This document shows, in pieces, positions 1 through 64,000 of a DNA stretch of 64,000 nucleotides. Origin of the DNA: Gammaproteobacteria bacterium. Its GTDB lineage: Bacteria; Pseudomonadota; Gammaproteobacteria; Ga0077536. The notes under the pieces are model-generated. The model was not told where the DNA came from, ran no database searches, and worked only from the letters and a program-made list of their open reading frames with translations. The DNA lies in the NCBI GenBank assembly GCA_016191285.1, contig JACPPA010000004.1, forward strand, positions 62,001 through 126,000, written 5' to 3'. The position numbers and the translations under genes are program-made. Position 1 is the first letter of the stretch. Every line of letters starts with the position of its first letter.

Positions 1-1256
<1,256 letters not shown>

Positions 1257-2930
1257 ATGTCTGATATCGAAATCGCGCAACGAGCGCCTAAGAAACGCAT
1301 CTTGGATCTCGCCGGCGCGACGCTCGGGATCGACGCCGAACATTTAGAACCCTACGGGCATTACAAAGCCAAGCTCTCACTGGAGTTTATCGACAGCCTG
1401 CGGAGCAAGCCGGATGGCCACCTGATCTTGGTCACTGCCATCAGCCCAACCCCTGCGGGCGAAGGGAAAACCACTACCACGGTTGGCCTTGGCGATGCGC
1501 TCAATCGTCTGGGTAAAAAAACCATCGTGTGCCTGCGCGAACCGTCGCTCGGGCCGTGCTTCGGCGTGAAGGGTGGCGCGGCCGGCGGCGGTTACGCGCA
1601 GGTGGTGCCGATGGAAGACATCAATCTGCATTTCACCGGTGACTTTCACGCCATTGGCGCGGCGCATAATTTATTGTCGGCGCTGATCGATAACCATATC
1701 AATCACGGTAATGCCTTGAACCTCGATCCACGGCTCATTGCGTGGAAGCGGGTGGTCGACATGAACGATCGGGCCTTGCGTAAGATCATCATCGGCCTCG
1801 GCGGTACCGCCAATGGCTTCGTGCGCGAGGATGGTTATGACATTACCGTCGCCTCCGAAGTCATGGCGATCTTTTGTCTGGCGACGTCGCTTAAGGATTT
1901 GAAGCAACGCCTTGGCGATATAGTGATCGGCTACACCCTGAACGGGCGCAAACCCGTGCAGGCGCGCGACCTCAAGGCGCAGGGTGCGATGGCGGCCTTA
2001 TTAAAAGAGGCGATCAAGCCAAACGTGGTGCAGACCTTGGAAAACAATATCGCCTTCGTGCACGGCGGGCCGTTCGCTAATATCGCCCACGGCTGTAATA
2101 CCGTCTCCGCCACGCGGGCCGCGCTGAAGCTCGCTGATTACGTTGTCACCGAGGCGGGTTTCGGCGCCGATCTCGGCGCCGAGAAATTTATCGATATCAA
2201 ATGTCGCAAGGCAGGGCTGAAACCGCGCGCGGCGGTGCTCGTCGCGACGGTCCGCGCGCTCAAATATCACGGCGGCGTCAAGAAAGACGCATTGAACCAG
2301 GAGGATTTGGCCGCGCTCCAACGCGGGCTCGTGAATCTCGAGCGGCATTATCGCAATGTCACCGAGGTGTATGGTCTGCCGTGCGTCGTGTGCATCAACC
2401 ATTTCACCCACGACACCGCGGCGGAGCTGGCGTTGATCGAAGCCAAGATGAAAGCGCAGGGTGGCGTGGCGGTGGTGGCCAAGCATTGGGCGCAGGGTGG
2501 TGCAGGGGCGGAAAATTTAGCTCACGCAGTGATCGCGGCAGTGGCGGCCAATCAAGCCAGTCATCGCTATGTGTACGACGACGCATTACCGCTGTGGGAC
2601 AAGTTGCAGGCCGTCGCGACCAGGGTCTATGGCGCGGCCGGGATCGCCGCGGACGCGAAAGTGCGCGCGCAACTGCAGGAATGGGACGCGCTCTACGGCG
2701 GGTTGCCCGTCTGCATCGCGAAAACACAAATGTCGTTTTCGACGGATCCGAATGCATTGGGCGCGCCGAGCGGTCACACCGTCACAATCCGCGAAGTGCG
2801 CCTCGCGGCGGGCGCCGGTTTCATCGTCGCGGTGGCCGGCGACATGATGACGATGCCGGGACTACCCAAGGTCCCCGCGGCCGAAGCCATTGATGTCGAC
2901 GACGCGGGGAACATCAGCGGATTATTCTGA
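1257..2930 (+). CDS. fhs: formate--tetrahydrofolate ligase
   Basis: Fhs joins formate to tetrahydrofolate with ATP, giving 10-formyl-THF for purine, fMet and serine synthesis. The 557-residue product has the family's usual length. It carries the P-loop [10 protein letters not shown] at about residues 65-74, and [20 protein letters not shown] and [15 protein letters not shown] just after it. The C-terminus has [15 protein letters not shown], the diagnostic tail. The start follows GGGAG at a sensible distance. The gene stands alone between repeat-rich spacers. Together with the fds formate dehydrogenase at 48-54 kb it gives two fates for formate, assimilation or oxidation; that link is inference. 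Confidence 0.97.
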
Positions 2931-3026
2931 GCGGCGCGCATAGGGTCCACTGCTTGAGGCAGAATGGACCAATGAACGGTACTAGCAGAGCGTAAATACC
3001 GACCAGGGGATCAAAACGTTTAAGGG

Positions 3027-3134
3027 CCGTCATCCCGGGCTTCGCTGCGCAAGCGGCGGAGACCCGGGATCCATGCCGAGATAACCCACAGCAATGGATT
3101 CCGGATAGCCGCTGCGCGACTTCCGGAATGACGG
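3027..3134. repeat. REP-like inverted repeat element
   Basis: The left arm starts CCGTCATCCCGGG and the right end reads CCGGAATGACGG, so the outer ends are inverted. Inside, CCCGGGATCCATG is echoed by CATGGATTCCGGA (as its inverse). The element resembles the hairpin pair at 934-1007. Confidence 0.6.
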
Positions 3135-3195
3135 AGGTGGCCGGTATTTCTGCTCCTCTATTTAGTGTGCTGTCCCGCAATGAACCTTAATAAAA

Positions 3196-3263
3196 TTGTG
3201 GGAGCGGCTTTAGCCGCGAAGGGGGCCTTAACAAAGATTCGAAGCTCAAAGCGGCTCCCACAA
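3196..3263. repeat. GTGGGAGCGGC palindromic repeat
   Basis: TTGTGGGAGCGGCTTTAGCC on the left faces GCGGCTCCCACAA on the right in inverted orientation, separated by about 35 bases. A second member with the same layout lies at 43189-43251. This sequence type is a familiar dispersed extragenic palindrome in gammaproteobacteria. Confidence 0.7.
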
Positions 3264-3306
3264 AGCGCAGCCGGTATTTGTGCCCACCGTTAGAGGAGAC
3301 TGCCGT

Positions 3307-4509
3307 ATGATTCTCGATGGCATTCGAGTACTCGACTTCACTCAGTATCTGGCCGGCCCGTCCGCTACCCGTCTGATGGCGGAGATGGGGGCCGAGATCA
3401 TCAAGATCGAACAGGCGCCGGGCGGCGATCCGGGGCGCCTGCTGCCTTTGATCCGCGACGGCCGCAGCGGTTTCTTCGTGCAGCAGAATCGCGGCAAGCA
3501 GAGCCTGTGCCTCGATTTGAAAGGCGACGCGGCGTGCGCGATCATTCGGGAACTCGTGCCGAAGGTCGATATCGTGATCGAAAATTTCGGCCCCGGTGTG
3601 ATGGAGAAGCGCGGTTTCGATTACCCGAGACTGAAAGCACTCAATCCGCGCCTGATCATGGCCTCGGTGTCGGCTTTCGGCCGCAAGAGCACACTATCGC
3701 ATAAGACTGGTTACGACTGGATCGCGCAAGCCTTCAGCGGCCTGATGCACATGACCGGGCCACGCGATGGCTCGCCGCATCCGGTCGGCATCGGCGTCTG
3801 CGATTCGAATGCGGGCGTCCATGGCTTCGCCGCGCTTGGCTATGCGCTCTACCATCGCGCCCAGACCGGCGAAGGCCAGTATCTGGATCTGTCGATGGTC
3901 GATGCCATGTTCCACATGCACGAATACAACGTGCATGGACGCTCGGTCGCCGGGCCGAGTTTCGACCCCAAGCGCATGGGCGCCCACCACGAAATGATCG
4001 CCCCTTTCGGCGTATTCAAGGGGCCAACCGGTTATTTCGTGATAGCGGTGTTGCAGCTTCAATGGGCCGGCATGTGTCAGGCGCTTGGGCGGCCGGAGCT
4101 CGAACGGGATTCGCGCTTCGTCGACGGCGGAAGTCGCGCAAAGCACCAGGATTTGTTGATCGAGATGATCGAAGCCTGGGCCGCGACATTTTCGAATAAC
4201 GATGCCGTGTTGGCTGCGCTTGAAGCAGCGCGTGTGCCGGCCGGACCGGTACTGAGTCCGCTCGATACGCTCGAGCATGAATATTTTCTGGATCGCGGCA
4301 TGGTGCGAACCGTTACCGATCCGATCTTAGGCGAGATCCAGATTCCCGGCTTCCCATTCAAATTCTCCGCGCAACCAGACCTACCTGAGTTCGATGCACC
4401 GCTCCTGGGTGAGCACAATGCCGCCGTGCTATCGCGTTTGCTCGGCTACGATGCGGAACGCATTGCCAAACTCGAACGCGAGCAGGTAATTATAAGCGCG
4501 CGGGTTTAA
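3307..4509 (+). CDS. CaiB/BaiF family CoA-transferase
   Basis: Class III CoA-transferases move CoA between carboxylic acids through an aspartyl-CoA-type intermediate. The 400-residue product begins MILDGIRVLDFTQYLAGP. It has LMAEMGAEIIKIEQ (residues 23-36), QQNRGKQSLCLDLK (59-72) and ENFGPGVMEKRGF (92-104). Asp166 in GIGVCDSNAG aligns with the catalytic Asp of formyl-CoA transferase. I chose ATG 3307 because GAGGAGA lies 7-8 bases upstream; the alternative start at 3280 adds nine residues without a ribosome site. It is followed 21 bases later by a thiolase-like gene, suggesting an acyl-CoA catabolic operon. The substrate is unknown. A paralogue lies at 7450. Confidence 0.92.
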   Translation: MILDGIRVLDFTQYLAGPSATRLMAEMGAEIIKIEQAPGGDPGRLLPLIRDGRSGFFVQQNRGKQSLCLDLKGDAACAIIRELVPKVDIVIENFGPGVMEKRGFDYPRLKALNPRLIMASVSAFGRKSTLSHKTGYDWIAQAFSGLMHMTGPRDGSPHPVGIGVCDSNAGVHGFAALGYALYHRAQTGEGQYLDLSMVDAMFHMHEYNVHGRSVAGPSFDPKRMGAHHEMIAPFGVFKGPTGYFVIAVLQLQWAGMCQALGRPELERDSRFVDGGSRAKHQDLLIEMIEAWAATFSNNDAVLAALEAARVPAGPVLSPLDTLEHEYFLDRGMVRTVTDPILGEIQIPGFPFKFSAQPDLPEFDAPLLGEHNAAVLSRLLGYDAERIAKLEREQVIISARV

Positions 4510-4530
4510 CGGAACGCCGCGCCCTATCGT

Positions 4531-5670
4531 ATGCCTAAGTACGCGATCGCCGGATTAGGCGTGACTCCGCAAGGGGCATTACCAGGAAGCAGTGCGGAAA
4601 AACTCGCCTGGGATGCGGTCGAACTCGCGCTCGCCGATGCCGGGCTGGAGCGTCATCAGGTCAATGGCTATCTCTATCAGCAGGGGTTCGGCGAGAGCAC
4701 GTCCGGCATGGCTGCCAGCCGCGCGAGTCTTGGAACCCACTCCACGCTGCAGATTAACTCCAGCGGTGCGTCGGGCATTCTCGCCATTGCGACAGCGATT
4801 GGCTTGATCGAGGCGGGCACCGCCGAGTATGTCGTTTGTGTGCACGCCACCAATGCCCGCTCACAAGCACTCACGATTGGTGCCGGTGAAGAAAATCAGC
4901 ATGCAATCTTTGGTCTGTTCTCCCCCGGTGCCCAGTCCGCCCTGATGGCGCAAAGCTATTTCCACAAGTACACAACGACTTCCGCGGATTTGGCCGAGAT
5001 TGCGGTTGCCCTACGCTCGAACGCCGTCCCGCGGAGCGATGCCTGCATGTTCAATCGCCCGATCACGGTCGAGGATCATCAAAACTCGCGATTCATAGTG
5101 AGGCCACTACATCTGCTCGACTACTGCCTGGTCACGGATGGCGCGATCGCGTTTATCGTGACCACGACCGAACGCGCGCGTGACTTGAAGACAATTCCGG
5201 TTGAGGTGCTCGGCTTGGGGACCTGTCACGATGTTGGCCAAGGCTATACCCGTGGCGCTAACACCGTGCTGGGACTGCCGGACTTCAACGTTGAGCCAGC
5301 GCGCGAGCGGGCGTTTGCGAAAGCCGGTCTCGGCATTGCCGACATCGACGTGTTCCAGTTCTATGACGCGTTTACGATTATCGTCGCGTTGCAACTCGAA
5401 GCCTATGGGCTATGCGGCCCGGGTGAAGCCGGTGACTGGGTGCGTGCCGGCAACTTTCGCTGGAATTCCAAGCGCCCCTGCAACACCTCCGGCACGCTCC
5501 ATTCATGGGCCTATGTGCAAGGATTCACCCACGTTGCCGAGGGCGTGCGTCAACTGCGCGGCGAAGGGGGGTCGACCCAAGTGCCCGGCGCACGTACTGC
5601 GCTGGTCACCAACGTTGGCATCACTGGCGCCGGCCAGGCGCAGTCAGCGGTGATCATGGGCGTTATGTAA
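4531..5670 (+). CDS. thiolase-like protein (acetyl-CoA acetyltransferase family, DUF35-partnered type)
   Basis: This 379-residue protein belongs to the thiolase superfamily branch that works with a Zn-ribbon/OB-fold partner, encoded just downstream. Recognisable parts are MPKYAIAGLGVTP, the glycine-rich loop NSSGASGILAIATA (residues 76-89), the hydrophobic strand EYVVCVHATNA, DVFQFYDAFTI and the C-terminal block GTLHSWAYVQG...RQLRGEGG. The usual nucleophilic cysteine region has Ser-Ser at 77-78 instead of Cys, as in many members of this branch, so classical Claisen or thiolytic chemistry is doubtful. Related proteins act in side-chain degradation of steroid-type acyl-CoAs; applying that here is inference. 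The ribosome site is weak, perhaps because translation is coupled to the upstream gene. Confidence 0.88.
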   Translation: MPKYAIAGLGVTPQGALPGSSAEKLAWDAVELALADAGLERHQVNGYLYQQGFGESTSGMAASRASLGTHSTLQINSSGASGILAIATAIGLIEAGTAEYVVCVHATNARSQALTIGAGEENQHAIFGLFSPGAQSALMAQSYFHKYTTTSADLAEIAVALRSNAVPRSDACMFNRPITVEDHQNSRFIVRPLHLLDYCLVTDGAIAFIVTTTERARDLKTIPVEVLGLGTCHDVGQGYTRGANTVLGLPDFNVEPARERAFAKAGLGIADIDVFQFYDAFTIIVALQLEAYGLCGPGEAGDWVRAGNFRWNSKRPCNTSGTLHSWAYVQGFTHVAEGVRQLRGEGGSTQVPGARTALVTNVGITGAGQAQSAVIMGVM

Positions 5671-5689
5671 AGTCCGTAAGGGAACAGCA

Positions 5690-6112
5690 ATGATTGAAAC
5701 CGAAACGCAGCGTATCCCGCCTCCGTCGCGGGTCGTGGCGCTCGAAGACCAGCCGTTCTGGGACGCGATTGATGCCGGCAACTTCGTGCTGGCGCATTGC
5801 ACGTGTGGCGCGTACTACGCGCGCATGCAGGCATGCCTTCACTGCAAAGCGAGCCCAGCGTCGCTGAGCTGGGTGGCGGCCTCGGGCCAGGGCACGGTTC
5901 GCACCTTCGTGATCTTCGACAAACCCTATCATCCGTATTTCGAGGGCCGGGTGCCCTACGTCGTCGCGGTCGTCACCCTGCGCGAAGGCCCGGAGATCCT
6001 CACCAACGTTATCGACGCAGACGTTTCGGCAGTTGAAATAGGGATGGCTGTACGGATTGTGATTGGCGATCGCGGCGGCCAGAAAATTCATCAGGCGTCC
6101 GCGCGGATATGA
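5690..6112 (+). CDS. Zn-ribbon / OB-fold (DUF35) acyl-CoA-associated protein
   Basis: The 140-residue protein has an N-terminal helix (VALEDQPFWDAIDAGNFVLA), then a rubredoxin-like zinc ribbon with cysteines in HCTCG and QACLHC, then a beta-rich OB-fold (GTVRTFVIFDKPYHPYF, PYVVAVVTLREGP). This is the DUF35/DUF35_N architecture. Members form obligate complexes with thiolase-like proteins or hydratases, where the OB domain contacts the acyl-CoA. It lies 19 bases after the thiolase-like gene with AGGGAA as ribosome site, so the two very likely form one complex. It ends the operon begun at 3307. Confidence 0.9.
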   Translation: MIETETQRIPPPSRVVALEDQPFWDAIDAGNFVLAHCTCGAYYARMQACLHCKASPASLSWVAASGQGTVRTFVIFDKPYHPYFEGRVPYVVAVVTLREGPEILTNVIDADVSAVEIGMAVRIVIGDRGGQKIHQASARI

Positions 6113-6357
6113 GCCTTACTCCGAGGAAGCAGCGAGGCGCGGCGGCTGGCTCGTAGCGCTCGGAAAGCGTGGATACCGGGAGTCCGCTTCTGGATTTTTG
6201 GGCGGAGTCGTCGATTTCGGCGAATCCTGTGTGTGGTTGCCTGAGTTGAACAACGATTTCTGACGAGGAGGTCCATACCTAGCGAGTTATTGGGAATGAG
6301 TGAGGTTGGGAAATTACCGAAAGGTGGCGTACTCTAAACTCGCAAGGAGCAATTCAT

Positions 6358-6562
6358 ATGCTGGATTTTCACGACATTATCACCATGGAACCGGGCAAGC
6401 GCGGCGGCAAGCCATGCATTCGCGGTATGCGCATCGCGGTGGCTGGCTTCGGGCGTGAAACCCGACGAAATTCTGGGCGACTTCCCCGAGTTGACCCAAA
6501 CCGATATTCAAGCTTGCTTACAATTTGCCGCCCAACGCGAACGGCAAACAGTCTATGCCTAA
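6358..6562 (+). pseudogene. DUF433-family antitoxin, frameshifted by a small deletion
   Basis: The start reads MLDFHDIITMEPGKRGGKP then CIRGMRIAVA, a classic DUF433 N-terminus. After residue about 30 the frame degenerates, but the next frame continues with GVKPDEILGDFPELTQTDI and QACLQFAAQRERQTVYA before a stop at 6560-6562. The piece normally found between RIAVA and GVKPDEI (about seven residues) is missing, so a short deletion changed the frame near 6440-6455. DUF433 proteins are antitoxins of DUF5615 PIN-like toxins, and the remnant of that partner follows three bases later. A ribosome site (AAGGAG) is still present. Confidence 0.82.
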
Positions 6563-6565
6563 CCA

Positions 6566-6898
6566 ATGCCCCTGCTACTTGATCAAAACCTGTCTTACAA
6601 GCTTGTCCGACAATTGGAGTCCTACTTTCCCGCGACTGAACATGTAAAGCTCTTAGGGATGGAGGAGACCGCTGATCGCCTGATCTGGTAGTACGCCAAA
6701 GTCAAAGGCTTAACCATCGTGACCCAAGACGCCGATTTTGAATTGCTTGCGCAACTGAGCGGTTTCCCGTCAAAAATAATCGGGTTACGTTGCGGGAATA
6801 CATCAACGTCCAGTATTTGTCAGCTGCTGATTTCACATTACCAATTGATTGCCGGTTTTCACGACGACGACTTGGTCGCGTGTCTTGAATTGCATTGA
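6566..6898 (+). pseudogene. DUF5615 PIN-like toxin with an in-frame stop
   Basis: Translation from ATG 6566 gives MPLLLDQNLSYKLVRQL, an acidic LLDQNLS motif typical of DUF5615/Mut7-C PIN-like proteins. It then continues DRLIW followed by a TAG stop at 6689-6691 (codon 42). The same frame goes on with YAKVKGLTIVTQDADFELL, containing the second acidic centre TQDADF, and ends at TGA 6896-6898 for 110 codons in all. A single change from GAG or AAG could give this TAG. With the broken DUF433 gene upstream, the whole toxin-antitoxin module appears dead. Confidence 0.82.
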
Positions 6899-7449
6899 AA
6901 TTTTGCGACAGTAGGTGTGAAAAATTTAATCTTCGTAATTTGAATTAAATTTTTCCTGAGTAGGGGACTGCCAATTTTCGAATAGGCGGGTGCCGAGAAG
7001 TTCGTACGGAAAAGCGTAGCGCCTTCCGCCGGAAGAGATCGACACGGTCCAGCCCCGCGTCTCGGACACCGCCATCGCGATCGTACGACCTCATCGATGG
7101 GTGGGGCCGCATGTGTTTGAACGGAGGAGTCGTTAGAAATAATTTTCGGATCTGTCAGCATCGCGGTGGGTGCCGGGCCGCCGTTGCACCCGTTGGCGGG
7201 GTCGGGGTGAATGTTGCCGTACAAGATGCGGTCGCCGCGGCAAATGGTTTAGCGAAGCCTAATCGATCTTCACCCATTAAGGACCGTGCCGCCAGCCGAG
7301 GTCGCGTCGAGCCTTTTACAAAAAACGACATGCGCTGCGCGATTTGTCTACTATCTAGCCTTAAACTTCGCGCGTCCGGGTTGAGCGCTTCCGAAACGCG
7401 GACGCGCGGACCCAACGCCCAACCTTAAGATCTGAAAGGAACGGAACGC
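6899..7449. other. intergenic spacer with a decayed flavoprotein fragment
   Basis: About 550 bases lack an intact gene. The only protein-like signal is a short stretch at 7189-7257 resembling an FAD-dependent monooxygenase. The start of the segment is AT-rich compared with its surroundings. The ribosome site for the next gene (GAAAGGAACGG) lies at the right end. Confidence 0.6.
7189..7257 (+). pseudogene. remnant of an FAD-dependent oxidoreductase
   Basis: The frame starting at 7111 contains PVGGVGVNVAVQDAVAAAN, which matches the conserved third FAD-binding block of PHBH/UbiH-type monooxygenases (family pattern P.GG.G.N..QDA...A..LA). The preceding 'GDAAH' element expected about ten residues upstream is not intact and no further domain can be followed. 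I read this as a gene fossil. The short match length keeps confidence modest. Confidence 0.45.
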
Positions 7450-8682
7450 ATGGTCAAACCGACGAACATTCTAGACGGTATCCGGGTACTGGATTTTTCA
7501 CAGGCGCTTGCCGGCCCGACGACGACCCGGCTGATGGCCGAGATGGGCGCCGAGGTGATCAAGGTGGAACTCGCCCCGCACGGCGAGGCATCGCGTGCGC
7601 TCCCGTTCATTCGCAACGGGCGCTCCGGTTATTACATCCAACAGAATCGCGGCAAGAAGAGCATCGGCATCGACCGCAAAAATCCGCGCTCGATCGAACT
7701 CGTGAAAAAAGTGCTCCTGAGCTGCGACGTCCTGGTGGAGAATTTCGCGCCGGGGGCCATCAACCGCCTCGGCTTTGGCTGGGACGAAGTACACCAGCTC
7801 AACCCGCGGCTCGTGATGGGTTCGATTTCCGCCTTCGGGCAGTCCGGACCGCTGTCCACGCTGCCCGGCTACGATTATATCGGCGCCGCCTACGCCGGTG
7901 TGCTCAGCATGATCGGCGAACCGGACGGCCCGCCCTATTTCTATACGCTCGGTATCGGCGATGTGATGACTGGCGCACATCTCCTGGCGGCCATTAATGG
8001 CGCGCTGTTTTATCGCGAGAAGACCGGTAAAGGGCAATATGTCGAGGCCTCACTTCTCGATTCTTACTTCCATTGCCATGAAGTGAATGTTCAAGCGCAC
8101 ACCGCGTCCGGCGGCGCGATCAAGCCGCATCGTTCCGGTGCACATCACTACGCAGTCTCGCCACTCGGCGTCTTCAAGTGCAAGGAAGGTTACGTCATGC
8201 TCGCGGTGCTGCAGAACCAATGGCCGAATTTATGCAAAGCCGTGGGCAAGCCGGAACTCGCCGTCGATCCGCGCTTTATCGACAACGCCTCGCGTGTCCA
8301 GAACCGCGACGCGCTCAACGCGATGATCGAGCAATGTCTCGCGAAATACCCCACCGCGATCGAGGCGGCCGAGGATTGGGGTTTCAATCATCATGTTCCA
8401 ATCGCGCCGATCCTGTCAGTCGAACAAGCCGTGAAGCACCCGCATCTGATCGAACGTGAGACCGTTCGCACGGTACAGGACCCAATATTTGGCAGTTACC
8501 AGGTACCCGGGATGCCACTGCGTTTTTCGGAAGCGCCGCGCCATCCTGACCTACGCGCTGCGTATCTGGGCGAGCACAATGTCGACGTATTTACCCGGTA
8601 TGCGGGACTGAGCGAGGCTGAAGTGCGGAAGCTTGAACAGGAGGGCGCCCTGATCGCCAAGCCCGACCTCGCGCAAGCCTGA
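7450..8682 (+). CDS. CaiB/BaiF family CoA-transferase (second copy type)
   Basis: The 410-residue class III CoA-transferase begins with NILDGIRVLDFSQALAGP and carries LMAEMGAEVIKVE (residues 28-40), QQNRGKKSIGID and ENFAPGAINRLGFGW. Asp171 in LGIGDVMTGAH is at the catalytic position. It is clearly paralogous to the protein at 3307, but divergent enough to suggest a different acid or CoA donor. A ribosome site (GAAAGGAACGG) precedes the ATG. It stands alone: the genes on its right are on the other strand. Confidence 0.92.
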   Translation: MVKPTNILDGIRVLDFSQALAGPTTTRLMAEMGAEVIKVELAPHGEASRALPFIRNGRSGYYIQQNRGKKSIGIDRKNPRSIELVKKVLLSCDVLVENFAPGAINRLGFGWDEVHQLNPRLVMGSISAFGQSGPLSTLPGYDYIGAAYAGVLSMIGEPDGPPYFYTLGIGDVMTGAHLLAAINGALFYREKTGKGQYVEASLLDSYFHCHEVNVQAHTASGGAIKPHRSGAHHYAVSPLGVFKCKEGYVMLAVLQNQWPNLCKAVGKPELAVDPRFIDNASRVQNRDALNAMIEQCLAKYPTAIEAAEDWGFNHHVPIAPILSVEQAVKHPHLIERETVRTVQDPIFGSYQVPGMPLRFSEAPRHPDLRAAYLGEHNVDVFTRYAGLSEAEVRKLEQEGALIAKPDLAQA

Positions 8683-8762
8683 GACGCCGAACGTGTCGAT
8701 GCTGAATTGGAGGCGATCGGCCAACCGGCCGGGCGCCATTAACTCGCTCGGCGCCCGCGCCG

Positions 8763-9524
8763 TCAGGCGGCGACCGCAGGCGCCTGCGGCACGCTTCGCC
8801 AGAATTCCGGGTCATGACCGTACATAATTTTCGCACCGCGCTTCTGCAGCTCTCGCAGACGATGCAGCGATGCCAGCATGGCGTCGCGATCCGCAACGAA
8901 GACGGGTAGACGTAACTCGTCAAGGGTGCGCCGAAGATAACAAGCGTCGCCGCACAGCACGACTTCACCGGACTCGGTTTGCAGATACAGCGATTGATGC
9001 CCAGGCGTGTGGCCATGGGTAGGAATGCAGCGCACCGATCCGTCGCCGAACACGTCGTGCTCGCCATCGACCTGCATCAGATCGTGACCGTGGTCGTAAT
9101 CCCGCGGATCGTAATAATTCGCTTCAATTAATTCCGGGATATGGCCAGCCTCCCATTCCCGTTTCTGCACGATAACGCGGGCATTCGGCACCAACGCATT
9201 GCCGCCGGCATGATCGAAGTGCAGATGAGAATTAATGAGGTAGTCCAGTCGATCCGGATCGCGTCCAATGCTCGCGAGACGCGCGGCGATTTCCTCGCCG
9301 GGTTCGAAATGCACCTCGAAGTGCGGTTCTAGGGGACCGAGCGCTTTGTGCTTGTCGCGCTGTACCAACAACGACATGCCGGAATCGAACAATGCGACAC
9401 CTTTTTTATGCTCGATTAGATAGGCCGGAATCGGGACTTTGAGAGTGCCCTCACCCCCTTCAATCAGCAGTGACACCGGCATCGTCAGATGGCCGCAAGT
9501 AATGGCGTAGAGTTTTACAGTCAT
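8763..9524 (-). CDS. metallo-beta-lactamase-fold hydrolase (AHL-lactonase-like)
   Basis: The 253-residue protein has the dinuclear zinc motif HLHFDHAGG at residues 100-108 preceded by LINS, a later His in CIPTHGHTPGH and a bridging Asp in VVLCGDACY. This layout and length match the N-acyl-homoserine-lactone lactonase (AttM/AiiA-like) branch of the MBL fold, which hydrolyses lactones and other esters. Quorum quenching is possible but not shown, because many relatives have other substrates. It is convergent with the upstream CoA-transferase; the CBS-domain gene lies 38 bases upstream on the same strand, so co-transcription is likely. Confidence 0.85.
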   Translation of the reverse strand: MTVKLYAITCGHLTMPVSLLIEGGEGTLKVPIPAYLIEHKKGVALFDSGMSLLVQRDKHKALGPLEPHFEVHFEPGEEIAARLASIGRDPDRLDYLINSHLHFDHAGGNALVPNARVIVQKREWEAGHIPELIEANYYDPRDYDHGHDLMQVDGEHDVFGDGSVRCIPTHGHTPGHQSLYLQTESGEVVLCGDACYLRRTLDELRLPVFVADRDAMLASLHRLRELQKRGAKIMYGHDPEFWRSVPQAPAVAA

Positions 9525-9562
9525 GTTGGCTTGCTCCGTTGTTCTATCAGAAGATCGGCCGC

Positions 9563-9997
9563 CTATCCCCCCGGTCCGTCGATCATGATATAGCCGATGA
9601 GGTCGCCGACATTGCGCTCCATGTCGTCCAGAAGATCGTAAAGCACGTAGCGCAGCGCCAACATGCCGACCAGTGTTTCGCGCTCGTCGAGGACGACCAA
9701 ATGGCGGATGTGATGCTTGCGCATGAGTGCGGCGGCGGTGGCCACCGAGGTGTTCAAGCCAACCGACACCGCCGGACTTGTCATAATGTCTCGTACGCTC
9801 GTGATAGTGGGATCGCGGTCGGCGGCAACGACCTTTTGCAGCACGTCACGCTCAGTCACAACGCCGATGACCCTAGTTCCATCGACGACCGTGGCGGCGC
9901 CGACGTGGCGTTCGGTCATCGCGCACGCCGCCCGGACGACCGTCTCATCCGGACCTACTGTCACGGGTAATTTGTTGCCCAGCCGAATCAGACTCAT
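9563..9997 (-). CDS. CBS-domain pair protein
   Basis: The 144-residue protein consists almost wholly of two CBS domains. The first runs through PVTVGPDETVVRAACAM and VIGVVTERDVLQKV; the second through DIMTSPAVSVGLNTSVATA and RHLVVLDERETLVGMLALR. Tandem CBS modules bind adenine nucleotides or SAM and regulate partner proteins. No catalytic domain is attached, so the target is unknown. It lies 38 bases before the MBL hydrolase gene on the same strand. Confidence 0.88.
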   Translation of the reverse strand: MSLIRLGNKLPVTVGPDETVVRAACAMTERHVGAATVVDGTRVIGVVTERDVLQKVVAADRDPTITSVRDIMTSPAVSVGLNTSVATAAALMRKHHIRHLVVLDERETLVGMLALRYVLYDLLDDMERNVGDLIGYIMIDGPGG

Positions 9998-10202
9998 GTG
10001 GCTCCTGCTCAGGCGCTCAATTGCTCCCGTACGCCCATTGCGGAAACAAAATCGTGGTTAGGACCGACATTCGGAGCGCCGCAGTTTGTGCCATGGTGTT
10101 CCTCGTCGGGGCGATGTAGTTCGTATTAGCAATCTATTTCGCCGTGACTATAGACGGTCATTGCGGGCCGGGCTACTTCGCTGTCCCCGATTAGGCTGCC
10201 AG

Positions 10203-10235
10203 AAGGGAACTCTGCCTTTTGCAGCGGTTCCCTAG
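10203..10235. repeat. hairpin repeat at the 3' end of the Nudix gene
   Basis: GGGAAC-TCTGC, a CTTTT loop and GCAG..GGTTCCC form an imperfect hairpin. The sequence is closely similar to the first hairpin (43731-43757) of the repeat element beside the ExaC-like gene, so it is probably a dispersed repeat. It overlaps the stop codon of the Nudix gene and may serve as its terminator. Confidence 0.55.
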
Positions 10236-10912
10236 AAGTCGCGGATGTATTCCCAGTCGGTGCCCTTCATCACCAGCCGATGCCTGGCGCCCGGCGCATC
10301 AAAATCGACCGTCTCGTAACCGGCATCTTCTTCATACAAAGTACAGCGGCCGTTGTCGATCGGCACGAGTCGCGGCACGAAGCGTTGGATCGCTACGCCG
10401 CGCAATTGCGCGACCAAGGCGGCAGCGCGATCGATCGCCTTGAAGCCCAGCAACGTTACAAACGTCGGCGCTGGCAGATTCAACTCGCCCGCGACGTGCA
10501 ACCCGAGCGCAGTGGCCGGTGACATCCAGCGGTAGTCAACGATTTCCGAGTTGTCGATCCGAACGTCGGCAACTCCTATGATCGCGGCGGCGAAGAACCA
10601 AGTCGCGAATCGCTTCGGTAAATCCACTGGTGTGGTCCAGTGCGCGAACGGCAGCATCGCATCAACCGTCAATTCAAGGCCGGTTTCCTCAAGCGCTTCG
10701 CGCACCGCCGCACGTTTCGCAAGGTCGAGTTCAGAGCTCGCTCTGCCCGCGCCATCGCTGTCGTCGACGCGCCCGCCGGGAAAGACCCAGGCCCCACCGT
10801 GAAACGCGATTTTCTCGTTCCGACGCACGAGCAGCACTTCAAGGGACTGCGCGCCGTCACGCACCACAACAACGGACGCAGAGGGTTTGGCGGGGGCGAG
10901 ATTGACAGACAT
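10232..10912 (-). CDS. Nudix hydrolase with extended loop (NUDT19-like)
   Basis: Nudix enzymes cleave nucleoside diphosphates linked to another moiety. From the ATG at 10912 the 226-residue product reads MSVNLAPAKPSASVVVVRDG, then WVFPGGRVD (residues 42-50), and, after an insertion, REALEETGLEL (71-81). The pair forms a Nudix box whose G-to-E spacing is lengthened, as in the NUDT19/NUDT8-like CoA or acyl-CoA diphosphatases. I rejected the 268-residue version because its first 42 residues have no family character and run into the neighbouring gene's start. CoA-type substrate use would suit the CoA-rich neighbourhood but is inference. Confidence 0.82.
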   Translation of the reverse strand: MSVNLAPAKPSASVVVVRDGAQSLEVLLVRRNEKIAFHGGAWVFPGGRVDDSDGAGRASSELDLAKRAAVREALEETGLELTVDAMLPFAHWTTPVDLPKRFATWFFAAAIIGVADVRIDNSEIVDYRWMSPATALGLHVAGELNLPAPTFVTLLGFKAIDRAAALVAQLRGVAIQRFVPRLVPIDNGRCTLYEEDAGYETVDFDAPGARHRLVMKGTDWEYIRDF

Positions 10913-11027
10913 GATGAGGGAGTATAACGCAGGAATCCTGGGAACCATGCAGACTGAGCCGTGCATTCCACCGGCACCCACGGGACGAATCGGGCTTCGC
11001 GGAATTTTATTCTCTTTGGTCGTCGCG

Positions 11028-11894
11028 TCACCGCGCACAAAGCGGCGCGAAGAATCTAAGCGCCGCGTCGATCACGAACGCCGGCTTCTCTTCAGGGATG
11101 AAATGCCCGCAGTGCTCGACCGAACCGCCGTCCACGTGTTCCGCTACCGCTTCCCAGTAAGGCCGAATATCACCGAGAAAGGTGTCGCCGCCGTAAGCCA
11201 GCACGGGGATAGTCAATTTTTCCGTGGCGGTGGCGAGATTGACGGCGTCTTCGCGAAGTCCCGCGGCGTACCACTGAAACCCAGCGCGGATCGCGCCCGG
11301 AATCGAGTTCACCCGCACGTACTCGGCGATATCTGCTTCGGAGAACACGGCTGGGCTGTAGTTGAAATCGAGCGTTGTGAGGAAGCGGCGCAGGTAGCCG
11401 TCGATATTCTGGCTGACGAGCATCGTCGCCCAGTCTGGGTTACCGCCGTGGAAGAACACGTGATTAATCTTGAGCGCCAACGCGAGCGGGAAAGCATCGC
11501 CGGTCCGGATCAACCCAGGGATCATGTCGAGGATGAACAGCCGCTCCACGAGGTCGCGATTGTCGTACGCGAAATAGAAAGCGATCGCGCCGCCCCAGTC
11601 GTGACCTACCACCGCGACCTTGTCATAGCCTAGCTGGCTCACGAGTTCGCGGACGTCGGCGGCCAATGTGCGCTTGTCGTAGCCGTTCATCGGTTTCTCG
11701 GAATCCCCGAGACCGCGCAGGTCCGGCACGATGACGGTGTAATGCTCAGCCAACGCGGGGATGATTTTCCGCCATTCGTACCAGCTCTGCGGCCAGCCAT
11801 GAAGCAGAACCAGCGGGTAGCCCGCTCCGGCGATCACATAGTGCATCCGGAACCCGTTGATGGTTCGCTGATGATGAGTCCACCTATCGTTCAC
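11028..11894 (-). CDS. alpha/beta-fold hydrolase (epoxide hydrolase / dehalogenase type)
   Basis: The 288-residue protein has the oxyanion motif LLHGWPQ (residues 30-36), an Asp nucleophile in VGHDWGG (Asp99) and the catalytic His in HCGHFIPEEKP (His264). An aspartate rather than serine nucleophile, plus the HGWPQ motif, points to epoxide hydrolases, haloacetate or haloalkane dehalogenases. The start is GTG at 11894, supported by GGAGG about eight bases upstream. It is divergently transcribed from the P450 at 12016, so an oxygenated product of a P450 reaction could be its substrate; that is speculation. Confidence 0.88.
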   Translation of the reverse strand: MNDRWTHHQRTINGFRMHYVIAGAGYPLVLLHGWPQSWYEWRKIIPALAEHYTVIVPDLRGLGDSEKPMNGYDKRTLAADVRELVSQLGYDKVAVVGHDWGGAIAFYFAYDNRDLVERLFILDMIPGLIRTGDAFPLALALKINHVFFHGGNPDWATMLVSQNIDGYLRRFLTTLDFNYSPAVFSEADIAEYVRVNSIPGAIRAGFQWYAAGLREDAVNLATATEKLTIPVLAYGGDTFLGDIRPYWEAVAEHVDGGSVEHCGHFIPEEKPAFVIDAALRFFAPLCAR

Positions 11895-12015
11895 CTTAAG
11901 TACCTCCGCTGTGCGATTTGTTGCGCTTGAATTGCCAAGCGCGGATGTCCACTATGAGCACGGTATCGTGTCACGGTACTGCATCCGTTTGTACATACCC
12001 AACCTGCGCTGGTGA

Positions 12016-13209
12016 ATGATGCAAGACCCCGATCCTTTCGACCGCCTGCACCAAGCCTTCGATATAGCCGATCCCGCTTTCGCCGAAAATTTCGAGAAGG
12101 TCCTCGACAACCTGGTAACGCGCTGCCCGGTGGCGCATAGCGAACTAGGTGCTGGCTATCATGTGTTCAATCGCTATAAGGATGTGCGACGCTGCGGCCA
12201 GAATTGGCGGACTTTCAGCAGTAGTGATGGTTGGATGCTGAATCCACCGGCCGACAACATCAAGATATTGCCGGAAGATCTCGACCCGCCGTATCACACC
12301 GCGTGGCGTCGCGTACTGAACCCATTTTTCACCGCGGAAGCCTTGGTCGCGCTTGAGGACAATGCGCGCGGGTACGCCGCGGATCTAATCGCGCGTTTCG
12401 CGGGCCGGGGAAATTGTGAATTCGTGGCGGATTTTGCGGCCCAACTGCCGGGCCTGATTTTATTCAAACATATTCTCCCGGTGCCGGTTGAGGATCTTCC
12501 TGAGCTCTTCAATGACATCGACATCTACTCGTTTGGCTCGCTGCCCGATCGCACGCCGGCATTCGGACGCGTCTATGCCTATCTCCAGCGATTTCTTGAG
12601 AGTCGCAGCAAGCAAGGCGCACGCGGCGACTTAGTGGATGTGATTCTCGACGGCGTTGAAAAAGAGGGTTCACCGTGTTCGTGGCACGATAAGGTCCACG
12701 TCGCATTGGATGTCGTTTTTGGTGGTCTCGCGACCACCACCCACGCCATGTCGGGTGCGATTTATGTCCTCGCCTCCCAACCCGAGGTGCGTCACGCCTT
12801 ATTGAAGCATCCCGAACAAATGCACACCGCGGTAGAGGAGACCGTTCGACTCTATGCGCCCGTGGTCGCGGTCGGCCGCACGGTGCGTAACGATGTGAAG
12901 GTCGCCGGCGTTGCACTCAAGGCCGGCGCGCGTATTGCGTTGAATTACGCGGCAGCGTCGCGCGATCCGGATGCGTGCACGAACCCGCGGAAGTTCGACA
13001 TCGCGCGCGATGAAGTCGTGCACACCGCGTTCGGGGTCGGCCCACATCGCTGCATCGGCGAACATCTGGCGCGGCTGGAAATTCGGGTTGCTGTCGAAGA
13101 GTTTTTAAAGCAAATCCCAGCGTTCGAACTTAAGCCCGGCACAGAACCTGTCTACGAGAGCGGTCAATTGCGCACCATGAAAAACCTGCATTTACAGTGG
13201 GCCGTATAA
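12016..13209 (+). CDS. cytochrome P450
   Basis: The 397-residue soluble bacterial P450 has the haem-binding signature FGVGPHRCIG with thiolate Cys346, the K-helix ExxR motif in EETVRLYAPV, and an I-helix reading FGGLATTTHA. N-terminal features (CPVAHSELGAGYHVFNRY, DLDPPYHTAWRRVLNPFF) are shared with the P450 at 23717, so the two are paralogues. It needs ferredoxin and a reductase for electrons; none is encoded nearby. The substrate is unknown. The relationship to terpene or steroid P450 families (CYP101/CYP125-like) cannot be settled by eye. Confidence 0.93.
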   Translation: MMQDPDPFDRLHQAFDIADPAFAENFEKVLDNLVTRCPVAHSELGAGYHVFNRYKDVRRCGQNWRTFSSSDGWMLNPPADNIKILPEDLDPPYHTAWRRVLNPFFTAEALVALEDNARGYAADLIARFAGRGNCEFVADFAAQLPGLILFKHILPVPVEDLPELFNDIDIYSFGSLPDRTPAFGRVYAYLQRFLESRSKQGARGDLVDVILDGVEKEGSPCSWHDKVHVALDVVFGGLATTTHAMSGAIYVLASQPEVRHALLKHPEQMHTAVEETVRLYAPVVAVGRTVRNDVKVAGVALKAGARIALNYAAASRDPDACTNPRKFDIARDEVVHTAFGVGPHRCIGEHLARLEIRVAVEEFLKQIPAFELKPGTEPVYESGQLRTMKNLHLQWAV

Positions 13210-13695
13210 GCTGACTTAATGGCTCGCTAAATCAGAGCAGCCACAATCGCCTCCGCAGGGTACTGAAAGCGGTGACGTGCACGCTGCTAGGACTATCGCT
13301 CGGCGAGCTTGCCTGCTTGGCGTCGTCCACCACCCTCGGCGCACCCGCTTTGATGGCGGATGAACCTTGGCTTGCGCTCAACATCGGCGTCCATATCGAG
13401 CGCATCCGCTGACCCGATTGAGTAGGCGACCGCGCGACAAAGTCTGCCGACGAATCTAAGCGGACTCCGGCGCCGGTTATACAAGCCTCAGTGGTTGTCG
13501 CTGGCTCATCCAAGGAATTTAACAATTAGTAAGAAAATTCCGATAGACAGCGCAAACCGGTCGCGCTAGCTTTCGTCCAATCGGCTGGTCCGTCGCCGCG
13601 GTCAATCGCAACAAATGATGCGAATAGCCGCAAGGGCTAGAAAGCGGCTAAGCGATCATTAGCCGACAAGAATTAATAAACAAAAAGGAGGAACG
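13210..13695. other. spacer containing the left end of a segmental duplication
   Basis: From about 13255 to the ATG at 13696 the sequence parallels 18764-19214. It contains the 3' tail of a PIN-toxin gene, a shared 'GACCCGATTGAG..GGCGAC' segment, a shared 'GCGGACTCCGG' segment and an A-rich leader ending in GGAGGAACG. No intact gene is present apart from the remnant noted separately. Confidence 0.7.
13255..13412 (+). pseudogene. 3' remnant of a VapC-type PIN toxin gene
   Basis: In the frame ending at TGA 13410-13412 the translation contains GLSLGELACLAS, TTLGAPALMADEPWLALN and IGVHIERIR. It matches the last 50 or so residues of the toxin at 18524-18913 (GARACLALSATLGAPALTAD...IGVHIECIR). The 5' part is absent, so this is a truncated duplicate. 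It marks the left edge of the duplicated block that also carries the VPLPA-CTERM gene. Confidence 0.85.
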
Positions 13696-15642
13696 ATGAA
13701 CCCGGTAGTCACCCCCCCCCCCCGCGGCTCACGACGACTTCGCATCCTCGCGGCTGCAATTATTGCTAATGGATTTCTAGCAAGTTCGGCACCGGCCGCG
13801 ACCCTGCACTGGCTCACCAGCCCCTCACTGGTCGGCCACGTCACCTTCGATGCCTTTCTCGGGAACAGCGACGATCGCCTATTCAGCGGCATCAATACCA
13901 TCGGGGCGGCGTCATCATTCAGCGCCTCCAATGGTGTTTATGGTTTCTTCCAAGGCACACACACTACACAAGGCCAATCCATTTTTGGCTTACAAGACCA
14001 ACAACTTTTCGGCAGCAATGTCTTTCAGTCGATCACTCTCACGGGCCAGTGGAACTTAAACTCGGCGTTTCGGTTTAATCAGCCATTTTCGCAGAGTTTG
14101 AACACAGCTTCGGCCCATACCCTCACGATCAATCCCGATCAAAGCTACACCGATTCGTTCGTGGCAAACGACGTTGGCTCGGTTAACGGCCGGATTCAGG
14201 TCACCGGCACCGGCCATTACCTACTGAATGGCCAAAACCCGACGTCGCTGTACTCCGGCGACCTCTTGACCCATTTCAACTTCGTTAAGCCGCTGCTCCC
14301 GACCGATTGGCAAGGCGTGGCGCAGGAATCCCAGAGTTGGACGGTATTGGATGGCGCCTTTGCGGGTGTCACTGGGTTTAATACCCTCACGTTTTATTCG
14401 CAGGATTCACTCGCCACGCCGCAACAGCAACCGGTCGCCTTAGGTGCACCATGGGTGACGACGGGGTATGCGGCCGTCCAAGGCGCCTTCCAAGGCGCTG
14501 GTGCACAGATTGGTAGCCCTGCGCCACCCAATGGTCCCGGAAACGACGGCACGGCGAGCTTGTTGTCGGGCTCTACCGCCTCCCTTGCGTTTCTCAATGT
14601 CGGGATCGGTGGTGTCAACGGTGGGGCAGGCGTCGTTACTATCGATGGGGCCGGCACTCAACTGTCTGTCTTGTTTGCTGGGTCAACGGGGATATTTGTC
14701 GGTCACGGCGGCTCATTCAGTGTGAAAAACGGTGCTCATGTCGAGCTCGACGGCACCGGTGGCACGAATAACAACATATCTGTCGAAGCATTCCGTCAAG
14801 ATGCGCAGTTAATAGTCGACGGTGCGGGGAGTGAACTGAGGGTGCATGGGGCAACCGGTAAAAGCTTTATCTCCCCGATCGAAGGCAGCACGGGAAACAA
14901 TTTCGTTTCGATCACGGGCGGCGCTAAAGGCACGATCACTAATGGCGCCAAAATCATCACCGAGGGCAACAACACGTCAGGGATCTTGATTGGCGGCTTC
15001 CCCGGCGGGGGACTACTGTCTTCGGTTGCGGTCGATGGAGCCGGCTCGACACTTGATGCGGGAAGCACATTAGTTGTTGGCTCACACCCCGTTATAACCA
15101 AAGTATTTGGTCCTGGCGATCCAGGCGAACTCGTAGTCCGCAATGGGGGTGTCGCGCAAGCGACAACGATTTATATCGGCACCGATGGCACGGTCAAAGG
15201 CAATGGCGGCACCTTGCAAGGCGCGGTCAATAACCACGGCACCATTGCCCCGGGCGAATCCCCCGGCACACTCACAATTCAAGGCGACTTAGTACAAGCC
15301 GCGGACGGCAAACTCGTCATCGAAATCGGCGGCAACACACCAGGCACTTTGTACGACGTCCTCAATGTCACCGGCAAACTCACCCTCGGCGGCACGCTCG
15401 AAATCGATTTGCTCAATGGCTTTACGCCGGGCCCGAACGACGTTTTTGATTTTCTGCACGCCGGCAGTTTCGCCGGCAGTTTCTCGAATTTCATTCTGCC
15501 AACGTTCGGCAATGGTCAAACCTTGCATCTCAACTTCGGGGCCAACGGCATAAGCGCGCTGAGCGCCGTGCCGCTGCCAGCAGCCGTGTGGCTACTCGGC
15601 TCGGCGCTTGGCGGCCTAGGGTTCTATCGCCGCCGCGCCTGA
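13696..15642 (+). CDS. exported VPLPA/PEP-CTERM surface protein with passenger-like beta repeats (copy 1)
   Basis: The 648-residue protein has an N-terminal signal peptide (ILAAAIIANGFLASSAPAA, residues about 18-36). A long Gly/Thr/Asn-rich beta-type body follows. The part around residues 495-600 (GGTLQGAVNNHGTIAPGESP, TLTIQGDLVQAADGKLVIEI) resembles autotransporter passenger-type repeats. The C-terminus is a sorting tail: VPLPAAVWLLGSALGG plus FYRRR, the VPLPA form of PEP-CTERM. Such tails are recognised by exosortase-type systems and the proteins usually reach the envelope or extracellular matrix. Codons 6-10 form a 12-base poly-C tract. Ribosome site AAGGAGG is strong. A hairpin terminator follows. 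A truncated paralogue lies at 19215 and a tail fragment at 22674. Confidence 0.88.
   Translation: MNPVVTPPPRGSRRLRILAAAIIANGFLASSAPAATLHWLTSPSLVGHVTFDAFLGNSDDRLFSGINTIGAASSFSASNGVYGFFQGTHTTQGQSIFGLQDQQLFGSNVFQSITLTGQWNLNSAFRFNQPFSQSLNTASAHTLTINPDQSYTDSFVANDVGSVNGRIQVTGTGHYLLNGQNPTSLYSGDLLTHFNFVKPLLPTDWQGVAQESQSWTVLDGAFAGVTGFNTLTFYSQDSLATPQQQPVALGAPWVTTGYAAVQGAFQGAGAQIGSPAPPNGPGNDGTASLLSGSTASLAFLNVGIGGVNGGAGVVTIDGAGTQLSVLFAGSTGIFVGHGGSFSVKNGAHVELDGTGGTNNNISVEAFRQDAQLIVDGAGSELRVHGATGKSFISPIEGSTGNNFVSITGGAKGTITNGAKIITEGNNTSGILIGGFPGGGLLSSVAVDGAGSTLDAGSTLVVGSHPVITKVFGPGDPGELVVRNGGVAQATTIYIGTDGTVKGNGGTLQGAVNNHGTIAPGESPGTLTIQGDLVQAADGKLVIEIGGNTPGTLYDVLNVTGKLTLGGTLEIDLLNGFTPGPNDVFDFLHAGSFAGSFSNFILPTFGNGQTLHLNFGANGISALSAVPLPAAVWLLGSALGGLGFYRRRA
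13712..13723 (+). repeat. poly-C tract (12 C) inside codons 6-10 of the VPLPA-CTERM gene
   Basis: Twelve consecutive cytosines encode part of Thr-Pro-Pro-Pro-Arg immediately after the start codon. The paralogue at 19215 has a 10-base tract at the same place. Tracts this long are prone to slipped-strand mispairing, and loss or gain of one base would abolish translation. Confidence 0.85.
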
Positions 15643-15664
15643 GGTCGAATCCGGAAGCTCGTCG

Positions 15665-15688
15665 AAAGCCGCCGCGAGGCGGCTTTTT
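15665..15688 (+). terminator. Rho-independent terminator after VPLPA-CTERM copy 1
   Basis: AAAGCCGCC-GCGA-GGCGGCTTTTT is a perfect 9-bp stem ending in a T run, 23 bases after the stop codon. The same terminator is conserved after copy 2 at 20370. Confidence 0.88.
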
Positions 15689-15815
15689 GATGGAACACTT
15701 TACAGGTTGAGGCGCCGCTAACGCGCTCTACGTTCTCGGCGGCGCTCTCGAGTGATACAGTTCACGGAAGAGAGAAACGACCGGATACAGGGCTCAATAG
15801 GTGAGGTGTTTGGCG

Positions 15816-16079
15816 ATGACTGAAGTAATCGTACAGCTACCGGACGAGTTAGCAGAGCGCGCAAAGAATGCCGGACTCCTATCCGATCGCGCGATCCAGC
15901 GCCTAATCGAAGATGCAATTCGGCGCGAAGCGGGACGCAAACTGCTAAATCTCGCGGATAAAATCCACGCCGCGAACATTCCTGCGATGCGCGACGACGA
16001 TGTTGTTGCCGAGGTCAAAGCGGTGAGGGTCGAACGCCGCGCCCGTCAATTGAAAGGCGATCCGTACGATAACCCGTGA
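15816..16079 (+). CDS. antitoxin of a PIN-domain toxin-antitoxin module
   Basis: The 87-residue protein starts MTEVIVQLPDELAERAKNAG at 15816, a ribbon-helix-helix-like N-terminus. It continues with a charged helical C-terminus (DRAIQRLIEDAIRREAGR) of the kind that wraps a toxin. I preferred ATG 15816, which has GGTGAGG upstream, over the longer frame from 15801. It overlaps the next gene by four bases (GTGA), which implies translational coupling. The exact antitoxin family is not recognisable beyond RHH/VapB-like. Confidence 0.8.
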   Translation: MTEVIVQLPDELAERAKNAGLLSDRAIQRLIEDAIRREAGRKLLNLADKIHAANIPAMRDDDVVAEVKAVRVERRARQLKGDPYDNP

Positions 16080-16498
16080 GAATTGTGCTGGATACGAATG
16101 TCGTTATTTCGGCGTTACTTTGGAATGGCGCACCGTATCGCCTCCTGCGAACGGCAATCGAACGTGATATTGACCTCTATACTTCGCCGATATTGCTAGC
16201 AGAACTACAGCGCGTGATCGGACGCGAGCATTTGGTGCGGCGTCTTGCGCAGCAGAGAATGTCGGTCGAACAAGCGCTTGCCCAATATGCGGAAGCGACG
16301 ATCAGCATCTCGCCAACGATGGTCCCGCAGATCACCCGCGATCCGGACGATGATCATGTTATTGCTTGCGCCCTTGCCGCGAATGTTGACTTCATTGTCT
16401 CCGGCGATAGCGATTTGCTCGATATTGGCACGTACCGCGGCATTCGGATCCTCACCGTCAGCGCAACGTTAGAGCTTACGGGAAGCGGTGAACGCTAG
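16076..16498 (+). CDS. PIN-domain toxin (PIN_3 / COG1569 type), apparently intact
   Basis: The 140-residue protein begins MRIVLDTNVVISALLW (Asp6), has Glu43 in LLAELQRV, an acidic centre RDPDDDHVIACAL (residues 88-100) and GDSDLL at 110-115. All acidic positions expected for a metal-dependent RNase are present. The GTG start overlaps the antitoxin stop. PIN_3 toxins cleave RNA and are neutralised by the upstream partner. Of the PIN toxins in this region it is one of only two whose active-site acids all look intact. Confidence 0.88.
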   Translation: MRIVLDTNVVISALLWNGAPYRLLRTAIERDIDLYTSPILLAELQRVIGREHLVRRLAQQRMSVEQALAQYAEATISISPTMVPQITRDPDDDHVIACALAANVDFIVSGDSDLLDIGTYRGIRILTVSATLELTGSGER

Positions 16499-16579
16499 TT
16501 CCGATCCTCAATTTATCAATTTACTCGATCCTCGATCGGGGGACATCCATCATTTCGGAATTGATTTCAAAAGAAATTT

Positions 16580-17167
16580 TCACTGGGTGTCCCCGATTCG
16601 CGCCGCCGATTCGCGCCGATTCGGATTCGTGCGGATCACACGTGCGGGATCGTAACCTTGGGCCGCGGCGCGCTTGAGCAAACGCTGCAACAGGCCTTCG
16701 TCCATCCGCGGAGAGCGCGCAAGAATCCACAAGTATTCGCGTGAAGGCTCGCCGATCACGGCGTAGTCGTAATCCGCCGCAAGGTCGATCACCCAGTAAT
16801 CACCCCACACGAAAGGTAGAAAGGCGAGAAACGCTGGAACGAAGCGTACTTTTAGCCGCGTGAAATCATTCGCTGTGGCAGGCCGCGCGACGCCGCGCGC
16901 TTCGTCACGCGAGCCATCCTTTGTTCGGCAGGCGTTTACTACCGAGATATTGCCATCCGGTAGCCGTCGATAGGTTGCCGTGACAGCGTCAATGCACTGG
17001 CGCTCAAACCAATTGGGATAGCGGGCGATTTCGTACCAAACTCCCGCGTAGCGATCGATATCGATCGCCGGCACCGTCACCAAGCGCACCAACTCAGCCG
17101 TCACGCGGGCACCAGTCAACGCGAAACCCAACACCAGCACGGACGCCCAGACTCGCCAGCGATTCAT
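16580..17167 (-). CDS. lipocalin family protein (Blc-like)
   Basis: From ATG 17167 the 195-residue product has a signal-like N-terminus (WASVLVLGFALTGARVTA) and the lipocalin motif YAGVWYEIARYPNWFERQC with a GxW core. It continues with TATYRRLPDGNISVVNAC and the YWVIDLAADYDYAVIGEPS strand block. This is the bacterial Blc/apolipoprotein-D type, involved in envelope lipid binding or storage. There is no lipobox Cys at the signal end, so it is likely periplasmic rather than a lipoprotein. The longer frame to 17293 overlaps the SDR gene and was rejected; GGGGAACTGAG precedes ATG 17167. It lies ten bases after the SDR gene. Confidence 0.88.
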   Translation of the reverse strand: MNRWRVWASVLVLGFALTGARVTAELVRLVTVPAIDIDRYAGVWYEIARYPNWFERQCIDAVTATYRRLPDGNISVVNACRTKDGSRDEARGVARPATANDFTRLKVRFVPAFLAFLPFVWGDYWVIDLAADYDYAVIGEPSREYLWILARSPRMDEGLLQRLLKRAAAQGYDPARVIRTNPNRRESAARIGDTQ

Positions 17168-17177
17168 CTCAGTTCCC

Positions 17178-18059
17178 CTAGATCGGCAGCCCCACCATTG
17201 CCGCGCTATCTCGCCAGAGACTCGCGCAAGCGTCATCGTCCTGGGCGATGGTGGAAGGTAGAGGCCAGGTGGGTTTTGCCCTGCGAAGCGCACAATAAAT
17301 CCCGGTATTGCCGCCGATGTTCCCGTCGATCAGATCAGCAAGACCACGACCCGCGTTAGCAAGGCTATTCATGCCTCCCGAGAATGGTTGGAGCAATGGC
17401 AACAGTGGCCACACCAATTTGCGCACGAGAAAGGGCGTTGCGCGTACGAGGCCAGTACCTGGCGTGAGGCCGGGATCATAGGCGAATACGCGCAAACCGC
17501 GGGCTACCACCTCCGGATGCTTGGCAAGGCTGCGTGCCGTCATCACGTTGCATAGCTTCGACGACGAATAAGCCCGCATCCCTGCGATCATTGCGCGCTT
17601 GTCCGCATTAGGATCGCGCCCGGGATAGGCCAGCCATTCGGCGTTTGCGTGGCGAGGCGCCGGCACACCGGTTTTCTCTGCGGGATCATGCGTGCCGCTG
17701 GCAGTGAAGACCAAGGTTCCGCCGTTCTTAATCTGGGGCAGCAACAATCGCGCGAGAAGGTAGTGCGCCAAGTGGTTAACGCCAAAAGTTTGCTCAAACC
17801 CCTGCGCCGTCCGCGCGTCGACATCATAACGTTGTGAGCCTGCATTCAGCGCCACGGCATCGAGCGGCGTCGCGTCGAACGTCGCCGCGAATGCACGAAC
17901 TGTGTCGAGGTTGTTGAGGTCAAGCGCCCGGACTTTAGCGGCCTCCGGACAGCCAGGACCGCGCGCGCCAATAATAAGCCGATTGCCGCGCTCAAGCAGA
18001 CGTTCGGCGGCGACCTTGCCGATTCCAGAATTTGCCCCCGTCATCACAATGATTGTCAT
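17178..18059 (-). CDS. short-chain dehydrogenase/reductase
   Basis: The 293-residue SDR has the cofactor motif TGANSGIG (residues 7-14), LNAGS (71-75), a catalytic Ser in FTASG (Ser121) and the YSSSK motif (Tyr164, Lys168). The long insertion before the catalytic Tyr and the PGLTPGTGL segment resemble the protochlorophyllide-reductase/retinol-dehydrogenase-like SDR group. The substrate is unknown. It is co-oriented with the lipocalin gene ten bases downstream, so the two may be one operon. Confidence 0.9.
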   Translation of the reverse strand: MTIIVMTGANSGIGKVAAERLLERGNRLIIGARGPGCPEAAKVRALDLNNLDTVRAFAATFDATPLDAVALNAGSQRYDVDARTAQGFEQTFGVNHLAHYLLARLLLPQIKNGGTLVFTASGTHDPAEKTGVPAPRHANAEWLAYPGRDPNADKRAMIAGMRAYSSSKLCNVMTARSLAKHPEVVARGLRVFAYDPGLTPGTGLVRATPFLVRKLVWPLLPLLQPFSGGMNSLANAGRGLADLIDGNIGGNTGIYCALRRAKPTWPLPSTIAQDDDACASLWRDSAAMVGLPI

Positions 18060-18281
18060 GGCTGTCGGTCCCCTAAATTTTTCATTGCGAGTTCAATTCG
18101 ACGACATCGCGACAGCATATCGAAATCGAGCGAATCCGGGGCAGCCATCGAACTTAGACGACCGGTTTCGGATCTAGATCTGCAATCGTCGATGCGGTTG
18201 GGTTGTTAAAATTCCATCTACCTTGACCGATGGCATTTTAAGCAGCTATTGTCGTTTTGAATCATGAATGGAGTGCAACCA

Positions 18282-18527
18282 ATGCATTCAATGAAAATGT
18301 CAGAAGGTGGTCGAGTTGTCATTCCCGCTGAAATAAGGGCCGCCCTAGAAATTAAAGACGGCGATACGGTGTATTGGGAACTCTTGGCAGGTGAGGCACG
18401 GTTAACCACCAAACAAGCCCGCATCCATCGTGCACAGGAGATTTTCCAACGGCATTTCCCCGTTGGCGGTCCTTTCCAGGCCGATGCGTTAATCGCCGAA
18501 CGTAGGGCTGAGGCAGCGCGCGAATGA
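18282..18527 (+). CDS. AbrB/MazE-type antitoxin
   Basis: The 81-residue protein has a swapped-hairpin AbrB domain: MKMSEGGRVVIPAEIRAALE then IKDGDTVYWELLAGEARL. A helical, toxin-binding C-terminus (FQADALIAERRAEAARE) follows. I chose ATG 18282 because GGAG lies about eight bases before it; ATG 18264 lacks a ribosome site. It overlaps the PIN toxin by four bases (ATGA). It should repress its own operon. Confidence 0.87.
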   Translation: MHSMKMSEGGRVVIPAEIRAALEIKDGDTVYWELLAGEARLTTKQARIHRAQEIFQRHFPVGGPFQADALIAERRAEAARE

Positions 18528-18913
18528 CCGAAGTGGTGATCGATACCTCCGCGCTACTCGCCTGGCTGGGGCAAGAACCAGGGTGGGAGAAAGTCGATCA
18601 CGCCTTTGCGACCAAGACCTGCAAAATCAGCGCAGTGAATCTCGCGGGACTTGTCGCGAAAACCAGTGACCGTATGCACGAGTCAGACGAAATCGCGGCG
18701 ATGGTTTCCGCGCTGCCCGTCGAAATCGTGCCGTTTGATAGGGCGCAGGCGTTTTCCGCGGGAGTACTGAGAGCGGCAACGCGCAATCTAGGACTATTGC
18801 TCGGCGCTCGTGCCTGCTTGGCGTTGTCCGCTACCCTCGGCGCACCCGCCTTGACGGCGGACAAGCCTTGGCTTGCGCTCAACATCGGTGTTCACATCGA
18901 GTGCATCCGCTGA
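18524..18913 (+). CDS. vapC: VapC-type PIN toxin lacking two conserved acidic residues
   Basis: The 129-residue protein has the VapC frame: VIDTSALLAWLGQEPGW (Asp7), SAVNLAGLVAK (residues 36-46), LGARACLAL (93-101) and LTADKPW (110-116, Asp113). Canonical VapC proteins read SAVNLAEV and LGDRACLAL. Here Gly42 replaces the Glu and Ala95 replaces the Asp, so two of four metal ligands are missing. RNase activity is therefore doubtful, although the antitoxin and coupling are intact. Its last 50 codons and downstream flank are duplicated at 13255-13412. Confidence 0.85.
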   Translation: MTEVVIDTSALLAWLGQEPGWEKVDHAFATKTCKISAVNLAGLVAKTSDRMHESDEIAAMVSALPVEIVPFDRAQAFSAGVLRAATRNLGLLLGARACLALSATLGAPALTADKPWLALNIGVHIECIR

Positions 18914-19214
18914 CCCGATTGAGCGGGCGACTGGGCGACGAGAAGCCTGCCGACGAATCTTAAAGCGGACTCCGGTGCCGTTGCCCTTTACGCAAGCCTC
19001 AAGTTGTCGCTGGCTCGTACATGGAATCTAGCAATTGTTAGGAAAAATCCCAATTGACGGTGCCAATCAATTGCGCTAGGTTTTCTTCAACCGGCTCGTT
19101 CGCCGCCTTGAGCCGTCGACATCACAAAAAAAAAGCGCCGCCAATGGCATCGGTGGAAAGAATGACCCACGCGGTCGTCAGCCGACAAATAACGAATAAT
19201 AAATCGGAGGAACG
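18914..19214. other. spacer, right-hand copy of the duplicated leader
   Basis: This 300-base segment between the VapC gene and VPLPA-CTERM copy 2 parallels 13413-13695, sharing the 'GACCCGATTGAG', 'GCGGACTCCGG' and 'TTGCGCTAG'-like blocks. It has no gene and probably holds the promoter of copy 2. A run of nine A residues occurs near 19126-19134. Confidence 0.65.
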
Positions 19215-20347
19215 ATGAATCAGGTGCTACCCCCCCCCCGCTCACGACTGCTTCGCGTTCTCGCGGCTGCGATCATTGCAAATGGATTTCTGGCGAGCTC
19301 GGCATCGGCCGCGACTTTCCACTTGCTAACGAGCCCGTCATTGAGCGGGCACGTGACCTTCGATGCGTTTCTCGGTAATGCTGACGATCAGGTATTTAAT
19401 GGCATCAACACGATCGGTGCGGCGTCACAATTTAGTGTAATGGGCGGCATTTATGGATTCGTTCAAGGCAGTTTTACTACGCAGGGTCAGTCGATATTTG
19501 GATTGCAAGGCCAACAACTGTTTGGCAGCAATGTCTTTAAATCGGAGAATCTCTCTGGACAGTGGAATCTGAATTCGGCAAGTCTTTTCAATCAAGCGTT
19601 CACCCAGACGCTTGCCGCAACCCCGCCGAACGCATTAACCATCAATCACGACCAGACCTATACAGATTCATTTGTCCTGAACGATACGCTTGCCCAGGGC
19701 AATGTTCAGTTCGCAGGCACTGGTCAATATCTCTTGAGGAATCAAAATGCGGCCGCACTGTACTCGGGCAGTGTACTCACGCATTTCAACTTAGTTACTC
19801 CCCTGCTTCCAAGTGACTGGACAGGGGTCGCACAAGAATCTCAGACGTTTAAAATACTGACAGGGCCTAACGCGGGTTTGACCGGGTTCGCTACGGTCAC
19901 ATTAACGGCACGGTAAAGGGCAATGGCGGCACCTTGCTAGGTACCGTTGAAAACCACGGAACGATTGCACCCGGAGAATCCCCAGGCACGCTGACTATTC
20001 AAGGCGACTTAGTACAAGCCGCAGACGGCAAACTCGTGATCGAAATCGGCGGGACAACGCCAGGCACTTTGTACGATGTGCTGAACATCACCGGCAAACT
20101 CACGCTCGGCGGCACCTTAGAAATCGATTTATTGAATGGCTTCATACCGGGTCCAAATGACGTATTCAATTTCCTGACGTTCGGAAGCTTCGATGGCAGT
20201 TTCGCGAACATTATTTCGCCGCAATCCTTGCATCTCAACTTCGGCCCGAACGGCATCACCGCTGCGAGCGCAGTGCCGCTGCCGACCGCGGTGTGGCTAC
20301 TCGGCTCAGCCCTCGGTGGCCTTGGGTTCTACCGCCGCCGCGTCTGA
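19215..20347 (+). pseudogene. VPLPA/PEP-CTERM protein, internally deleted and frameshifted (copy 2)
   Basis: The first frame (19215-19916) encodes 233 residues closely parallel to copy 1: the same signal peptide (VLAAAIIANGFLASSASAA), then FDAFLGNADDQVFNGINTIG. It stops soon after GLTGFATVTLTAR. A second frame (19934-20347) resumes with NHGTIAPGESPGTLTIQGD and ends in VPLPTAVWLLGSALGG and FYRRRV. Compared with copy 1, about 780 bases of the body are missing. The join falls in GGCACGGT, present at the matching place in copy 1, and shifts the frame. As it stands only a secreted protein without its sorting tail would be made. Confidence 0.87.
19230..19239 (+). repeat. poly-C tract (10 C) near the start of VPLPA-CTERM copy 2
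   Basis: Ten cytosines encode Pro-Pro-Pro and the first base of Arg, codons 6-9. The position corresponds to the 12-base tract in copy 1. The two lengths differ by two, but surrounding codons differ too, so both copies are in frame. Confidence 0.85.
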
Positions 20348-20369
20348 GCTCGAAGCCGGAAGCTCATCG

Positions 20370-20397
20370 AAAGCCGCCGTGAGGCGGCTTTCTTTTT
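20370..20397 (+). terminator. Rho-independent terminator after VPLPA-CTERM copy 2
   Basis: AAAGCCGCC-GTGA-GGCGGCTTT followed by CTTTTT repeats the terminator found after copy 1 with one loop change, confirming that the duplication extends past the gene end. Confidence 0.85.
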
Positions 20398-20541
20398 GGG
20401 CCTCGACGCTACCCGCTCGCACAGATTTCTACCCGATCGTTGCGGATTCAAGTCGGGGGGCTCATGGTGGAGCGCGACTTCACCACCAGCGTCGTCTTTT
20501 TCGAGGGAAGCGGAAGCAGCGTAATTGGCTGGCTGGGCGCG

Positions 20542-20628
20542 CTACTTGGCTTGCCGTACAGCGTCAAGTGCTAGATACGTCAGGAAACCGACGGCACCAA
20601 TCAGAACAAGAGCAACTAGGGTAGTCAT
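20542..20628 (-). CDS. 28-residue single-span membrane microprotein
   Basis: A short frame from ATG 20628 reads MTTLVALVLIGAVGFLTYLA followed by LDAVRQAK and a TAG stop. It is one hydrophobic helix with a positively charged end. GAGGAG lies about eight bases before the ATG, and the frame starts three bases after the stop of the upstream two-span membrane protein. It is therefore very likely a real co-translated gene. Function is unknown; it may form a membrane complex with its neighbour. It could be a type I-like toxin peptide, but there is no direct support. Confidence 0.6.
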   Translation of the reverse strand: MTTLVALVLIGAVGFLTYLALDAVRQAK

Positions 20629-20631
20629 TTT

Positions 20632-20859
20632 TTACAGCTCCTCAAGGTATGCGATCTTGGCCTCTATACGCTTGTGGATCGCGTAACCGCCAAAGCCGAT
20701 AACGAGTAACGCGCCAATGTCAGTCAGCACAAGAAGCAGATGAGCCGACTGGAAATTTGAGAGAAGCCAACCGGTAAGGCTGATGCCTACAGCGACCATG
20801 ATGCCAAGCCAGAGCTTCAAGTACGCGATCTGCTCTTTGGCCAGGTCTAGCCGTGACAT
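20632..20859 (-). CDS. small two-helix membrane protein of unknown function
   Basis: From ATG 20859 (GGAGAAGCGC directly upstream) the 75-residue product reads MSRLDLAKEQIAYLKLWLGI. It has two hydrophobic segments, IMVAVGISLTGWLLS and LLVLTDIGALLVIGFGGY, and a charged C-terminus KRIEAKIAYLEEL. I do not assign a function. Similar small gene pairs occur in accessory regions and cassette arrays as I recall them, but that is not tested here. It is first in a two-gene unit with the 28-residue microprotein and faces away from the antidote-like gene at 20947. Confidence 0.68.
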   Translation of the reverse strand: MSRLDLAKEQIAYLKLWLGIMVAVGISLTGWLLSNFQSAHLLLVLTDIGALLVIGFGGYAIHKRIEAKIAYLEEL

Positions 20860-20946
20860 GCGCTTCTCCAATGTTCCTGGGAACAGACTAGCACATCAAC
20901 TTTTCGCTGACCCCAACATGTTATTCCGTGAACCGGAGTTAGAACC

Positions 20947-21244
20947 ATGAGACAAACCAAGATTTCTACCAAACTGCTTCCGTTCGACGCAGCACGGTAT
21001 TTAACCGACGACGCGGCGGTGGCGGAGTACATGACGGCAGTACTTGAGACCGACCACCCCGACCTTCTGCTGCTCGCGCTCGGCGACGTGGCGCGTGCGC
21101 GTGGGATGGCGCAGATCGCTGAGGCGGCTGGCCTTGGTCGCGAGAGCCTTTACAAGGCACTTGCCCCTGGGGCCAAGCCGCGCTTCGATACGATAATGAA
21201 GGTTGCGCGCGCTTGGCGTGCGCTTTACCGCCGAAGCCATGTAG
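20947..21244 (+). pseudogene. HigA-like addiction-module antidote, C-terminal frameshift
   Basis: The frame begins MRQTKISTKLLPFDAARYL and contains LALGDVARARGMAQIAEAAG then LGRESLYKALAPGAKPRFDT, the HTH core of the COG3636 'putative addiction module antidote' family. The family C-terminus (LGVRFTAEAM then TAG at 21242-21244) is present but in another frame. The shift lies in the alternating GC run GTTGCGCGCGC near 21202-21212, consistent with loss of two bases. No toxin gene lies upstream, so it is also an orphan. In the current frame the reading continues without a stop into the VapB gene at 21328. Confidence 0.78.
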
Positions 21245-21302
21245 GACTCGCTGTTCGGCCGCAACTCCAGCGCCGCGACTCATCGCGCTGCTTGTGGTCT
21301 GG

Positions 21303-21318
21303 ATACAGAAATCTGTAT
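21303..21318. promoter_or_regulatory. perfect inverted repeat upstream of vapB, probable operator
   Basis: ATACAGA-AA-TCTGTAT is a perfect 7-bp inverted repeat with a 2-base centre, ending ten bases before the ATG at 21328. Type II antitoxins commonly repress from such sites, so autoregulation by the VapB-VapC complex is the natural reading. Confidence 0.6.
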
Positions 21319-21327
21319 ATTCTACAT

Positions 21328-21576
21328 ATGAAAACGACCTTGAATCTAAGCGACAGTCTGTTGGCCGAGGCCAAGGCGCTGGCAGCACGCCAGCGAACAT
21401 CGCTCACGCGCGTAATTGAAGAAGGACTCCAGCTGCGCCTGCGAACTCACAAGACGGGCGCGAAATCAGCACGCGTGCAGGTGCCAGTGTTTCGAGGTAA
21501 AGGCGGCTTAGTCGCGGGTGTCGACCCACTGAGCAACAAGGCCCTGCTCCAAGCAGTCGAGCACGATGACGCCTGA
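21328..21576 (+). CDS. vapB: VapB-type antitoxin
   Basis: The 82-residue protein starts MKTTLNLSDSLLAEAKALAA, a ribbon-helix-helix N-terminus, and continues RQRTSLTRVIEEGLQLRLR. Its C-terminal tail (VPVFRGKGGLVAGVDPLSNK) fits a toxin-binding extension. It overlaps the toxin by 11 bases. The ATG lies just after the ATACAGA palindrome, which supports this start over the long fused frame that begins at 20947. In that longer frame the antidote remnant and VapB would be one 209-residue fusion. Confidence 0.83.
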   Translation: MKTTLNLSDSLLAEAKALAARQRTSLTRVIEEGLQLRLRTHKTGAKSARVQVPVFRGKGGLVAGVDPLSNKALLQAVEHDDA

Positions 21577-22051
21577 CGTCAATGTACTCATCGCCGCTTC
21601 GCGCAACGATCACCCGTATTACGATGCAGCACGGGAGTGGCTGGAAGCGGCGCTCGATGATGCGGCCGCCGGTCGCGGCCTCTTGCTGCTACCGATGGTA
21701 ATAGCGAGCTTCTTGAGGTTGGTAACGCATCCCAAAATATTCGTGTCACCCACGCCGATAGCAGAAGCGGTGAACTTCATTGACGTTTTACTAACAGCGC
21801 CTGGTGTGCGCATGCCTGAGATCGGGGCCGAGTGGCATAAGCTGCGCGAATCATGCTTAACCCGAAAGCTGCGCGCGAACGATATTCCGGACGCCTGGCT
21901 CGCGGCGACTGTCCAACAGATGGGAGACCACCTCGCAAGCTTCGACGCAGATTTTCGAAAGCTTTTGAAGCGTTCGGAGTTCACTTGGTTGAAGCGCTTG
22001 GGAACACTCGAGTCGTTGCCTGAGCTACGGTACCGTGCTCAGGCTGAGTAG
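21566..22051 (+). CDS. vapC: VapC-type PIN toxin, apparently intact
   Basis: The 161-residue product begins MTPDVNVLIAASRNDHPYYD (Asp4), typical of the VapC subfamily that reads 'PDVNVL.AA...DHP'. It has the middle block MVIASFLRLVTHPKIF, the acidic NDIPDAWLAATVQQMG segment and a C-terminal SFDADFRKL. All expected acidic centres are visible. ATG 21566 lies inside the end of the antitoxin, so translation is coupled. It should act as a sequence-specific RNase. Confidence 0.87.
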   Translation: MTPDVNVLIAASRNDHPYYDAAREWLEAALDDAAAGRGLLLLPMVIASFLRLVTHPKIFVSPTPIAEAVNFIDVLLTAPGVRMPEIGAEWHKLRESCLTRKLRANDIPDAWLAATVQQMGDHLASFDADFRKLLKRSEFTWLKRLGTLESLPELRYRAQAE

Positions 22052-22066
22052 GCGGGTCGCTACAAC

Positions 22067-22598
22067 TCAGTAGGCCGACAATTCCAGCGCCGGGTTGAAT
22101 GCGAACGTTGAATCTTCTCGCGCCCCGCTTTGCGTATGGACTTCCACGGTACCGTCCTCCGCTACGAGCCACACTTCAATTGCGCCGGCGCGCAAATAGA
22201 GCGCGGTCTTCAAACGAAGCTCGACTTCCGAGTTCGATGGCGACACCACTTCCACACAGATTTCCGGAGCCTTGCGTAACACAACATCGAGCCAATCGTG
22301 GGCGAGGAAGGTATCCGAGCACCACCCAACATCCGGAACCTTAATACCGTCGTCGGTCATGATTGCCAGTTCGGGCATGGCTTCACCGCCGGGTTTCGCT
22401 TGGAGCAAACGCACGAGGCGTGCCAACCATTCTCGCGTGTCGGGTTTGCGTCGGACTCATGCGCATCGCCCCCCACGCATCGGTTTCAATCTTGTAGGCG
22501 ATCCCCGCGAGTGTTTTGTCATTACACAAGGCCTCCCACGCGCGTTGATGCTCATCGGCCGTAAGCGGTTCCCGCCGGAGTTGAATGGTGGTAGCCAT
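22067..22598 (-). pseudogene. Uma2-family (DUF820) putative nuclease, frameshifted
   Basis: Two overlapping minus frames make one protein. The upstream piece from ATG 22598 reads LTADEHQRAWEALCNDKTLA and ETDAWGAMRMSPTQTRHARM. The downstream piece continues ARLVRLLQAKPGGEAMPELA, GIKVPDVGWCS, APEICVEVVSPSNSEVELR and AGAIEVWLV, the PD-(D/E)XK-like core. The frames switch near 22415-22430 (sequence ATGGTTGGCACG), consistent with a one-base deletion or two-base insertion. Uma2 proteins are common small accessory genes of uncertain role. A sequencing or assembly error cannot be excluded. Confidence 0.8.
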
Positions 22599-22673
22599 TG
22601 CGTCGCGTTAGAGGATTCGGTCGGGTGTCTGCAAGCGGAAACAAATTTTCATGGGTGTCCCCCATTTCGCCCC

Positions 22674-22802
22674 ATCATTTCGCCGCAAACCTTACAATTC
22701 AACTTCGGTCAGAACGGGATCACCGCGGTGTCGATGCCTGCCGCCATTTGGCTACTCGGCTCCGCGCTCGGCGGGCTTGGGTTCTATCGCCGCCGCGCCT
22801 AA
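22674..22802 (+). pseudogene. C-terminal fragment of a third VPLPA-CTERM gene (copy 3)
   Basis: This in-frame piece reads IISPQTLQFNFGQNGITAVS then MPAAIWLLGSALGGLGFYRR and A, closely matching the tails of copies 1 and 2. The VPLPA box has decayed to VSMPA. Nothing of the rest of the gene precedes it. A degraded form of the AAAGCCGC terminator follows at about 22828. It shows that the family was once present a third time in this region. Confidence 0.82.
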
Positions 22803-22935
22803 CTCTGTCGAGTGAATTGCGCCGAAAGCCGCTATAGCTCAACGTGCGTCAGCTAAGTTCACCGAGGGACGTTCCCTGTGCGCGATGCGCCAAACCGCAG
22901 TTGTAGAATTCGGACACCGTCAGTCCGAGACGCTG

Positions 22936-22975
22936 ATTTTCAGTCGGCTAGTCGATACACTGGTCTACTGAAAAT
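22936..22975. promoter_or_regulatory. inverted repeat upstream of the Phd/VapC module
   Basis: ATTTTCAGT (22936-22944) and ACTGAAAAT (22967-22975) form a perfect 9-bp inverted repeat with a 22-base spacer, ending 19 bases before the antitoxin ATG. It could be an operator for the Phd-type repressor or a transcript hairpin. Confidence 0.45.
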
Positions 22976-22994
22976 TGCTAGTGCTGAAGAAATC

Positions 22995-23237
22995 ATGAAG
23001 ATCGAAATTGGTTCGTACGAAGCGAAAACCAAGCTCCCTGAATTGCTGCGGCAGGTAAAAACCGGCAAGAGCTTCACGATCACTAATCGTGGGGAGGCCA
23101 TTGCGGATCTGGTGCCTAGCGCGGGGGTGAGAGCGAAAGACAAAGTTGCAGCGGCAGAAAGACTCAAGGCGTTCATGCTGGCCGATCCTGTGCGTGGAGC
23201 AAACATCAAGAAACTCATTGAGGACGGGCGCGCGTGA
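22995..23237 (+). CDS. Phd/YefM-type antitoxin
   Basis: From ATG 22995 the 80-residue protein reads MKIEIGSYEAKTKLPELLRQ and continues VKTGKSFTITNRGEAIADLV, the Phd/YefM fold signature. Its C-terminal helix (RGANIKKLIEDGRA) should bind the toxin. The longer frame from 22878 lacks a ribosome site and was rejected. It overlaps the toxin gene by four bases (GTGA). Confidence 0.87.
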   Translation: MKIEIGSYEAKTKLPELLRQVKTGKSFTITNRGEAIADLVPSAGVRAKDKVAAAERLKAFMLADPVRGANIKKLIEDGRA

Positions 23238-23653
23238 GTTTCGTCCTTGATAATTCGGTGACCATGCGTTGGTTTTTTGGCGATGGAAAGACACAGGAAC
23301 TTGCCTATGCCAGCAAAGTGCTTGATGCGATGAAAAACACCAACGCACTTGTACCCGTGACATGGGGACTAGAGGTGGCAAACGTTATCGCCAAGGCGGA
23401 AGCTAAAGCCTTGGTGACGGAAGCGCGAAGTGGGGCGTTTCTTGAATTGCTCGAAGGCATGGATGTTGAGGTGGATTCGGCCACCTTCGCACACGCGCTA
23501 TCGGATACGCTCCAACTGGCGCGACGATACAAGCTGTCTGCGTACGCTGCCTCCTATCTCGAACTGGCCTTAAGATCAGGCCTACCGTTGGCCACGCTCG
23601 ACGAAGATTTGCAGAAAGCCGCGAAAAAAACCGGAGTAAAGAAATTTGTCTGA
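23234..23653 (+). CDS. vapC: VapC-type PIN toxin with one conserved Asp replaced by Ala
   Basis: The 139-residue protein reads MSFVLDNSVTMRWFFGD (Asp6), then VTWGLEVANVIAKAE (Glu47), LSAYAASYLELALRSGLP (residues 101-118) and LATLDEDLQKAA (Asp123). Family members normally have 'SAYDA.YLELA'; here Ala105 stands where the third metal-binding Asp should be. GTG start overlaps the antitoxin. Reduced or lost RNase activity is likely. It is the second PIN toxin in this region with such a loss. Confidence 0.86.
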   Translation: MSFVLDNSVTMRWFFGDGKTQELAYASKVLDAMKNTNALVPVTWGLEVANVIAKAEAKALVTEARSGAFLELLEGMDVEVDSATFAHALSDTLQLARRYKLSAYAASYLELALRSGLPLATLDEDLQKAAKKTGVKKFV

Positions 23654-23716
23654 AATTCCAAACGAAATTCGCCGTGGCGATCACCAGCGACGAAAAATTC
23701 TGGCGGAGCCAATCCA

Positions 23717-24916
23717 ATGACAACCTTCAAGCGCGACTACCGCGCGGATTACGACCTCACCGATCCGGAGCTCAGTGCGCGCTGGGACGAAATCGTGGCC
23801 GATCTCCACGCTGGTTGTCCGGTGGCGCGGAGCATAACCGGTGAAGGCTACTGGGTGGTTAATGGTTACGACGAAGTCGCGCGCTGCGCAAAGGACTGGC
23901 GCACGTTTTCGTCAGTGGACGGCTTCATGGTTAATCGCCCCGAGGGCATGCCGTATTTCGCGCCCGCCGAAGTCGACCCACCCTTGCAACGTGCCTTACG
24001 CGCCGCTCTTGAACCTTTTCTGCGTCCAAAGGCCGTCGCGGGGCTTGAGCCCCAAGTGCGCGCCTATGCCAACCAACTGATCGACACGTTCATCACGAAT
24101 GGCGAAGTCGAAGTGGTGAGTCAGTTTGCGAATCCTTTGCCGCAGTATGTATTTTCCGCGGTAGTGGCCGGCATGGATCCGGCGGAGATGCCTTACCTGC
24201 TCAACGCCTTCAGCTTTGTTGGTCCCGAGGCGGAGCGCGCCGCCAACTTCCAACGCGGCATGGTCAGGATCGAGGCGTACCTGCGGCGACGGAGCGACGA
24301 ATCCCCGCGTGGCGATATTGTCGACGCGCTGCTTAATTTTGAACACGCCGGTTATTCGTGGATGGACAAGGTGGGCACCTTGTGCCAACTGACTATCGGC
24401 GGCATTGGCACCACGGGTTATGCGTTCTCCGGTGGGCTTTATCATCTCGCGCTGAATCCAGACGATCGACGCAAGCTGGTCGCCGATCCGGCGCGGATCC
24501 CGCAAGCGCTCGATGAATTTCTGCGCCTGTTCCTCGGCGTGGTGAACATGGCGCGCCGCGTGACGACCGAGGTCGACGTGGGTGGCGTCAGCATGGCCAA
24601 TGGCGATCGGGTGTTGTTGTCATATGGTGCGGCCTGCCGCGATCCTGGGGTTTATCAAAATCCTAACGAGCTCAATATTGAGCGTGCCGCGGTACCGCAT
24701 CTGGCGTTTGGTGCTGGCGTCCATCGCTGCATCGGCGAGGGACTTGCGCGACTGGTGCTACGCGCGGGTTATGAGACCTTTCTCGCGCGCATTCCAGAAT
24801 TTGAAGTCGCGAAGGGCTTTGTTCCTGAGTATGAAACCGGCAGTACCCGACACATGACGCGATTGCCGCTGAAGTTCGACCGGCGCGCGGTGGAATCGCG
24901 CGCGCAAACCCCATGA
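23717..24916 (+). CDS. cytochrome P450
   Basis: The 399-residue P450 has the haem signature FGAGVHRCIG (Cys338), an I-helix GGIGTTGYAFS with a TT pair and the K-helix DEFLRLFLGV carrying ExxR (EFLR). The N-terminal region (CPVARSITGEGYWVVNGY, WRTFSSVDGFMVN) is paralogous to the P450 at 12016. It overlaps the downstream esterase gene by four bases (ATGA), so hydroxylation and hydrolysis are probably steps of one pathway. No ferredoxin gene is nearby. Confidence 0.93.
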   Translation: MTTFKRDYRADYDLTDPELSARWDEIVADLHAGCPVARSITGEGYWVVNGYDEVARCAKDWRTFSSVDGFMVNRPEGMPYFAPAEVDPPLQRALRAALEPFLRPKAVAGLEPQVRAYANQLIDTFITNGEVEVVSQFANPLPQYVFSAVVAGMDPAEMPYLLNAFSFVGPEAERAANFQRGMVRIEAYLRRRSDESPRGDIVDALLNFEHAGYSWMDKVGTLCQLTIGGIGTTGYAFSGGLYHLALNPDDRRKLVADPARIPQALDEFLRLFLGVVNMARRVTTEVDVGGVSMANGDRVLLSYGAACRDPGVYQNPNELNIERAAVPHLAFGAGVHRCIGEGLARLVLRAGYETFLARIPEFEVAKGFVPEYETGSTRHMTRLPLKFDRRAVESRAQTP

Positions 24917-25653
24917 ACACGGTGGCGCCGACGGTGGTGTTCGTCCATGGGGGGTTCCATGGCGGCTGGTGTTGGCGTCGCGTTGCCGAGCCACTGCGCG
25001 CGCTGGGTTGGCAGGTGTACACGCCGACGCTCACCGGCCTCGCCGATCGCGCACACTTGCTGACGCGCGCGATTGGGCTCGAAACTCATGTGCAGGATAT
25101 CGTTTCGCTCATCGAGGCCGAGGAACTCGACGACGTGGTGCTGTGCGGACACAGCGCTGGGGGCATGGTGATCACGGCGGTGGCGGATCGCATTCCCGAA
25201 CGCCTGCGCGGATTGCTCTACCTAGACGCCTCATTGCCCAACAACGGCCAGTCGATGTTCGATTTTATGGGAGAGTCGCAAGGGATCCCGGCGCTCTTCC
25301 GCACCTTAGCTAACGCGCACGGCGATGGCTGGCGCGTGCCGGCTGGCGTGCCGTTTGATGCGGCCGGCTTTGGAGTCAACGACCCGCTCGATGCCGCGTG
25401 GGTCAATCGCCGGATGACTGCGCATCCGCTGGCGGCTTTCGAAGATCGCGTCGCGCTTACCGGCGCGTGGGAGCGCGTTGCTCACCGCACCTATATTCGT
25501 TGCGAACGTTTCCAAATCGCACATGGCGAGCCGCTTATAAAGCGCCTCGAATCGGATCCGCGCTGGCGGACCGAGCGCTGGGATTGTGGCCATAGTCCAC
25601 AACTCGTCACGCCAGCACGCGTGGCAGCGGCGATCACCACGATGCGCCCGTAG
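24913..25653 (+). CDS. alpha/beta-fold hydrolase (esterase)
   Basis: The 246-residue hydrolase begins VVFVHGGFHGGWCWRRV, a HGG/HGxxHGxWxW oxyanion motif of the methylesterase/EstC group. The nucleophile is in LCGHSAGGMV, an Asp lies in LLYLDASLP and a likely catalytic His is in CGHSPQLVTP near the C-terminus. The Ser nucleophile separates it from the Asp-type hydrolase at 11028. Translation is coupled to the P450. It is convergent with the amidohydrolase gene, five bases between stops. Confidence 0.9.
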   Translation: MNTVAPTVVFVHGGFHGGWCWRRVAEPLRALGWQVYTPTLTGLADRAHLLTRAIGLETHVQDIVSLIEAEELDDVVLCGHSAGGMVITAVADRIPERLRGLLYLDASLPNNGQSMFDFMGESQGIPALFRTLANAHGDGWRVPAGVPFDAAGFGVNDPLDAAWVNRRMTAHPLAAFEDRVALTGAWERVAHRTYIRCERFQIAHGEPLIKRLESDPRWRTERWDCGHSPQLVTPARVAAAITTMRP

Positions 25654-25658
25654 CTCAT

Positions 25659-26849
25659 TTAGGCGTAACGGTCAGGGATCTCGAACTTGAAAATGCGTGC
25701 CGCATTAAGGCCGAGCACTTGCGCACGTTCGTGATCGGTTAGTGCGCCCATGGTTCGTTCGATGGCTGCCGCGGAATGCGGCCAAGTTCCTTCGTGGTGT
25801 GGGAAGTCGTTCGCCCACAGGAAGTTGTTGGTCAGTTCGAATTGCCGCATGAGGGCCAGACCCGGCTCGTCTTCGCCAAAACTTGCGAAACCGTTAGATC
25901 TAAAATAATCGCTCGGTAAATTTTTAAGCTTCGGCCGAACCCACATGTGATGCTTGTGGTAGGCCTCGTCCATCGCCGTCAACATCCAGGGTATCCAGCC
26001 TATGCCTGCTTCAATGGAGCCGAATTTGAGCGCCGGAAACCGTTCAATGACCCCCGAGGCGCAGAGGTTAACCAACGGTTCCATCGTCGGCGCCAGAGAG
26101 TGGACGGTGTAATTGATGATGGCGCCGCCATTGCCGCGCGCCGCGCGCGGATCGCGTCCGGTCGAGACATGAAAGGTAATGGGCAAATCGACGTCGACCA
26201 CGGCGGACCACAGCGGATCGAATTCGGGCAAGTTATAGTTCGGATGTTCGTGATCGTGCGCGCCCCACACCGGCTTGCAGGGCAGCGAGAGCGCACGGAA
26301 ACCACGCTTAGCGGCGCGCTCTATCTCGGCGATGCTACCGCTGATATCCGCCGGCGCAATGCAGGCCACCGGGGACAGGCGATTATTGTAGGGACCGTAC
26401 GTTTCCCACGCCCAGTCATTCCAAGCGCGGCACATTGCCTGACTAAACTCGACATCGGGCGTCGCCCACACGGTGAGACCTTTATTCGGAAAAATAAGCT
26501 CGCAGTCCACGCCGTCGCGATCGAGCGCCGCGAGGCGTTCGATCGGGGATTTCCCAGCTTCGGCGCGCTCTAGATCCTCTCCTTCGAACTTCAGATCGCT
26601 TAAGCGAATGGGTCTGAAGCCCTCGGTTTTTTGAAACTTCCCGCCATCGCTGCCCAATACAATGCCGGGCAGCCGTTCCTGATAGTTGTCCGGCATCCGC
26701 GTCGTCAAAAAATCATTCGGCTCTTGCGCATGACAGTCAGCCGACGCGATAAAAAATTTATTGCCCGTGTTGGCGTGCGGCGAACGCGACCATGCGGTGC
26801 TGCCCGGTGAATGCTTTCGCCATGCGTTGGGATCGGCTAGCGCGCTCAT
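25659..26849 (-). CDS. amidohydrolase_2 family metal-dependent hydrolase or decarboxylase
   Basis: The 396-residue protein has the metal motif ADCHAQEP near residue 37, typical of the amidohydrolase_2 (ACMSD/gamma-resorcylate decarboxylase-like) family. It continues with AALDRDGVDCELIFPN, ITFHVSTGRDPRAARG, the block FPALKFGSIEAGIGWIPWML and LWANDFPHHEGTWPHS near the C-terminus, where an Asp and His complete the site. Members decarboxylate or hydrolyse aromatic and lactone intermediates. It is the last gene of the minus-strand operon beginning at 32321 and follows the Rieske gene by 30 bases. GAGAGGAC precedes the ATG. Confidence 0.88.
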   Translation of the reverse strand: MSALADPNAWRKHSPGSTAWSRSPHANTGNKFFIASADCHAQEPNDFLTTRMPDNYQERLPGIVLGSDGGKFQKTEGFRPIRLSDLKFEGEDLERAEAGKSPIERLAALDRDGVDCELIFPNKGLTVWATPDVEFSQAMCRAWNDWAWETYGPYNNRLSPVACIAPADISGSIAEIERAAKRGFRALSLPCKPVWGAHDHEHPNYNLPEFDPLWSAVVDVDLPITFHVSTGRDPRAARGNGGAIINYTVHSLAPTMEPLVNLCASGVIERFPALKFGSIEAGIGWIPWMLTAMDEAYHKHHMWVRPKLKNLPSDYFRSNGFASFGEDEPGLALMRQFELTNNFLWANDFPHHEGTWPHSAAAIERTMGALTDHERAQVLGLNAARIFKFEIPDRYA

Positions 26850-26879
26850 GTGGTGTCCTCTCGAATTTTGGAGTTCGTG

Positions 26880-28025
26880 TTAATCGCGCATGAAGCGCGC
26901 GATCGTACGGTGATAATTCTGCACGGCGGGCTCGTTGCGACCGTACACAAAGGCCTTGTTCGCGCCGGTGTGGATCCCGCCTTGGATAGTGGCTCCGACC
27001 TTATAATCTTCGTCTTGTACCGCTTGCAGCACCATGGCGCTGAACATCTCGGAAGCGGCCCGCGCTTCGGCGGTCGTGGGCGGAGTATGCACCAGCACCG
27101 TCTGACGCGTAGTGGTAACGTCCGCGGTCGCGCCCGGAAAGATCTGACTGACCAAACAGTGATCGCCCAAGATCCCCGAGATCGATAGGTTAGGAAAGGT
27201 ACTGTGAATGAGGCGAATGTGCTTCTCCGGATCCCATTCCGATTCCGGCGTGTCGGCCAGTTCGCCCAGAGAACGACGCCCAAAAGCGAGCCGTTGATGC
27301 GGCCCGTAGGTATCGAGCACCAGCAGATTCCCCACCGTGTGCTTGCCAACTGTCTTACCGTGCAACGAATTGTGGTGATAGGCCTCAAGATAGCCATCGA
27401 GCGCGACTTTCCAGCCGGGGCCGGGCAGCTCGCGTTGTTCGAAAATAGACCATTGCCCAAGCTGCAATGTTTCGAGTTCATGCACGAATTCACCTAACCA
27501 TTCATCGATCTGAAAGGTTTCACCGGGTGTCAGCAACACCCACACCAAGCCTGCGCGTTCCGCGCACGCGAGTTCCGTTAGGCCGTGCGTGGCATGATCG
27601 ACGTCGCCAAAGGTATCCGCCGCGTAACGGCTAACCAGCGCCCCGCGATCGTTGTAAGCCCACGCGTGATACGGGCAGGTAAAAACACGCGCGCTGCCGG
27701 CGCCCGGATCACATAGGCGCGCACCCCGATGCCGACACGCGTTAAGAAACGCGCGCGCCTTGCCATCGGTACCGCGGATCAGCAGCACCGGTACGTCTAA
27801 CACCTGCATCGCACGATAGTTGCCGGCGGCGGGGATCTCGATGCTGAGCGCCAGCGCGAGTGGCAAGTGCAAAAAGATTCGATTGACCTCGCGGCGATAG
27901 CGCCCGGGATCGGCGTAGGCTTCGATCGGCATCGACATCGTGGCTTCAGCCTGATCGGTCGTGCCGTTTTTGAAATGAGCAAACGCCCGGCGCGTGAGCG
28001 AATGCATTTCGTCGCGTCTATTCAT
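26880..28025 (-). CDS. Rieske non-haem iron oxygenase, alpha subunit
   Basis: The 381-residue protein has a Rieske [2Fe-2S] site with Cys97-x-His99 in NACRHRGARLC and Cys117-x2-His120 in FTCPYHAWAY. The mononuclear iron segment is DGYLEAYHHNSLH (about residues 210-222). Length and layout match ring-hydroxylating dioxygenase or demethylase alpha subunits. No beta subunit or dedicated ferredoxin reductase lies nearby, which suggests a homotrimeric type using shared electron carriers. It sits between SnoaL-like and amidohydrolase_2 genes in the same operon. The substrate is unknown. Confidence 0.93.
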   Translation of the reverse strand: MNRRDEMHSLTRRAFAHFKNGTTDQAEATMSMPIEAYADPGRYRREVNRIFLHLPLALALSIEIPAAGNYRAMQVLDVPVLLIRGTDGKARAFLNACRHRGARLCDPGAGSARVFTCPYHAWAYNDRGALVSRYAADTFGDVDHATHGLTELACAERAGLVWVLLTPGETFQIDEWLGEFVHELETLQLGQWSIFEQRELPGPGWKVALDGYLEAYHHNSLHGKTVGKHTVGNLLVLDTYGPHQRLAFGRRSLGELADTPESEWDPEKHIRLIHSTFPNLSISGILGDHCLVSQIFPGATADVTTTRQTVLVHTPPTTAEARAASEMFSAMVLQAVQDEDYKVGATIQGGIHTGANKAFVYGRNEPAVQNYHRTIARFMRD

Positions 28026-28063
28026 GTGGAAATCCTTTGCGCGATAAAATGACTTCTATCGAA

Positions 28064-28633
28064 TCAGCTGTTCTGTTTTCCATATCGGGCCACGAACTGC
28101 TGCCAGCTCGGCAGCGATTCCGGATAGTCCGCGTTCATGCGCGTGCCTCGAATGGTCAAACGCTTTGGATTATTCAGGGCTGACGCGAATTCGGTGACTG
28201 GAACGTAGTACAGAAAACTGATTACCCGCTTTTTGAACCGCCATTGGGTCCCTTGACGCTGGTATTCGTCGTCGTATTTCATGGCGGCGAGACTCACAAT
28301 ATCGCCCGGCGTGGTTTCGGCGTGGCTGTATACACGGCCGGTTGCGCGGTTCACCTGTGCGTCGTCAAATTTTACGATGACATCGTGGGTCCAGTGAAAC
28401 GCGGGACCGCGGATTTTGAATAATTCGATAAACATCTTTTCAATCGCCGCGCGATTGTCGGCGACCATCGCGCCGCTCGGGGAATCGAAGCGCGCATCCT
28501 CGGTGAACAGATCGACCAGGCGTGGCATGTCGTGTTCATCACAGGCGCTGGCATAGTTGCTGACGAGGTCAGTAATCGCATATCTCGATTCGAGGCGGTC
28601 TACGCGGGCCTTGAGGGATTCAAGTTCTGACAT
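28064..28633 (-). CDS. SnoaL/NTF2-like protein
   Basis: The 189-residue protein reads MSELESLKARVDRLESRYAI then LVSNYASACDEHDMPRLVDL and FTEDARFDSPSGAMV, the SnoaL-like alpha+beta barrel seen also in small dioxygenase subunits and dehydratases. The tail (RFKKRVISFLYYVPVTEF) completes the sheet. ATG 28633 follows GCGAGGA; the upstream GTG at 28648 lies in that ribosome site. Placed directly before the Rieske gene, it might act as an isomerase or dehydratase, or stand in for a beta subunit; the last is inference. Confidence 0.83.
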   Translation of the reverse strand: MSELESLKARVDRLESRYAITDLVSNYASACDEHDMPRLVDLFTEDARFDSPSGAMVADNRAAIEKMFIELFKIRGPAFHWTHDVIVKFDDAQVNRATGRVYSHAETTPGDIVSLAAMKYDDEYQRQGTQWRFKKRVISFLYYVPVTEFASALNNPKRLTIRGTRMNADYPESLPSWQQFVARYGKQNS

Positions 28634-28689
28634 TGATTCCTCGCTCACTTTTCGGTTGACTGAGTCGGTGTGAATTGCAAAGCGACTGG

Positions 28690-29682
28690 CTACTGACGCG
28701 TTACCCGGAGCAAGCGACGCGCATTGTCCCCATACACTTTCGCTTCCTCCCGAATATTACCGGCTTGCTGATCCCAACCCGCAAAGTTGGTGCCGAACAC
28801 CAGTCGCGAGCAATTCACGCGCTCGCGCAGCAAGGCCAGAGAGTCTTCTGAATGCACATGAATATCAAACCACAGGCGATGCAGCAGTTCCTCGAAGGCG
28901 CCGTCCTGGCGCAGGCTGTCGCGCGACCACGGACGTTTTTTCGCGGCGCTTGCCATGCGTCCGAAGAGATACCCAGTCGCACCGCCACCGTGCGTCAGGC
29001 AGATATCCAACTCCGGGTGGCGTTCGAGTACGCCACCGTAAATTAACGTGCATACCGCAATCGTTTCCTGGGCGGCGAAGCCGACGATGATATCGAGATC
29101 GAATTGCTTGAGATTGGGATCGCCCAGTGGACCATCGATGCCGATCGGCGCGGGGTGAATGAACAAGGGCACATTAAGCTTAGTCAGCGCGGCGTAGAAG
29201 CGATCAAGCGCGGGATCATTCAAGGGGCGACCGAAATCGGTACCGATGTACGGACCGAACATGCCGAGGTCCGCCACTGCACGCTGGGTCTCCTCGATGG
29301 CGAAACCGATGTCCTGCATCGGCACGGCGGCAAATATCCCTAAGCGCTCGGCATGCGGCTTCACCACGGTCGCCAGCGCGTCATTGTGAATGCGGCAGAA
29401 GGCTTGCGCTAGCCGCGGTTCGATGAAATGGAAATACGTCAGCGGGTTCGGCGACAGTACTTGGTAATCAAGGCCCGCCACATCCATCGCCCGCAGGCGC
29501 AGCACCGGATCCATAAACGCACTGCCACGATAGCGCACGCCGTGGAGCTCGTAGTTGCCCACCCTAAAGCGTGGCGCCGCTTCGTGACCGAGCTCCGGTC
29601 CATAGGCGCCGGCAGCGCCCATGGTTTCTTCAAGCACGGCGTGCGCGTGAACATCGATGGTTTCGGCGGTAGCGAGACTCAT
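28690..29682 (-). CDS. amidohydrolase_2 family protein (decarboxylase/hydrolase)
   Basis: From ATG 29682 the 330-residue product starts MSLATAETIDVHAHAVLEET, with the DVHAH metal motif at residues 10-14. It continues with VPLFIHPAPIG, PELDICLTHGGGATGYLFGR and RLVFGTNFAGWDQQ, all matching the ACMSD-type amidohydrolase_2 family. The open frame extends upstream to 30105, but those residues are antisense-like to the next gene and were rejected; AGGAAAACACC precedes the chosen ATG. The product differs clearly from the second family member at 25659. Confidence 0.87.
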   Translation of the reverse strand: MSLATAETIDVHAHAVLEETMGAAGAYGPELGHEAAPRFRVGNYELHGVRYRGSAFMDPVLRLRAMDVAGLDYQVLSPNPLTYFHFIEPRLAQAFCRIHNDALATVVKPHAERLGIFAAVPMQDIGFAIEETQRAVADLGMFGPYIGTDFGRPLNDPALDRFYAALTKLNVPLFIHPAPIGIDGPLGDPNLKQFDLDIIVGFAAQETIAVCTLIYGGVLERHPELDICLTHGGGATGYLFGRMASAAKKRPWSRDSLRQDGAFEELLHRLWFDIHVHSEDSLALLRERVNCSRLVFGTNFAGWDQQAGNIREEAKVYGDNARRLLRVTRQ

Positions 29683-29696
29683 GAAGCGGTGTTTTC

Positions 29697-31067
29697 CTAA
29701 ACGTCGTGCGGTTTTGAAGCCGGGGCTTGGCTTCCCGCCACCATGGCTCGCCGCAAGATCTGCTTGCCATAATGCGTCGCCCGCCAACCCGGCGGATCGC
29801 GGCGCGGCGATGGTTCTGGCAAATCGAGATCCTTGCCGCCCAAGATCACATGACGAATTCGAGTGCGATCCCCGAGCACGGTCACGTCGCGAGCGACATC
29901 GCCGTCGATCACCAGCAGATCGGCCAGACACCCTGCGCGCAGCGCGCCTGTTTCGCCCGCCAATCTGAGCGCAAAAGCATTCGCACTCGTGGCGCTCGCC
30001 ACTGCTTGCAACGGCGTCATGCCCAACTCGCGTACGAACACCTCGAGTTCGCGATAATGCCAGTCGCCATACGGGGTTAACGAGAACCCACTTTCTGTGC
30101 CGCATAGCAACGGCACCCCGGCCGCGTAAGCGCGGCGGAGCATTTCGGCGCTTTCCGTGATCTCTTTCCGAAACAACGCGCGGATCTCCGGCGACGCGCC
30201 GATTTGCTCGCCATAGTCGGCGAGGTTGGCTTGAAAAGTGAACGTCGGGACGATCGGCACCTGTTTTTCGATAACCGCTTCAAGCGCTTCATCATCCATG
30301 TACGTCGCGTGCAAGATCATATCGAAGCCGGCGCGCGCCGCATCGCGGGTGCTCGATGCGCCGCGGCAATGTCCAACCACGGGGGTCCCCAGCTCATGCG
30401 CGGTGTCGACGACCAGTTTCAATTCGTCGAAGCTCCACACCTGCACCTCGCCCTTGCCGCGCTGGCGCGGGGTCAAGCCCGTAACGTGGACCTTGACCCA
30501 GTCGACGCCGATTTTGATCTGGCGGCGAACCTCCTGCACGATCTCATCGCGACTGTTCACCACGGTGCCGTAACCGCGGCGGCCGCGATCCGGAATCAAG
30601 CGCCCGGCGGTGCCTCCCACTGACGTCAAGAGCGCGTTGCCGCCCGCGCTCATGCGCGGTCCGGGTACGATGCCGGCTTCGATCGCGTCTCGCAGATCAA
30701 CCCCAATCTCGTACAGACAATCGGCGTCGAGGAATCCAGTCACACCGGCCGCGAGTAACTTCCGCACATTGGCGGCGGCGATGATCGCGGCCAATCCTTC
30801 GCGGCGATGAAAGAAAAGTTCGTCATTGGAATTGGGTTCGTCGAAGCTGATATGGCAGTGTGCATCGATAAGGCCTGGCATGACCGTCATGCCGGTCGCG
30901 TCGATGCGGGTCACCGGATGACCGAGCGCGGGTAGATCGCCCCCGGCCGTGACCGCGACGATGCGATCCTTTTCCACGACGATATCGCCGCGCCGCGGCG
31001 GATTGCCGAGACCATCGAGCACGTTGCCCCCGTGCACGACCAGCGTCGCGGCCGGAAATTTCGACAT
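29697..31067 (-). CDS. amidohydrolase (imidazolonepropionase-like)
   Basis: The 456-residue enzyme has the N-terminal beta domain and metal motif VMPGLIDAHCHISFDEP (residues about 65-80). It continues with a Lys-containing VDWVKVHVTGLTP strand, VVGHCRGASSTRDAARAG, FDMILHATYMDDEAL, LLCGTESGFSLTPYG and the C-terminal GALRAGCLADLLVIDGD. This is the 'amidohydrolase family/Xaa-Pro dipeptidase-like' group, which hydrolyses cyclic amides, lactones or esters. ATG 31067 follows AAGGGG; the GTG at 31076 was not chosen. It is second in the operon after the P450. Confidence 0.88.
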   Translation of the reverse strand: MSKFPAATLVVHGGNVLDGLGNPPRRGDIVVEKDRIVAVTAGGDLPALGHPVTRIDATGMTVMPGLIDAHCHISFDEPNSNDELFFHRREGLAAIIAAANVRKLLAAGVTGFLDADCLYEIGVDLRDAIEAGIVPGPRMSAGGNALLTSVGGTAGRLIPDRGRRGYGTVVNSRDEIVQEVRRQIKIGVDWVKVHVTGLTPRQRGKGEVQVWSFDELKLVVDTAHELGTPVVGHCRGASSTRDAARAGFDMILHATYMDDEALEAVIEKQVPIVPTFTFQANLADYGEQIGASPEIRALFRKEITESAEMLRRAYAAGVPLLCGTESGFSLTPYGDWHYRELEVFVRELGMTPLQAVASATSANAFALRLAGETGALRAGCLADLLVIDGDVARDVTVLGDRTRIRHVILGGKDLDLPEPSPRRDPPGWRATHYGKQILRRAMVAGSQAPASKPHDV

Positions 31068-31133
31068 GAATGTCACCCCTTAGATCAAATCGCTGTGCTG
31101 AAACCTTGCCCGCGACGGGCGTGCCGGCGCCGC

Positions 31134-32321
31134 TCAATACTGGACGCGCAAGGTCCGCGCGCCGCGGACCCATAATGAGGGTAACCAGTCGGTCTCGCTA
31201 GCAACCTTCCGTATTTTTGGCATTCGCGCCAATACCGCCTCCAAGGCAATGCTGGCCATACGCTTGCCCATGCCTGCGCCGGGACAGTAGTGCGGCCCAT
31301 GCGCAAACGATAAATGGCCGTGGGCATCGCGATGGATATCGAAGCGATCCGGATCGGGAAACCGGCGTTCATCCCGATTAGCCGAGCTGATATAGGACAG
31401 GACGTAGGCGTCTTTCGGAATCCGCGTCTGGTGCAGCGTAATATCCTGCGTCGCGGTTTGAAAGACCAGATTTACTGGCGACCAATAGCGCAGGGTTTCT
31501 TCCACGAGATTCGCGCTCAACTCCGGCGTACCACGGACTTCTTCCATCGTTGCCGGATTTTCGCACAGTGCATTCAACGCGCTGCTGATCAAATGCGAGG
31601 GCGTTTCGGAGCCACCGAAGTGAGTCAGGATGGCGATACTCAGGACTTGAATGGAGGAGAGCACATCACCATCCGCTTCGGCCTTGACAAGATGCGAAAT
31701 AAAATCATCGGCGGGTGTCCGCCGTCGTTCTTCGATCACGCCTTCGAGATAGGTACGTAACTCAGTGACACTGGTCCGGATCCGCGCCACCTCTGAGTCC
31801 GACAAACTGGCGCGGTTCGCCGCATTGAGCAGATCCGCGGTCCAAATCTTGAAGTTCTCGCGCTGCCGCTTATCAACGCCGATGAGTTCGGCCGTCACGC
31901 TAACCGGCACGTAGGCCGCGAAATCATTGACGAAATCGAACTCGCGTCCGCGCGCCTCGATATCGTCCAATAAGCTATTCACGATGACGTGAATCTTGGG
32001 TTCTAGCTCCCGCATGATGGAGGGCAGAAATCCCTGACCGGCGAGTTTGCGTAACGGCGTGTGCGCGGGCGGATCCATCGCGATGATGGACGGGACTTCA
32101 GGCACGGGGTCGAGATCGCCAAACGCTTGCTTGATGAAGTCCTTGGCCGAGTAAAGCTCCGGGTGCAGGAAGGTGTTCTTGCAATCTTCGTAGCGCGTCA
32201 GCGCATAAGCACCGAGCGCCGGAATATAGTAGACCGGCGCTGCATCACGCAGGCGTCGATAGTGCGGATAGGGATTAAGCTGGACGTCGCGGCGGGTCGG
32301 ATCGAAATCAACAGTGCTCAT
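31134..32321 (-). CDS. cytochrome P450 (first gene of the catabolic operon)
   Basis: The 395-residue P450 has FAHGPHYCPGAGMG with thiolate Cys346, the K-helix EETLRYWSPV and an I-helix with THFGGSETPSHL, where a Ser-Glu-Thr replaces the usual acidic-Thr-Thr pattern. The N-terminus (FDPTRRDVQLNPYPHYRRLR) resembles CYP107/CYP116-like hydroxylases. It differs strongly from the two plus-strand P450s. AAGGG precedes the ATG. It is followed by five co-oriented genes with gaps of 14-66 bases. Confidence 0.93.
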   Translation of the reverse strand: MSTVDFDPTRRDVQLNPYPHYRRLRDAAPVYYIPALGAYALTRYEDCKNTFLHPELYSAKDFIKQAFGDLDPVPEVPSIIAMDPPAHTPLRKLAGQGFLPSIMRELEPKIHVIVNSLLDDIEARGREFDFVNDFAAYVPVSVTAELIGVDKRQRENFKIWTADLLNAANRASLSDSEVARIRTSVTELRTYLEGVIEERRRTPADDFISHLVKAEADGDVLSSIQVLSIAILTHFGGSETPSHLISSALNALCENPATMEEVRGTPELSANLVEETLRYWSPVNLVFQTATQDITLHQTRIPKDAYVLSYISSANRDERRFPDPDRFDIHRDAHGHLSFAHGPHYCPGAGMGKRMASIALEAVLARMPKIRKVASETDWLPSLWVRGARTLRVQY

Positions 32322-32663
32322 GGAAACCCTTTAGTTGAAAAACGTCGCAAGTGCGCGACGGCTAGTCGCGAATCCACACGTGGAGGGCGAATTCAGCTTG
32401 TCTCGATCACCGCAGAGGTCTGCGGATAATTTACGCAATTTCGCCATGGTGAACTACCACTTCGGTGCGTGCGTCGTTAGTATCGCGCGGCGGCGAGTTC
32501 GTAAACAGTGGACACGTGCTCGACGCTTTCGGACCTTCGTCGGCGATCAGCAGAAAATTGCGAATCGTCAGAAGTCACTACGCTGACTTTCAATAATTAA
32601 TACTGGCTCAGAAAAGAGTCCTGTGTTAGCTTGAATCGTGAACTCGAAATTTCAACGAACACC
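32322..32663. other. divergent intergenic region, P450 operon versus metal-uptake operon
   Basis: About 340 bases with no gene. It must hold the promoters of both divergent operons. I searched by eye for a Zur-type AT-rich palindrome before the metal-uptake genes and did not find a convincing one. Confidence 0.5.
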
Positions 32664-33008
32664 ATGCTGTTCTTGAAGCGCTTCATGCAGCGCCAAGATG
32701 CCGCGAATGCTAGGCGTGTTACACGTCCGCGTGAGCACGTTCTTATCGGCCTCATGCTGGTGGCGATCCTAGGTTTCAATCTCCTCCTGACGCCCCACGA
32801 ATATGATTTAAAGCTGCATCAGTCGGGTGACCATTGTGTAACCTGTGATCTGCTGCAGGCGAACGGTCATGGTGTCGCGCCGACACCAGCCAGTCTGCCG
32901 CTCGTGGCGACTCCGACGCAATGGTTCAATATCTTTTACACAGCCCCTTCGCTCTTTACCTGTCAAATCTACAGCGCTCGCGCACCTCCAAGCTTCTCCC
33001 GCGTTTAA
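32664..33008 (+). CDS. small membrane-anchored CxxC protein (DUF2946-like)
   Basis: The frame encodes about 114 residues: a basic N-terminus (RFMQRQDAANARRVTRPREH), one hydrophobic segment VLIGLMLVAILGFNLLL, then HQSGDHCVTCDLLQANGHG with a CxxC and nearby histidines. This resembles DUF2946-type proteins found beside zinc or copper uptake genes; the assignment is tentative. Start choice is uncertain (TTG 32631, ATG 32664 or ATG 32685), as none has a clear ribosome site. It lies 78 bases before the porin-like gene. Confidence 0.6.
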   Translation: MLFLKRFMQRQDAANARRVTRPREHVLIGLMLVAILGFNLLLTPHEYDLKLHQSGDHCVTCDLLQANGHGVAPTPASLPLVATPTQWFNIFYTAPSLFTCQIYSARAPPSFSRV

Positions 33009-33086
33009 GCCCTACATCGATCATGTCCGTGGCGCACGTGAAGTGCGTCGTACGCATGCGGGTAATCATGCTCGCGGAGAACGCCC

Positions 33087-34439
33087 ATGCGGAGATTATT
33101 GTGCGTGACGATCGCGTTGTTGTTGTTGTCGACCCAAATCGCGTCGATAGCAGCCACCACCGAAGCGACGGCCAACGATATCGCGGCGCTGCGGGCCGAG
33201 ATATCGTCGCTCAAAGCGGACTATGCGACTCAGATAGCCCGTCTTGAAGCGCGCCTAAACCAAGCAGAAACCGCGCTAGCATCGCAGTCGGCACCGCCAT
33301 CAGGCCAAGTGTCGTCTGTTGTAGTGATGCCGACGGTTGGCACTGCTCCTCAGCGCACGACCAATGCGTTAAATCCCGATACCAGTTTGGTGCTCATCGG
33401 CACGTATGCCGCGCATTCAATCGACCCCAAGCGGTATGCAGCGCCTGGCTTTGCTTTAGCGGACGCAGCGGGGCCCGGCGTACGTGGTTTTTCGCTTGGC
33501 GAGTCTGAATTGACACTAAGCGCCAACGTCGATGATAAATTTTTCGGCGCCATGACGGCCGCGTTGAGTGTCGAAAACGGTACAACGGCGATCAGCCTTG
33601 AAGAAGCCTTCGTGCAAACGACTGCATTGCCGTATGGATTGACCTTCAAAGGCGGGCGCTTCTTTTCGCGCATCGGATATCTCAACGAGCAACATCCACA
33701 TACCGACGATTTTGTCGATCGACCGTTACCGTATCGGATATTTTTGAACGGTAATCTGGGCGACGACGGCGCGCAACTGCGGTGGCTCGCACCGCTCGAT
33801 CGTTTCGTCGAATTTGGCGCGGAAGCGTATCGCGGCGATTCTTTTCCGGCGCACGGCGCGCGTGGTCACGGTGCGGGCATCTATACCCTTTTTGCGCACA
33901 CCGGCGATGATCTAAACGATGAATGGAGCTATCGGGTCGGTGGCTCCTATGTGCACGTGGCCGCCGCCGGGCGCGCCACCGGTGCACTGCCAGATATTTT
34001 TGACGGCACGAGTGAGCTCGCGATCGCCGACGTCATTTTTAAGTGGGCGCCGAATGGCAATCCAGCCGAGCGCAATTTGAAATTGCAGGCGGAGTATCTG
34101 CGACGCTGGGAATCAGGTTTATTTAACAGCGCTGATTACGCCGGAACTCAAGATGGTTTCTATCTACAGACGGTGTATCAGTTTCAGCGCCGCTGGCAAA
34201 TAGGCGCTCGTTACGATCGGTTATTCGCCGACAATACCGGCGCCAATATCGGGGGAACAGTCCTCGACACTCGCGATCACGATCCTTCGCGAGTGTCGCT
34301 TCTTCTCGAATTTGATAATAGCGAATTCAGTCGGTTGCGCCTGCAGTACAACCGCGACCAATCCAATCGCTCAACCGATCATCAACTTTTTCTTAACTAT
34401 ATCTACAGCCTGGGCGCCCATGGCGCACATCAGTTTTAG
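33087..34439 (+). CDS. outer-membrane porin-like protein of a metal-uptake operon
   Basis: The 450-residue protein has a signal peptide (LLCVTIALLLLSTQIASIAA) and a short coiled coil (ALRAEISSLKADYATQIARL). A beta-barrel-like remainder rich in alternating aromatic/polar strands ends in an aromatic residue (YIYSLGAHGAHQF), usual for outer-membrane barrels. GGAGAA lies seven bases before the ATG. Its position eight bases before the metal-binding protein gene suggests it lets a metal or metallophore through the outer membrane. No TonB box or plug domain is visible, so it looks porin-like rather than TonB-dependent. Confidence 0.78.
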   Translation: MRRLLCVTIALLLLSTQIASIAATTEATANDIAALRAEISSLKADYATQIARLEARLNQAETALASQSAPPSGQVSSVVVMPTVGTAPQRTTNALNPDTSLVLIGTYAAHSIDPKRYAAPGFALADAAGPGVRGFSLGESELTLSANVDDKFFGAMTAALSVENGTTAISLEEAFVQTTALPYGLTFKGGRFFSRIGYLNEQHPHTDDFVDRPLPYRIFLNGNLGDDGAQLRWLAPLDRFVEFGAEAYRGDSFPAHGARGHGAGIYTLFAHTGDDLNDEWSYRVGGSYVHVAAAGRATGALPDIFDGTSELAIADVIFKWAPNGNPAERNLKLQAEYLRRWESGLFNSADYAGTQDGFYLQTVYQFQRRWQIGARYDRLFADNTGANIGGTVLDTRDHDPSRVSLLLEFDNSEFSRLRLQYNRDQSNRSTDHQLFLNYIYSLGAHGAHQF

Positions 34440-34447
34440 GAGACGTC

Positions 34448-35368
34448 ATGACAAGCATTAAGAAGACTCTCGCGGCATTAACGATTTGCTGCGCCGTTAT
34501 TACCGATGTCATGGCTGAAGTACATATTTTTGCTTGCGAGCCAGAATGGGCGGCGCTCGCCAAAGAACTCGTTGGCGATACCGCCGAGGTCTATAGCGCT
34601 ACGACCGCGCTACAAGATCCCCATCAAATTCAAGCGCGCCCGAGTCTGATCGCGCATGCGCGGAATGCCGACCTAATGATTTGTTCTGGCGCCGAGCTTG
34701 AAACGGGATGGCTGCCGCAAGTACAGAGGCAGGCTGGCAACGCCAAAATTCAGGCCAATGGCCCAGGCTACTTTGAGGCCTCGTCGGTCGTGCCGCGCCT
34801 CGAAGTGCCGGCGACGGTCGATCGTTCACAGGGTGATGTTCACGCCGGCGGTAACCCGCACATTCAAACAAATCCACATAACATCGCGCTCGTCGCGGCC
34901 GCGCTGTCGGCGCGACTAAGTCAAATCGATCCGGCGCATGCCGCGCAATACCACAGCCGTTACGAAGATTTTCAACAACGCTGGCAAGCCGCGATCGTGC
35001 GTTGGGAACAAGCACTAGGGCTGGTGCGTGGCAAAGCCGTGGTGACCCACCACAAATACTGGGTCTATTTGCTAACTTGGTTGGATTTGCATGAGGTAGC
35101 GACACTAGAACCCAAACCCGGCGTGCCGGCCAATGTGGCCCATCTCGCGGAGGTGTTAGCGCTCGTCAAGCAACAACCGGTGCTCGCCATCCTGCGCACG
35201 CCCTATGACCCGCCGCAACCGTCGGCGTGGCTCGCCGAAAGAACTAATCTTTCGGCGGTCGTCTTGCCAGGGACCGTCGGTGGTTTGCCGGGTACAGACG
35301 ATCTTTTCGGTTTATTCGATCAGACCGTGAAAATTCTATTGCAGCTATCGAACGGAACTTCGTCATGA
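34448..35368 (+). CDS. metal ABC transporter periplasmic binding protein (ZnuA-like)
   Basis: The 306-residue protein has a signal peptide (TLAALTICCAVITDVMAEV) and the cluster A-1 metal-binding fold. His residues lie in ALQDPHQIQARPS, GGNPHIQTNPHN and TTHHKYWVYL/VVTHHKY, with an acidic ligand region near the end. Members bind Zn2+ or Mn2+ in the periplasm and deliver it to a ZnuB-type permease. GGAGACGTC precedes the ATG. It overlaps the permease gene by four bases. Zinc is inferred; manganese is the main alternative. Confidence 0.88.
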   Translation: MTSIKKTLAALTICCAVITDVMAEVHIFACEPEWAALAKELVGDTAEVYSATTALQDPHQIQARPSLIAHARNADLMICSGAELETGWLPQVQRQAGNAKIQANGPGYFEASSVVPRLEVPATVDRSQGDVHAGGNPHIQTNPHNIALVAAALSARLSQIDPAHAAQYHSRYEDFQQRWQAAIVRWEQALGLVRGKAVVTHHKYWVYLLTWLDLHEVATLEPKPGVPANVAHLAEVLALVKQQPVLAILRTPYDPPQPSAWLAERTNLSAVVLPGTVGGLPGTDDLFGLFDQTVKILLQLSNGTSS

Positions 35369-36156
35369 TCCTGACGCAGTTCGACTGGGGTTTGCTGCGA
35401 GCCCCTTTTGCGGCAGGTTTAATTGTTTTGGCGACGCATGTGGTGTTCGGGCGCGAGGTCCTGGCGCGCGGGATCATTTTTATTGATTTAACCATCGCGC
35501 AAATTGCAGCCCTTGGAGTGGTCGTCGCTGAATTATTCAGCACGACCCTCAATGATTGGCAAATTCAATTGGCGGGCGGCGTTGCCGCGCTTGCCGCCTC
35601 TGGACTCCTGGTGGTGACTGAAAAGCACTGGCCTCGGCTGCAAGAAGCGTTGATCGGCTGTCTGTACGTCGTGGCGGCCAGCGCGGCGATTCTACTATTG
35701 GCCAACAATCCTCATGGTGCTGAACATTTTGCGCAATTGCTCGCCGGTCAGATTTTGTGGGTGACTTCGGATCGCTTACTGCCGATCGGAGTGCTCTCCA
35801 TTGCAATTCTGTTCACGTGGATTTTTATCGCGAAAGGACAGCGCGCCTATTTTTATCCGTTGTTCGCGCTCACGGTTACTGCCTCGGTCCAACTCGTTGG
35901 GGTGTATTTGGTATTCGCGAGTCTAATTTTGCCCGCACTCGCCGCGCATGGCCTGAAGAAGTTCACGGGGCATTGCGTCGGCTACGGGGTCGGAATTGTC
36001 GGATACGTTGGTGGGCTGGCACTGTCCGTACCCACTGATCTCCCGAGTGGACCATTGATTGTCTGTGCCCTGGCCGTGACTGCATTAATAGCGGCGGTGC
36101 TTCGTCGAAGCACCGAATTTAACTCTCTCAGAAGAGATAAGTTAAGCTGCCGGTGA
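35365..36156 (+). CDS. metal ABC transporter permease (ZnuB-like)
   Basis: The 263-residue membrane protein has about eight hydrophobic segments (for example FAAGLIVLATHVVFG, LIGCLYVVAASAAILLLANN, LFALTVTASVQLVGVYLVFA) and the ABC-3 family pattern ARGIIFIDLTIAQIAALGVV. It forms the inner-membrane channel for the metal delivered by the binding protein. No ATPase subunit (ZnuC-like) is encoded in this operon or elsewhere in the window. Its 3' end overlaps the convergent outer-membrane protein gene by 29 bases. Confidence 0.9.
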   Translation: MILTQFDWGLLRAPFAAGLIVLATHVVFGREVLARGIIFIDLTIAQIAALGVVVAELFSTTLNDWQIQLAGGVAALAASGLLVVTEKHWPRLQEALIGCLYVVAASAAILLLANNPHGAEHFAQLLAGQILWVTSDRLLPIGVLSIAILFTWIFIAKGQRAYFYPLFALTVTASVQLVGVYLVFASLILPALAAHGLKKFTGHCVGYGVGIVGYVGGLALSVPTDLPSGPLIVCALAVTALIAAVLRRSTEFNSLRRDKLSCR

Positions 36157-37087
36157 CTTTGTAATCTTCACCGAGCTGGGTGCCATTGAGATCGTGAAAG
36201 ATCGCGGCTTGGTAGGTTGTCTCGAATATCCACTTTTTCCCGATGATGGCCTGCAACCCTGGCGTTATATAAAGCACATGACCGCCGCTGTCGAAAACTA
36301 GAACCCCCTCCTCGTGTTCATGGCCGCGGCATTCACCGTTTACGCCTAGGGAAATAAACCAGCGCATCGACGAATTATTCAACACTGTTGGCAGCACGCG
36401 ATATTTCGCGGTTATATCGTAGTTCAAGGAGTCGCCGAATTGATGCGGGGTGGCGCCGAACTCTCCCTCGGTGGTGATCGAGGCCAGGACATTCGCCGCG
36501 AGGCTAAATCGATCGATTGCGTGACTGGCGGATAGGCCCATGAGGATGTCGGTTGAACCGGTACCAAGCTGGATATGTGCGTCGAGGAACCCGCCATTAT
36601 CATCCCGCCCCTCGGTGCTCCCAGACGGCAGCTTAACGCCCAAGGTCGCCGCTACCAACGTGGTCGAGGTTAACGCGTGATGGCGCAGGAACGTATAACG
36701 CCCGAACGCGGCGATATCACCCGCTCCATCGTCCCCTCCCCGTGCCGTATCGAGAGCGACATTGCCCTCCGCGCCCGTACTTACGCCGCCATCGCCGTGC
36801 GTGCTGCGCACGGGAACATTCAACATCAACAGAAAATCTTCGCTGACGCCATAAAATCCGGAAATTTCCGTGGTCCAGAATTCTTCTCGCGCGTTAGGAT
36901 TCGTCACTTCGTCCGTGCCCTGATACACCGAGCCTAGAACACTGTACCTTTCGTTTACTCGCAATCCCGCACCACTGAGCGACTGCAATGGCGAGATCCC
37001 TTGCGAGATTAAACAAAAGTCGCAACCGAAGGCAGAGGAGATCGCGGTGGCGCAGACCAAACCGAGGGTACAGGAGCGAATGTGCAT
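36128..37087 (-). CDS. outer-membrane beta-barrel protein with N-terminal CDFC motif
   Basis: The 319-residue protein has a signal peptide (SCTLGLVCATAISSAFG) followed by CDFCLISQGISPLQSLSG, where a Cys-x-x-Cys sits at the mature N-terminus. The rest alternates beta strands (RYSVLGSVYQGTDEV, FGRYTFLRHHALTS) and ends in LTYLF, an outer-membrane C-terminus. The CDFC...GISPL start occurs in transporter-like proteins of metal or redox loci, as far as I recall. It is divergent from regB, with a RegA-type palindrome between them, so redox control is plausible. Confidence 0.72.
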   Translation of the reverse strand: MHIRSCTLGLVCATAISSAFGCDFCLISQGISPLQSLSGAGLRVNERYSVLGSVYQGTDEVTNPNAREEFWTTEISGFYGVSEDFLLMLNVPVRSTHGDGGVSTGAEGNVALDTARGGDDGAGDIAAFGRYTFLRHHALTSTTLVAATLGVKLPSGSTEGRDDNGGFLDAHIQLGTGSTDILMGLSASHAIDRFSLAANVLASITTEGEFGATPHQFGDSLNYDITAKYRVLPTVLNNSSMRWFISLGVNGECRGHEHEEGVLVFDSGGHVLYITPGLQAIIGKKWIFETTYQAAIFHDLNGTQLGEDYKVTGSLTYLF

Positions 37088-37149
37088 GTCGCGTTAGACC
37101 TAAGCGGGAAGGATCGCGCGATTGTAGGGAGAATTCTCGATGACTGGGA

Positions 37150-37166
37150 TGCGACAAATTGTCGCA
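37150..37166. promoter_or_regulatory. probable RegA/PrrA binding site
   Basis: TGCGACAA-A-TTGTCGCA is a perfect 8-bp inverted repeat. It fits the published RegA/PrrA/RegR pattern GCGNC-Nx-GNCGC with a five-base spacer. It lies 34 bases upstream of the regB start and 62 bases upstream of the divergent outer-membrane gene, so it could control both. Confidence 0.65.
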
Positions 37167-37200
37167 GCAGACCGTGGCCCGATTACTCTAAAATTGCAGG

Positions 37201-38439
37201 ATGACGACGATCGCGCCAAGCCTATTACGTACTCTGACGGTCCTGCGTTGGATCGCCGTGCTCGGGCAAGCGGGTACCGTTTTCGTGGTGATACACACCT
37301 TGAATATCCCATTAGATCCGGCGCCGCTATGGCTGGGGATCGGTGCATTGGCGCTGTTTAACGTGTGGGCAATGCGCCGCGCGACCCGCGTGCGGCAGCT
37401 GTATCCCCTCGAAGTCATCGGGCACCTCGCGGTCGATGTACTGATCCTCGCATGGTTGGTAGCCAACGCGGGAGGCGTGATGAACCCCTTCGGTTCGCTC
37501 TTCCTGTTGCCCATCGCGTTGGTTACCGTCGCGCTACCACCTTTCTGGGTGGGCGTGACGACCGCCCTCTGTGGCCTCGGTTATGCGGCTTCGACGCTGC
37601 TCGGGCCTCGTCTTCCGCACCTCCATGGCGGGCTCAGTGACGCGTTCGATCTGCACCTGCTCGGCATGACCGCCAACTTCATCGTGTCGACGCTGGTAGT
37701 TGCCTGCTTCGGCACCTGGTTGACGCAGACGCTGCGCCAGCGCGAAAAGGAATTGGCGGATATGAAGGAACGGTTCACGCGTGACGAAGGAATCCTCGCG
37801 CTCGCCACTCACGCGGCGGCGGTCGCGCATGAATTGAACACCCCCATCGCGACCCTGACCTTGATGCTAGAGGACCAGTTGGATCAACGCGGCACGGCGG
37901 ATCCGATGCGTGAAGATCTCGAGCTGATGCGAACCTTGGTTAATGCCTGTCGCGATCGCGTTCGAGATCTCGCCGCGCCCGCGAGTGGCGATGAGTGCAA
38001 GTCGCGGACAGTGACGACGGAACTTGACCGCGTGATCGAACGGTGGTGCTTGCTGCGCCCCGAAATAAAGCTAAACCGGCGCGCGCTGCTCGCGCCGGAC
38101 GCGGTCGGCACAATCGATGTCGGCATCGGACATCTCCTGCAAGCATTGCTTAACAATGCGGCGGATGCCAGCGCCCGTGAGGGCTCGCCGCAGATCGATC
38201 TGGATTTGCAGATTGTTAACCGCAATTTGATTGGCGCGGTGCGTGATTATGGCGGCCGATTCAATCAGAGTGCCAGCCGCTTACCGCGGACGTTGTTTCA
38301 GTCCACGAAGCCCGGTGGCCTGGGTCTCGGGCTTGTCCTCTCGCACGCGACCGTGGAGCGACTGGGCGGTGAACTGTCGATCGCAGCGGCAGAGGACCGT
38401 GGTGTCGTGGTTCGCTTCTCATTACCACTCACCCAATAG
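37201..38439 (+). CDS. regB: redox-sensing histidine kinase RegB/PrrB
   Basis: RegB senses quinone-pool and redox state in the inner membrane and phosphorylates RegA. The 412-residue protein has six hydrophobic segments before residue 175. It carries the RegB quinone-site motif GGVMNPF (91-97), the H-box AAAVAHELNTPIATL with phospho-acceptor His210, and Cys250 in VNACRDRVRDL at the place of RegB's redox-active Cys. The N-box (LNNAADAS) and G-box (GLGLGLVLSHATVERLGG) are intact. This set of motifs is specific to RegB/PrrB/ActS. It is followed 11 bases later by regA. The upstream palindrome suggests autoregulation. Confidence 0.95.
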   Translation: MTTIAPSLLRTLTVLRWIAVLGQAGTVFVVIHTLNIPLDPAPLWLGIGALALFNVWAMRRATRVRQLYPLEVIGHLAVDVLILAWLVANAGGVMNPFGSLFLLPIALVTVALPPFWVGVTTALCGLGYAASTLLGPRLPHLHGGLSDAFDLHLLGMTANFIVSTLVVACFGTWLTQTLRQREKELADMKERFTRDEGILALATHAAAVAHELNTPIATLTLMLEDQLDQRGTADPMREDLELMRTLVNACRDRVRDLAAPASGDECKSRTVTTELDRVIERWCLLRPEIKLNRRALLAPDAVGTIDVGIGHLLQALLNNAADASAREGSPQIDLDLQIVNRNLIGAVRDYGGRFNQSASRLPRTLFQSTKPGGLGLGLVLSHATVERLGGELSIAAAEDRGVVVRFSLPLTQ

Positions 38440-38450
38440 GCGCACTGAGC

Positions 38451-38987
38451 ATGAAGGGATTGTTAGTCGATGATGACCCCGTGTACTCGCGCGTCTTGGC
38501 GAACTCGCTTGCGCGCCGCGGCTACGACATCGAACTCGCGCACGATGGTGCCTCGGCGCTGGCGTGTGCGCGACGCGCGCTGCCGGACTTTGTGTTACTC
38601 GATCTGAGGCTCGTCGGCGAATCAGGGTTGGAATTAATTGCGCCGTTGCGCGAAATGCGCGCTGACGTGCAGATTGTGCTGGTGACAGGGTATGCGAGCA
38701 TCGCGACCGCGGTCGAAGCGATGAAACGCGGAGCGGACAATTACCTCGCTAAGCCGGTTACCTGTGAAGCACTAATTCGAGTGTTAAATTCACAGGACAG
38801 TGGCCACCGCGACGTCGCGACAATGCTGCCATTATCGCGTCTAGAATGGGAACACATTCAGCAGGCACTGCTGGAGTGCGACGGAAATATTTCCGCAGCG
38901 GCGCGACTGTTAGGCATGCACCGACGTTCGTTGCAGCGCAAGCTCGCGCAACGTCCGAGTGCCGTACGTCGAGTCGGTGCCGATTAA
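38451..38987 (+). CDS. regA: response regulator RegA/PrrA
   Basis: The 178-residue regulator has a receiver domain (LLVDDDP at 4-10, phospho-acceptor Asp51 in FVLLDLRL, VTGYASIATAVEAMK, Lys in LAKPVT). A Fis-like helix-turn-helix tail follows, with ECDGNISAAARLLGMHRRSL at about residues 142-161. That tail is nearly invariant in RegA/PrrA/ActR. It controls photosynthesis, respiration, carbon and nitrogen fixation genes in alphaproteobacteria and related functions elsewhere. The regulated set here is unknown. Confidence 0.95.
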   Translation: MKGLLVDDDPVYSRVLANSLARRGYDIELAHDGASALACARRALPDFVLLDLRLVGESGLELIAPLREMRADVQIVLVTGYASIATAVEAMKRGADNYLAKPVTCEALIRVLNSQDSGHRDVATMLPLSRLEWEHIQQALLECDGNISAAARLLGMHRRSLQRKLAQRPSAVRRVGAD

Positions 38988-39148
38988 ATTTTACGGTTAA
39001 CGCGTATTCGCGTGAATCAAGCTTTACGCTGCCATGGAAGACGATGCTTCCGCATTACCACTTCTGGCTTTTTTGAAACGCGAGACGACCATTACCAATG
39101 ACCTGGGATCGTTCCAATAAGGGTCGACTGCCGCAATGAATTCGTGAT

Positions 39149-39397
39149 TTAACCACCGCCAATCAAGGGCAGGAAATGCACTTCACTATGCTGCGTAATA
39201 GGTTCCAGCAGCGGCTCTTGGAAAATCACGCCGTCAATGGCGACGGCGGTGCGCACGCTCACCGCCGCGGCCAGGCCTGGGAAACGTCGCTCGAGCGCGT
39301 CGATCAGGGCGCGATAGTCGGCCGCCTCAATCGTTACCGTGGTCTGCCCACCGGCGTAGCGGCGGGCCAGCTCGCCCTGCAGAACCACCGTGGCCAC
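39149..39397 (-). CDS. MoaD/ThiS-family sulfur carrier protein
   Basis: The 82-residue ubiquitin-fold protein ends in LPLIGGG, the Gly-Gly terminus that is thiocarboxylated for sulfur transfer. The core reads VVLQGELARRYAGGQTTVTI then ALIDALERRFPGLAAAV. The GTG start at 39397 follows GAGGAC. It lies six bases after the large subunit of a molybdenum hydroxylase, so it is probably dedicated to molybdopterin supply or cofactor sulfuration for that enzyme. No MoaE or activating enzyme is in the window. Confidence 0.83.
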   Translation of the reverse strand: MATVVLQGELARRYAGGQTTVTIEAADYRALIDALERRFPGLAAAVSVRTAVAIDGVIFQEPLLEPITQHSEVHFLPLIGGG

Positions 39398-39403
39398 GTG
39401 TCC

Positions 39404-41698
39404 TCAGGTCGACCGTTTCGCCCGGTCGATGGTGGCGAGGATCCGCGGCGGGGAGAGCGGCAGATCCGTCATCCTGATGCCAATGGCGCGCGACACCGCA
39501 TTCGCCACCGCCGCCAGCGGCGGCACGATCGGAACTTCGCCCACCCCGCGCACGCCGAACGGATGTCCGGGATTAGGCACTTCGACCAGCACCGTATCGA
39601 TCATCGGCAGATCGGAAGCGACCGGCATCCGGTAATCGAGAAACCCGGGATTCAGCAATCGACCTTGCTGGTCGTAAATATATTCTTCATTCAACGCCCA
39701 CCCGATCCCCTGCACCGCGCCGCCTTGGAGCTGGCCCTCGACATAGCTTGGGTGGATCGCGCGGCCCACATCTTGAATCGCGGTATAGCGCAGAATTTTG
39801 ACTGCGCCCGTTTCGGGATCGACTTCCACATCGCACAGATGGGTGCCGAAACCCGGGCCTGCACCCGACGCGTTAATCGACGCCGTGCCGCTGATTGGCC
39901 CACCGGTCTTCGCACAGCTGTGCGCGATGGCCGCCATCGACAGCGGCGCGCGCGGTTCTTCGGTGGTACGCGTGCAATAGGCCATGCCGTCACGCCATTC
40001 CACTTCGGCAAACTCAACCTTCCACAGCTTCGCCGCGCGCTCCCGCAATTGTCGAACAGTGTCTTGCGCCGCTTCGACTACTGCCATGCCGGTCGCAAAA
40101 GTGACGCGGCTACCACCCGTTAGAAAGCTATAGGCGATTTGCGCCGTGTCGCCAATGATGGGTTTGACCTTCGCCAGATCGATACCCAACACCTCGGCCG
40201 CCATCATCGCCATCGACGCGCGCGATCCCCCGATATCCGGATTGCCCGTCACAACCTCGGCCGTGCCGTCTTCATTGACGTGCACGGCGGCGCTGGACTG
40301 GCCGCCAATGTTGAACCAGAAGCCCGACGCAATGCCGCGACCCTGGTTCGGACCCAGCGGTGCCGAATAGTGCGGATGCGCTTTCGCGGCGGCGAGCGTT
40401 TCGGCATAGCCGATTTCTAAAAACTTTGGTCCATAGAGCGCGCGCGTGCCCGCCTTGGCGGCGTTCATCGCCCGCAATTCGAGTGGATCGAGGCCGAGTT
40501 GCTGCGCAATTTCGTCCAGCGCCGACTCAACGCCAAACGCCGCCATCGGCGCGCCCGGTGCGCGATACGCGGCGCATTTCGGGCGATTCGACACCACGTC
40601 GTAACACACCGCTTTCGCGTGCTTGAGATCGTACGGTGCAAAGCCGGTCATGCCGCCGAGCATCGCCGGTGAACCCGGGTAAGCGCCGGCTTGGTATTTG
40701 AGAATCATCTCGCCAGCCGTCAACGTGCCATTACGCTTGGCGCCGAGTTTGACCCACACGTGCGTGCCAGAGGTGGGGCCCGACGCTCGAAATACTTCGG
40801 AACGGGTCATGACCATCTTGACCGGCCGACCTGATTGGCGGGCCAATGCCATCGCCAACGGTTCTAAATAGACGGTGGTCTTCCCGCCGAAACCGCCGCC
40901 GATTTCGGCGGGGATGACTCGGATCTGTCCGATCTCGACCTTGAGCAGTTTGGCGCAAAACTCGCGCACCATGAAATGCCCCTGGCTGCTGGTCCAAATG
41001 GTCGCCATCCCATCAGCCCCCATCGCCGCCGCACAAGCATGGGGTTCGATGTAGCCCTGATGGACGGGTTGCGTGGTGTATTCACGTTCAACAATGATGT
41101 CTGCTTCGGCGAAGCCCTGGGCGATATCGCCGAGGACGAACTGCGTGCGCCCGGCGATATTCGATGGCGTGGTCGGCTGCGGATCGATCCCAGTCGTGAA
41201 GAGATCGTCATGCAGCAGTGGCGCGTTATCGCGCATGGCCTCGCGTACGTCGATCACATGCGGCAGCACTTCGTAATTAACTTTGATCAGCGCCACGGCA
41301 TGCGCCGCGATCGCCGCGGTCGTCGCCGCCACCGCGGCAACGGCATGCCCTTCGTAGAGCGCTTTGTGGCGCGCAATGACGTTATGCGACACATCGCGAA
41401 AATTGATAGGCGCTTCGCCGCCGGCGGCGATCTCGGAGGGCAGATCAGGAAAATCCTCCGCCGTAACGACCGCGTGAACGCCAGCCAGCGCGCGCGCGGC
41501 ACTGACATCGATGGATTTGATCCGCGCGTGTGCATGCGGACTGCGCACGACCTCGCCGACCAGCATCCCCGGCAGTTGATAGTCGGCGCCGAATGCCGCG
41601 CGTCCGGTGACCTTGTCCATGCCGTCCGGACGGACTGGTCGGGTACCCACCCATTTAAAGGTCGGATTTTTGATAAAGGTCTGTTTTTCATTACCCAT
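39404..41698 (-). CDS. xanthine dehydrogenase-family molybdopterin-binding (large) subunit
   Basis: The 764-residue large subunit binds the molybdenum cytosine or guanine dinucleotide cofactor. It shows VGEVVRSPHAHARIKSIDVS, IGGGFGGKTTVYLEPLA (Mo-site loop), AAYRAPGAPMAAFGVESALD, and the C-terminal HPFGVRGVGEVPIVPP with the catalytic Glu. The CO-dehydrogenase marker AYRCSFR is absent, so it is an aldehyde, N-heterocycle or aromatic hydroxylase rather than CODH. ATG 41698 was chosen over the upstream start because family similarity begins there; it overlaps the small-subunit gene by eight bases. Substrate unknown. Confidence 0.93.
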   Translation of the reverse strand: MGNEKQTFIKNPTFKWVGTRPVRPDGMDKVTGRAAFGADYQLPGMLVGEVVRSPHAHARIKSIDVSAARALAGVHAVVTAEDFPDLPSEIAAGGEAPINFRDVSHNVIARHKALYEGHAVAAVAATTAAIAAHAVALIKVNYEVLPHVIDVREAMRDNAPLLHDDLFTTGIDPQPTTPSNIAGRTQFVLGDIAQGFAEADIIVEREYTTQPVHQGYIEPHACAAAMGADGMATIWTSSQGHFMVREFCAKLLKVEIGQIRVIPAEIGGGFGGKTTVYLEPLAMALARQSGRPVKMVMTRSEVFRASGPTSGTHVWVKLGAKRNGTLTAGEMILKYQAGAYPGSPAMLGGMTGFAPYDLKHAKAVCYDVVSNRPKCAAYRAPGAPMAAFGVESALDEIAQQLGLDPLELRAMNAAKAGTRALYGPKFLEIGYAETLAAAKAHPHYSAPLGPNQGRGIASGFWFNIGGQSSAAVHVNEDGTAEVVTGNPDIGGSRASMAMMAAEVLGIDLAKVKPIIGDTAQIAYSFLTGGSRVTFATGMAVVEAAQDTVRQLRERAAKLWKVEFAEVEWRDGMAYCTRTTEEPRAPLSMAAIAHSCAKTGGPISGTASINASGAGPGFGTHLCDVEVDPETGAVKILRYTAIQDVGRAIHPSYVEGQLQGGAVQGIGWALNEEYIYDQQGRLLNPGFLDYRMPVASDLPMIDTVLVEVPNPGHPFGVRGVGEVPIVPPLAAVANAVSRAIGIRMTDLPLSPPRILATIDRAKRST

Positions 41699-42179
41699 GA
41701 CGGGCCTCCTGGCGCATGTTGGTGGCGGCACCCATCACCGCGCGAATAATTTTGTCGTAACCCGTGCACCGACAGAGATTGCCGGCGAGCCAATAACGGA
41801 TCTCGGTCTCGGTGGGATTCGAATTGCGCTCGAGCAGCGCCTTGGCGGCGACGATGAAGCCAGGCGTGCAGATGCCGCACTGCAAAGCCGCATCTTCGAG
41901 AAATTGTTGCTGCAACGGATGCAGCGAATTGCCCTGCGCGACCCCTTCGATGGTCGCCACCTCGGCTCCCGCGGCCTCGACGCCGAGCACCAGACACGAG
42001 CACACTAGGCGACCATTCAGCATGACGCTACAGGCGCCGCAATCGCCTGAACCACAGCCTTCCTTGCTGCCCGTTAAGCCGAGTTCATCGCGCAGCACAT
42101 CCAGCAGGGTTTGCTGCGTTTCACACAGATATTCGACTGCTTCGCCGTTGATCGTCGCCGACACATGATGCTTAGACAT
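41691..42179 (-). CDS. xanthine dehydrogenase-family [2Fe-2S] small subunit
   Basis: The 162-residue subunit has a plant-type [2Fe-2S] cluster (GCGSGDCGACSVMLNGRLVC) and the second, helical-domain cluster (QCGICTPGFIVAAKALL and LCRCTGYDKI). It passes electrons from the Mo site to FAD. The order medium-small-large-MoaD with near-zero gaps shows one operon. Length and cysteine spacing are normal. Confidence 0.95.
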   Translation of the reverse strand: MSKHHVSATINGEAVEYLCETQQTLLDVLRDELGLTGSKEGCGSGDCGACSVMLNGRLVCSCLVLGVEAAGAEVATIEGVAQGNSLHPLQQQFLEDAALQCGICTPGFIVAAKALLERNSNPTETEIRYWLAGNLCRCTGYDKIIRAVMGAATNMRQEARHG

Positions 42180-42182
42180 TGA

Positions 42183-43052
42183 TTAATTCCCCTTCGCGCG
42201 TTGGAGCGCGATCACGGCCGCACGACGGGCGAGCACGCCGGCCACACGGGTTCTGAATTCGATGGTGCCGCGCTTGTCGTCGATCGGTGTACACGCGGCG
42301 CTGGCGGCAGCGGCCAATTTTTCCAGCGCTGCGTTATCGACCGGTGTGCCGACGAGGGCCGTCGCGCCCGCCGGCACCAGCAGCGGTCGCGGCGCCACCG
42401 CGCCGAGTGCGAGTCGCGCGGCAGTACAGCGACCGTTGGCGTCCAACGTCAAACTGACACCAGCGCCGACCACCGCGATATCCATCTCGGTGCGCGGGAT
42501 GAAGCGCAGGTAGGCGTCGCCCGAATGTGCGGGACGCGCTGGCAGTAAAAAGTCGACGATGAATTCACCCTGGGCGAGGGAGGTTTTTCCCGGACTGATG
42601 ACGATATCCTCCACCGCCGCTTCACGCCGCCCCGCTGGACCGGCAATCGTGCAGCGCGCGCCGGCCGCAATCAACGCGGGGACGCTGTCCGCCGCGGGCG
42701 ACGCATTACAGAGATTTCCACCCAAGCTCGCACGCCCCTGAATCTGCGTGGAGCCGATGAGCTGAAACGCCTCGACCACCCCCGGCCATTGGGCGACGAC
42801 GTCGGCACGTTCGCTCAACTCGGCGCCCGCCACCGCCGCACCGATCCGACATCCGGCTGCGGTAACCTGGATTTGCTTCAGTTCGGCAATACCTTTGATA
42901 TCGACCACGAGCCCGGGTCGAACATTCCCGGCGCGCAATTGCACCAGCAGATCGGTGCCGCCAGCGAGCACGCGCACTGGTTCGTTAGCACTCGCGAGGC
43001 TGCGAACCGCATCGTCAACGCTGTTCGGCCTGACATATTTAATCGCTTCCAT
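42183..43052 (-). CDS. xanthine dehydrogenase-family FAD-binding (medium) subunit
   Basis: The 289-residue subunit begins with YVRPNSVDDAVRSLASANEP and shows the FAD loops LAGGTDLLVQLRAGNVRPG and GRASLGGNLCNASPAADSVP. The C-terminal CO_deh_flav_C domain includes AYLRFIPRTEMDIAVVGAGV. It is first in the operon, with GGAGGCAGG directly before the ATG. Together the three subunits form the classic heterotrimer. Confidence 0.94.
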   Translation of the reverse strand: MEAIKYVRPNSVDDAVRSLASANEPVRVLAGGTDLLVQLRAGNVRPGLVVDIKGIAELKQIQVTAAGCRIGAAVAGAELSERADVVAQWPGVVEAFQLIGSTQIQGRASLGGNLCNASPAADSVPALIAAGARCTIAGPAGRREAAVEDIVISPGKTSLAQGEFIVDFLLPARPAHSGDAYLRFIPRTEMDIAVVGAGVSLTLDANGRCTAARLALGAVAPRPLLVPAGATALVGTPVDNAALEKLAAAASAACTPIDDKRGTIEFRTRVAGVLARRAAVIALQRAKGN

Positions 43053-43188
43053 CCTGCCTCCGCCATTAGTCGTTCAAATTATCACTATATTTGCACAGAA
43101 CGCATGCACGCAATGCGAAACCGTACGTTTTCTTCGACCTGGGGTTGTCCCACGTCGAACCTGCATAATTCGCGTTGCTGCACCGCGT

Positions 43189-43251
43189 TGTGGGGGCCGC
43201 TTTAGCGGCGAATCTTTGGAGGATCCCTATTCGCGGCTAAAGCCGCTCCCA
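43189..43251. repeat. GTGGGGGCCGC/GGGAGCGGC palindromic repeat
   Basis: TTGTGGGGGCCGCTTTAGCG faces TTCGCGGCTAAAGCCGCTCC in inverted orientation. It is the second member of the repeat type at 3196-3263 and lies between the Mo-hydroxylase promoter and the DUF779 gene end. Confidence 0.7.
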
Positions 43252-43293
43252 TCATCGACTCCTCGCGAGATCGAAGTTCATCGCGGAACGACG

Positions 43294-43677
43294 CTAGATT
43301 GTACGCGGCAATTGCGTCGGCGCGAGCGCGCGGAATTCATCCTCGGTGAAAAGTCGCGAACGGGTCAGGAAACGCAACCCCTCTGGGCCTTCCAACGAGA
43401 ACATACCGCCGCGCCCAGGGACGACGTCAATGATGAGCTGCGTGTGCTTCCAATATTCGAATTGCGATTCGCTCATATAGAACGGGGTACCGCCGATGTA
43501 ACCCAGGCAAACGTCGCTAGCGCCCACCCGAAACTCCTCTCGCGGATAGCACATCGGCGAACTGCCATCGCAGCAACCGCCGGACTGGTGAAACATGAGT
43601 TCGCCATGCTGCACCTTAAGACGATCGATCAGTGTCAACGCGGCGCCGGTCGCGAGCACTCGGAGTACTTCGGTCAT
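43294..43677 (-). CDS. DUF779-family protein
   Basis: The 127-residue protein reads GELMFHQSGGCCDGSSPMCY then PREEFRVGASDVCLGYIGG, TPFYMSESQFEYWKHTQLII and MFSLEGPEGLRFLTRSRLF, all strongly conserved in DUF779. Such genes nearly always follow an ExaC/AldB-type aldehyde dehydrogenase. The same is true here, although the dehydrogenase gene's 3' end is disrupted. The function is unknown; the Cys/His pattern suggests a metal site. Confidence 0.9.
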   Translation of the reverse strand: MTEVLRVLATGAALTLIDRLKVQHGELMFHQSGGCCDGSSPMCYPREEFRVGASDVCLGYIGGTPFYMSESQFEYWKHTQLIIDVVPGRGGMFSLEGPEGLRFLTRSRLFTEDEFRALAPTQLPRTI

Positions 43678-43689
43678 CTCACACCGACC

Positions 43690-45294
43690 TCACGGCGGTA
43701 AACCATCCAACTCGACAGTCAATTCCTTAGGGAATCTCTGCAAAAGGCAGAGATTCCTGCGGCACAGGGATGTGCCGCCATTTTCAATGGTCGCAGACCG
43801 TTGAAAATGAAGGAAAACAAAAATCACACTTTTTGTTTTCCGTACTCTGAAAAGTCCAGGAGGGACAATGCCTGATTGTTTGTAGCCACCGAACGCCGCA
43901 TGCGCGGGGTAGGCGTGGTAACAGTTCGTCCACACCCGACCCGCCTGACAACCGCGACCAAAGCGATACGCAGTCGTGCCGTCTCTCGACCATACGCCGG
44001 CGCCAAGGCCGTATAACGTGTCATTGGCGAGGCTGAGCGCTTCGTCGAAATCCTTGAACTTAGTCACCGCGACTACCGGCCCGAAGATCTCCTCCTGGAA
44101 CACGCGCATCTTGTTGTGGCCCTCAAGGATCGTCGGTTGCATGTAGTAACCGTCCTTGAGGTCACCGTTCAAGGGATTACGCGCGCCGCCAATCCGGCAG
44201 TTAGCACCCTCGGCCTTGCCGATCTCGATATAGCTCAGGATCTTCTCCATCTGCTCGCTCGAGGCTTGCGCGCCAATCATGGTATCGGTATCCAACGGAT
44301 TGCCTTGCTTGATCTTCTTAACCCGAGCCAGCGCGCGCTCCATGAACTGGTCGTAGACCGATTCTTGAATCAGCGCGCGTGACGGGCAGGTACAGACTTC
44401 GCCCTGATTCAAGGCGAACATCGTGAAGCCTTCGAGCGCTTTATCGAAAAAGTCGTCGTCCTTGGCCATGACGTCGGCGAAGAACACATTCGGCGATTTG
44501 CCGCCGAGCTCCAAAGTAACCGGAATGATGTTCTCGGACGCGTATTGCATGATCAATCGACCGGTCGTGGTCTCGCCGGTAAAGGCAACTTTGGCGATCC
44601 GCCGATTCTGGGCGAGCGGTTTGCCCGCTTCGACGCCAAAGCCATTGACGATATTGATCACGCCGGGTGGAAGCAAGTCACCCACGAGTTCGAGTAACTT
44701 GAGAATAGAGACCGGCGTCTGCTCGGCGGGTTTGAGGACAACGCAATTGCCAGCGGCAATTGCCGGTGCGAGCTTCCAGGTTGCCATGAGCAATGGAAAA
44801 TTCCACGGGATAATCTGCCCGACCACGCCTAACGGTTCGTGGTAATGATAAGCCACTGTATCGTGGTCAATTTCAGAAATCTTGCCTTCCTGGGTTCGAA
44901 TCGCGGCCGCGAAGTAACGGAATTGATCCACCACCAAAGGCAGATCGGCAGCGAGCGATTCCCGAATTGGCTTGCCGTTATCCCAGGTTTCGGCCAGCGC
45001 CAGCACTTCCAGATTCGCTTCGATGCGATCAGCGATTCTGTTCAACACTGCCGCGCGCGCCGCCGGCGCGGTCTTGCCCCATTCGCCCTTGGCTAGATGC
45101 GCAGCATCGAGTGCGCGTTCGATATCGGCCGCTTTGGAGCGCGGTATTTCACAGTAAACCTTGCCGGTGATGGGACTGATGTTCTCGAAGTACTCGCCAC
45201 TTTCCGGTGCGAGCCATTTCCCCCCGATAAAGTTCGCATAGCGAGACTTAAATTCGACCTTGGCGCCGTTGGCGCCTGGCATTGCGTATTGCAT
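43690..45294 (-). CDS. exaC: aldehyde dehydrogenase (ExaC/AldB type) with replaced C-terminus
   Basis: From ATG 45294 the protein matches NAD-dependent acetaldehyde dehydrogenases: [15 protein letters not shown] (residues 164-178), [12 protein letters not shown] (Glu262) and the catalytic cysteine region [16 protein letters not shown] (Cys301). It follows the family to [12 protein letters not shown] at about residue 476. The usual last 30 residues (family pattern 'GRE.HK..L..YQQTK..LVSY') are missing. Instead 58 residues ([18 protein letters not shown] and onward) are read from a multi-hairpin repeat that abuts the DUF779 gene. The lost tail helps form the oligomer interface in ALDHs, so activity is uncertain. 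The longer N-terminal frame to 45375 was rejected. Confidence 0.85.
43728..43866 (-). repeat. multi-hairpin repeat element A, inside the 3' end of the ExaC-like gene
   Basis: Five consecutive hairpins can be read. GGAATCTCTGC/GCAGAGATTCC (43731-43757); GCGGCAC/GTGCCGC; ATTTTCAA/TTGAAAAT enclosing GGTC/GACC; GGAAAACAAAAA/TTTTTGTTTTCC (43812-43841); and GTCC/GGAC (43854-43866). The fourth hairpin plus 'GTACTCTGAA' is shared, with base changes, by element B at 47514-47681, in both cases beside an aldehyde dehydrogenase gene end. The first hairpin also occurs at 10203-10235. Confidence 0.75.
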
Positions 45295-45311
45295 AACGCC
45301 GGGACCTCTCT

Positions 45312-45647
45312 TTAGTTGGGTTTTGTCTGTGCGATAAAGGTGGGTGAACCGTTTAGCGCATTCTCGCTTCGACACTCCGCTGAGCCAGTGCCATCACTGA
45401 CCGATGAACCCGTTATCAGCGAACGCGAATAAAGCTCTCGTGCCTGTCCGATCGCGGCGATCGTTGCCTGACTCGACGCGAGATCCGCGCGCAGTTCGAT
45501 TTGGCGCAAGTGGTACATGATATTGCCGAGTCGTGACGGGTTGCTATCCGCCGCGTAAATGGCCAGGAGTCGAATCAATGCCGCCAGCACGGCGATCGGT
45601 TCACCCGTCGCCGAGAATTGCTCATCTATGCCTTCGATTCGGTGCAT
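45312..45647 (-). CDS. small helical protein of unknown function beside the ExaC-like gene
   Basis: From ATG 45647 about 111 residues are encoded. The recognisable core is [20 protein letters not shown] then [18 protein letters not shown] and [17 protein letters not shown], all helical. The gene at 47682 encodes a similar core (IIRLLAIEHADACEGR, TLTRLLNYLGKHPAVR, IAATVRSALAIW), so the two look like one small family. It ends 17 bases before the ExaC-like start and is probably co-transcribed with it. I know no function. The alternative start is TTG 45662; neither has a clear ribosome site. Confidence 0.6.
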
Positions 45648-45982
45648 CGTGTGAGAATTCAAGCTAATAAGATTTATAAAACATATATAAGCGGATATTT
45701 TTCGATCCTACACCCAGATAATCCGGTTTAATATGGATTGATCATGCGATTTATATAGCAATCGGCTGCAAGCGTTGACGACGAACGGAAAACGCGACAC
45801 AGTCAGGCTGGCAGCGCAGCATCGCTGCGCGACTGCGCAACCTTTCGCACAAATCAATTTCGAGATTGCGTGACACCCGCAAACCGATCGATCAGTCGCG
45901 AGTAGGACGAGTAACAACCGTGGCAACGTCTGCGCGATCCCGCGGACGCCCGAACCCTTAGATTTTGTGAAGCGAGGAACCC
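45648..45982. other. divergent promoter region, ExaC operon versus second ALDH gene
   Basis: About 335 bases with no gene. The left half is AT-rich (TTTATAAAACATATATAAGC), suitable for promoters. Near 45806-45822 the palindrome GCGCAGC-ATC-GCTGCGC is present. A ribosome site GCGAGGAACCC ends the segment. Confidence 0.5.
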
Positions 45983-47413
45983 ATGGAAAACTGTCTGAAA
46001 TTTTATATCAATGGCGCTTGGGTAGAGCCGACCGATCCGAAGCCCCTGGACGTAATCAACCCGGCGACCGAACGAGTGATCGGTCGCATCATGCTCGGCA
46101 ATCAAGCGGACGTGAACAAAGCGGTCGCAGCCGCCAAGGCGGCATTTCAGACTTTTTCGCGTACCACCAAGGCCGAGCGGATCGCGTTGCTCGAAGCGAT
46201 TATGGTGGCCTATAAAAAACGCTACAACGAAATGGCCGAGACCATCTCGAAGGAGATGGGTGCGCCAATGTCGCTCAGCAAGGCAGCCCAGGCGGCAATG
46301 GGTCCCGCGCACCTCGGGACCGTAATTGAAGTGCTGAAGAACTATGAGTTCGAGGAAAAGCGCGGCGCGATTACATTGCGCCGCGAGCCGATCGGTGTTT
46401 GCGGGTTTATCACGCCGTGGAATTGGCCCATCAATCAGATCGCTTGCAAGGTTTTCCCGGCGCTCGCCGCCGGCTGTACGATGGTCTTAAAACCCTCCGA
46501 AGTCGCGCCGCTCAACGCGGCGCTATTTGCCGAAATCCTGCATGAAGCGGGAGTTCCCAAGGGCGTTTTCAATCTCGTGAATGGCGACGGTCCGACGGTT
46601 GGTGCGGCACTGTCGAGTCATCCCGACGTCGACATGATGTCCTTCACCGGTTCAACTCGTGCCGGCGTACAAGTTGCGAAGGCGGCGGCGGATACGGTGA
46701 AGCGCGTCTCCCAGGAACTAGGTGGTAAGTCGGCCAACATCATCCTCGACGACGCCGACTTCAAGGTTGCTGTCACCGGTGGCGTCCAACAGGTGTGTCT
46801 GAATTCGGGACAATCGTGCAACGCGCCGACTCGTATGCTGGTGCCAGCCTCGCGACACGCGGAAGCGGTGGCGATCGCCAAGGCGGCGGCGGCCCAGGTC
46901 AAGGTGGGCGATCCTAACGTCGACGGCACCACCATCGGTCCCGTCGTCAGCAAGATCCAGTTCGATAAGATCCAGGGCCTGATCCAAAAAGGGATCGATG
47001 AAGGCGCGGAACTTATCTGCGGCGGCACCGGTCGACCCGACGGTCTTGCCGCCGGTTACTATGTACGACCGACCATTTTTGCGAACGTCAAAAATGACAT
47101 GACGATTGCACGCGAAGAAGTGTTTGGTCCAGTGTTAGCCATCCTCCCCTATAAAGACGATGAAGATGCGATCTCGATCGCGAATGACACCGTCTATGGA
47201 CTGTCGGGCTATGTCTCGGGCAAGGACGAAAAGCGTCTAAACAACGTGGCGTCACGGCTACGCGCCGGGAACGTCCATGTGAATGGCGCTGGGCTTGATT
47301 TCAAAGCCCCATTTGGCGGTTACAAACAGTCCGGTAACGGCCGCGAGTGGGGTGAGTTCGGCATGGAAGAATTCTTGGAAGTGAAAGCCGTGATGAACAC
47401 GGCTGCCGCCTGA
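45983..47413 (+). CDS. NAD(P)-dependent aldehyde dehydrogenase
   Basis: The 476-residue enzyme has the Rossmann-type motif PWNWPINQIACKVFPALAAG (residues 145-164), FTGSTRAG, catalytic Glu245 in SQELGGKS and nucleophile Cys279 in LNSGQSCNAPTR. The C-terminal [19 protein letters not shown] is complete, unlike the truncated enzyme at 43690. It resembles the broad-specificity group that includes 3-succinoylsemialdehyde-pyridine and betaine aldehyde dehydrogenases. Substrate unknown. It is divergent from the ExaC operon and followed by repeat element B. Confidence 0.92.
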   Translation: MENCLKFYINGAWVEPTDPKPLDVINPATERVIGRIMLGNQADVNKAVAAAKAAFQTFSRTTKAERIALLEAIMVAYKKRYNEMAETISKEMGAPMSLSKAAQAAMGPAHLGTVIEVLKNYEFEEKRGAITLRREPIGVCGFITPWNWPINQIACKVFPALAAGCTMVLKPSEVAPLNAALFAEILHEAGVPKGVFNLVNGDGPTVGAALSSHPDVDMMSFTGSTRAGVQVAKAAADTVKRVSQELGGKSANIILDDADFKVAVTGGVQQVCLNSGQSCNAPTRMLVPASRHAEAVAIAKAAAAQVKVGDPNVDGTTIGPVVSKIQFDKIQGLIQKGIDEGAELICGGTGRPDGLAAGYYVRPTIFANVKNDMTIAREEVFGPVLAILPYKDDEDAISIANDTVYGLSGYVSGKDEKRLNNVASRLRAGNVHVNGAGLDFKAPFGGYKQSGNGREWGEFGMEEFLEVKAVMNTAAA

Positions 47414-47513
47414 TCCCAAGTACATGAGTAGCGTAGCCGAGGTTTCAGAGTCGCTGGGCGACCGCCTCGGCGCGCTGGTTCGACGCGATATCTGCAGAAT
47501 GAATCTGTTGTAT

Positions 47514-47681
47514 TAGGGAATACTCTGAATAAGTCCATTCCTGACTTTCGTCAGGACAGGCCCTGGACTTTAACTCGCCGCATCCATGCGGCTCGCCCAC
47601 GGGGCCGCACTGCGTGCGTTCAAAATCGCTCCAGCGATTTTGTTCAGAGTACGGGAAGCAAAAAGTATGATTTTTGCTTCC
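47514..47681 (+). repeat. multi-hairpin repeat element B, after the second ALDH gene
   Basis: It begins TAGGGAATACTCTGAATAAG and contains hairpins TCCTGAC/GTCAGGA (47539-47555), GCCGCAT/ATGCGGC (47578-47593), CAAAATCGCT/AGCGATTTTG (47621-47642) and GGAAGCAAAAA/TTTTTGCTTCC (47654-47681). TACTCTGAAtAA near the left end is inverted as TTGTTCAGAGTA before the last hairpin, giving a MITE-like layout. The last hairpin block is shared with element A. It ends directly against the stop codon of the convergent gene at 47682 and may terminate both transcripts. Confidence 0.75.
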
Positions 47682-47957
47682 TTAGTGGATAAAGCCGTCG
47701 GTGGCGGCGTCGAATCTCGTCGCGAAAAATTCGTCGCGAATTAATTTACCGTTCCAAATAGCCAGCGCCGAACGAACCGTCGCCGCGATATCCGGCGCAC
47801 GCCGCACCGCAGGATGCTTCCCTAGATAATTCAATAATCGGGTCAACGTGGCGCGGCGTCCCTCGCACGCATCGGCGTGCTCGATCGCGAGCAGGCGAAT
47901 GATCGAAATCATCAGCATCGTGACATCGGGTTCGGTATTGATTTCCGTGACGCCCAT
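47682..47957 (-). CDS. small helical protein of unknown function, relative of the one at 45312
   Basis: The 91-residue protein reads MGVTEINTEPDVTMLMIS then IIRLLAIEHADACEGRRATL and TRLLNYLGKHPAVRRAPDI, all helical. The IIRLLAI..AD pattern and the following Arg/Leu spacing match the 45312 product. Upstream is the promoter region shared with the fds operon; downstream its stop codon touches repeat element B. It carries no catalytic motif that I recognise. Confidence 0.6.
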   Translation of the reverse strand: MGVTEINTEPDVTMLMISIIRLLAIEHADACEGRRATLTRLLNYLGKHPAVRRAPDIAATVRSALAIWNGKLIRDEFFATRFDAATDGFIH

Positions 47958-48256
47958 TCGCTGCTCCTCACGAGCCGAAGCTCCATTGAACCCCTACAAA
48001 GAAATAATAATCGCATTCGTATTCGATAGAAAACGATCAAATTCAGAATTAAAGGCGATGGTGGTCCAGTTGGATTGCGTCTTCCCGCTACTGCATCGGA
48101 TATGAAATCACTTGCAGTATTGATTACCTGCATAACCTAGCATAACCTGTCGGTTATGCGGTAAAGGTAAAAGATATCGGCCGCAAACAGGTAAATTTTT
48201 GCATATAAGATGCCGCTGGGTGGCGCGGGCGCCGGCGGATATCACCGGAGTTCTGC
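47958..48256. other. promoter region upstream of the fds operon
   Basis: This 299-base region lacks a gene. It is AT-richer than its neighbours. It contains the repeated CATAACCT motif and an inverted repeat at 48141-48158. CCGGAG before the fdsG start is the ribosome site. Confidence 0.55.
48141..48158. promoter_or_regulatory. inverted repeat in the fds promoter region, candidate operator
   Basis: CATAACC-TGTC-GGTTATG is a perfect 7-bp inverted repeat about 100 bases upstream of fdsG. The half-site CATAACC also occurs directly before it (48131-48137). The layout suits a LysR-type regulator such as FdsR, known for fds operons, but no such regulator gene is in the window. Confidence 0.5.
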
Positions 48257-48736
48257 ATGACCGTTTCGGAATTCGAACGGGAGCAGGCCACCACCCGCGC
48301 CATCGACAGACATGGGGATGCGCCTGGTGCCCTGTTGCCGGTGCTGCACGCGATTCAGGATGCGCTCCATCACATCCCGGTTTCCGCCATCGATGCCGTT
48401 GCCCAGCGCTTGAATCTCTCCCGCGCCGATATCCACGGTGTCATTTCCTTCTACCACGATTTTCGGCACGAACCACCGGGACGCCACATCGTCCGGCTGT
48501 GCCGTGCCGAGGCCTGTCAGGCGATGGGCGGGCGGGCGTTGGAAGACGATCTCCGAAGTCGTCTGCAAATCGATTTCCGCGGCACCACCGCCGATGGTAA
48601 TGTCACCCTCGAACCCGTCTACTGTTTCGGCGCCTGCGCCTGCGCGCCGGCCGCGATGATCGATGGCACGCTCCATGGGCGTCTTGACACTATGCGCCTC
48701 GCCGCGCTGCTCCGAGATCTGGAGGCTCCCCGGTGA
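48257..48736 (+). CDS. fdsG: NAD-dependent formate dehydrogenase gamma subunit
   Basis: FdsG is the NuoE-like [2Fe-2S] subunit of the soluble formate dehydrogenase and passes electrons toward FMN. The 159-residue protein has VLHAIQDALHHIPVSAIDAV then SRADIHGVISFYHDFR and cluster ligands in RLCRAEACQAMGG and VYCFGACACAPAAMI. Length and spacing are normal for the family. It is the first gene of the operon and overlaps fdsB by four bases. Confidence 0.95.
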   Translation: MTVSEFEREQATTRAIDRHGDAPGALLPVLHAIQDALHHIPVSAIDAVAQRLNLSRADIHGVISFYHDFRHEPPGRHIVRLCRAEACQAMGGRALEDDLRSRLQIDFRGTTADGNVTLEPVYCFGACACAPAAMIDGTLHGRLDTMRLAALLRDLEAPR

Positions 48737-50286
48737 GCACGATCACCGTCTATGTCCCGGGTGACGCCGGCGCGGTTGCGGTCGGCGCCGACGAGGTCGC
48801 AATCGCGATCGAATCGCAGGCGCGCACGCGCGGTATCCTCATCGCCATCGTGCGTAACGGTTCGCATGGACTGTACTGGCTCGAACCCCTGGTCGAAGTC
48901 GTCACGGACGGTAAGCGTCGCGCCTACGGCCCAGTCCGCGTCGCGGACGTCAATAGTCTGTTCGAAGCTGATTTCCTGCATGGCGCCGCGCATCCCCTTG
49001 CGCACGGCGTCACCGATCAAATCCCCTATCTGCGCGAGCAGGAGCGCCTGACGTTCCGCCGCGTCGGAATTACCGACCCCATTTCACTTGCTGACTTCAT
49101 CGCGCACGACGGCTTTGTTGGTCTGCGTCGCGCGCTGGACCTTTCACCGGGAGCGATCGTGAAAGAAGTCACCGACAGCGGGCTGCGTGGCCGCGGTGGC
49201 GCCGCCTTTCCGACCGGCATCAAGTGGAAGACCGTCGCGGACACCGTCGCCGCGCAGAAATACATTGTGTGCAATGCCGACGAGGGCGACTCGGGCACCT
49301 TTGCCGATCGCATGTTGATGGAGGGCGATCCGTATCTGCTGATAGAAGGGATGGTCATCGCCGGTCTCGCGGTCGGCGCGACGCAAGGCTTCGTCTACGT
49401 GCGCAGCGAATACCCGCATGCAGAGCGTGTACTGCGGCACGCCATCGGACTAGCCGCCGCCGCTGGCTATCTCGGTGACAACATCCTCGGTAGCGGTCGC
49501 ACCTTCGCGCTCGATGTTCGGCGCGGTGCAGGCGCCTATATCTGCGGCGAAGAAACCGCGCTGTTGGAAAGTCTGGAAGGCCGGCGCGGACAGATCCGCT
49601 ACAAGCCGCCGCTCCCGGCACACAGGGGATTATTCGGCCAGCCGACGGCGGTCAACAATGTCATCTCACTTGCAACAGTGCCCGTCATCCTGCAGCGCGG
49701 TGCGGCTTATTATGCGGACTTCGGACGCGGCCGCTCGCGCGGTACTCAGCCCTTCCAGCTGGCCGGCAACGTGCGATATGGCGGGCTAATCGAAAAGGCG
49801 TTCGGCCTGACCTTGGGTGAGCTTATTCACGACTGGGGCGGCGGCAGCGCCAGCGGTCGCCCGGTGCGGACGGCCCAGGTCGGCGGCCCGCTGGGCGCCT
49901 ATCTGCCGGTGCACCACTTCGATACTCCGCTCGACTATGAAGCGTTCGCCGCGAAGTCCGCGATGCTCGGCCATGGCGGGGTGGTGGTATTCGACGACAG
50001 CGTCGATATGGCAGCAATGGCGCGCTTCGCGATGGAATTTTGCGCGGTGGAGTCCTGCGGCAAGTGCACGCCGTGCCGCCTTGGCGCGGTGCGCGGGCGC
50101 GAACTCATCGAGCACATCGTCGCCGGTCGCGACGTCGAGCGGAACCTCGCGACGTTGCGTGATCTCTGCGACACCATGATCAACGCCTCGCTCTGCGCGC
50201 TGGGTGGCATGGCGCCATTTCCGGTCTTAAGCGCCCTTGAGCATTTTCCCGACGATTTCGTGCGCGCCGGTCGCAACGCGGCCTGA
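48733..50286 (+). CDS. fdsB: NAD-dependent formate dehydrogenase beta subunit
   Basis: FdsB is the NuoF-like subunit with FMN, NAD site and one [4Fe-4S] cluster. The 517-residue protein has GLRGRGGAAFPTGIKWK (NAD loop), NADEGDSGTFADRMLMEGDP, GAGAYICGEETALLESLEGR (FMN) and ESCGKCTPCRLGAVRG with a later Cys in NASLCALGG (cluster). The first 120 residues form the extra ferredoxin-like part seen in Fds. GTG start overlaps the fdsG stop. Confidence 0.95.
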   Translation: MSTITVYVPGDAGAVAVGADEVAIAIESQARTRGILIAIVRNGSHGLYWLEPLVEVVTDGKRRAYGPVRVADVNSLFEADFLHGAAHPLAHGVTDQIPYLREQERLTFRRVGITDPISLADFIAHDGFVGLRRALDLSPGAIVKEVTDSGLRGRGGAAFPTGIKWKTVADTVAAQKYIVCNADEGDSGTFADRMLMEGDPYLLIEGMVIAGLAVGATQGFVYVRSEYPHAERVLRHAIGLAAAAGYLGDNILGSGRTFALDVRRGAGAYICGEETALLESLEGRRGQIRYKPPLPAHRGLFGQPTAVNNVISLATVPVILQRGAAYYADFGRGRSRGTQPFQLAGNVRYGGLIEKAFGLTLGELIHDWGGGSASGRPVRTAQVGGPLGAYLPVHHFDTPLDYEAFAAKSAMLGHGGVVVFDDSVDMAAMARFAMEFCAVESCGKCTPCRLGAVRGRELIEHIVAGRDVERNLATLRDLCDTMINASLCALGGMAPFPVLSALEHFPDDFVRAGRNAA

Positions 50287-50308
50287 ACGACGCACCTGGA
50301 GCAGAACG

Positions 50309-53158
50309 ATGCGATCCATCAATGAACTCGATCTCGGCACGCCGGCGGCAAGTACTACCGCTCTCGTCACGCTCGACATCGACGGCGTTTCAGTCAACGT
50401 CCCCGCCGGTACCTCCGTCATGCGTGCAGCTGCGCTGGCCGGCATCAAGGTCCCCAAGCTGTGTGCGACCGATAGTCTCGAACCGTTTGGATCGTGCCGT
50501 CTATGCCTGGTGCAGATCGAGGGCATGCGCGGCTTCCCAGCCTCGTGCACCACACTGGTCGCCCCCGGCATGCGAGTGACCACGCAAAGTGCGCGCTTGG
50601 GTGGCCTACGCCGCAACGTCATGGAACTGTACATCTCCGATCACCCGCTCGATTGCCTGACCTGTCCGGCTAACGGCCATTGCGAATTGCAAGACATGGC
50701 GGGTGCGGTGGGGTTGCGTGAAGTGCGCTATGGCTACGAGGGCGCCAATCATCTGACGGCGAGCAAGGACGAGAGCAATCCGTATTTCACCTTCGATCCC
50801 GGCAAATGCATCGTGTGCTCACGCTGCGTACGTGCCTGCGACGAAGTGCAGGGGACGTTCGCGCTGACCATCGCTGGCCGCGGCTTTGCGTCGCATGTGA
50901 GTGCCGGTACCGAGCAATCCTTCATTGCCTCCGATTGCGTGTCTTGCGGGGCCTGCGTGCAGGCCTGTCCAACCGCGACCTTGATGGAAAAATCGATCAT
51001 CGAACAGGGGCAGCCTGAGCACAGCGTGATCACGACTTGTGCTTACTGTGGGGTCGGTTGTTCGTTTCGTGCCGAACTCAAAGGTGCTGAAGTGGTGCGG
51101 ATGGTGCCGAATAGCGACGGCCATGCCAATCATGGCCATTCCTGCGTCAAGGGCCGTTTCGCCTTCGGTTATGCGACGCATCCCGATCGCATCAAGACGC
51201 CGATGATCCGGGCTTCGATCCACGAGTCCTGGCGCGAAGTGTCGTGGGACGAGGCCATCGCTTACGCTGCCGCTGAGCTGCAACGGATCCAGGCCCGTCA
51301 TGGGAAAGACGCAATCGGCGGGATTACCTCGTCTCGCTGTACCAACGAAGAGACCTATCTCGTGCAGAAGCTGGTGCGTGCGGCTTTCGGCAACAACAAC
51401 GTCGATACCTGCGCACGCGTTTGTCACTCACCGACGGGCTACGGTCTCAAACAAACGCTCGGCGAATCGGCCGGCACGCAGGCCTTCGATTCGGTCAGGC
51501 ACGCCAACGTCATCGTCGTGATCGGCGCCAATCCGACCGACGGCCACCCGGTGTTCGCCTCGCACCTGATCCAGCGTCTGCGCACCGGCGCGCACCTGAT
51601 CGTGATCGATCCGCGTGGCATCGATCTGGTACGCATGCCGCACGTCGCCGCTGACTATCACTTGAAATTGCGTCCTGGAACCAATGTCGCGCTCATTAAC
51701 GCACTCGCGCATGTCATCGTGACTGAAAATCTCATCGATCACGAATTTGTCGCCGCGCGCTGCGATCGGGGCGCGTTCGAGAAATGGCAGCGGTTCATCG
51801 CCGATCCGGAGCATGCCCCTGAGCGGACCGCGGCCATCACCGGCGTGCCGGCGGTGGAGGTGCGCGCTGCGGCACGTCTTTACGCGACTGGTGGCAATGC
51901 CGCCATCTATTATGGCCTGGGGGTCACTGAGCACAGCCAGGGTTCGACCATGGTCATGGGCATCGCCAATCTGGCGCTGGCCACCGGCAACCTCGGACGC
52001 GAAGGCGTCGGCGTCAATCCGCTGCGTGGCCAGAACAATGTGCAAGGCTCCTGCGACATGGGCTCTTTCCCGCACGAATTCACTGGCTATCGCCACGTCT
52101 CCGACGCGGCCACGCGCGGGTTGTTCGAGACGGCGTGGGGCGTGGCGCTGGATCCCGAACCAGGACTGCGGATCCCAAACATGTTCGAGGCCGCACTCGA
52201 CGGCAGTTTCCGCGGGCTTTATATCCAGGGCGAAGATATCGCGCAGTCCGATCCGGATACCCAGCACGTCACGGCCGCGCTCGAAGCGCTGGAATGCGTC
52301 ATCGTCCAGGATCTGTTCCTGAACGAGACCGCAAAATTCGCCCATGTTTTTCTGCCGGGATCGTCCTTTCTAGAAAAGGACGGCACGTTCACCAATGCCG
52401 AGCGTCGCATCTCGCGCGTGCGGCGCGTGATGCCGCCGCTCGGTGGTAAAGCCGACTGGGAAGTGACCTTGATGCTCGCGGCGGCGCTTGGCTATCCGAT
52501 GAACTACCGGCATCCGTCGGAGATCATGGATGAGATCGCGCGCTTGACCCCGACCTTCACCGGCGTCAGCTATGCGCGCCTCGATGAACTCGGCAGCATC
52601 CAGTGGCCGTGCAACGCACAGGCTCCGGCCGGCACCCCGACCATGCACGAGGTGACGTTCACGCGCGGACTCGGACGCTTCATGTTGACGCCCTACGTGC
52701 CCACGCACGAACGCACTACCGGCAAGTATCCCTTGATCTTGACCACCGGCCGCACCCTCTCGCAATACAATGTCGGCGCGCAGACGCGGCGCACCCGCAA
52801 TACGGTGTGGCACGCCGAAGATCGGCTAGAGATCCATCCCCATGACGCCGAGACGCGCGGCGTGGTCGAAGGCGATTGGGTCGGGGTCAAGAGCCGTGCC
52901 GGCGAGACCGTGCTGCGCGCACGCATCAGCGAAGCAGTGCAGCCGGGCGTGGTCTACACCACCTTCCATTTCCCGGAATCGGGCGCCAATGTCATCACCA
53001 CGGAACACTCCGACTGGGCGACGAATTGCCCCGAGTACAAAGTCACGGCCGTGCAGGTGGTGAAAGTCACGCAACCCTCGGCCTGGCAGCAGCGCTACCA
53101 CCGATTCAGTATCGAACAGCAGAAGCTCCTCGATGAACGCGAAACTTTCACGCGTTGA
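50309..53158 (+). CDS. fdsA: NAD-dependent formate dehydrogenase alpha (molybdenum) subunit
   Basis: FdsA oxidises formate to CO2 at a bis-MGD molybdenum centre. From ATG 50309 (GGAG upstream) the 949-residue protein starts with a NuoG-like [2Fe-2S] domain (FGSCRLCLVQIEG). It continues with DCLTCPANGHCELQDM, ferredoxin clusters CIVCSRCVRACDEVQG and CVSCGACVQACPTATL, a [4Fe-4S] site CAYCGVGCSF, and the Mo ligand Cys in CARVCHSPTGYGLKQ. The enzyme therefore uses Cys, not selenocysteine. The C-terminal dinucleotide-binding domain includes TGRTLSQYNVGAQTRR. The longer frame from 50237 overlaps fdsB and was rejected. Confidence 0.96.
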   Translation: MRSINELDLGTPAASTTALVTLDIDGVSVNVPAGTSVMRAAALAGIKVPKLCATDSLEPFGSCRLCLVQIEGMRGFPASCTTLVAPGMRVTTQSARLGGLRRNVMELYISDHPLDCLTCPANGHCELQDMAGAVGLREVRYGYEGANHLTASKDESNPYFTFDPGKCIVCSRCVRACDEVQGTFALTIAGRGFASHVSAGTEQSFIASDCVSCGACVQACPTATLMEKSIIEQGQPEHSVITTCAYCGVGCSFRAELKGAEVVRMVPNSDGHANHGHSCVKGRFAFGYATHPDRIKTPMIRASIHESWREVSWDEAIAYAAAELQRIQARHGKDAIGGITSSRCTNEETYLVQKLVRAAFGNNNVDTCARVCHSPTGYGLKQTLGESAGTQAFDSVRHANVIVVIGANPTDGHPVFASHLIQRLRTGAHLIVIDPRGIDLVRMPHVAADYHLKLRPGTNVALINALAHVIVTENLIDHEFVAARCDRGAFEKWQRFIADPEHAPERTAAITGVPAVEVRAAARLYATGGNAAIYYGLGVTEHSQGSTMVMGIANLALATGNLGREGVGVNPLRGQNNVQGSCDMGSFPHEFTGYRHVSDAATRGLFETAWGVALDPEPGLRIPNMFEAALDGSFRGLYIQGEDIAQSDPDTQHVTAALEALECVIVQDLFLNETAKFAHVFLPGSSFLEKDGTFTNAERRISRVRRVMPPLGGKADWEVTLMLAAALGYPMNYRHPSEIMDEIARLTPTFTGVSYARLDELGSIQWPCNAQAPAGTPTMHEVTFTRGLGRFMLTPYVPTHERTTGKYPLILTTGRTLSQYNVGAQTRRTRNTVWHAEDRLEIHPHDAETRGVVEGDWVGVKSRAGETVLRARISEAVQPGVVYTTFHFPESGANVITTEHSDWATNCPEYKVTAVQVVKVTQPSAWQQRYHRFSIEQQKLLDERETFTR

Positions 53159-53978
53159 GCAGCTGCTCGCCGTGCCGCTGCCGGAGGCGGTTGTCACGCT
53201 GCCGGTCACGCGTTGGCGTGACGCTGCGAGCGAGGTTAGGTCCGACCGCATCGCCGAGGAAACGCCGGTCGCGATTCTGTGCAATGGCGAGCCGCATGCG
53301 GTGATGCTGATGTCGCCGTGCGACCTCGAAGATTTTGCGCTCGGCTTCGCCTTGACCGAGGGACTCATCGCAGAGCCACGCGAATTGGTGCTCGTCGAAC
53401 GGCGTGCGCTGGACGATGGAATCGAGCTTGATCTCGTGATGCCGGTGGATCGGACGTCTCGCGTCAGCAGCGGTGCGCGCAGCCTCGCCGGACGTTCGGG
53501 TTGCGGGATATGCGGCAAGCGCATGGTGTCGGATGCGATGCGCACGCCGGCCGCCGTTGCGCGGGTTCCGACGCTCAGCCGCGCCGCCATCGCGCGCGGT
53601 GCCGCCGCGCTTAGCGATCGGCAAGTTCTCAATCGCGAGACCGGCGCCGTGCATGCCGCGGCGTGGGTCGATCTCGACGGCAGCATCGTCGCGCTGCGTG
53701 AGGATATCGGTCGCCACAATGCGCTCGACAAGCTGATCGGGGCGCGGGCCCGCGCGGACTTTCCGCCGGGCTTTGTGCTGGTCACCAGCCGGGCCAGCTA
53801 TGAAATCGTGATGAAGGCGGCCGCCGCGTGCATCGGCCTGCTCGCCGCAGTTTCGGCGCCGACGGCACGGGCAGTGCGCCTTGCCGAGATCTGCAATGTC
53901 ACGCTGGCAGGTTTTGTGCGCGGCACGGATCTCGTCATCTACAGCCATGGCGAGCGCATCACGGACGGCAAAGATTAG
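53133..53978 (+). CDS. fdhD: formate dehydrogenase accessory sulfurtransferase (FdsC/FdhD)
   Basis: FdhD transfers sulfur to the bis-MGD cofactor so that formate dehydrogenase becomes active. The 281-residue protein has EETPVAILCNGEPHAVMLMS, DLEDFALGFALTEGLI, the sulfur-carrying Cys pair in GCGICGKRM (Cys124, Cys127) and DIGRHNALDKLIGARAR. It overlaps the fdsA end by 26 bases. Its place between fdsA and fdsD matches the known fdsGBACD order. Confidence 0.95.
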   Translation: MNAKLSRVEQLLAVPLPEAVVTLPVTRWRDAASEVRSDRIAEETPVAILCNGEPHAVMLMSPCDLEDFALGFALTEGLIAEPRELVLVERRALDDGIELDLVMPVDRTSRVSSGARSLAGRSGCGICGKRMVSDAMRTPAAVARVPTLSRAAIARGAAALSDRQVLNRETGAVHAAAWVDLDGSIVALREDIGRHNALDKLIGARARADFPPGFVLVTSRASYEIVMKAAAACIGLLAAVSAPTARAVRLAEICNVTLAGFVRGTDLVIYSHGERITDGKD

Positions 53979-53984
53979 TTGCCG

Positions 53985-54194
53985 ATGCATATTGAACGGC
54001 TAGTAGAAATGGCGAACGACATCGCCGCCAATCAGGCGGCGGATCCCGACCATGCGGTCGGCATCATTACACTGCATCTGCAACGCTTCTGGGATCCACG
54101 CATGCGTGCCCAGATTATCGCCCACTTGGCCGAAGGCGGCGCTGGCCTGGCCGACGATGCGCGCGCGGCCATCGCGCGGTTGACTGGACAGTAA
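53985..54194 (+). CDS. fdsD: NAD-dependent formate dehydrogenase delta subunit
   Basis: The 69-residue FdsD-type protein reads MHIERLVEMANDIAANQAAD then PDHAVGIITLHLQRFWDPRM and RAQIIAHLAEGG. The FWDPRMRAQI motif is diagnostic. FdsD has no cofactor and assists assembly or stability. ATG 53985 was preferred to TTG 53979. It ends the operon; the next gene is convergent. Confidence 0.93.
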   Translation: MHIERLVEMANDIAANQAADPDHAVGIITLHLQRFWDPRMRAQIIAHLAEGGAGLADDARAAIARLTGQ

Positions 54195-54356
54195 GCGCGA
54201 GAGGCCACGGTAAACCATCGCGGAGTTCTGTGCGCTCATGCGCGCTGGTGGATTATCCGCGCCGTTGATCGCACGCGCCGACGCCGACCATGTAACCCCT
54301 GATCATTACGCGGCATTTTTGCAAACAGGGCACGTAGCGCGACCACGACTCCTTCT

Positions 54357-55868
54357 CTACTTCGTCGCGAACACGTAGTCGTCGAGACTAAAGGTAAGGC
54401 TTCGCAACCACATATTTAAATGCGTCACGGGGCGAAGTAGCGGCGCGTCGCCGTTGCGATCGTAATAATAGGTGTGCGAACCGGCGCAATTACCGCTGTA
54501 TAACACGTTATTTTCGCGTTGCCGCATCACGCGCGCGAAGTCGGCATCGTGCGCCCGCTGTTTCACTTCGACGTAGTTCGCGGCGCGCTTCTGCGCGGCT
54601 TTCAGGCAGCGCAGGAAATGCCGCACCTGAATATCGATCATGCCGAAGTACGATCCGCTCGCGATCGCATACGGCCCGAAAAGCATGAAGTAGTTCGGAT
54701 AACCCGGCACGGTGATCCCCTGGTAAGCCTGGTAGCGATTCTTGGTCCAGTACTCGCCAATTTCCTGTCCGCCGCGGCCGATAATTTCGCAACTCGGGAC
54801 CGTGCCGGGTTCGAAGACTTGGAAACCCGTCGCGCAGATCAGCGTATCGATCTCGCGCACCTTGCCGTCCTTGGTCTCGATCCCGGTCGGCGTGACGCGC
54901 GTGATGGGATCGGTAATCAGTTCCACGTTGCTGCGATTAAACACCGGGTAGTAGACATTCGATACACTCGGTCGTTTGCAAAAATGGTTGTAGGTCGGAA
55001 TCAGTTTCTGCTGGATCGCGGGATCGTTGACCTGAGTGCGGATCTGGTTGACCCCTTGTTTTTCCAGCCACTTGAAGATCCACGGGAACTGTTTGTAGTG
55101 CACGCCACCGACGCCAATCCACAGTTCGGTTAAGAATATGCACAGGAAGCGCATCAGCTTTTGCAAGCCGGGGACCAGGCGATACGCTTTGCGCAATCCG
55201 TCCGGGATGACGGCGTCGAACTTAGGTAACAACCAAATCGGCGTGCGCTGGTAGACATCAAGCTGCTGTAGCTTGTCGACGATCTCCGGGATCAACTGAA
55301 TCGCAGTGGCCCCAGTACCGATCACCGCAACCCGTTCGTTGTTCAGATCATGTTGGTGATCCCAGCGCGCGGTGTGAATGACCTTGCCCGTGAAGGACTC
55401 GACGCCTTCGATATCCGGCATCTTGGGCGCGGTCAACGCGCCGGTGGCGCTGACAAAATAGCGCGCCGTCAGGCTCTCGCCATCGGCCAGGGTCAACCGC
55501 CATAAATTGTTTACTTCATCATAGACCGCGCGTTGCACGGACTTGCGAAATCGAATGTGGCGGCGCACGTCGTACTTGTCGGCACAATGGTCGGCGTAAG
55601 CTTTTAGCTCCGCTCCGCGGGCATAGACCCGAGTCCAGTCGGGGTTGGGTTCAAAGGCATAGGAGTACGAGGCCGACGGGATATCGACGGTCAGACCAGG
55701 ATAGGTATTGTCGCGCCAGGTTCCGCCCAGGTCGTCGGCCCGCTCCAGGATCACGAAGTCGTGTTGATAATGCTTCTTCAGTTTGATCCCGAGACCAAGA
55801 CCCGAGAAACCGGCGCCGACGATGACAATTTCATGATCCGGGGTGGTTTTTAATGGAGTATTTTCCAT
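54357..55868 (-). CDS. flavin-containing monooxygenase, Baeyer-Villiger type
   Basis: The 503-residue protein has the FAD motif IVIVGAGFSGLGLGIKLKK, the BVMO-like stretch GGTWRDNTYPGLTVDIPS, an NADPH motif VIGTGATAIQLIPEI, and between them FTGKVIHTARWD, which fits the BVMO fingerprint FxGxxxHxxxW(P/D). Such enzymes insert oxygen next to a ketone. ATG 55868 follows AAGGCGAAATC; the 14 extra residues from 55910 were rejected. It is divergent from a crotonase-type beta-diketone hydrolase gene, suggesting a shared pathway for cyclic ketones. Confidence 0.9.
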   Translation of the reverse strand: MENTPLKTTPDHEIVIVGAGFSGLGLGIKLKKHYQHDFVILERADDLGGTWRDNTYPGLTVDIPSASYSYAFEPNPDWTRVYARGAELKAYADHCADKYDVRRHIRFRKSVQRAVYDEVNNLWRLTLADGESLTARYFVSATGALTAPKMPDIEGVESFTGKVIHTARWDHQHDLNNERVAVIGTGATAIQLIPEIVDKLQQLDVYQRTPIWLLPKFDAVIPDGLRKAYRLVPGLQKLMRFLCIFLTELWIGVGGVHYKQFPWIFKWLEKQGVNQIRTQVNDPAIQQKLIPTYNHFCKRPSVSNVYYPVFNRSNVELITDPITRVTPTGIETKDGKVREIDTLICATGFQVFEPGTVPSCEIIGRGGQEIGEYWTKNRYQAYQGITVPGYPNYFMLFGPYAIASGSYFGMIDIQVRHFLRCLKAAQKRAANYVEVKQRAHDADFARVMRQRENNVLYSGNCAGSHTYYYDRNGDAPLLRPVTHLNMWLRSLTFSLDDYVFATK

Positions 55869-56074
55869 GATTTCGCCTTGGCGCTTCCGTGGGGTAGCGC
55901 GCTTCGTCATTGATAATTACGACCACAGCCGCCAGCGTGGCGACAATGAGTTGCCTGGTCAAGCTGCGGGGTGGTTTACTGGCGGCACACGGCGCGCTTT
56001 AGCGAGCGTGCGGATCAACGTATGGTGTCGCGGTCGCCCATTTTAAGTCTGGCCTACGCTTAAGGAGAAAACTT

Positions 56075-56863
56075 ATGTTGGTTCCACATCTCGACGAGTA
56101 CGCCAAGAAATATCAACATATCAAATTCAAGCGCGAGGATGGCATCCTTGAGGTCACCCTGCACAGCGATAATCGCGACTTGGTCTGGGGCTTCGCACCC
56201 CATCAGGAGTTAGGGTACTGCTTCGCCGATATTGGCTGCGATCCCGACAACAAGATCATCATCTTCACCGGCTCGGGTGACACCTTCATTCACAAGGAAG
56301 ATCTCGGCGGCGGCAAGGTAGACGCCAAAACCTGGGCCGAGCACGTCCTGCCGGATGCCAAACGGCTGCTGATGAATCTGCTCGAAATCCAGGCGCCGAT
56401 GATCGCCGCGGTGAATGGCCCGGCCACTGTACACGCCGAACTTGCCCTGCTGTGCGATATCGTGCTCGCCGCCGATCATTCGGTGTTCCAAGACGCGCCG
56501 CATTTCCCCAGCGGCTTAGTGCCAGGTGACGGCGTACATATCGTGTGGCCGATGTTGCTCGGATTAAACCGCGGGCGTTATTTTCTAATGACCGGGCAAC
56601 AATTGTCCGCACAAGAAGCCCTGAACCTCGGCGTGGTTAACGAAGTCATGCCACAGGCTAAGCTACTGGCGCGCGCCTGGGAGCTTGCAAAAATCATCCG
56701 CCAACGACCGGCACTGACGGTGCGCTTGACCCGTGAAGCGATGCTGCAACAAGTCAAACGCGCGATGCTCGATCACCTACCGTATGGACTCGCGCTCGAA
56801 GGATTGGCCGCGTGCGATTATTGGCCGGATAAATTTGCAGCGGCGGATATCTCGAAGCGTTGA
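56075..56863 (+). CDS. 6-oxocamphor-hydrolase-like crotonase (beta-diketone hydrolase)
   Basis: The 262-residue protein is crotonase-fold but lacks typical enoyl-CoA hydratase glutamates. From memory it aligns closely with Rhodococcus 6-oxocamphor hydrolase: [57 protein letters not shown] and [20 protein letters not shown]. Trp38, His120, His143, Asp152 and Glu242 correspond to OCH Trp40, His122, His145, Asp154 and Glu244, each offset by two. OCH cleaves a C-C bond in a bicyclic beta-diketone without CoA. AAGGAG precedes the ATG. With the BVMO gene opposite, it suggests alicyclic or terpene-ketone degradation. Confidence 0.85.
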
Positions 56864-57049
56864 GCCAAGACGAATCCAGGACGAGTCCAGGACCTCCCTT
56901 TCTTTCCAAAGTCTTTTATCGAGGTAATTTCGAGGCTGTAATTCTCACACCAAGCGCGTGATGCTAGAACCGAAGATAGTCGATGGAGCAAGCGGCAACC
57001 TGGACCCAGACTATTAACGCTGCCTTTGATTGCGGGCCACTAAACGCGA

Positions 57050-57085
57050 TTTAATCAAGCGGAAAGCCTATATAGTTTGATTAAA
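57050..57085. promoter_or_regulatory. inverted repeat upstream of the fic-methylase-TIR operon
   Basis: TTTAATCAA (57050-57058) and TTGATTAAA (57077-57085) form a perfect 9-bp inverted repeat with 18 bases between, about 50 bases before the fic start. It is a strong candidate operator, possibly bound by the winged-helix C-terminus of the Fic protein. Confidence 0.6.
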
Positions 57086-57134
57086 ATGGGCTTTAAACGC
57101 AGTATCCAGCGTTCAGTGGCGATGAGGAACAGTA

Positions 57135-58304
57135 GTGCAACGAGAAGCTGGCAACTACGTCGAAGCCTATATTCAGCATTTGAAAGCACGCGCTTTCATC
57201 CCGTATCCACTTCCACCACAACCGGCCATTGAGTGGACGCCGACGCTAGCCGCGCTTCGCGATGAAGCCAATCAGTGTCTTGGCAGGCTTGACGGCATCG
57301 CCCGGGTTCTGCCGGAGAAGCATCTCTTCCTCTATCAATACGTGCGCAAGGAAGCGGTGCTTTCGTCCCAGATCGAAGGCACGCAGTCGTCACTTCGCGA
57401 TCTGCTGATGTTCGAGCTCGATGAGGTGCCAGGCGTTCCGATGGACGACGTGCGAGAAGTATCGAACTATGTGGCCGCGTTGGATCATGGAATGGAACGG
57501 ATCCGTCGCGGTGAGCGGACGATTTCCCTGGGACTGCTCCACGACATGCACGCTATATTGCTGCGTGATGGTCGCGGGGTCGACAAATCGCCGGGGCGCT
57601 TGCGCGATCGTCAGGTCTTCATCGGTAGCGCCAATCCACCGCGCATCACCTTCGTACCTCCGCCGCCGGATCACGTCGAGCTTTGCCTGACCCAACTCGA
57701 CGCGTTCCTAAACAATAGTCCCGAGCACACGCCGGCGCTGCTCAAGGCTGCGCTCGCGCACGTTCAGTTCGAAACTATCCATCCCTATCGCGACGGCAAC
57801 GGCCGCCTTGGCCGTCTCTTAATCACGTTACTGCTCTGCGCAGAAGGCGCACTGTCCGAGCCGCTGCTTTATTTAAGTCTTTATTTCAAGCAGAACCGCA
57901 GCGCTTACTACGATCAGTTGCAGCGCGTGCGGACGCATGGCGACTGGGAAGCATGGCTCGAATTTTTCTTGGTTGGAGTTCGCGATACTGCGCAGAGCGC
58001 GGTCAAAGCCGCCGAGCGCATGCTGAATCTGTTCCGCGTCGATCGTGAACGTATTCAAACGCTCGGCCGTGGCGCGGGCTCGGCGTTGCGAGTACATCAG
58101 CTATTGCAGCAACGCCCCGTGCTCTCGATTCCTAACGCGGCCACGCGACTTGCGATGAGCTGGCCCGCCATCGACAAGGCCGTGCGCGCGCTCGAAAAGC
58201 TAGGGTTACTGCGCGAGTTCACCGGCAAGAAGCGAAACCGCCTGTACCTTTACGATGCGTATTTTGAAATTCTTACCGAGGGCACGGAGCCGCTACCGCG
58301 CTAA
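57135..58304 (+). CDS. fic: Fic-domain protein (AMPylator type) with N-terminal inhibitory helix and C-terminal winged helix
   Basis: Fic enzymes transfer AMP or related groups to target proteins. The 389-residue protein has the N-terminal Fic_N region with the inhibitory motif SSQIEG (Ser77 to Gly82, S/TxxxEG). The catalytic loop HPYRDGNGRLGR (216-227, His216) is complete. A C-terminal winged-helix-like part follows (LLQQRPVLSIPNAATRLAMS and AIDKAVRALEKLGLLREFTG). All active-site residues are intact. GTG start follows GAGGAAC. It is first in a four-gene operon with a methylase, specificity subunit and TIR protein. Fic genes are known passengers of type I R-M loci. A toxin or regulator role here is inference. 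Confidence 0.92.
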   Translation: MQREAGNYVEAYIQHLKARAFIPYPLPPQPAIEWTPTLAALRDEANQCLGRLDGIARVLPEKHLFLYQYVRKEAVLSSQIEGTQSSLRDLLMFELDEVPGVPMDDVREVSNYVAALDHGMERIRRGERTISLGLLHDMHAILLRDGRGVDKSPGRLRDRQVFIGSANPPRITFVPPPPDHVELCLTQLDAFLNNSPEHTPALLKAALAHVQFETIHPYRDGNGRLGRLLITLLLCAEGALSEPLLYLSLYFKQNRSAYYDQLQRVRTHGDWEAWLEFFLVGVRDTAQSAVKAAERMLNLFRVDRERIQTLGRGAGSALRVHQLLQQRPVLSIPNAATRLAMSWPAIDKAVRALEKLGLLREFTGKKRNRLYLYDAYFEILTEGTEPLPR

Positions 58305-58328
58305 CGACTACTACGAAGGAAACGCCTG

Positions 58329-60334
58329 ATGTTGATTGCAGAGTTGCTCGCCGGATCGAAGAACCTGAGCCTTGCGCTCTTTCCAGACGATACGGTGAAG
58401 AAGGTCGAGTCGCGTTTCGCGCTCAAGAACAACAAACCGGTCATTGAGTGTTTCGTGCGGCGTAAGCAGGTTCCTGCGAAGCCCGAGGAGCTGGTGCGCC
58501 AGTTGCTCATCGCTCATCTGAACTTGCACTTCGGCTACGATCTTGGCCGCATTGCGGTCGAGCATCCCATCACTTTCGGGCGCGATTCATCTAAGCGAGC
58601 CGACATCGTGATCTTCGACGCCGATCGCCCCACGGTCCCCTACTGCATCATCGAAGTGAAAGCACCCCACTCAAGGGCGGCAAAGACCAGCTCAAGAGCT
58701 ATGCGCACGCCACCGGCGCACCGCTGGCGCTATGGTGCAACGGTGCTGCGCCAGTGATTTGGCATCGCAAGAATCCGAACTACTTCGTCGAAATTCCCGA
58801 CCTCCCCACCGCCACACAGACCATCGAGGACGTTGCCGGCCAGCCCTGGACCGTTGATACGTTGATCGAAAAGGAAGAGGCGCGCGCCGTAGACGGGCTA
58901 AGGGCCCGCTCACTGCGCCAGCTGATTGAAGACATGGAAGACGAAGTGCTGGCTAATGCCGGCGTCGATGTATTTGAGGAAGTTTTTAAACTCATCTTCA
59001 CTAAGCTTTACGACAAACTCGCCTGTTACTCCGGTCGTTACAAATACCTACGTTTTCGCAACCAGAACACCGCCGCCCAGCTTAAGGCTAGCATCCAGAG
59101 CTTGTTCGACGACGCCACAAAGAAATGGCCTGGTGTGTTCAGCGAGGATGAGCGCATCAAGCTCACACCGGAACATCTGATGGTCTGCGTCGGCTCGCTG
59201 GAGGAATGGAAACTGTTCAACTCCAACCTCGATGTCATCGATGACGCCTTCGAATATCTCGTCAATCAATCCGCGAAGGGCGAGAAGGGCCAGTACTTCA
59301 CGCCGCGCTGGGTCATCGATCTTTGTGTGAAGATGCTCAATCCGCGCGAGCACGAAACCTTGATCGACACCGCCGCTGGCTCCGCAGGTTTCACCGTCCA
59401 CGCTATCTTCCACGTCTGGCGTCAAATACTCGATGACCTCAAACGCCCGCAAAGCCATCTGTTCACGATGGAAAAGAAGCCCGGGCGCTGCATCGACTAC
59501 GTTGAGGACAAAGTCTTCGCAATCGACTTCGACGAAAAGAGCGTACGCGTTGCCCGTTGCCTCAATTTGATTGCCGGTGACGGCCAGACCAACGTCCTTC
59601 ACCTGAATACCTTGGATTGGACGCGCTGGGACGAGACCACCGACGAAGATTGGCGAGATACCTACGGTGCTGGCTGGGCCCGACTGCGCAAGCTCCGGAC
59701 AAACAAGAAGGACTACCGGAACTTTCAGTTCGACATACTAATGGCGAATCCGCCGTTTGCCGGCGACATCAAGCAGAGCGATCTGCTCGCGCCCTACGAA
59801 TTGGCCCACAAGCGCGCCAAGGACGGCGGTCAGGGCAAGCTCGAAAGTGCGGTGGGGCGCGACCTGTTGTTCATCGAACGCAATCTCGATTTCCTGCGCC
59901 CCGGCGGTCGCATGGCGGTGGTGCTGCCGCAGGGCCGGTTCAATAACTCCAGCGATCAGCGCGTGCGCCAGTTTATCGCCGAGCGCTGCCGCATCCTCGC
60001 TGTTGTGGGTCTACATCCCAACACCTTCAAGCCGCACACCGGCACTAAAACCAGCGTACTTTTTGTGCAGAAGTGGAACGACGACCAGAACCTCGGCCCG
60101 CTCTGCCCGAGAGTTGATGATTACTCGATCTTCTTCGCCACGCAGCGCAAGGCATCCAAGGACACCAGCGGTGACCATCTGCTGGCGAAGGAAGCGGAGG
60201 GAAACCTGCTGCGCGATACTCATGGCCACTATGTGGTGCAGCACGATTTCTTCAACCACGACGGTATGACCGAAGATGGAATCGCCGAAGCTTTTGCTGA
60301 GTTCGCCGCGAAGGAGCGCTTAAGTTTTTTTTGA
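58329..60334 (+). CDS. N6-adenine DNA methylase with N-terminal HSDR_N-type nuclease-like domain, one frameshift
   Basis: The first frame (58329-58757) reads LVRQLLIAHLNLHFGYDLG, ADIVIFDADRPTVPYC and IIEVKAP, a PD-(D/E)XK-like HSDR_N_2 domain. It then loses frame. The -1 frame continues KGGKDQLKSYAHATGAPLAL, WCNGAAPVIWHRK and joins the second frame (58754-60334) with HsdM features: KGEKGQYFTPRWVIDL, SAM motif LIDTAAGSAGF and catalytic MANPPFAG. The break is at the C run in GCACCCCACTC (58663-58671) and fits a one-base loss. Repaired, the protein would be about 668 residues, resembling type IIB (BcgI-like) fused R-M subunits. The second frame has a GTG overlapping the first stop, so separate translation is also possible. 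Confidence 0.86.
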
Positions 60335-61803
60335 GTCGCCCCTTCGACGCAAGCCGCTATGCGCGATTGTTGGAGGGGCTGGAGATTACAGAAATAAAAT
60401 TGAACGCAATCAACGCTGAAATCCGTATCGAAGCTGAGTTTTTCCGGAAACGATATATCCATGAAAGCACCGCACTTGCACGCTTACCTAGCCTCCGGCT
60501 AGGTGAATTTTCAGCTGTTACAGACGGCCCGCATGGGTATCACGAGGTAGACGATTCGTCACCAATCGCGATGCTCACAGCGAAATCTGCGTCAGACTGG
60601 TTTACAACTCAAGTCGGTGCGGATCGCATAGCAGCTAGAGTTGATGAAGTAAACAAGCGATCCCGCCTCGTGGAGCGCGACGTTGTGCTTTCTACGCGAG
60701 GGACAGTTGGAATGTGTGCGCTTGTTACTTCGGAATCTTTACCCGCCAATATCGACCAAGACATCGCGAGAATTTCGTGGGCTGACAAGAAATCGCTCAA
60801 ACCCGAATACGTAGTAGCGTACCTAAATTGTCGTTTTGGTCAGCACCACATCTCTCGTCACGCTTCCGGAATGGTGCAACAGGGTCTTTCGCTTGCTAAG
60901 GTTCGTGAAATTCCAATACCCAGATGTAGAGATGCCGTTGAAAACACTGTAGCCGACTTTGTGTTTATGGCGTTAAGTGCACGCCGTCAGGCTTATGTAG
61001 ATCTCAATAACGCGGAAAATGCCCTCACCGCCGCCCTCGGCATCGCCGACTGGCAGCCGCCGGAGCCTCTGACTTACACGCGCCGCGCTTCGGAAGCGTT
61101 TACTGCATCTCGGTTTGATGCAGAGTTTTTCCATCCCGCCAAACAAAGCTATATGAACCGATTGAGCGCGCTACCCGGAGAGCCGCTTGGCGACCACTAT
61201 GCCTCTGTGCGCGAGATGTTCGACCCCATTAAAGCGGGAGCGGACGAGCGGGTCCGCGACTTTGATTTAACCGATGCCCTGCAACCGGTTCTCGACGATC
61301 AGCGTGAACCGATGCCGGCGCGAGAGGTTGGTAGTACGAAAAAGCGGTTCAAGGCGGGAGACGTTGTCACATCAAGGCTTCGGGCCTATCTACGCGAAAC
61401 CGCGCTAGTTCGCACCTCATCGAGTGTGCCAAGCGTAGGGTCCTCGGAGTTCATCGTTCTGCGGCCAACGAAGGCAGAGTCTCCGCCACTGAGTCGCGCG
61501 TGCCTCCTGACATTCCTTCGATCACGCCCGGTGCAGACGATACTGCACTGGTCACAGGATGGCTCGCATCACCCACGTTACGGTGACGAAGACCCGCTGA
61601 GCATCCCGGTTCCCCATGTAGTCTGCTCAGTATCATCGGAAATCGATGTTCTGTTCGAAAAGGTGTTGACCGCACGGGGTCGAGCCCGTGACTTTCTAAC
61701 CGCCGCCCAACGCGCTGTCGAGATCGCCATCGAAGACTCCGAGGCTGCGGCGCTGGCCTATCTCGCTGAACGGACCGACAATCTAAAAGCGACGAGGTAC
61801 TAA
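60331..61803 (+). CDS. hsdS: two-domain DNA specificity subunit (HsdS-like)
   Basis: The 490-residue protein has two target-recognition halves. The first covers about residues 35-215, including IAMLTAKSASDWFTTQV, VVLSTRGTVGMCALV and PANIDQDIARI, with GMVQQGLSLAKVREIPIPR. The second starts near FTASRFDAEFFHPAKQSYM (about 253-272) and ends with GDEDPLSIPVPHVV. Helical spacers separate them (VFMALSARRQAYVDLNNAEN). This is the HsdS plan. The TTG start overlaps the methylase stop by four bases. No HsdR gene is in the window; any cleavage would need the methylase's N-terminal domain. Confidence 0.88.
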   Translation: MSRPFDASRYARLLEGLEITEIKLNAINAEIRIEAEFFRKRYIHESTALARLPSLRLGEFSAVTDGPHGYHEVDDSSPIAMLTAKSASDWFTTQVGADRIAARVDEVNKRSRLVERDVVLSTRGTVGMCALVTSESLPANIDQDIARISWADKKSLKPEYVVAYLNCRFGQHHISRHASGMVQQGLSLAKVREIPIPRCRDAVENTVADFVFMALSARRQAYVDLNNAENALTAALGIADWQPPEPLTYTRRASEAFTASRFDAEFFHPAKQSYMNRLSALPGEPLGDHYASVREMFDPIKAGADERVRDFDLTDALQPVLDDQREPMPAREVGSTKKRFKAGDVVTSRLRAYLRETALVRTSSSVPSVGSSEFIVLRPTKAESPPLSRACLLTFLRSRPVQTILHWSQDGSHHPRYGDEDPLSIPVPHVVCSVSSEIDVLFEKVLTARGRARDFLTAAQRAVEIAIEDSEAAALAYLAERTDNLKATRY

Positions 61804-61806
61804 CGT

Positions 61807-62766
61807 ATGGCAACCGTCTTCATTTCTTATTCCCATACGGACGAAGCACTGCGCGACGAGTTGGAAGTCCATCTGTCGATGCTCAAACGCGAGGGCGCAA
61901 TTGAGACCTGGCACGACCGCCGCATCCTCGCTGGTGATGAGCTAGACGGTACCATCGACGCCAAGCTGGAAATCGCGGAAGTGATTTTGCTGTTGGTCAG
62001 TCCCGACTTCCTCGCCTCGAACTATTGTTACGATGTAGAAGTCCAGCTCGCGATGGCCCGGCATGAAGCGAATACCGCTCGGGTCATTCCAGTGATCCTG
62101 CGTCCCTGTGATTGGCAGTCAAGTGTCGCACCTTTCAAGAAGCTACTGGCTGCGCCGCGCGATAGTGTGCCGATCACCAAATGGCCAAATCGCGATGAGG
62201 CTTTTCTCGATGTGGTGACGCAGATTCGCGCCGCACTGCCCATTGCAAAGCCATTGAAGCGGGAACCGATGCGCGAATCGCGCTCAGGTGTGGACCCGGT
62301 TGCCGAGATTCCTCGTTCAAGCAATCTCCGATTGAAAAAGACGTTTACGGAGGTCGATCGTGATCACTTTATCGAGGAGGCTTTCGAATACATGGCGCGG
62401 TTCTTCGAGAAGTCCCTCGACGAACTGGCAGCCCGCAATGCCGGCATCGAAGTGCGTTTCCGACGCATCGACGGCAATGCCTTTGGTTGTGTGGTTTACC
62501 AAAATGGCCAGGCTGTCGCACGGTGCGGTGTCAGACAGGGCGGATCGTCGCGCTCTTTCGGTGGCGGTATTACGTATTCCCAAAACGACTCCGCGCCGGC
62601 CAATAGTTACAATGAGAATCTGAGTGCGGAGGCTAATGACCAGTCCCTGTTTTTGCGACCGATGGGAATGGGAATGCTCGGTCGCGCGGCTAGCGACAAT
62701 CACATGAGTTTCGAAAGTGCGGCAGAATATTACTGGTCGCTGCTCGTCGACCCGCTTCAGCGATAG
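61807..62766 (+). CDS. TIR-domain protein with an unassigned C-terminal domain
   Basis: The 319-residue protein starts with a TIR domain (residues 1 to about 145): VFISYSHTDEALRDELEVHL, WHDRRILAGDELDGTID, VILLLVSPDFLASNYCYDVE with the candidate catalytic Glu78, and VIPVILRPCDW. After a linker, residues about 170-319 form a domain I cannot name (DRDHFIEEAFEYMARFFEKS, RRIDGNAFGCVVYQNGQAVA, a Gly/Ser-rich loop and the tail MSFESAAEYYWSLLVDPLQR). Bacterial TIR effectors often cleave NAD+ in anti-phage defence. It starts three bases after hsdS and is clearly the last gene of the operon. No sensor, SAVED or STING domain is seen. Confidence 0.86.
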   Translation: MATVFISYSHTDEALRDELEVHLSMLKREGAIETWHDRRILAGDELDGTIDAKLEIAEVILLLVSPDFLASNYCYDVEVQLAMARHEANTARVIPVILRPCDWQSSVAPFKKLLAAPRDSVPITKWPNRDEAFLDVVTQIRAALPIAKPLKREPMRESRSGVDPVAEIPRSSNLRLKKTFTEVDRDHFIEEAFEYMARFFEKSLDELAARNAGIEVRFRRIDGNAFGCVVYQNGQAVARCGVRQGGSSRSFGGGITYSQNDSAPANSYNENLSAEANDQSLFLRPMGMGMLGRAASDNHMSFESAAEYYWSLLVDPLQR

Positions 62767-62860
62767 CCGACTCGCGAGATAAGCGCTCGTACGTACGGCA
62801 TGTGTTACATGCATAGAAATCCACGACTCCGACGAATCGATTTTCTGCAGCACGAATCCC

Positions 62861-64000
62861 TTAATCAAAAATCCTACATACCTCAACCAGATTATCCGAG
62901 AAGCTCGGCGCATGCCCCATGTCGACGAATTCGGCCGAACTGATGATGTTTACGGTGCCTTGGTTCAACTGCCGCCAGTAGCCTAGAGTCGCGACGATGA
63001 GGCCAGCGTTCACATCCATGGTGATCTGCGCCGCGCCTTCGAAGCTCCCGCGATCGTTAAACACGCGCACAGTGTCGCCTTCATTGATGCCGCGTGGTTT
63101 CGCATCCGCAAGGTTGATAAGGACAAATTGCTCGCCTTGGCCTTTGATTTTTTGCTCCATGTTGGCGTAACACGAGTTTAGAAAACCGTGGCTCTTCGGC
63201 GACACGATATTGAGCGGATATTTCTTCGCGAGTTCGGGATTGGTCAGCGGCGTCTCGCGCGATGGGACATAATCCGGTAGATCGTCCAGCGGTTCGCCGC
63301 CTTGCTGCGCTTCGTACATCTGCCGAAACGGACCGGCGACGAAATTGCCGTTGGCCGCGAGGCTGGATTTGAATTCACACTTGCCAGACGGCGTTGGAAA
63401 GTTACCTTGGCGATGCGGGGCACGATCGTCGGCGCCGCCGATGTTGAGATGGACGAAACCGTGTTGCCGCAGATAAGCCAGATCAAATCCGCGACACGCG
63501 GGCGCGGCCCAGTCAATGTAATGCGCCAGGCACTCGGCGTCCGACCATTTAAATTGCGCATCCGTGAAACCCATGCGGGCCGCGAGGCGACGAAAGATTT
63601 CGTAATTAGAAAGCACTTCGCCGGGAGGCTCGACGCACTTTTCATTATAGGTAAGGTAGTTGTGCCCCCATGACAGAATAATATCTTCCATCTCGGCGCC
63701 CATCGCCGCCGGCAGCACGATATCGGCGTAGCTCGCTGTGTCTGAAATAAAATGATCGGCGACAACCAAGAATAAATCCTCACGCAGCAAGCCCTGCACG
63801 ACCTTGTCGGATTCCGGGGCTTGCGTCACCGGATTGGAATTCCAACACATCATCGATTTAATCGGCGGGTCCATCGGAATTTGGTTGGTCAGATGACGGC
63901 CGATTTGCAGATTATTGATAACGCGCGTGCCCGGCGGGATCCAATCCGGCCGGCAAATCACCTCGAACTTATACGGATGTTCCCACACCGGCATCGCCAG
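62861..64000 (-). CDS. molybdopterin oxidoreductase, C-terminal 379 residues (gene runs off the window)
   Basis: This is the C-terminal half of a DMSO-reductase-family molybdenum enzyme. It shows MMCWNSNPVTQAPESDKV then FLVVADHFISDTASYADIVL and PAAMGAEMEDIILSWGHNYL, then the dinucleotide-binding C-terminal domain (VSPKSHGFLNSCYANM, GDTVRVFNDRG, LGYWRQLNQGTVNII). The frame is open to base 64000. The iron-sulfur and active-site residues lie beyond the edge, so the substrate cannot be judged. It is distinct from FdsA. It converges with the TIR gene, 94 bases between stops. Confidence 0.9.
   Translation of the reverse strand: MAMPVWEHPYKFEVICRPDWIPPGTRVINNLQIGRHLTNQIPMDPPIKSMMCWNSNPVTQAPESDKVVQGLLREDLFLVVADHFISDTASYADIVLPAAMGAEMEDIILSWGHNYLTYNEKCVEPPGEVLSNYEIFRRLAARMGFTDAQFKWSDAECLAHYIDWAAPACRGFDLAYLRQHGFVHLNIGGADDRAPHRQGNFPTPSGKCEFKSSLAANGNFVAGPFRQMYEAQQGGEPLDDLPDYVPSRETPLTNPELAKKYPLNIVSPKSHGFLNSCYANMEQKIKGQGEQFVLINLADAKPRGINEGDTVRVFNDRGSFEGAAQITMDVNAGLIVATLGYWRQLNQGTVNIISSAEFVDMGHAPSFSDNLVEVCRIFD

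Follow-up and report, generated by a model that had tools for sequence, protein, structure and literature searches.

Closest described systems

The BcgI and BsaXI systems, which belong to type IIB (multimeric type IIG), combine a nuclease-methylase fusion protein (RM) with a separate specificity subunit (S) (PMC3874165, available in part). In EcoprrI/PrrC, a type IC restriction-modification (R-M) system is accompanied by a guarded anticodon nuclease, which serves as a second line upon failure of R-M (PMC3710099 and PMC3874165, both available in part). Gene neighbourhoods with HEPN proteins, R-M genes and DOC/Fic proteins have been proposed to provide a three-level defence, in which the toxins are further weapons (Anantharaman et al. 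2013, PMC3710099, available in part).

The locus described here lies in a 64,000-nucleotide stretch of gammaproteobacterial DNA (the window). Like BcgI and BsaXI, it has the layout of a putative nuclease-methylase fusion with a separate S and without HsdR; it differs from them in its N-terminal domain, which is of the HSDR_N_2 type, in the broken reading frame of RM, and in the additional TIR and Fic genes. As in EcoprrI/PrrC, a toxin-type gene is located within the R-M operon, but this gene encodes a TIR protein instead of a HEPN/ABC nuclease, hsdR is missing, and the coupling is putative. With the HEPN, R-M and DOC neighbourhoods, the locus shares the combination of R-M genes with a toxin of the Fic/DOC kind and another toxin. 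Here, however, TIR replaces the RloC-like ABC-HEPN protein, and the R-M part consists of the RM fusion and S. The original prediction suggested, as a working idea, that Fic and TIR act as guarded effectors; this idea finds support in spirit, and a coupling of R-M with HEPN and DOC/Fic toxins has already been proposed in print (PMC3710099, available in part). A literature search that was thin on subscription papers turned up no account of an operon with RM-S-TIR or Fic-RM-S-TIR.

Organization of the operon and the split RM gene

The genes follow each other on the + strand in the order Fic, split RM, S and TIR, with gaps of 24, −4 and 3 nt. The ORF coordinates agree with the spacings given in the original prediction, and the Fic, S and TIR genes that it had named were present as intact ORFs with profile matches. 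In the window, the operon is flanked by genes for an enoyl-CoA hydratase and a molybdopterin oxidoreductase. The insertion-site synteny search showed that two of five other members of the genus carry a molybdopterin gene closely homologous to this one. Beyond this gene, no DNA similarity was detected towards the operon.

The RM gene occupies two frames. Piece 1 (142 aa; 58329..58757, + strand) contains the PD-(D/E)XK nuclease domain (PF13588, HSDR_N_2), and piece 2 (526 aa, GTG start; 58754..60334, + strand) the N6-adenine methylase (PF02384). The pieces overlap by four bases, with the GTG codon of piece 2 overlapping the stop codon of piece 1. A single 672-position PADLOC MTase model spans both pieces (positions 7–128 and 149–669), and 69 of the 80 relatives (the best 80 of 125) have one ORF that covers both halves, a figure counted by ORF span, with frame continuity seen in the same alignment and not counted separately. 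Because one model and one ORF of the relatives cover both halves, we place a frame break at ~58,660–58,680. Hence the methylase with an N-terminal nuclease, as originally described, has both of its domains, but these are not encoded in a single ORF. The closest relatives of piece 2 are 81% identical to it. The best solved relative is RM.BsaXI, with an alignment that covers the methylase part only.

With its nuclease half out of frame, the sequenced copy may have lost restriction, or the break may be a sequence error. The former would apply if the locus were a decaying R-M remnant, with a real frame break, a dead nuclease, an M-S methylase re-initiated at GTG 58754, and Fic and TIR as leftovers. 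The two frames of RM, set against the one spanning ORF of most relatives, are consistent with such decay. Piece 1 retains the D and E-x-K residues, yet the following stretch, QLKSY, lies in the other frame. The ORFs for Fic, S and TIR are nevertheless intact, and a Fic paralogue on another contig (C19) of the same genome is also split over two frames, which fits assembly indel errors as well as decay. We regard decay as improbable.

The S subunit and the class of the R-M system

The S protein (490 aa, TTG start; 60331..61803, + strand) overlaps RM by 4 nt and matched the PADLOC Specificity_I model (9e-27). It had no match in the Pfam profile search. A match to S on the same strand was found in 72 of the 80 M loci (best 80 of 125), and in 64 of the 80 it was located ≤500 nt from the end of M.

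No HsdR helicase-nuclease was found in the operon, and the ResIII helicase matches of the genome were all outside the window. The HsdM N-terminal domain (PF12161) was absent from both M pieces at an E-value of 0.1, and was detected in the HsdM encoded on C19. A classical type I system (HsdRMS) was ruled out, as both HsdR and PF12161 are missing. The lack of HsdR, noted in the original prediction as part of an unfamiliar four-gene combination, stands; it needs no new principle, because the RM-S layout is that of BcgI and BsaXI. Enzymes of that type cut on both sides of a bipartite site and assemble as (RM)2S. We also considered membership in the methylation-associated defence system (MADS), because the best NCBIfam matches of M and S were MAD2-like and MAD5-like (6e-30 for S), respectively. 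This was rejected, as the scores fell well short of the cut-offs (279 of 720 bits for RM piece 2 and 104 of 400 bits for S). RM-S, the two-gene core, is a common R-M type; in this operon it is joined by defence genes of two known kinds, TIR and Fic.

The Fic gene and its upstream repeat

The Fic-domain protein (389 aa, GTG start; 57135..58304, + strand) consists of Fic_N (PF13784), Fic (PF02661) and a winged-helix-like C-terminal region, for which the HTH_24 match (0.0099) was below the Pfam cut-off. Class II Fic proteins of the SoFic type carry a catalytic HxFx(D/E)GNGRxxR loop and an inhibitory (S/T)xxxE(G/N) motif. In an alignment with four homologues, both were intact in the window protein, as had been predicted: the catalytic loop reads HPYRDGNGRLGR, where Y replaces F, and the inhibitory motif reads SSQIEG. 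The protein shares both motifs with SoFic-type class II Fic proteins and matched the PADLOC SoFic model (1.7e-113), which has no stated cut-off, but it scored 134 bits against the NCBIfam SoFic equivalog, below the cut-off of 550. Fic would be an autoinhibited AMP-transferase.

The predicted inverted repeat upstream of Fic (57050..57085) is real. It has the form TTTAATCAA-18 nt-TTGATTAAA, a pattern that was chosen post hoc and was found in 0 of 100 shuffles. The repeat is likely the Fic operator, and the C-terminal winged helix of Fic most likely binds it; the Fic promoter would drive the genes behind Fic. Comparable repeats preceded 20 of 24 Fic genes (window included), compared to a mean of 4.9 and a maximum of 10 in dinucleotide shuffles, with which the control was repeated after mononucleotide shuffles. 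Because similar repeats precede Fic homologues in general, the repeat was rejected as a mark of operon-level defence control.

R-M or defence genes lay ≤100 nt behind 4 of 24 Fic homologues outside the window, and 2 of 24 ended at a contig end. On an Aminobacter plasmid, Fic is located 10 nt ahead of the Hachiman gene hamA. The Fic paralogue on C19 sits inside an hsdM-hsdS-fic-hsdR operon.

The TIR protein

The TIR protein (319 aa; 61807..62766, + strand) consists of a ThsB-class TIR domain (PF13676, 1.8e-15) and a C-terminal domain of ~150 aa. The S-x-YC-x3-E signature was conserved across 18 aligned homologues. The AlphaFold model, predicted without an alignment, had a pLDDT of 45 and yielded no assignment for the C-terminal domain.

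The PADLOC ThsB1/ThsB model (PDLC00420), on which the ThsB name rests, covered the whole protein (residues 1–319, 5.4e-125). This full-length match would suit a Thoeris-like system, in which TIR would act as ThsB and make a cyclic nucleotide that signals to a ThsA effector encoded elsewhere in the genome. In contrast to Thoeris, the gene adjoins R-M genes, and no ThsA-like gene was found among the genes of the operon or their immediate neighbours. The STALD domain also had no match in the genome itself, a weak negative given that the control of this search likewise gave no signal. We assign the Thoeris-like explanation a very slim chance.

Neighbourhoods of 24 TIR homologues were inspected (15 of 48 plasmid records, with near-duplicates left aside, and nine genome loci); one locus with the TIR domain alone (L149) is not counted among them, and for three of the 24 (L008, L141 and L146) one side is <2 kb long. 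Only one homologue was embedded in an R-M operon. In this member of the same family (genome G254), only 2 nt separate TIR from the preceding hsdS; the type I operon has the order R-S-TIR-M and is followed by McrBC-like genes. Three of the 24 sit behind a reverse transcriptase, and the remainder elsewhere. Because the homologues other than that in G254 are found outside R-M operons, TIR may work without an R-M partner. Two loci had weak methylase matches (24–27%) of the HsdM type, and viral contigs yielded one short match to TIR.

Conservation of the four-gene set

The RM loci surveyed were the best 80 of 125 and were picked by short conserved peptides, so that the sample leans to close relatives and its loci are not independent lineages. 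Flanks of at least 1.5 kb were available upstream of M in 65, behind S in 66 and on both sides in 57 of the 80 loci; the others were cut by contig ends. None of these 80 loci contained a TIR gene, and any Fic match was found in only two, neither adjacent. Similarly, no other RM-S-TIR locus was detected among ten loci added from a phylum sample (two of which, L168 and L169, repeat the contigs of L019 and L045 of the 80), in three viral contigs, or in the two plasmids closest to the window among 224 plasmid records matched by M. From the side of TIR, no M-S pair of the window type was present in any of the 24 neighbourhoods. The fixed four-gene defence system of the original prediction was rejected on these two surveys, as both outcomes that it had named as refuting were observed: M-S loci seldom contain the Fic and TIR genes, and TIR adjoins other genes in relatives. 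Fic and this TIR family do, each on its own, recur inside R-M operons. Because the foursome is not conserved, a fixed four-gene system would matter less.

These surveys also bear on the explanation that independent defence genes share a transcript by chance, with RM-S restricting, TIR responding to a trigger of its own, and Fic acting as a separate toxin-like or housekeeping AMPylator, all without being functionally coupled. The absence of TIR from the 80 RM loci argues for this explanation, as does the finding that TIR homologues are mostly alone or near retron-type reverse transcriptases or unrelated genes, and that most Fic homologues are not succeeded by R-M genes. Against it stand the overlaps or 3–24-nt spacings throughout the operon, the second case of TIR directly behind S (G254), and the second Fic within an R-M operon of the same genome. 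Chance association has a considerable probability of being correct, though short of even.

A variable gene position behind S

In the relatives, the gene behind S varies. Of the 80 loci (best 80 of 125), 62 could be scored, after setting aside eight without an S match, nine with <900 nt behind S, and one with an unclear S end. A further, tightly packed ORF (−30 to +60 nt) followed S in 38 of the 62 and was missing in 24, based on mechanical ORF calls that may include some short ORFs which are not genes. It seems that helper genes can be exchanged at this place behind the RM-S core. We give an even chance to the reading that the R-M operon is modular and has a slot behind S for exchangeable effectors, filled here by TIR, with a Fic gene and its Fic-typical operator in front. 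In its favour are the conservation of the RM-S pair, the varied packed ORFs behind S, TIR behind hsdS in G254, Fic next to R-M or Hachiman genes elsewhere, the Fic-type operators, and the precedents of the BcgI/BsaXI layout and of PrrC. Against it weigh the lack of another RM-S-TIR locus in the samples surveyed, in which some flanks were truncated, the single TIR homologue inside an R-M operon, the 24 scored loci without a packed ORF, and the frame break of RM, which puts the nuclease in doubt.

In such a modular operon, site selection would fall to S and the marking of host DNA to the methylase domain, and unmarked DNA would be cut by the PD-(D/E)XK domain at the N-terminus of RM. TIR in the post-S slot would most likely consume or convert NAD+ as a second line, triggered once the R-M complex has been engaged or disabled, like PrrC beside EcoprrI. 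If such a slot exists, second-line effectors are an integral part of one branch of R-M systems, and swapping them would offer a direct test of toxin guarding by R-M complexes, with PrrC as the worked example.

The most common post-S ORF, found in 26 of the 80 loci (best 80 of 125), encodes an unnamed protein of ~265 aa with an R-x4-H motif. R238 and H243 were invariant in 24 of 24 aligned sequences, and the motif agrees with the R-x4-6-H motif of HEPN proteins. No credible match was obtained in Pfam (three members searched), PADLOC (two) or NCBIfam (two). The predicted model (pLDDT 90.9) gave no Foldseek match at an E-value of 0.001, with no HEPN-named entry among the matches listed, and a best VIA-align Z-score of 6.4 over residues 122–196 only. 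This family is a defence candidate.

A more far-reaching reading, which we consider rather unlikely, is that the BcgI-like RM-S enzymes are a widespread class and a chassis for swappable post-S suicide effectors, which the enzyme would hold and let go upon blocked restriction. These would usually be R-x4-H (HEPN-like) RNases, elsewhere nucleases or kinases, and here TIR; an autoregulated Fic would add a third weapon and the master switch. If this is true, the window holds the first TIR version seen in this analysis.

Likely toxins or nucleases of other kinds hold the post-S position in some relatives, where genes of the NERD, zeta toxin, GmrSD, Bro-N, DUF4365 and NucS/DUF5655 families were found. 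The third gene of one locus (L018) was considered as SIR2 and rejected, as it had no match and only the next ORF matched SIR2 weakly (best E-value 0.0008). The NucS/DUF5655 gene is located 116 nt behind S in one locus (L055) and overlaps S in another (L073).

Organization of the operon and conservation of its genes

The operon, encoded entirely on the forward strand, starts with Fic (57135-58304). Next come the nuclease-methylase gene (RM), which is in two pieces (58329-58757, with an HSDR_N_2 domain, and 58754-60334, an N6 adenine methylase), the specificity gene (S, 60331-61803) and finally TIR (61807-62766). The operon is flanked by an enoyl-CoA hydratase gene on the left (56075-56863, forward strand) and a molybdopterin oxidoreductase gene on the right (62861-63994, reverse strand). 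A scan of the species-genome collection yielded 125 loci with a homologue of the methylase part (M); the counts below refer to the best 80 of these. Neither TIR domain was found in any of the 80, and 57 of the 80 had flanks of 1.5 kb or more in both directions. A Fic match occurred in two of the 80, with 30% identity and an intervening ORF at L055 and with 28% identity and 7 kb away at L091. The original prediction of a fixed four-gene system is therefore not supported. Fic and TIR were both missing from ten M loci of a phylum sample (two of them on contigs already counted in the scan as L019 and L045), as well as from three viral contigs and the two closest plasmids. Among the 58 genomes of the relatives set, its own included, both the TIR gene and full-length M matches were confined to the window's genome.

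The TIR side was surveyed in 24 neighbourhoods of full-length homologues (15 of 48 plasmid records and 9 genome loci). The window-type M-S pair was present in none of the 24, and a distant HsdM-type methylase lay close to two. Fic and TIR accessories do recur with R-M genes, although the foursome itself is not conserved.

R-M core and its frame break

Among proteins of solved structure, RM.BsaXI was the best relative of the methylase part (E 8e-20). BcgI-like enzymes pair an RM fusion with an S protein, and cleavage and modification require the two together (PMC3874165); the absence of HsdR from the window operon is therefore expected. HsdR-kind helicases are encoded elsewhere in the same genome, at least one of them as part of a complete type I set. 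A same-strand S match accompanied M in 72 of the 80 loci; in 64 it was no more than 500 nt from the end of M.

The window core is read as the same RM plus S make-up, but its RM lies in two frames. The single methylase gene predicted at 58329-60334 is in fact divided between two ORFs, which are read in different frames and share four bases (GTG over TGA). Nevertheless, a single PADLOC model of 672 positions covers both pieces. By mechanical ORF calls, both halves were within one ORF in 69 of the 80 relatives; of the remaining 11, an N-terminal half could not be detected in four, and the other seven were either split or incompletely covered. Of the PD-(D/E)XK site, the first piece carries both the aspartate and the E-x-K; the conserved QLxSY stretch comes next, but in the other frame. 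The break may be genuine or may reflect a sequence error; another gene of this genome, the second Fic gene, likewise lies in two frames. If the break is genuine, translation could still restart at the overlapping GTG and yield the methylase half.

The position behind the S gene

The position directly behind S was scored for a same-strand ORF starting -30 to +60 nt from the S stop, which was possible at 62 of the 72 loci with an S match. Such a packed ORF was present in 38 of the 62 and absent in 24. In the window this position is occupied by the TIR gene, 3 nt behind S. Among the 80 M loci, 26 (e.g., L030:11089-11901) gave a match behind S to a family of about 265 aa. A homologue was also located there on a Klebsiella plasmid and on two of three viral contigs, the third contig ending at this point. 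R-x4-H-G and W/D/F/N positions were invariant in 24 aligned members, and no credible match was obtained in Pfam (three members), PADLOC or NCBIfam (two members each). The predicted structure was confident (pLDDT 90.9), but fold comparison with it assigned no class; the family is provisionally labelled HEPN-like on the R-x4-H motif. Other occupants in relatives were NERD, zeta-toxin, GmrSD, Bro-N, DUF4365 and NucS/DUF5655 proteins. This exchangeable gene behind S in the RM-S class is a more promising observation than the four-gene system.

TIR gene and its homologues

The TIR protein matched the PADLOC model of ThsB, the TIR protein of Thoeris, over its entire length, and its S-x-YC-x3-E signature was kept in all 18 aligned homologues. 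A homologue matching the same model is encoded in another genome (L148, G254:C11), 2 nt behind hsdS and overlapping hsdM by 4 nt, within the operon HsdR-HsdS-TIR-HsdM-McrB-like-McrC-like (3186-13321; HsdR EcoEI-type). Three further homologues (L005, L006 and L254) are preceded by a reverse transcriptase. These are plasmid cassettes of the order HTH - reverse transcriptase - TIR, with the same TIR family as the window; the L005 enzyme, the one of the three that was scanned, best matched retron type VI in PADLOC.

Fic gene and its upstream repeat

Both Fic_N and Fic domains were identified in the Fic protein, whose HPYRDGNGRLGR loop is intact and which also carries the inhibitory motif SSQIEG. 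A paralogue on contig C19 of the same genome, itself in two pieces (one 60% and the other 50% identical), sits within hsdM-hsdS-fic-hsdR (L230, G000:C19:96000-108000, at 1389-9211). R-M or defence genes lay within 100 nt downstream in 4 of 24 Fic neighbourhoods outside the window: HsdR at L230, the Hachiman protein HamA at L197, a gene matching a methylase at L249 and, as judged by eye, an S-like gene at L236. At L197 (Aminobacter plasmid pAA04, 4970-11372), Fic is 10 nt before hamA, followed by a helicase gene; a divergent TIR gene there has no significant similarity to that of the window.

The predicted inverted repeat at 57050-57085, upstream of the Fic gene, proved real. Comparable repeats were found upstream of 20 of 24 Fic genes (window included), compared to a mean of 4.9 and a maximum of 10 after dinucleotide shuffling, and were present also without an R-M gene downstream. 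The repeat most plausibly serves as an operator of the Fic gene itself; the C-terminal winged helix of the Fic protein (a sub-threshold Pfam match only) would bind it. Upstream of many homologues (L231-L249, L196-L199), TTATTTTA- or TTATTTAAGC-like half-sites were seen by eye, two or three per region, in alternating orientation and roughly 30 nt apart. This pattern suggests an operator logic common to the Fic clade.

Proposed working of the operon

The window operon is most plausibly a modular R-M operon, a variant of a kind already known. Combinations of R-M with a Fic/DOC toxin plus one more toxin have previously been put forward as multi-level defence (PMC3710099). RM-S would mark DNA and, if its reading frame is intact, also cut it. 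The TIR protein, probably active on NAD+, would serve as a second line of defence that the R-M complex holds in check or triggers, like PrrC, the guarded toxin beside EcoprrI (PMC3874165, PMC3710099). The Fic protein would be an autoregulated AMPylator at the operon front. Functional coupling between RM-S, TIR and Fic is thus a proposal; its main rival is that independent genes share one transcript with no coupling.

Other observations in the window

Three small-gene pairs (15801-16498, 18264-18913 and 22878-23653) each resembled, by eye, a VapBC module of antitoxin plus PIN-domain toxin. The ORFs at 13696-15642 and 19215-19916 share, by eye, a very similar leader-like N-terminal stretch, which suggests a gene duplication with one copy shortened.
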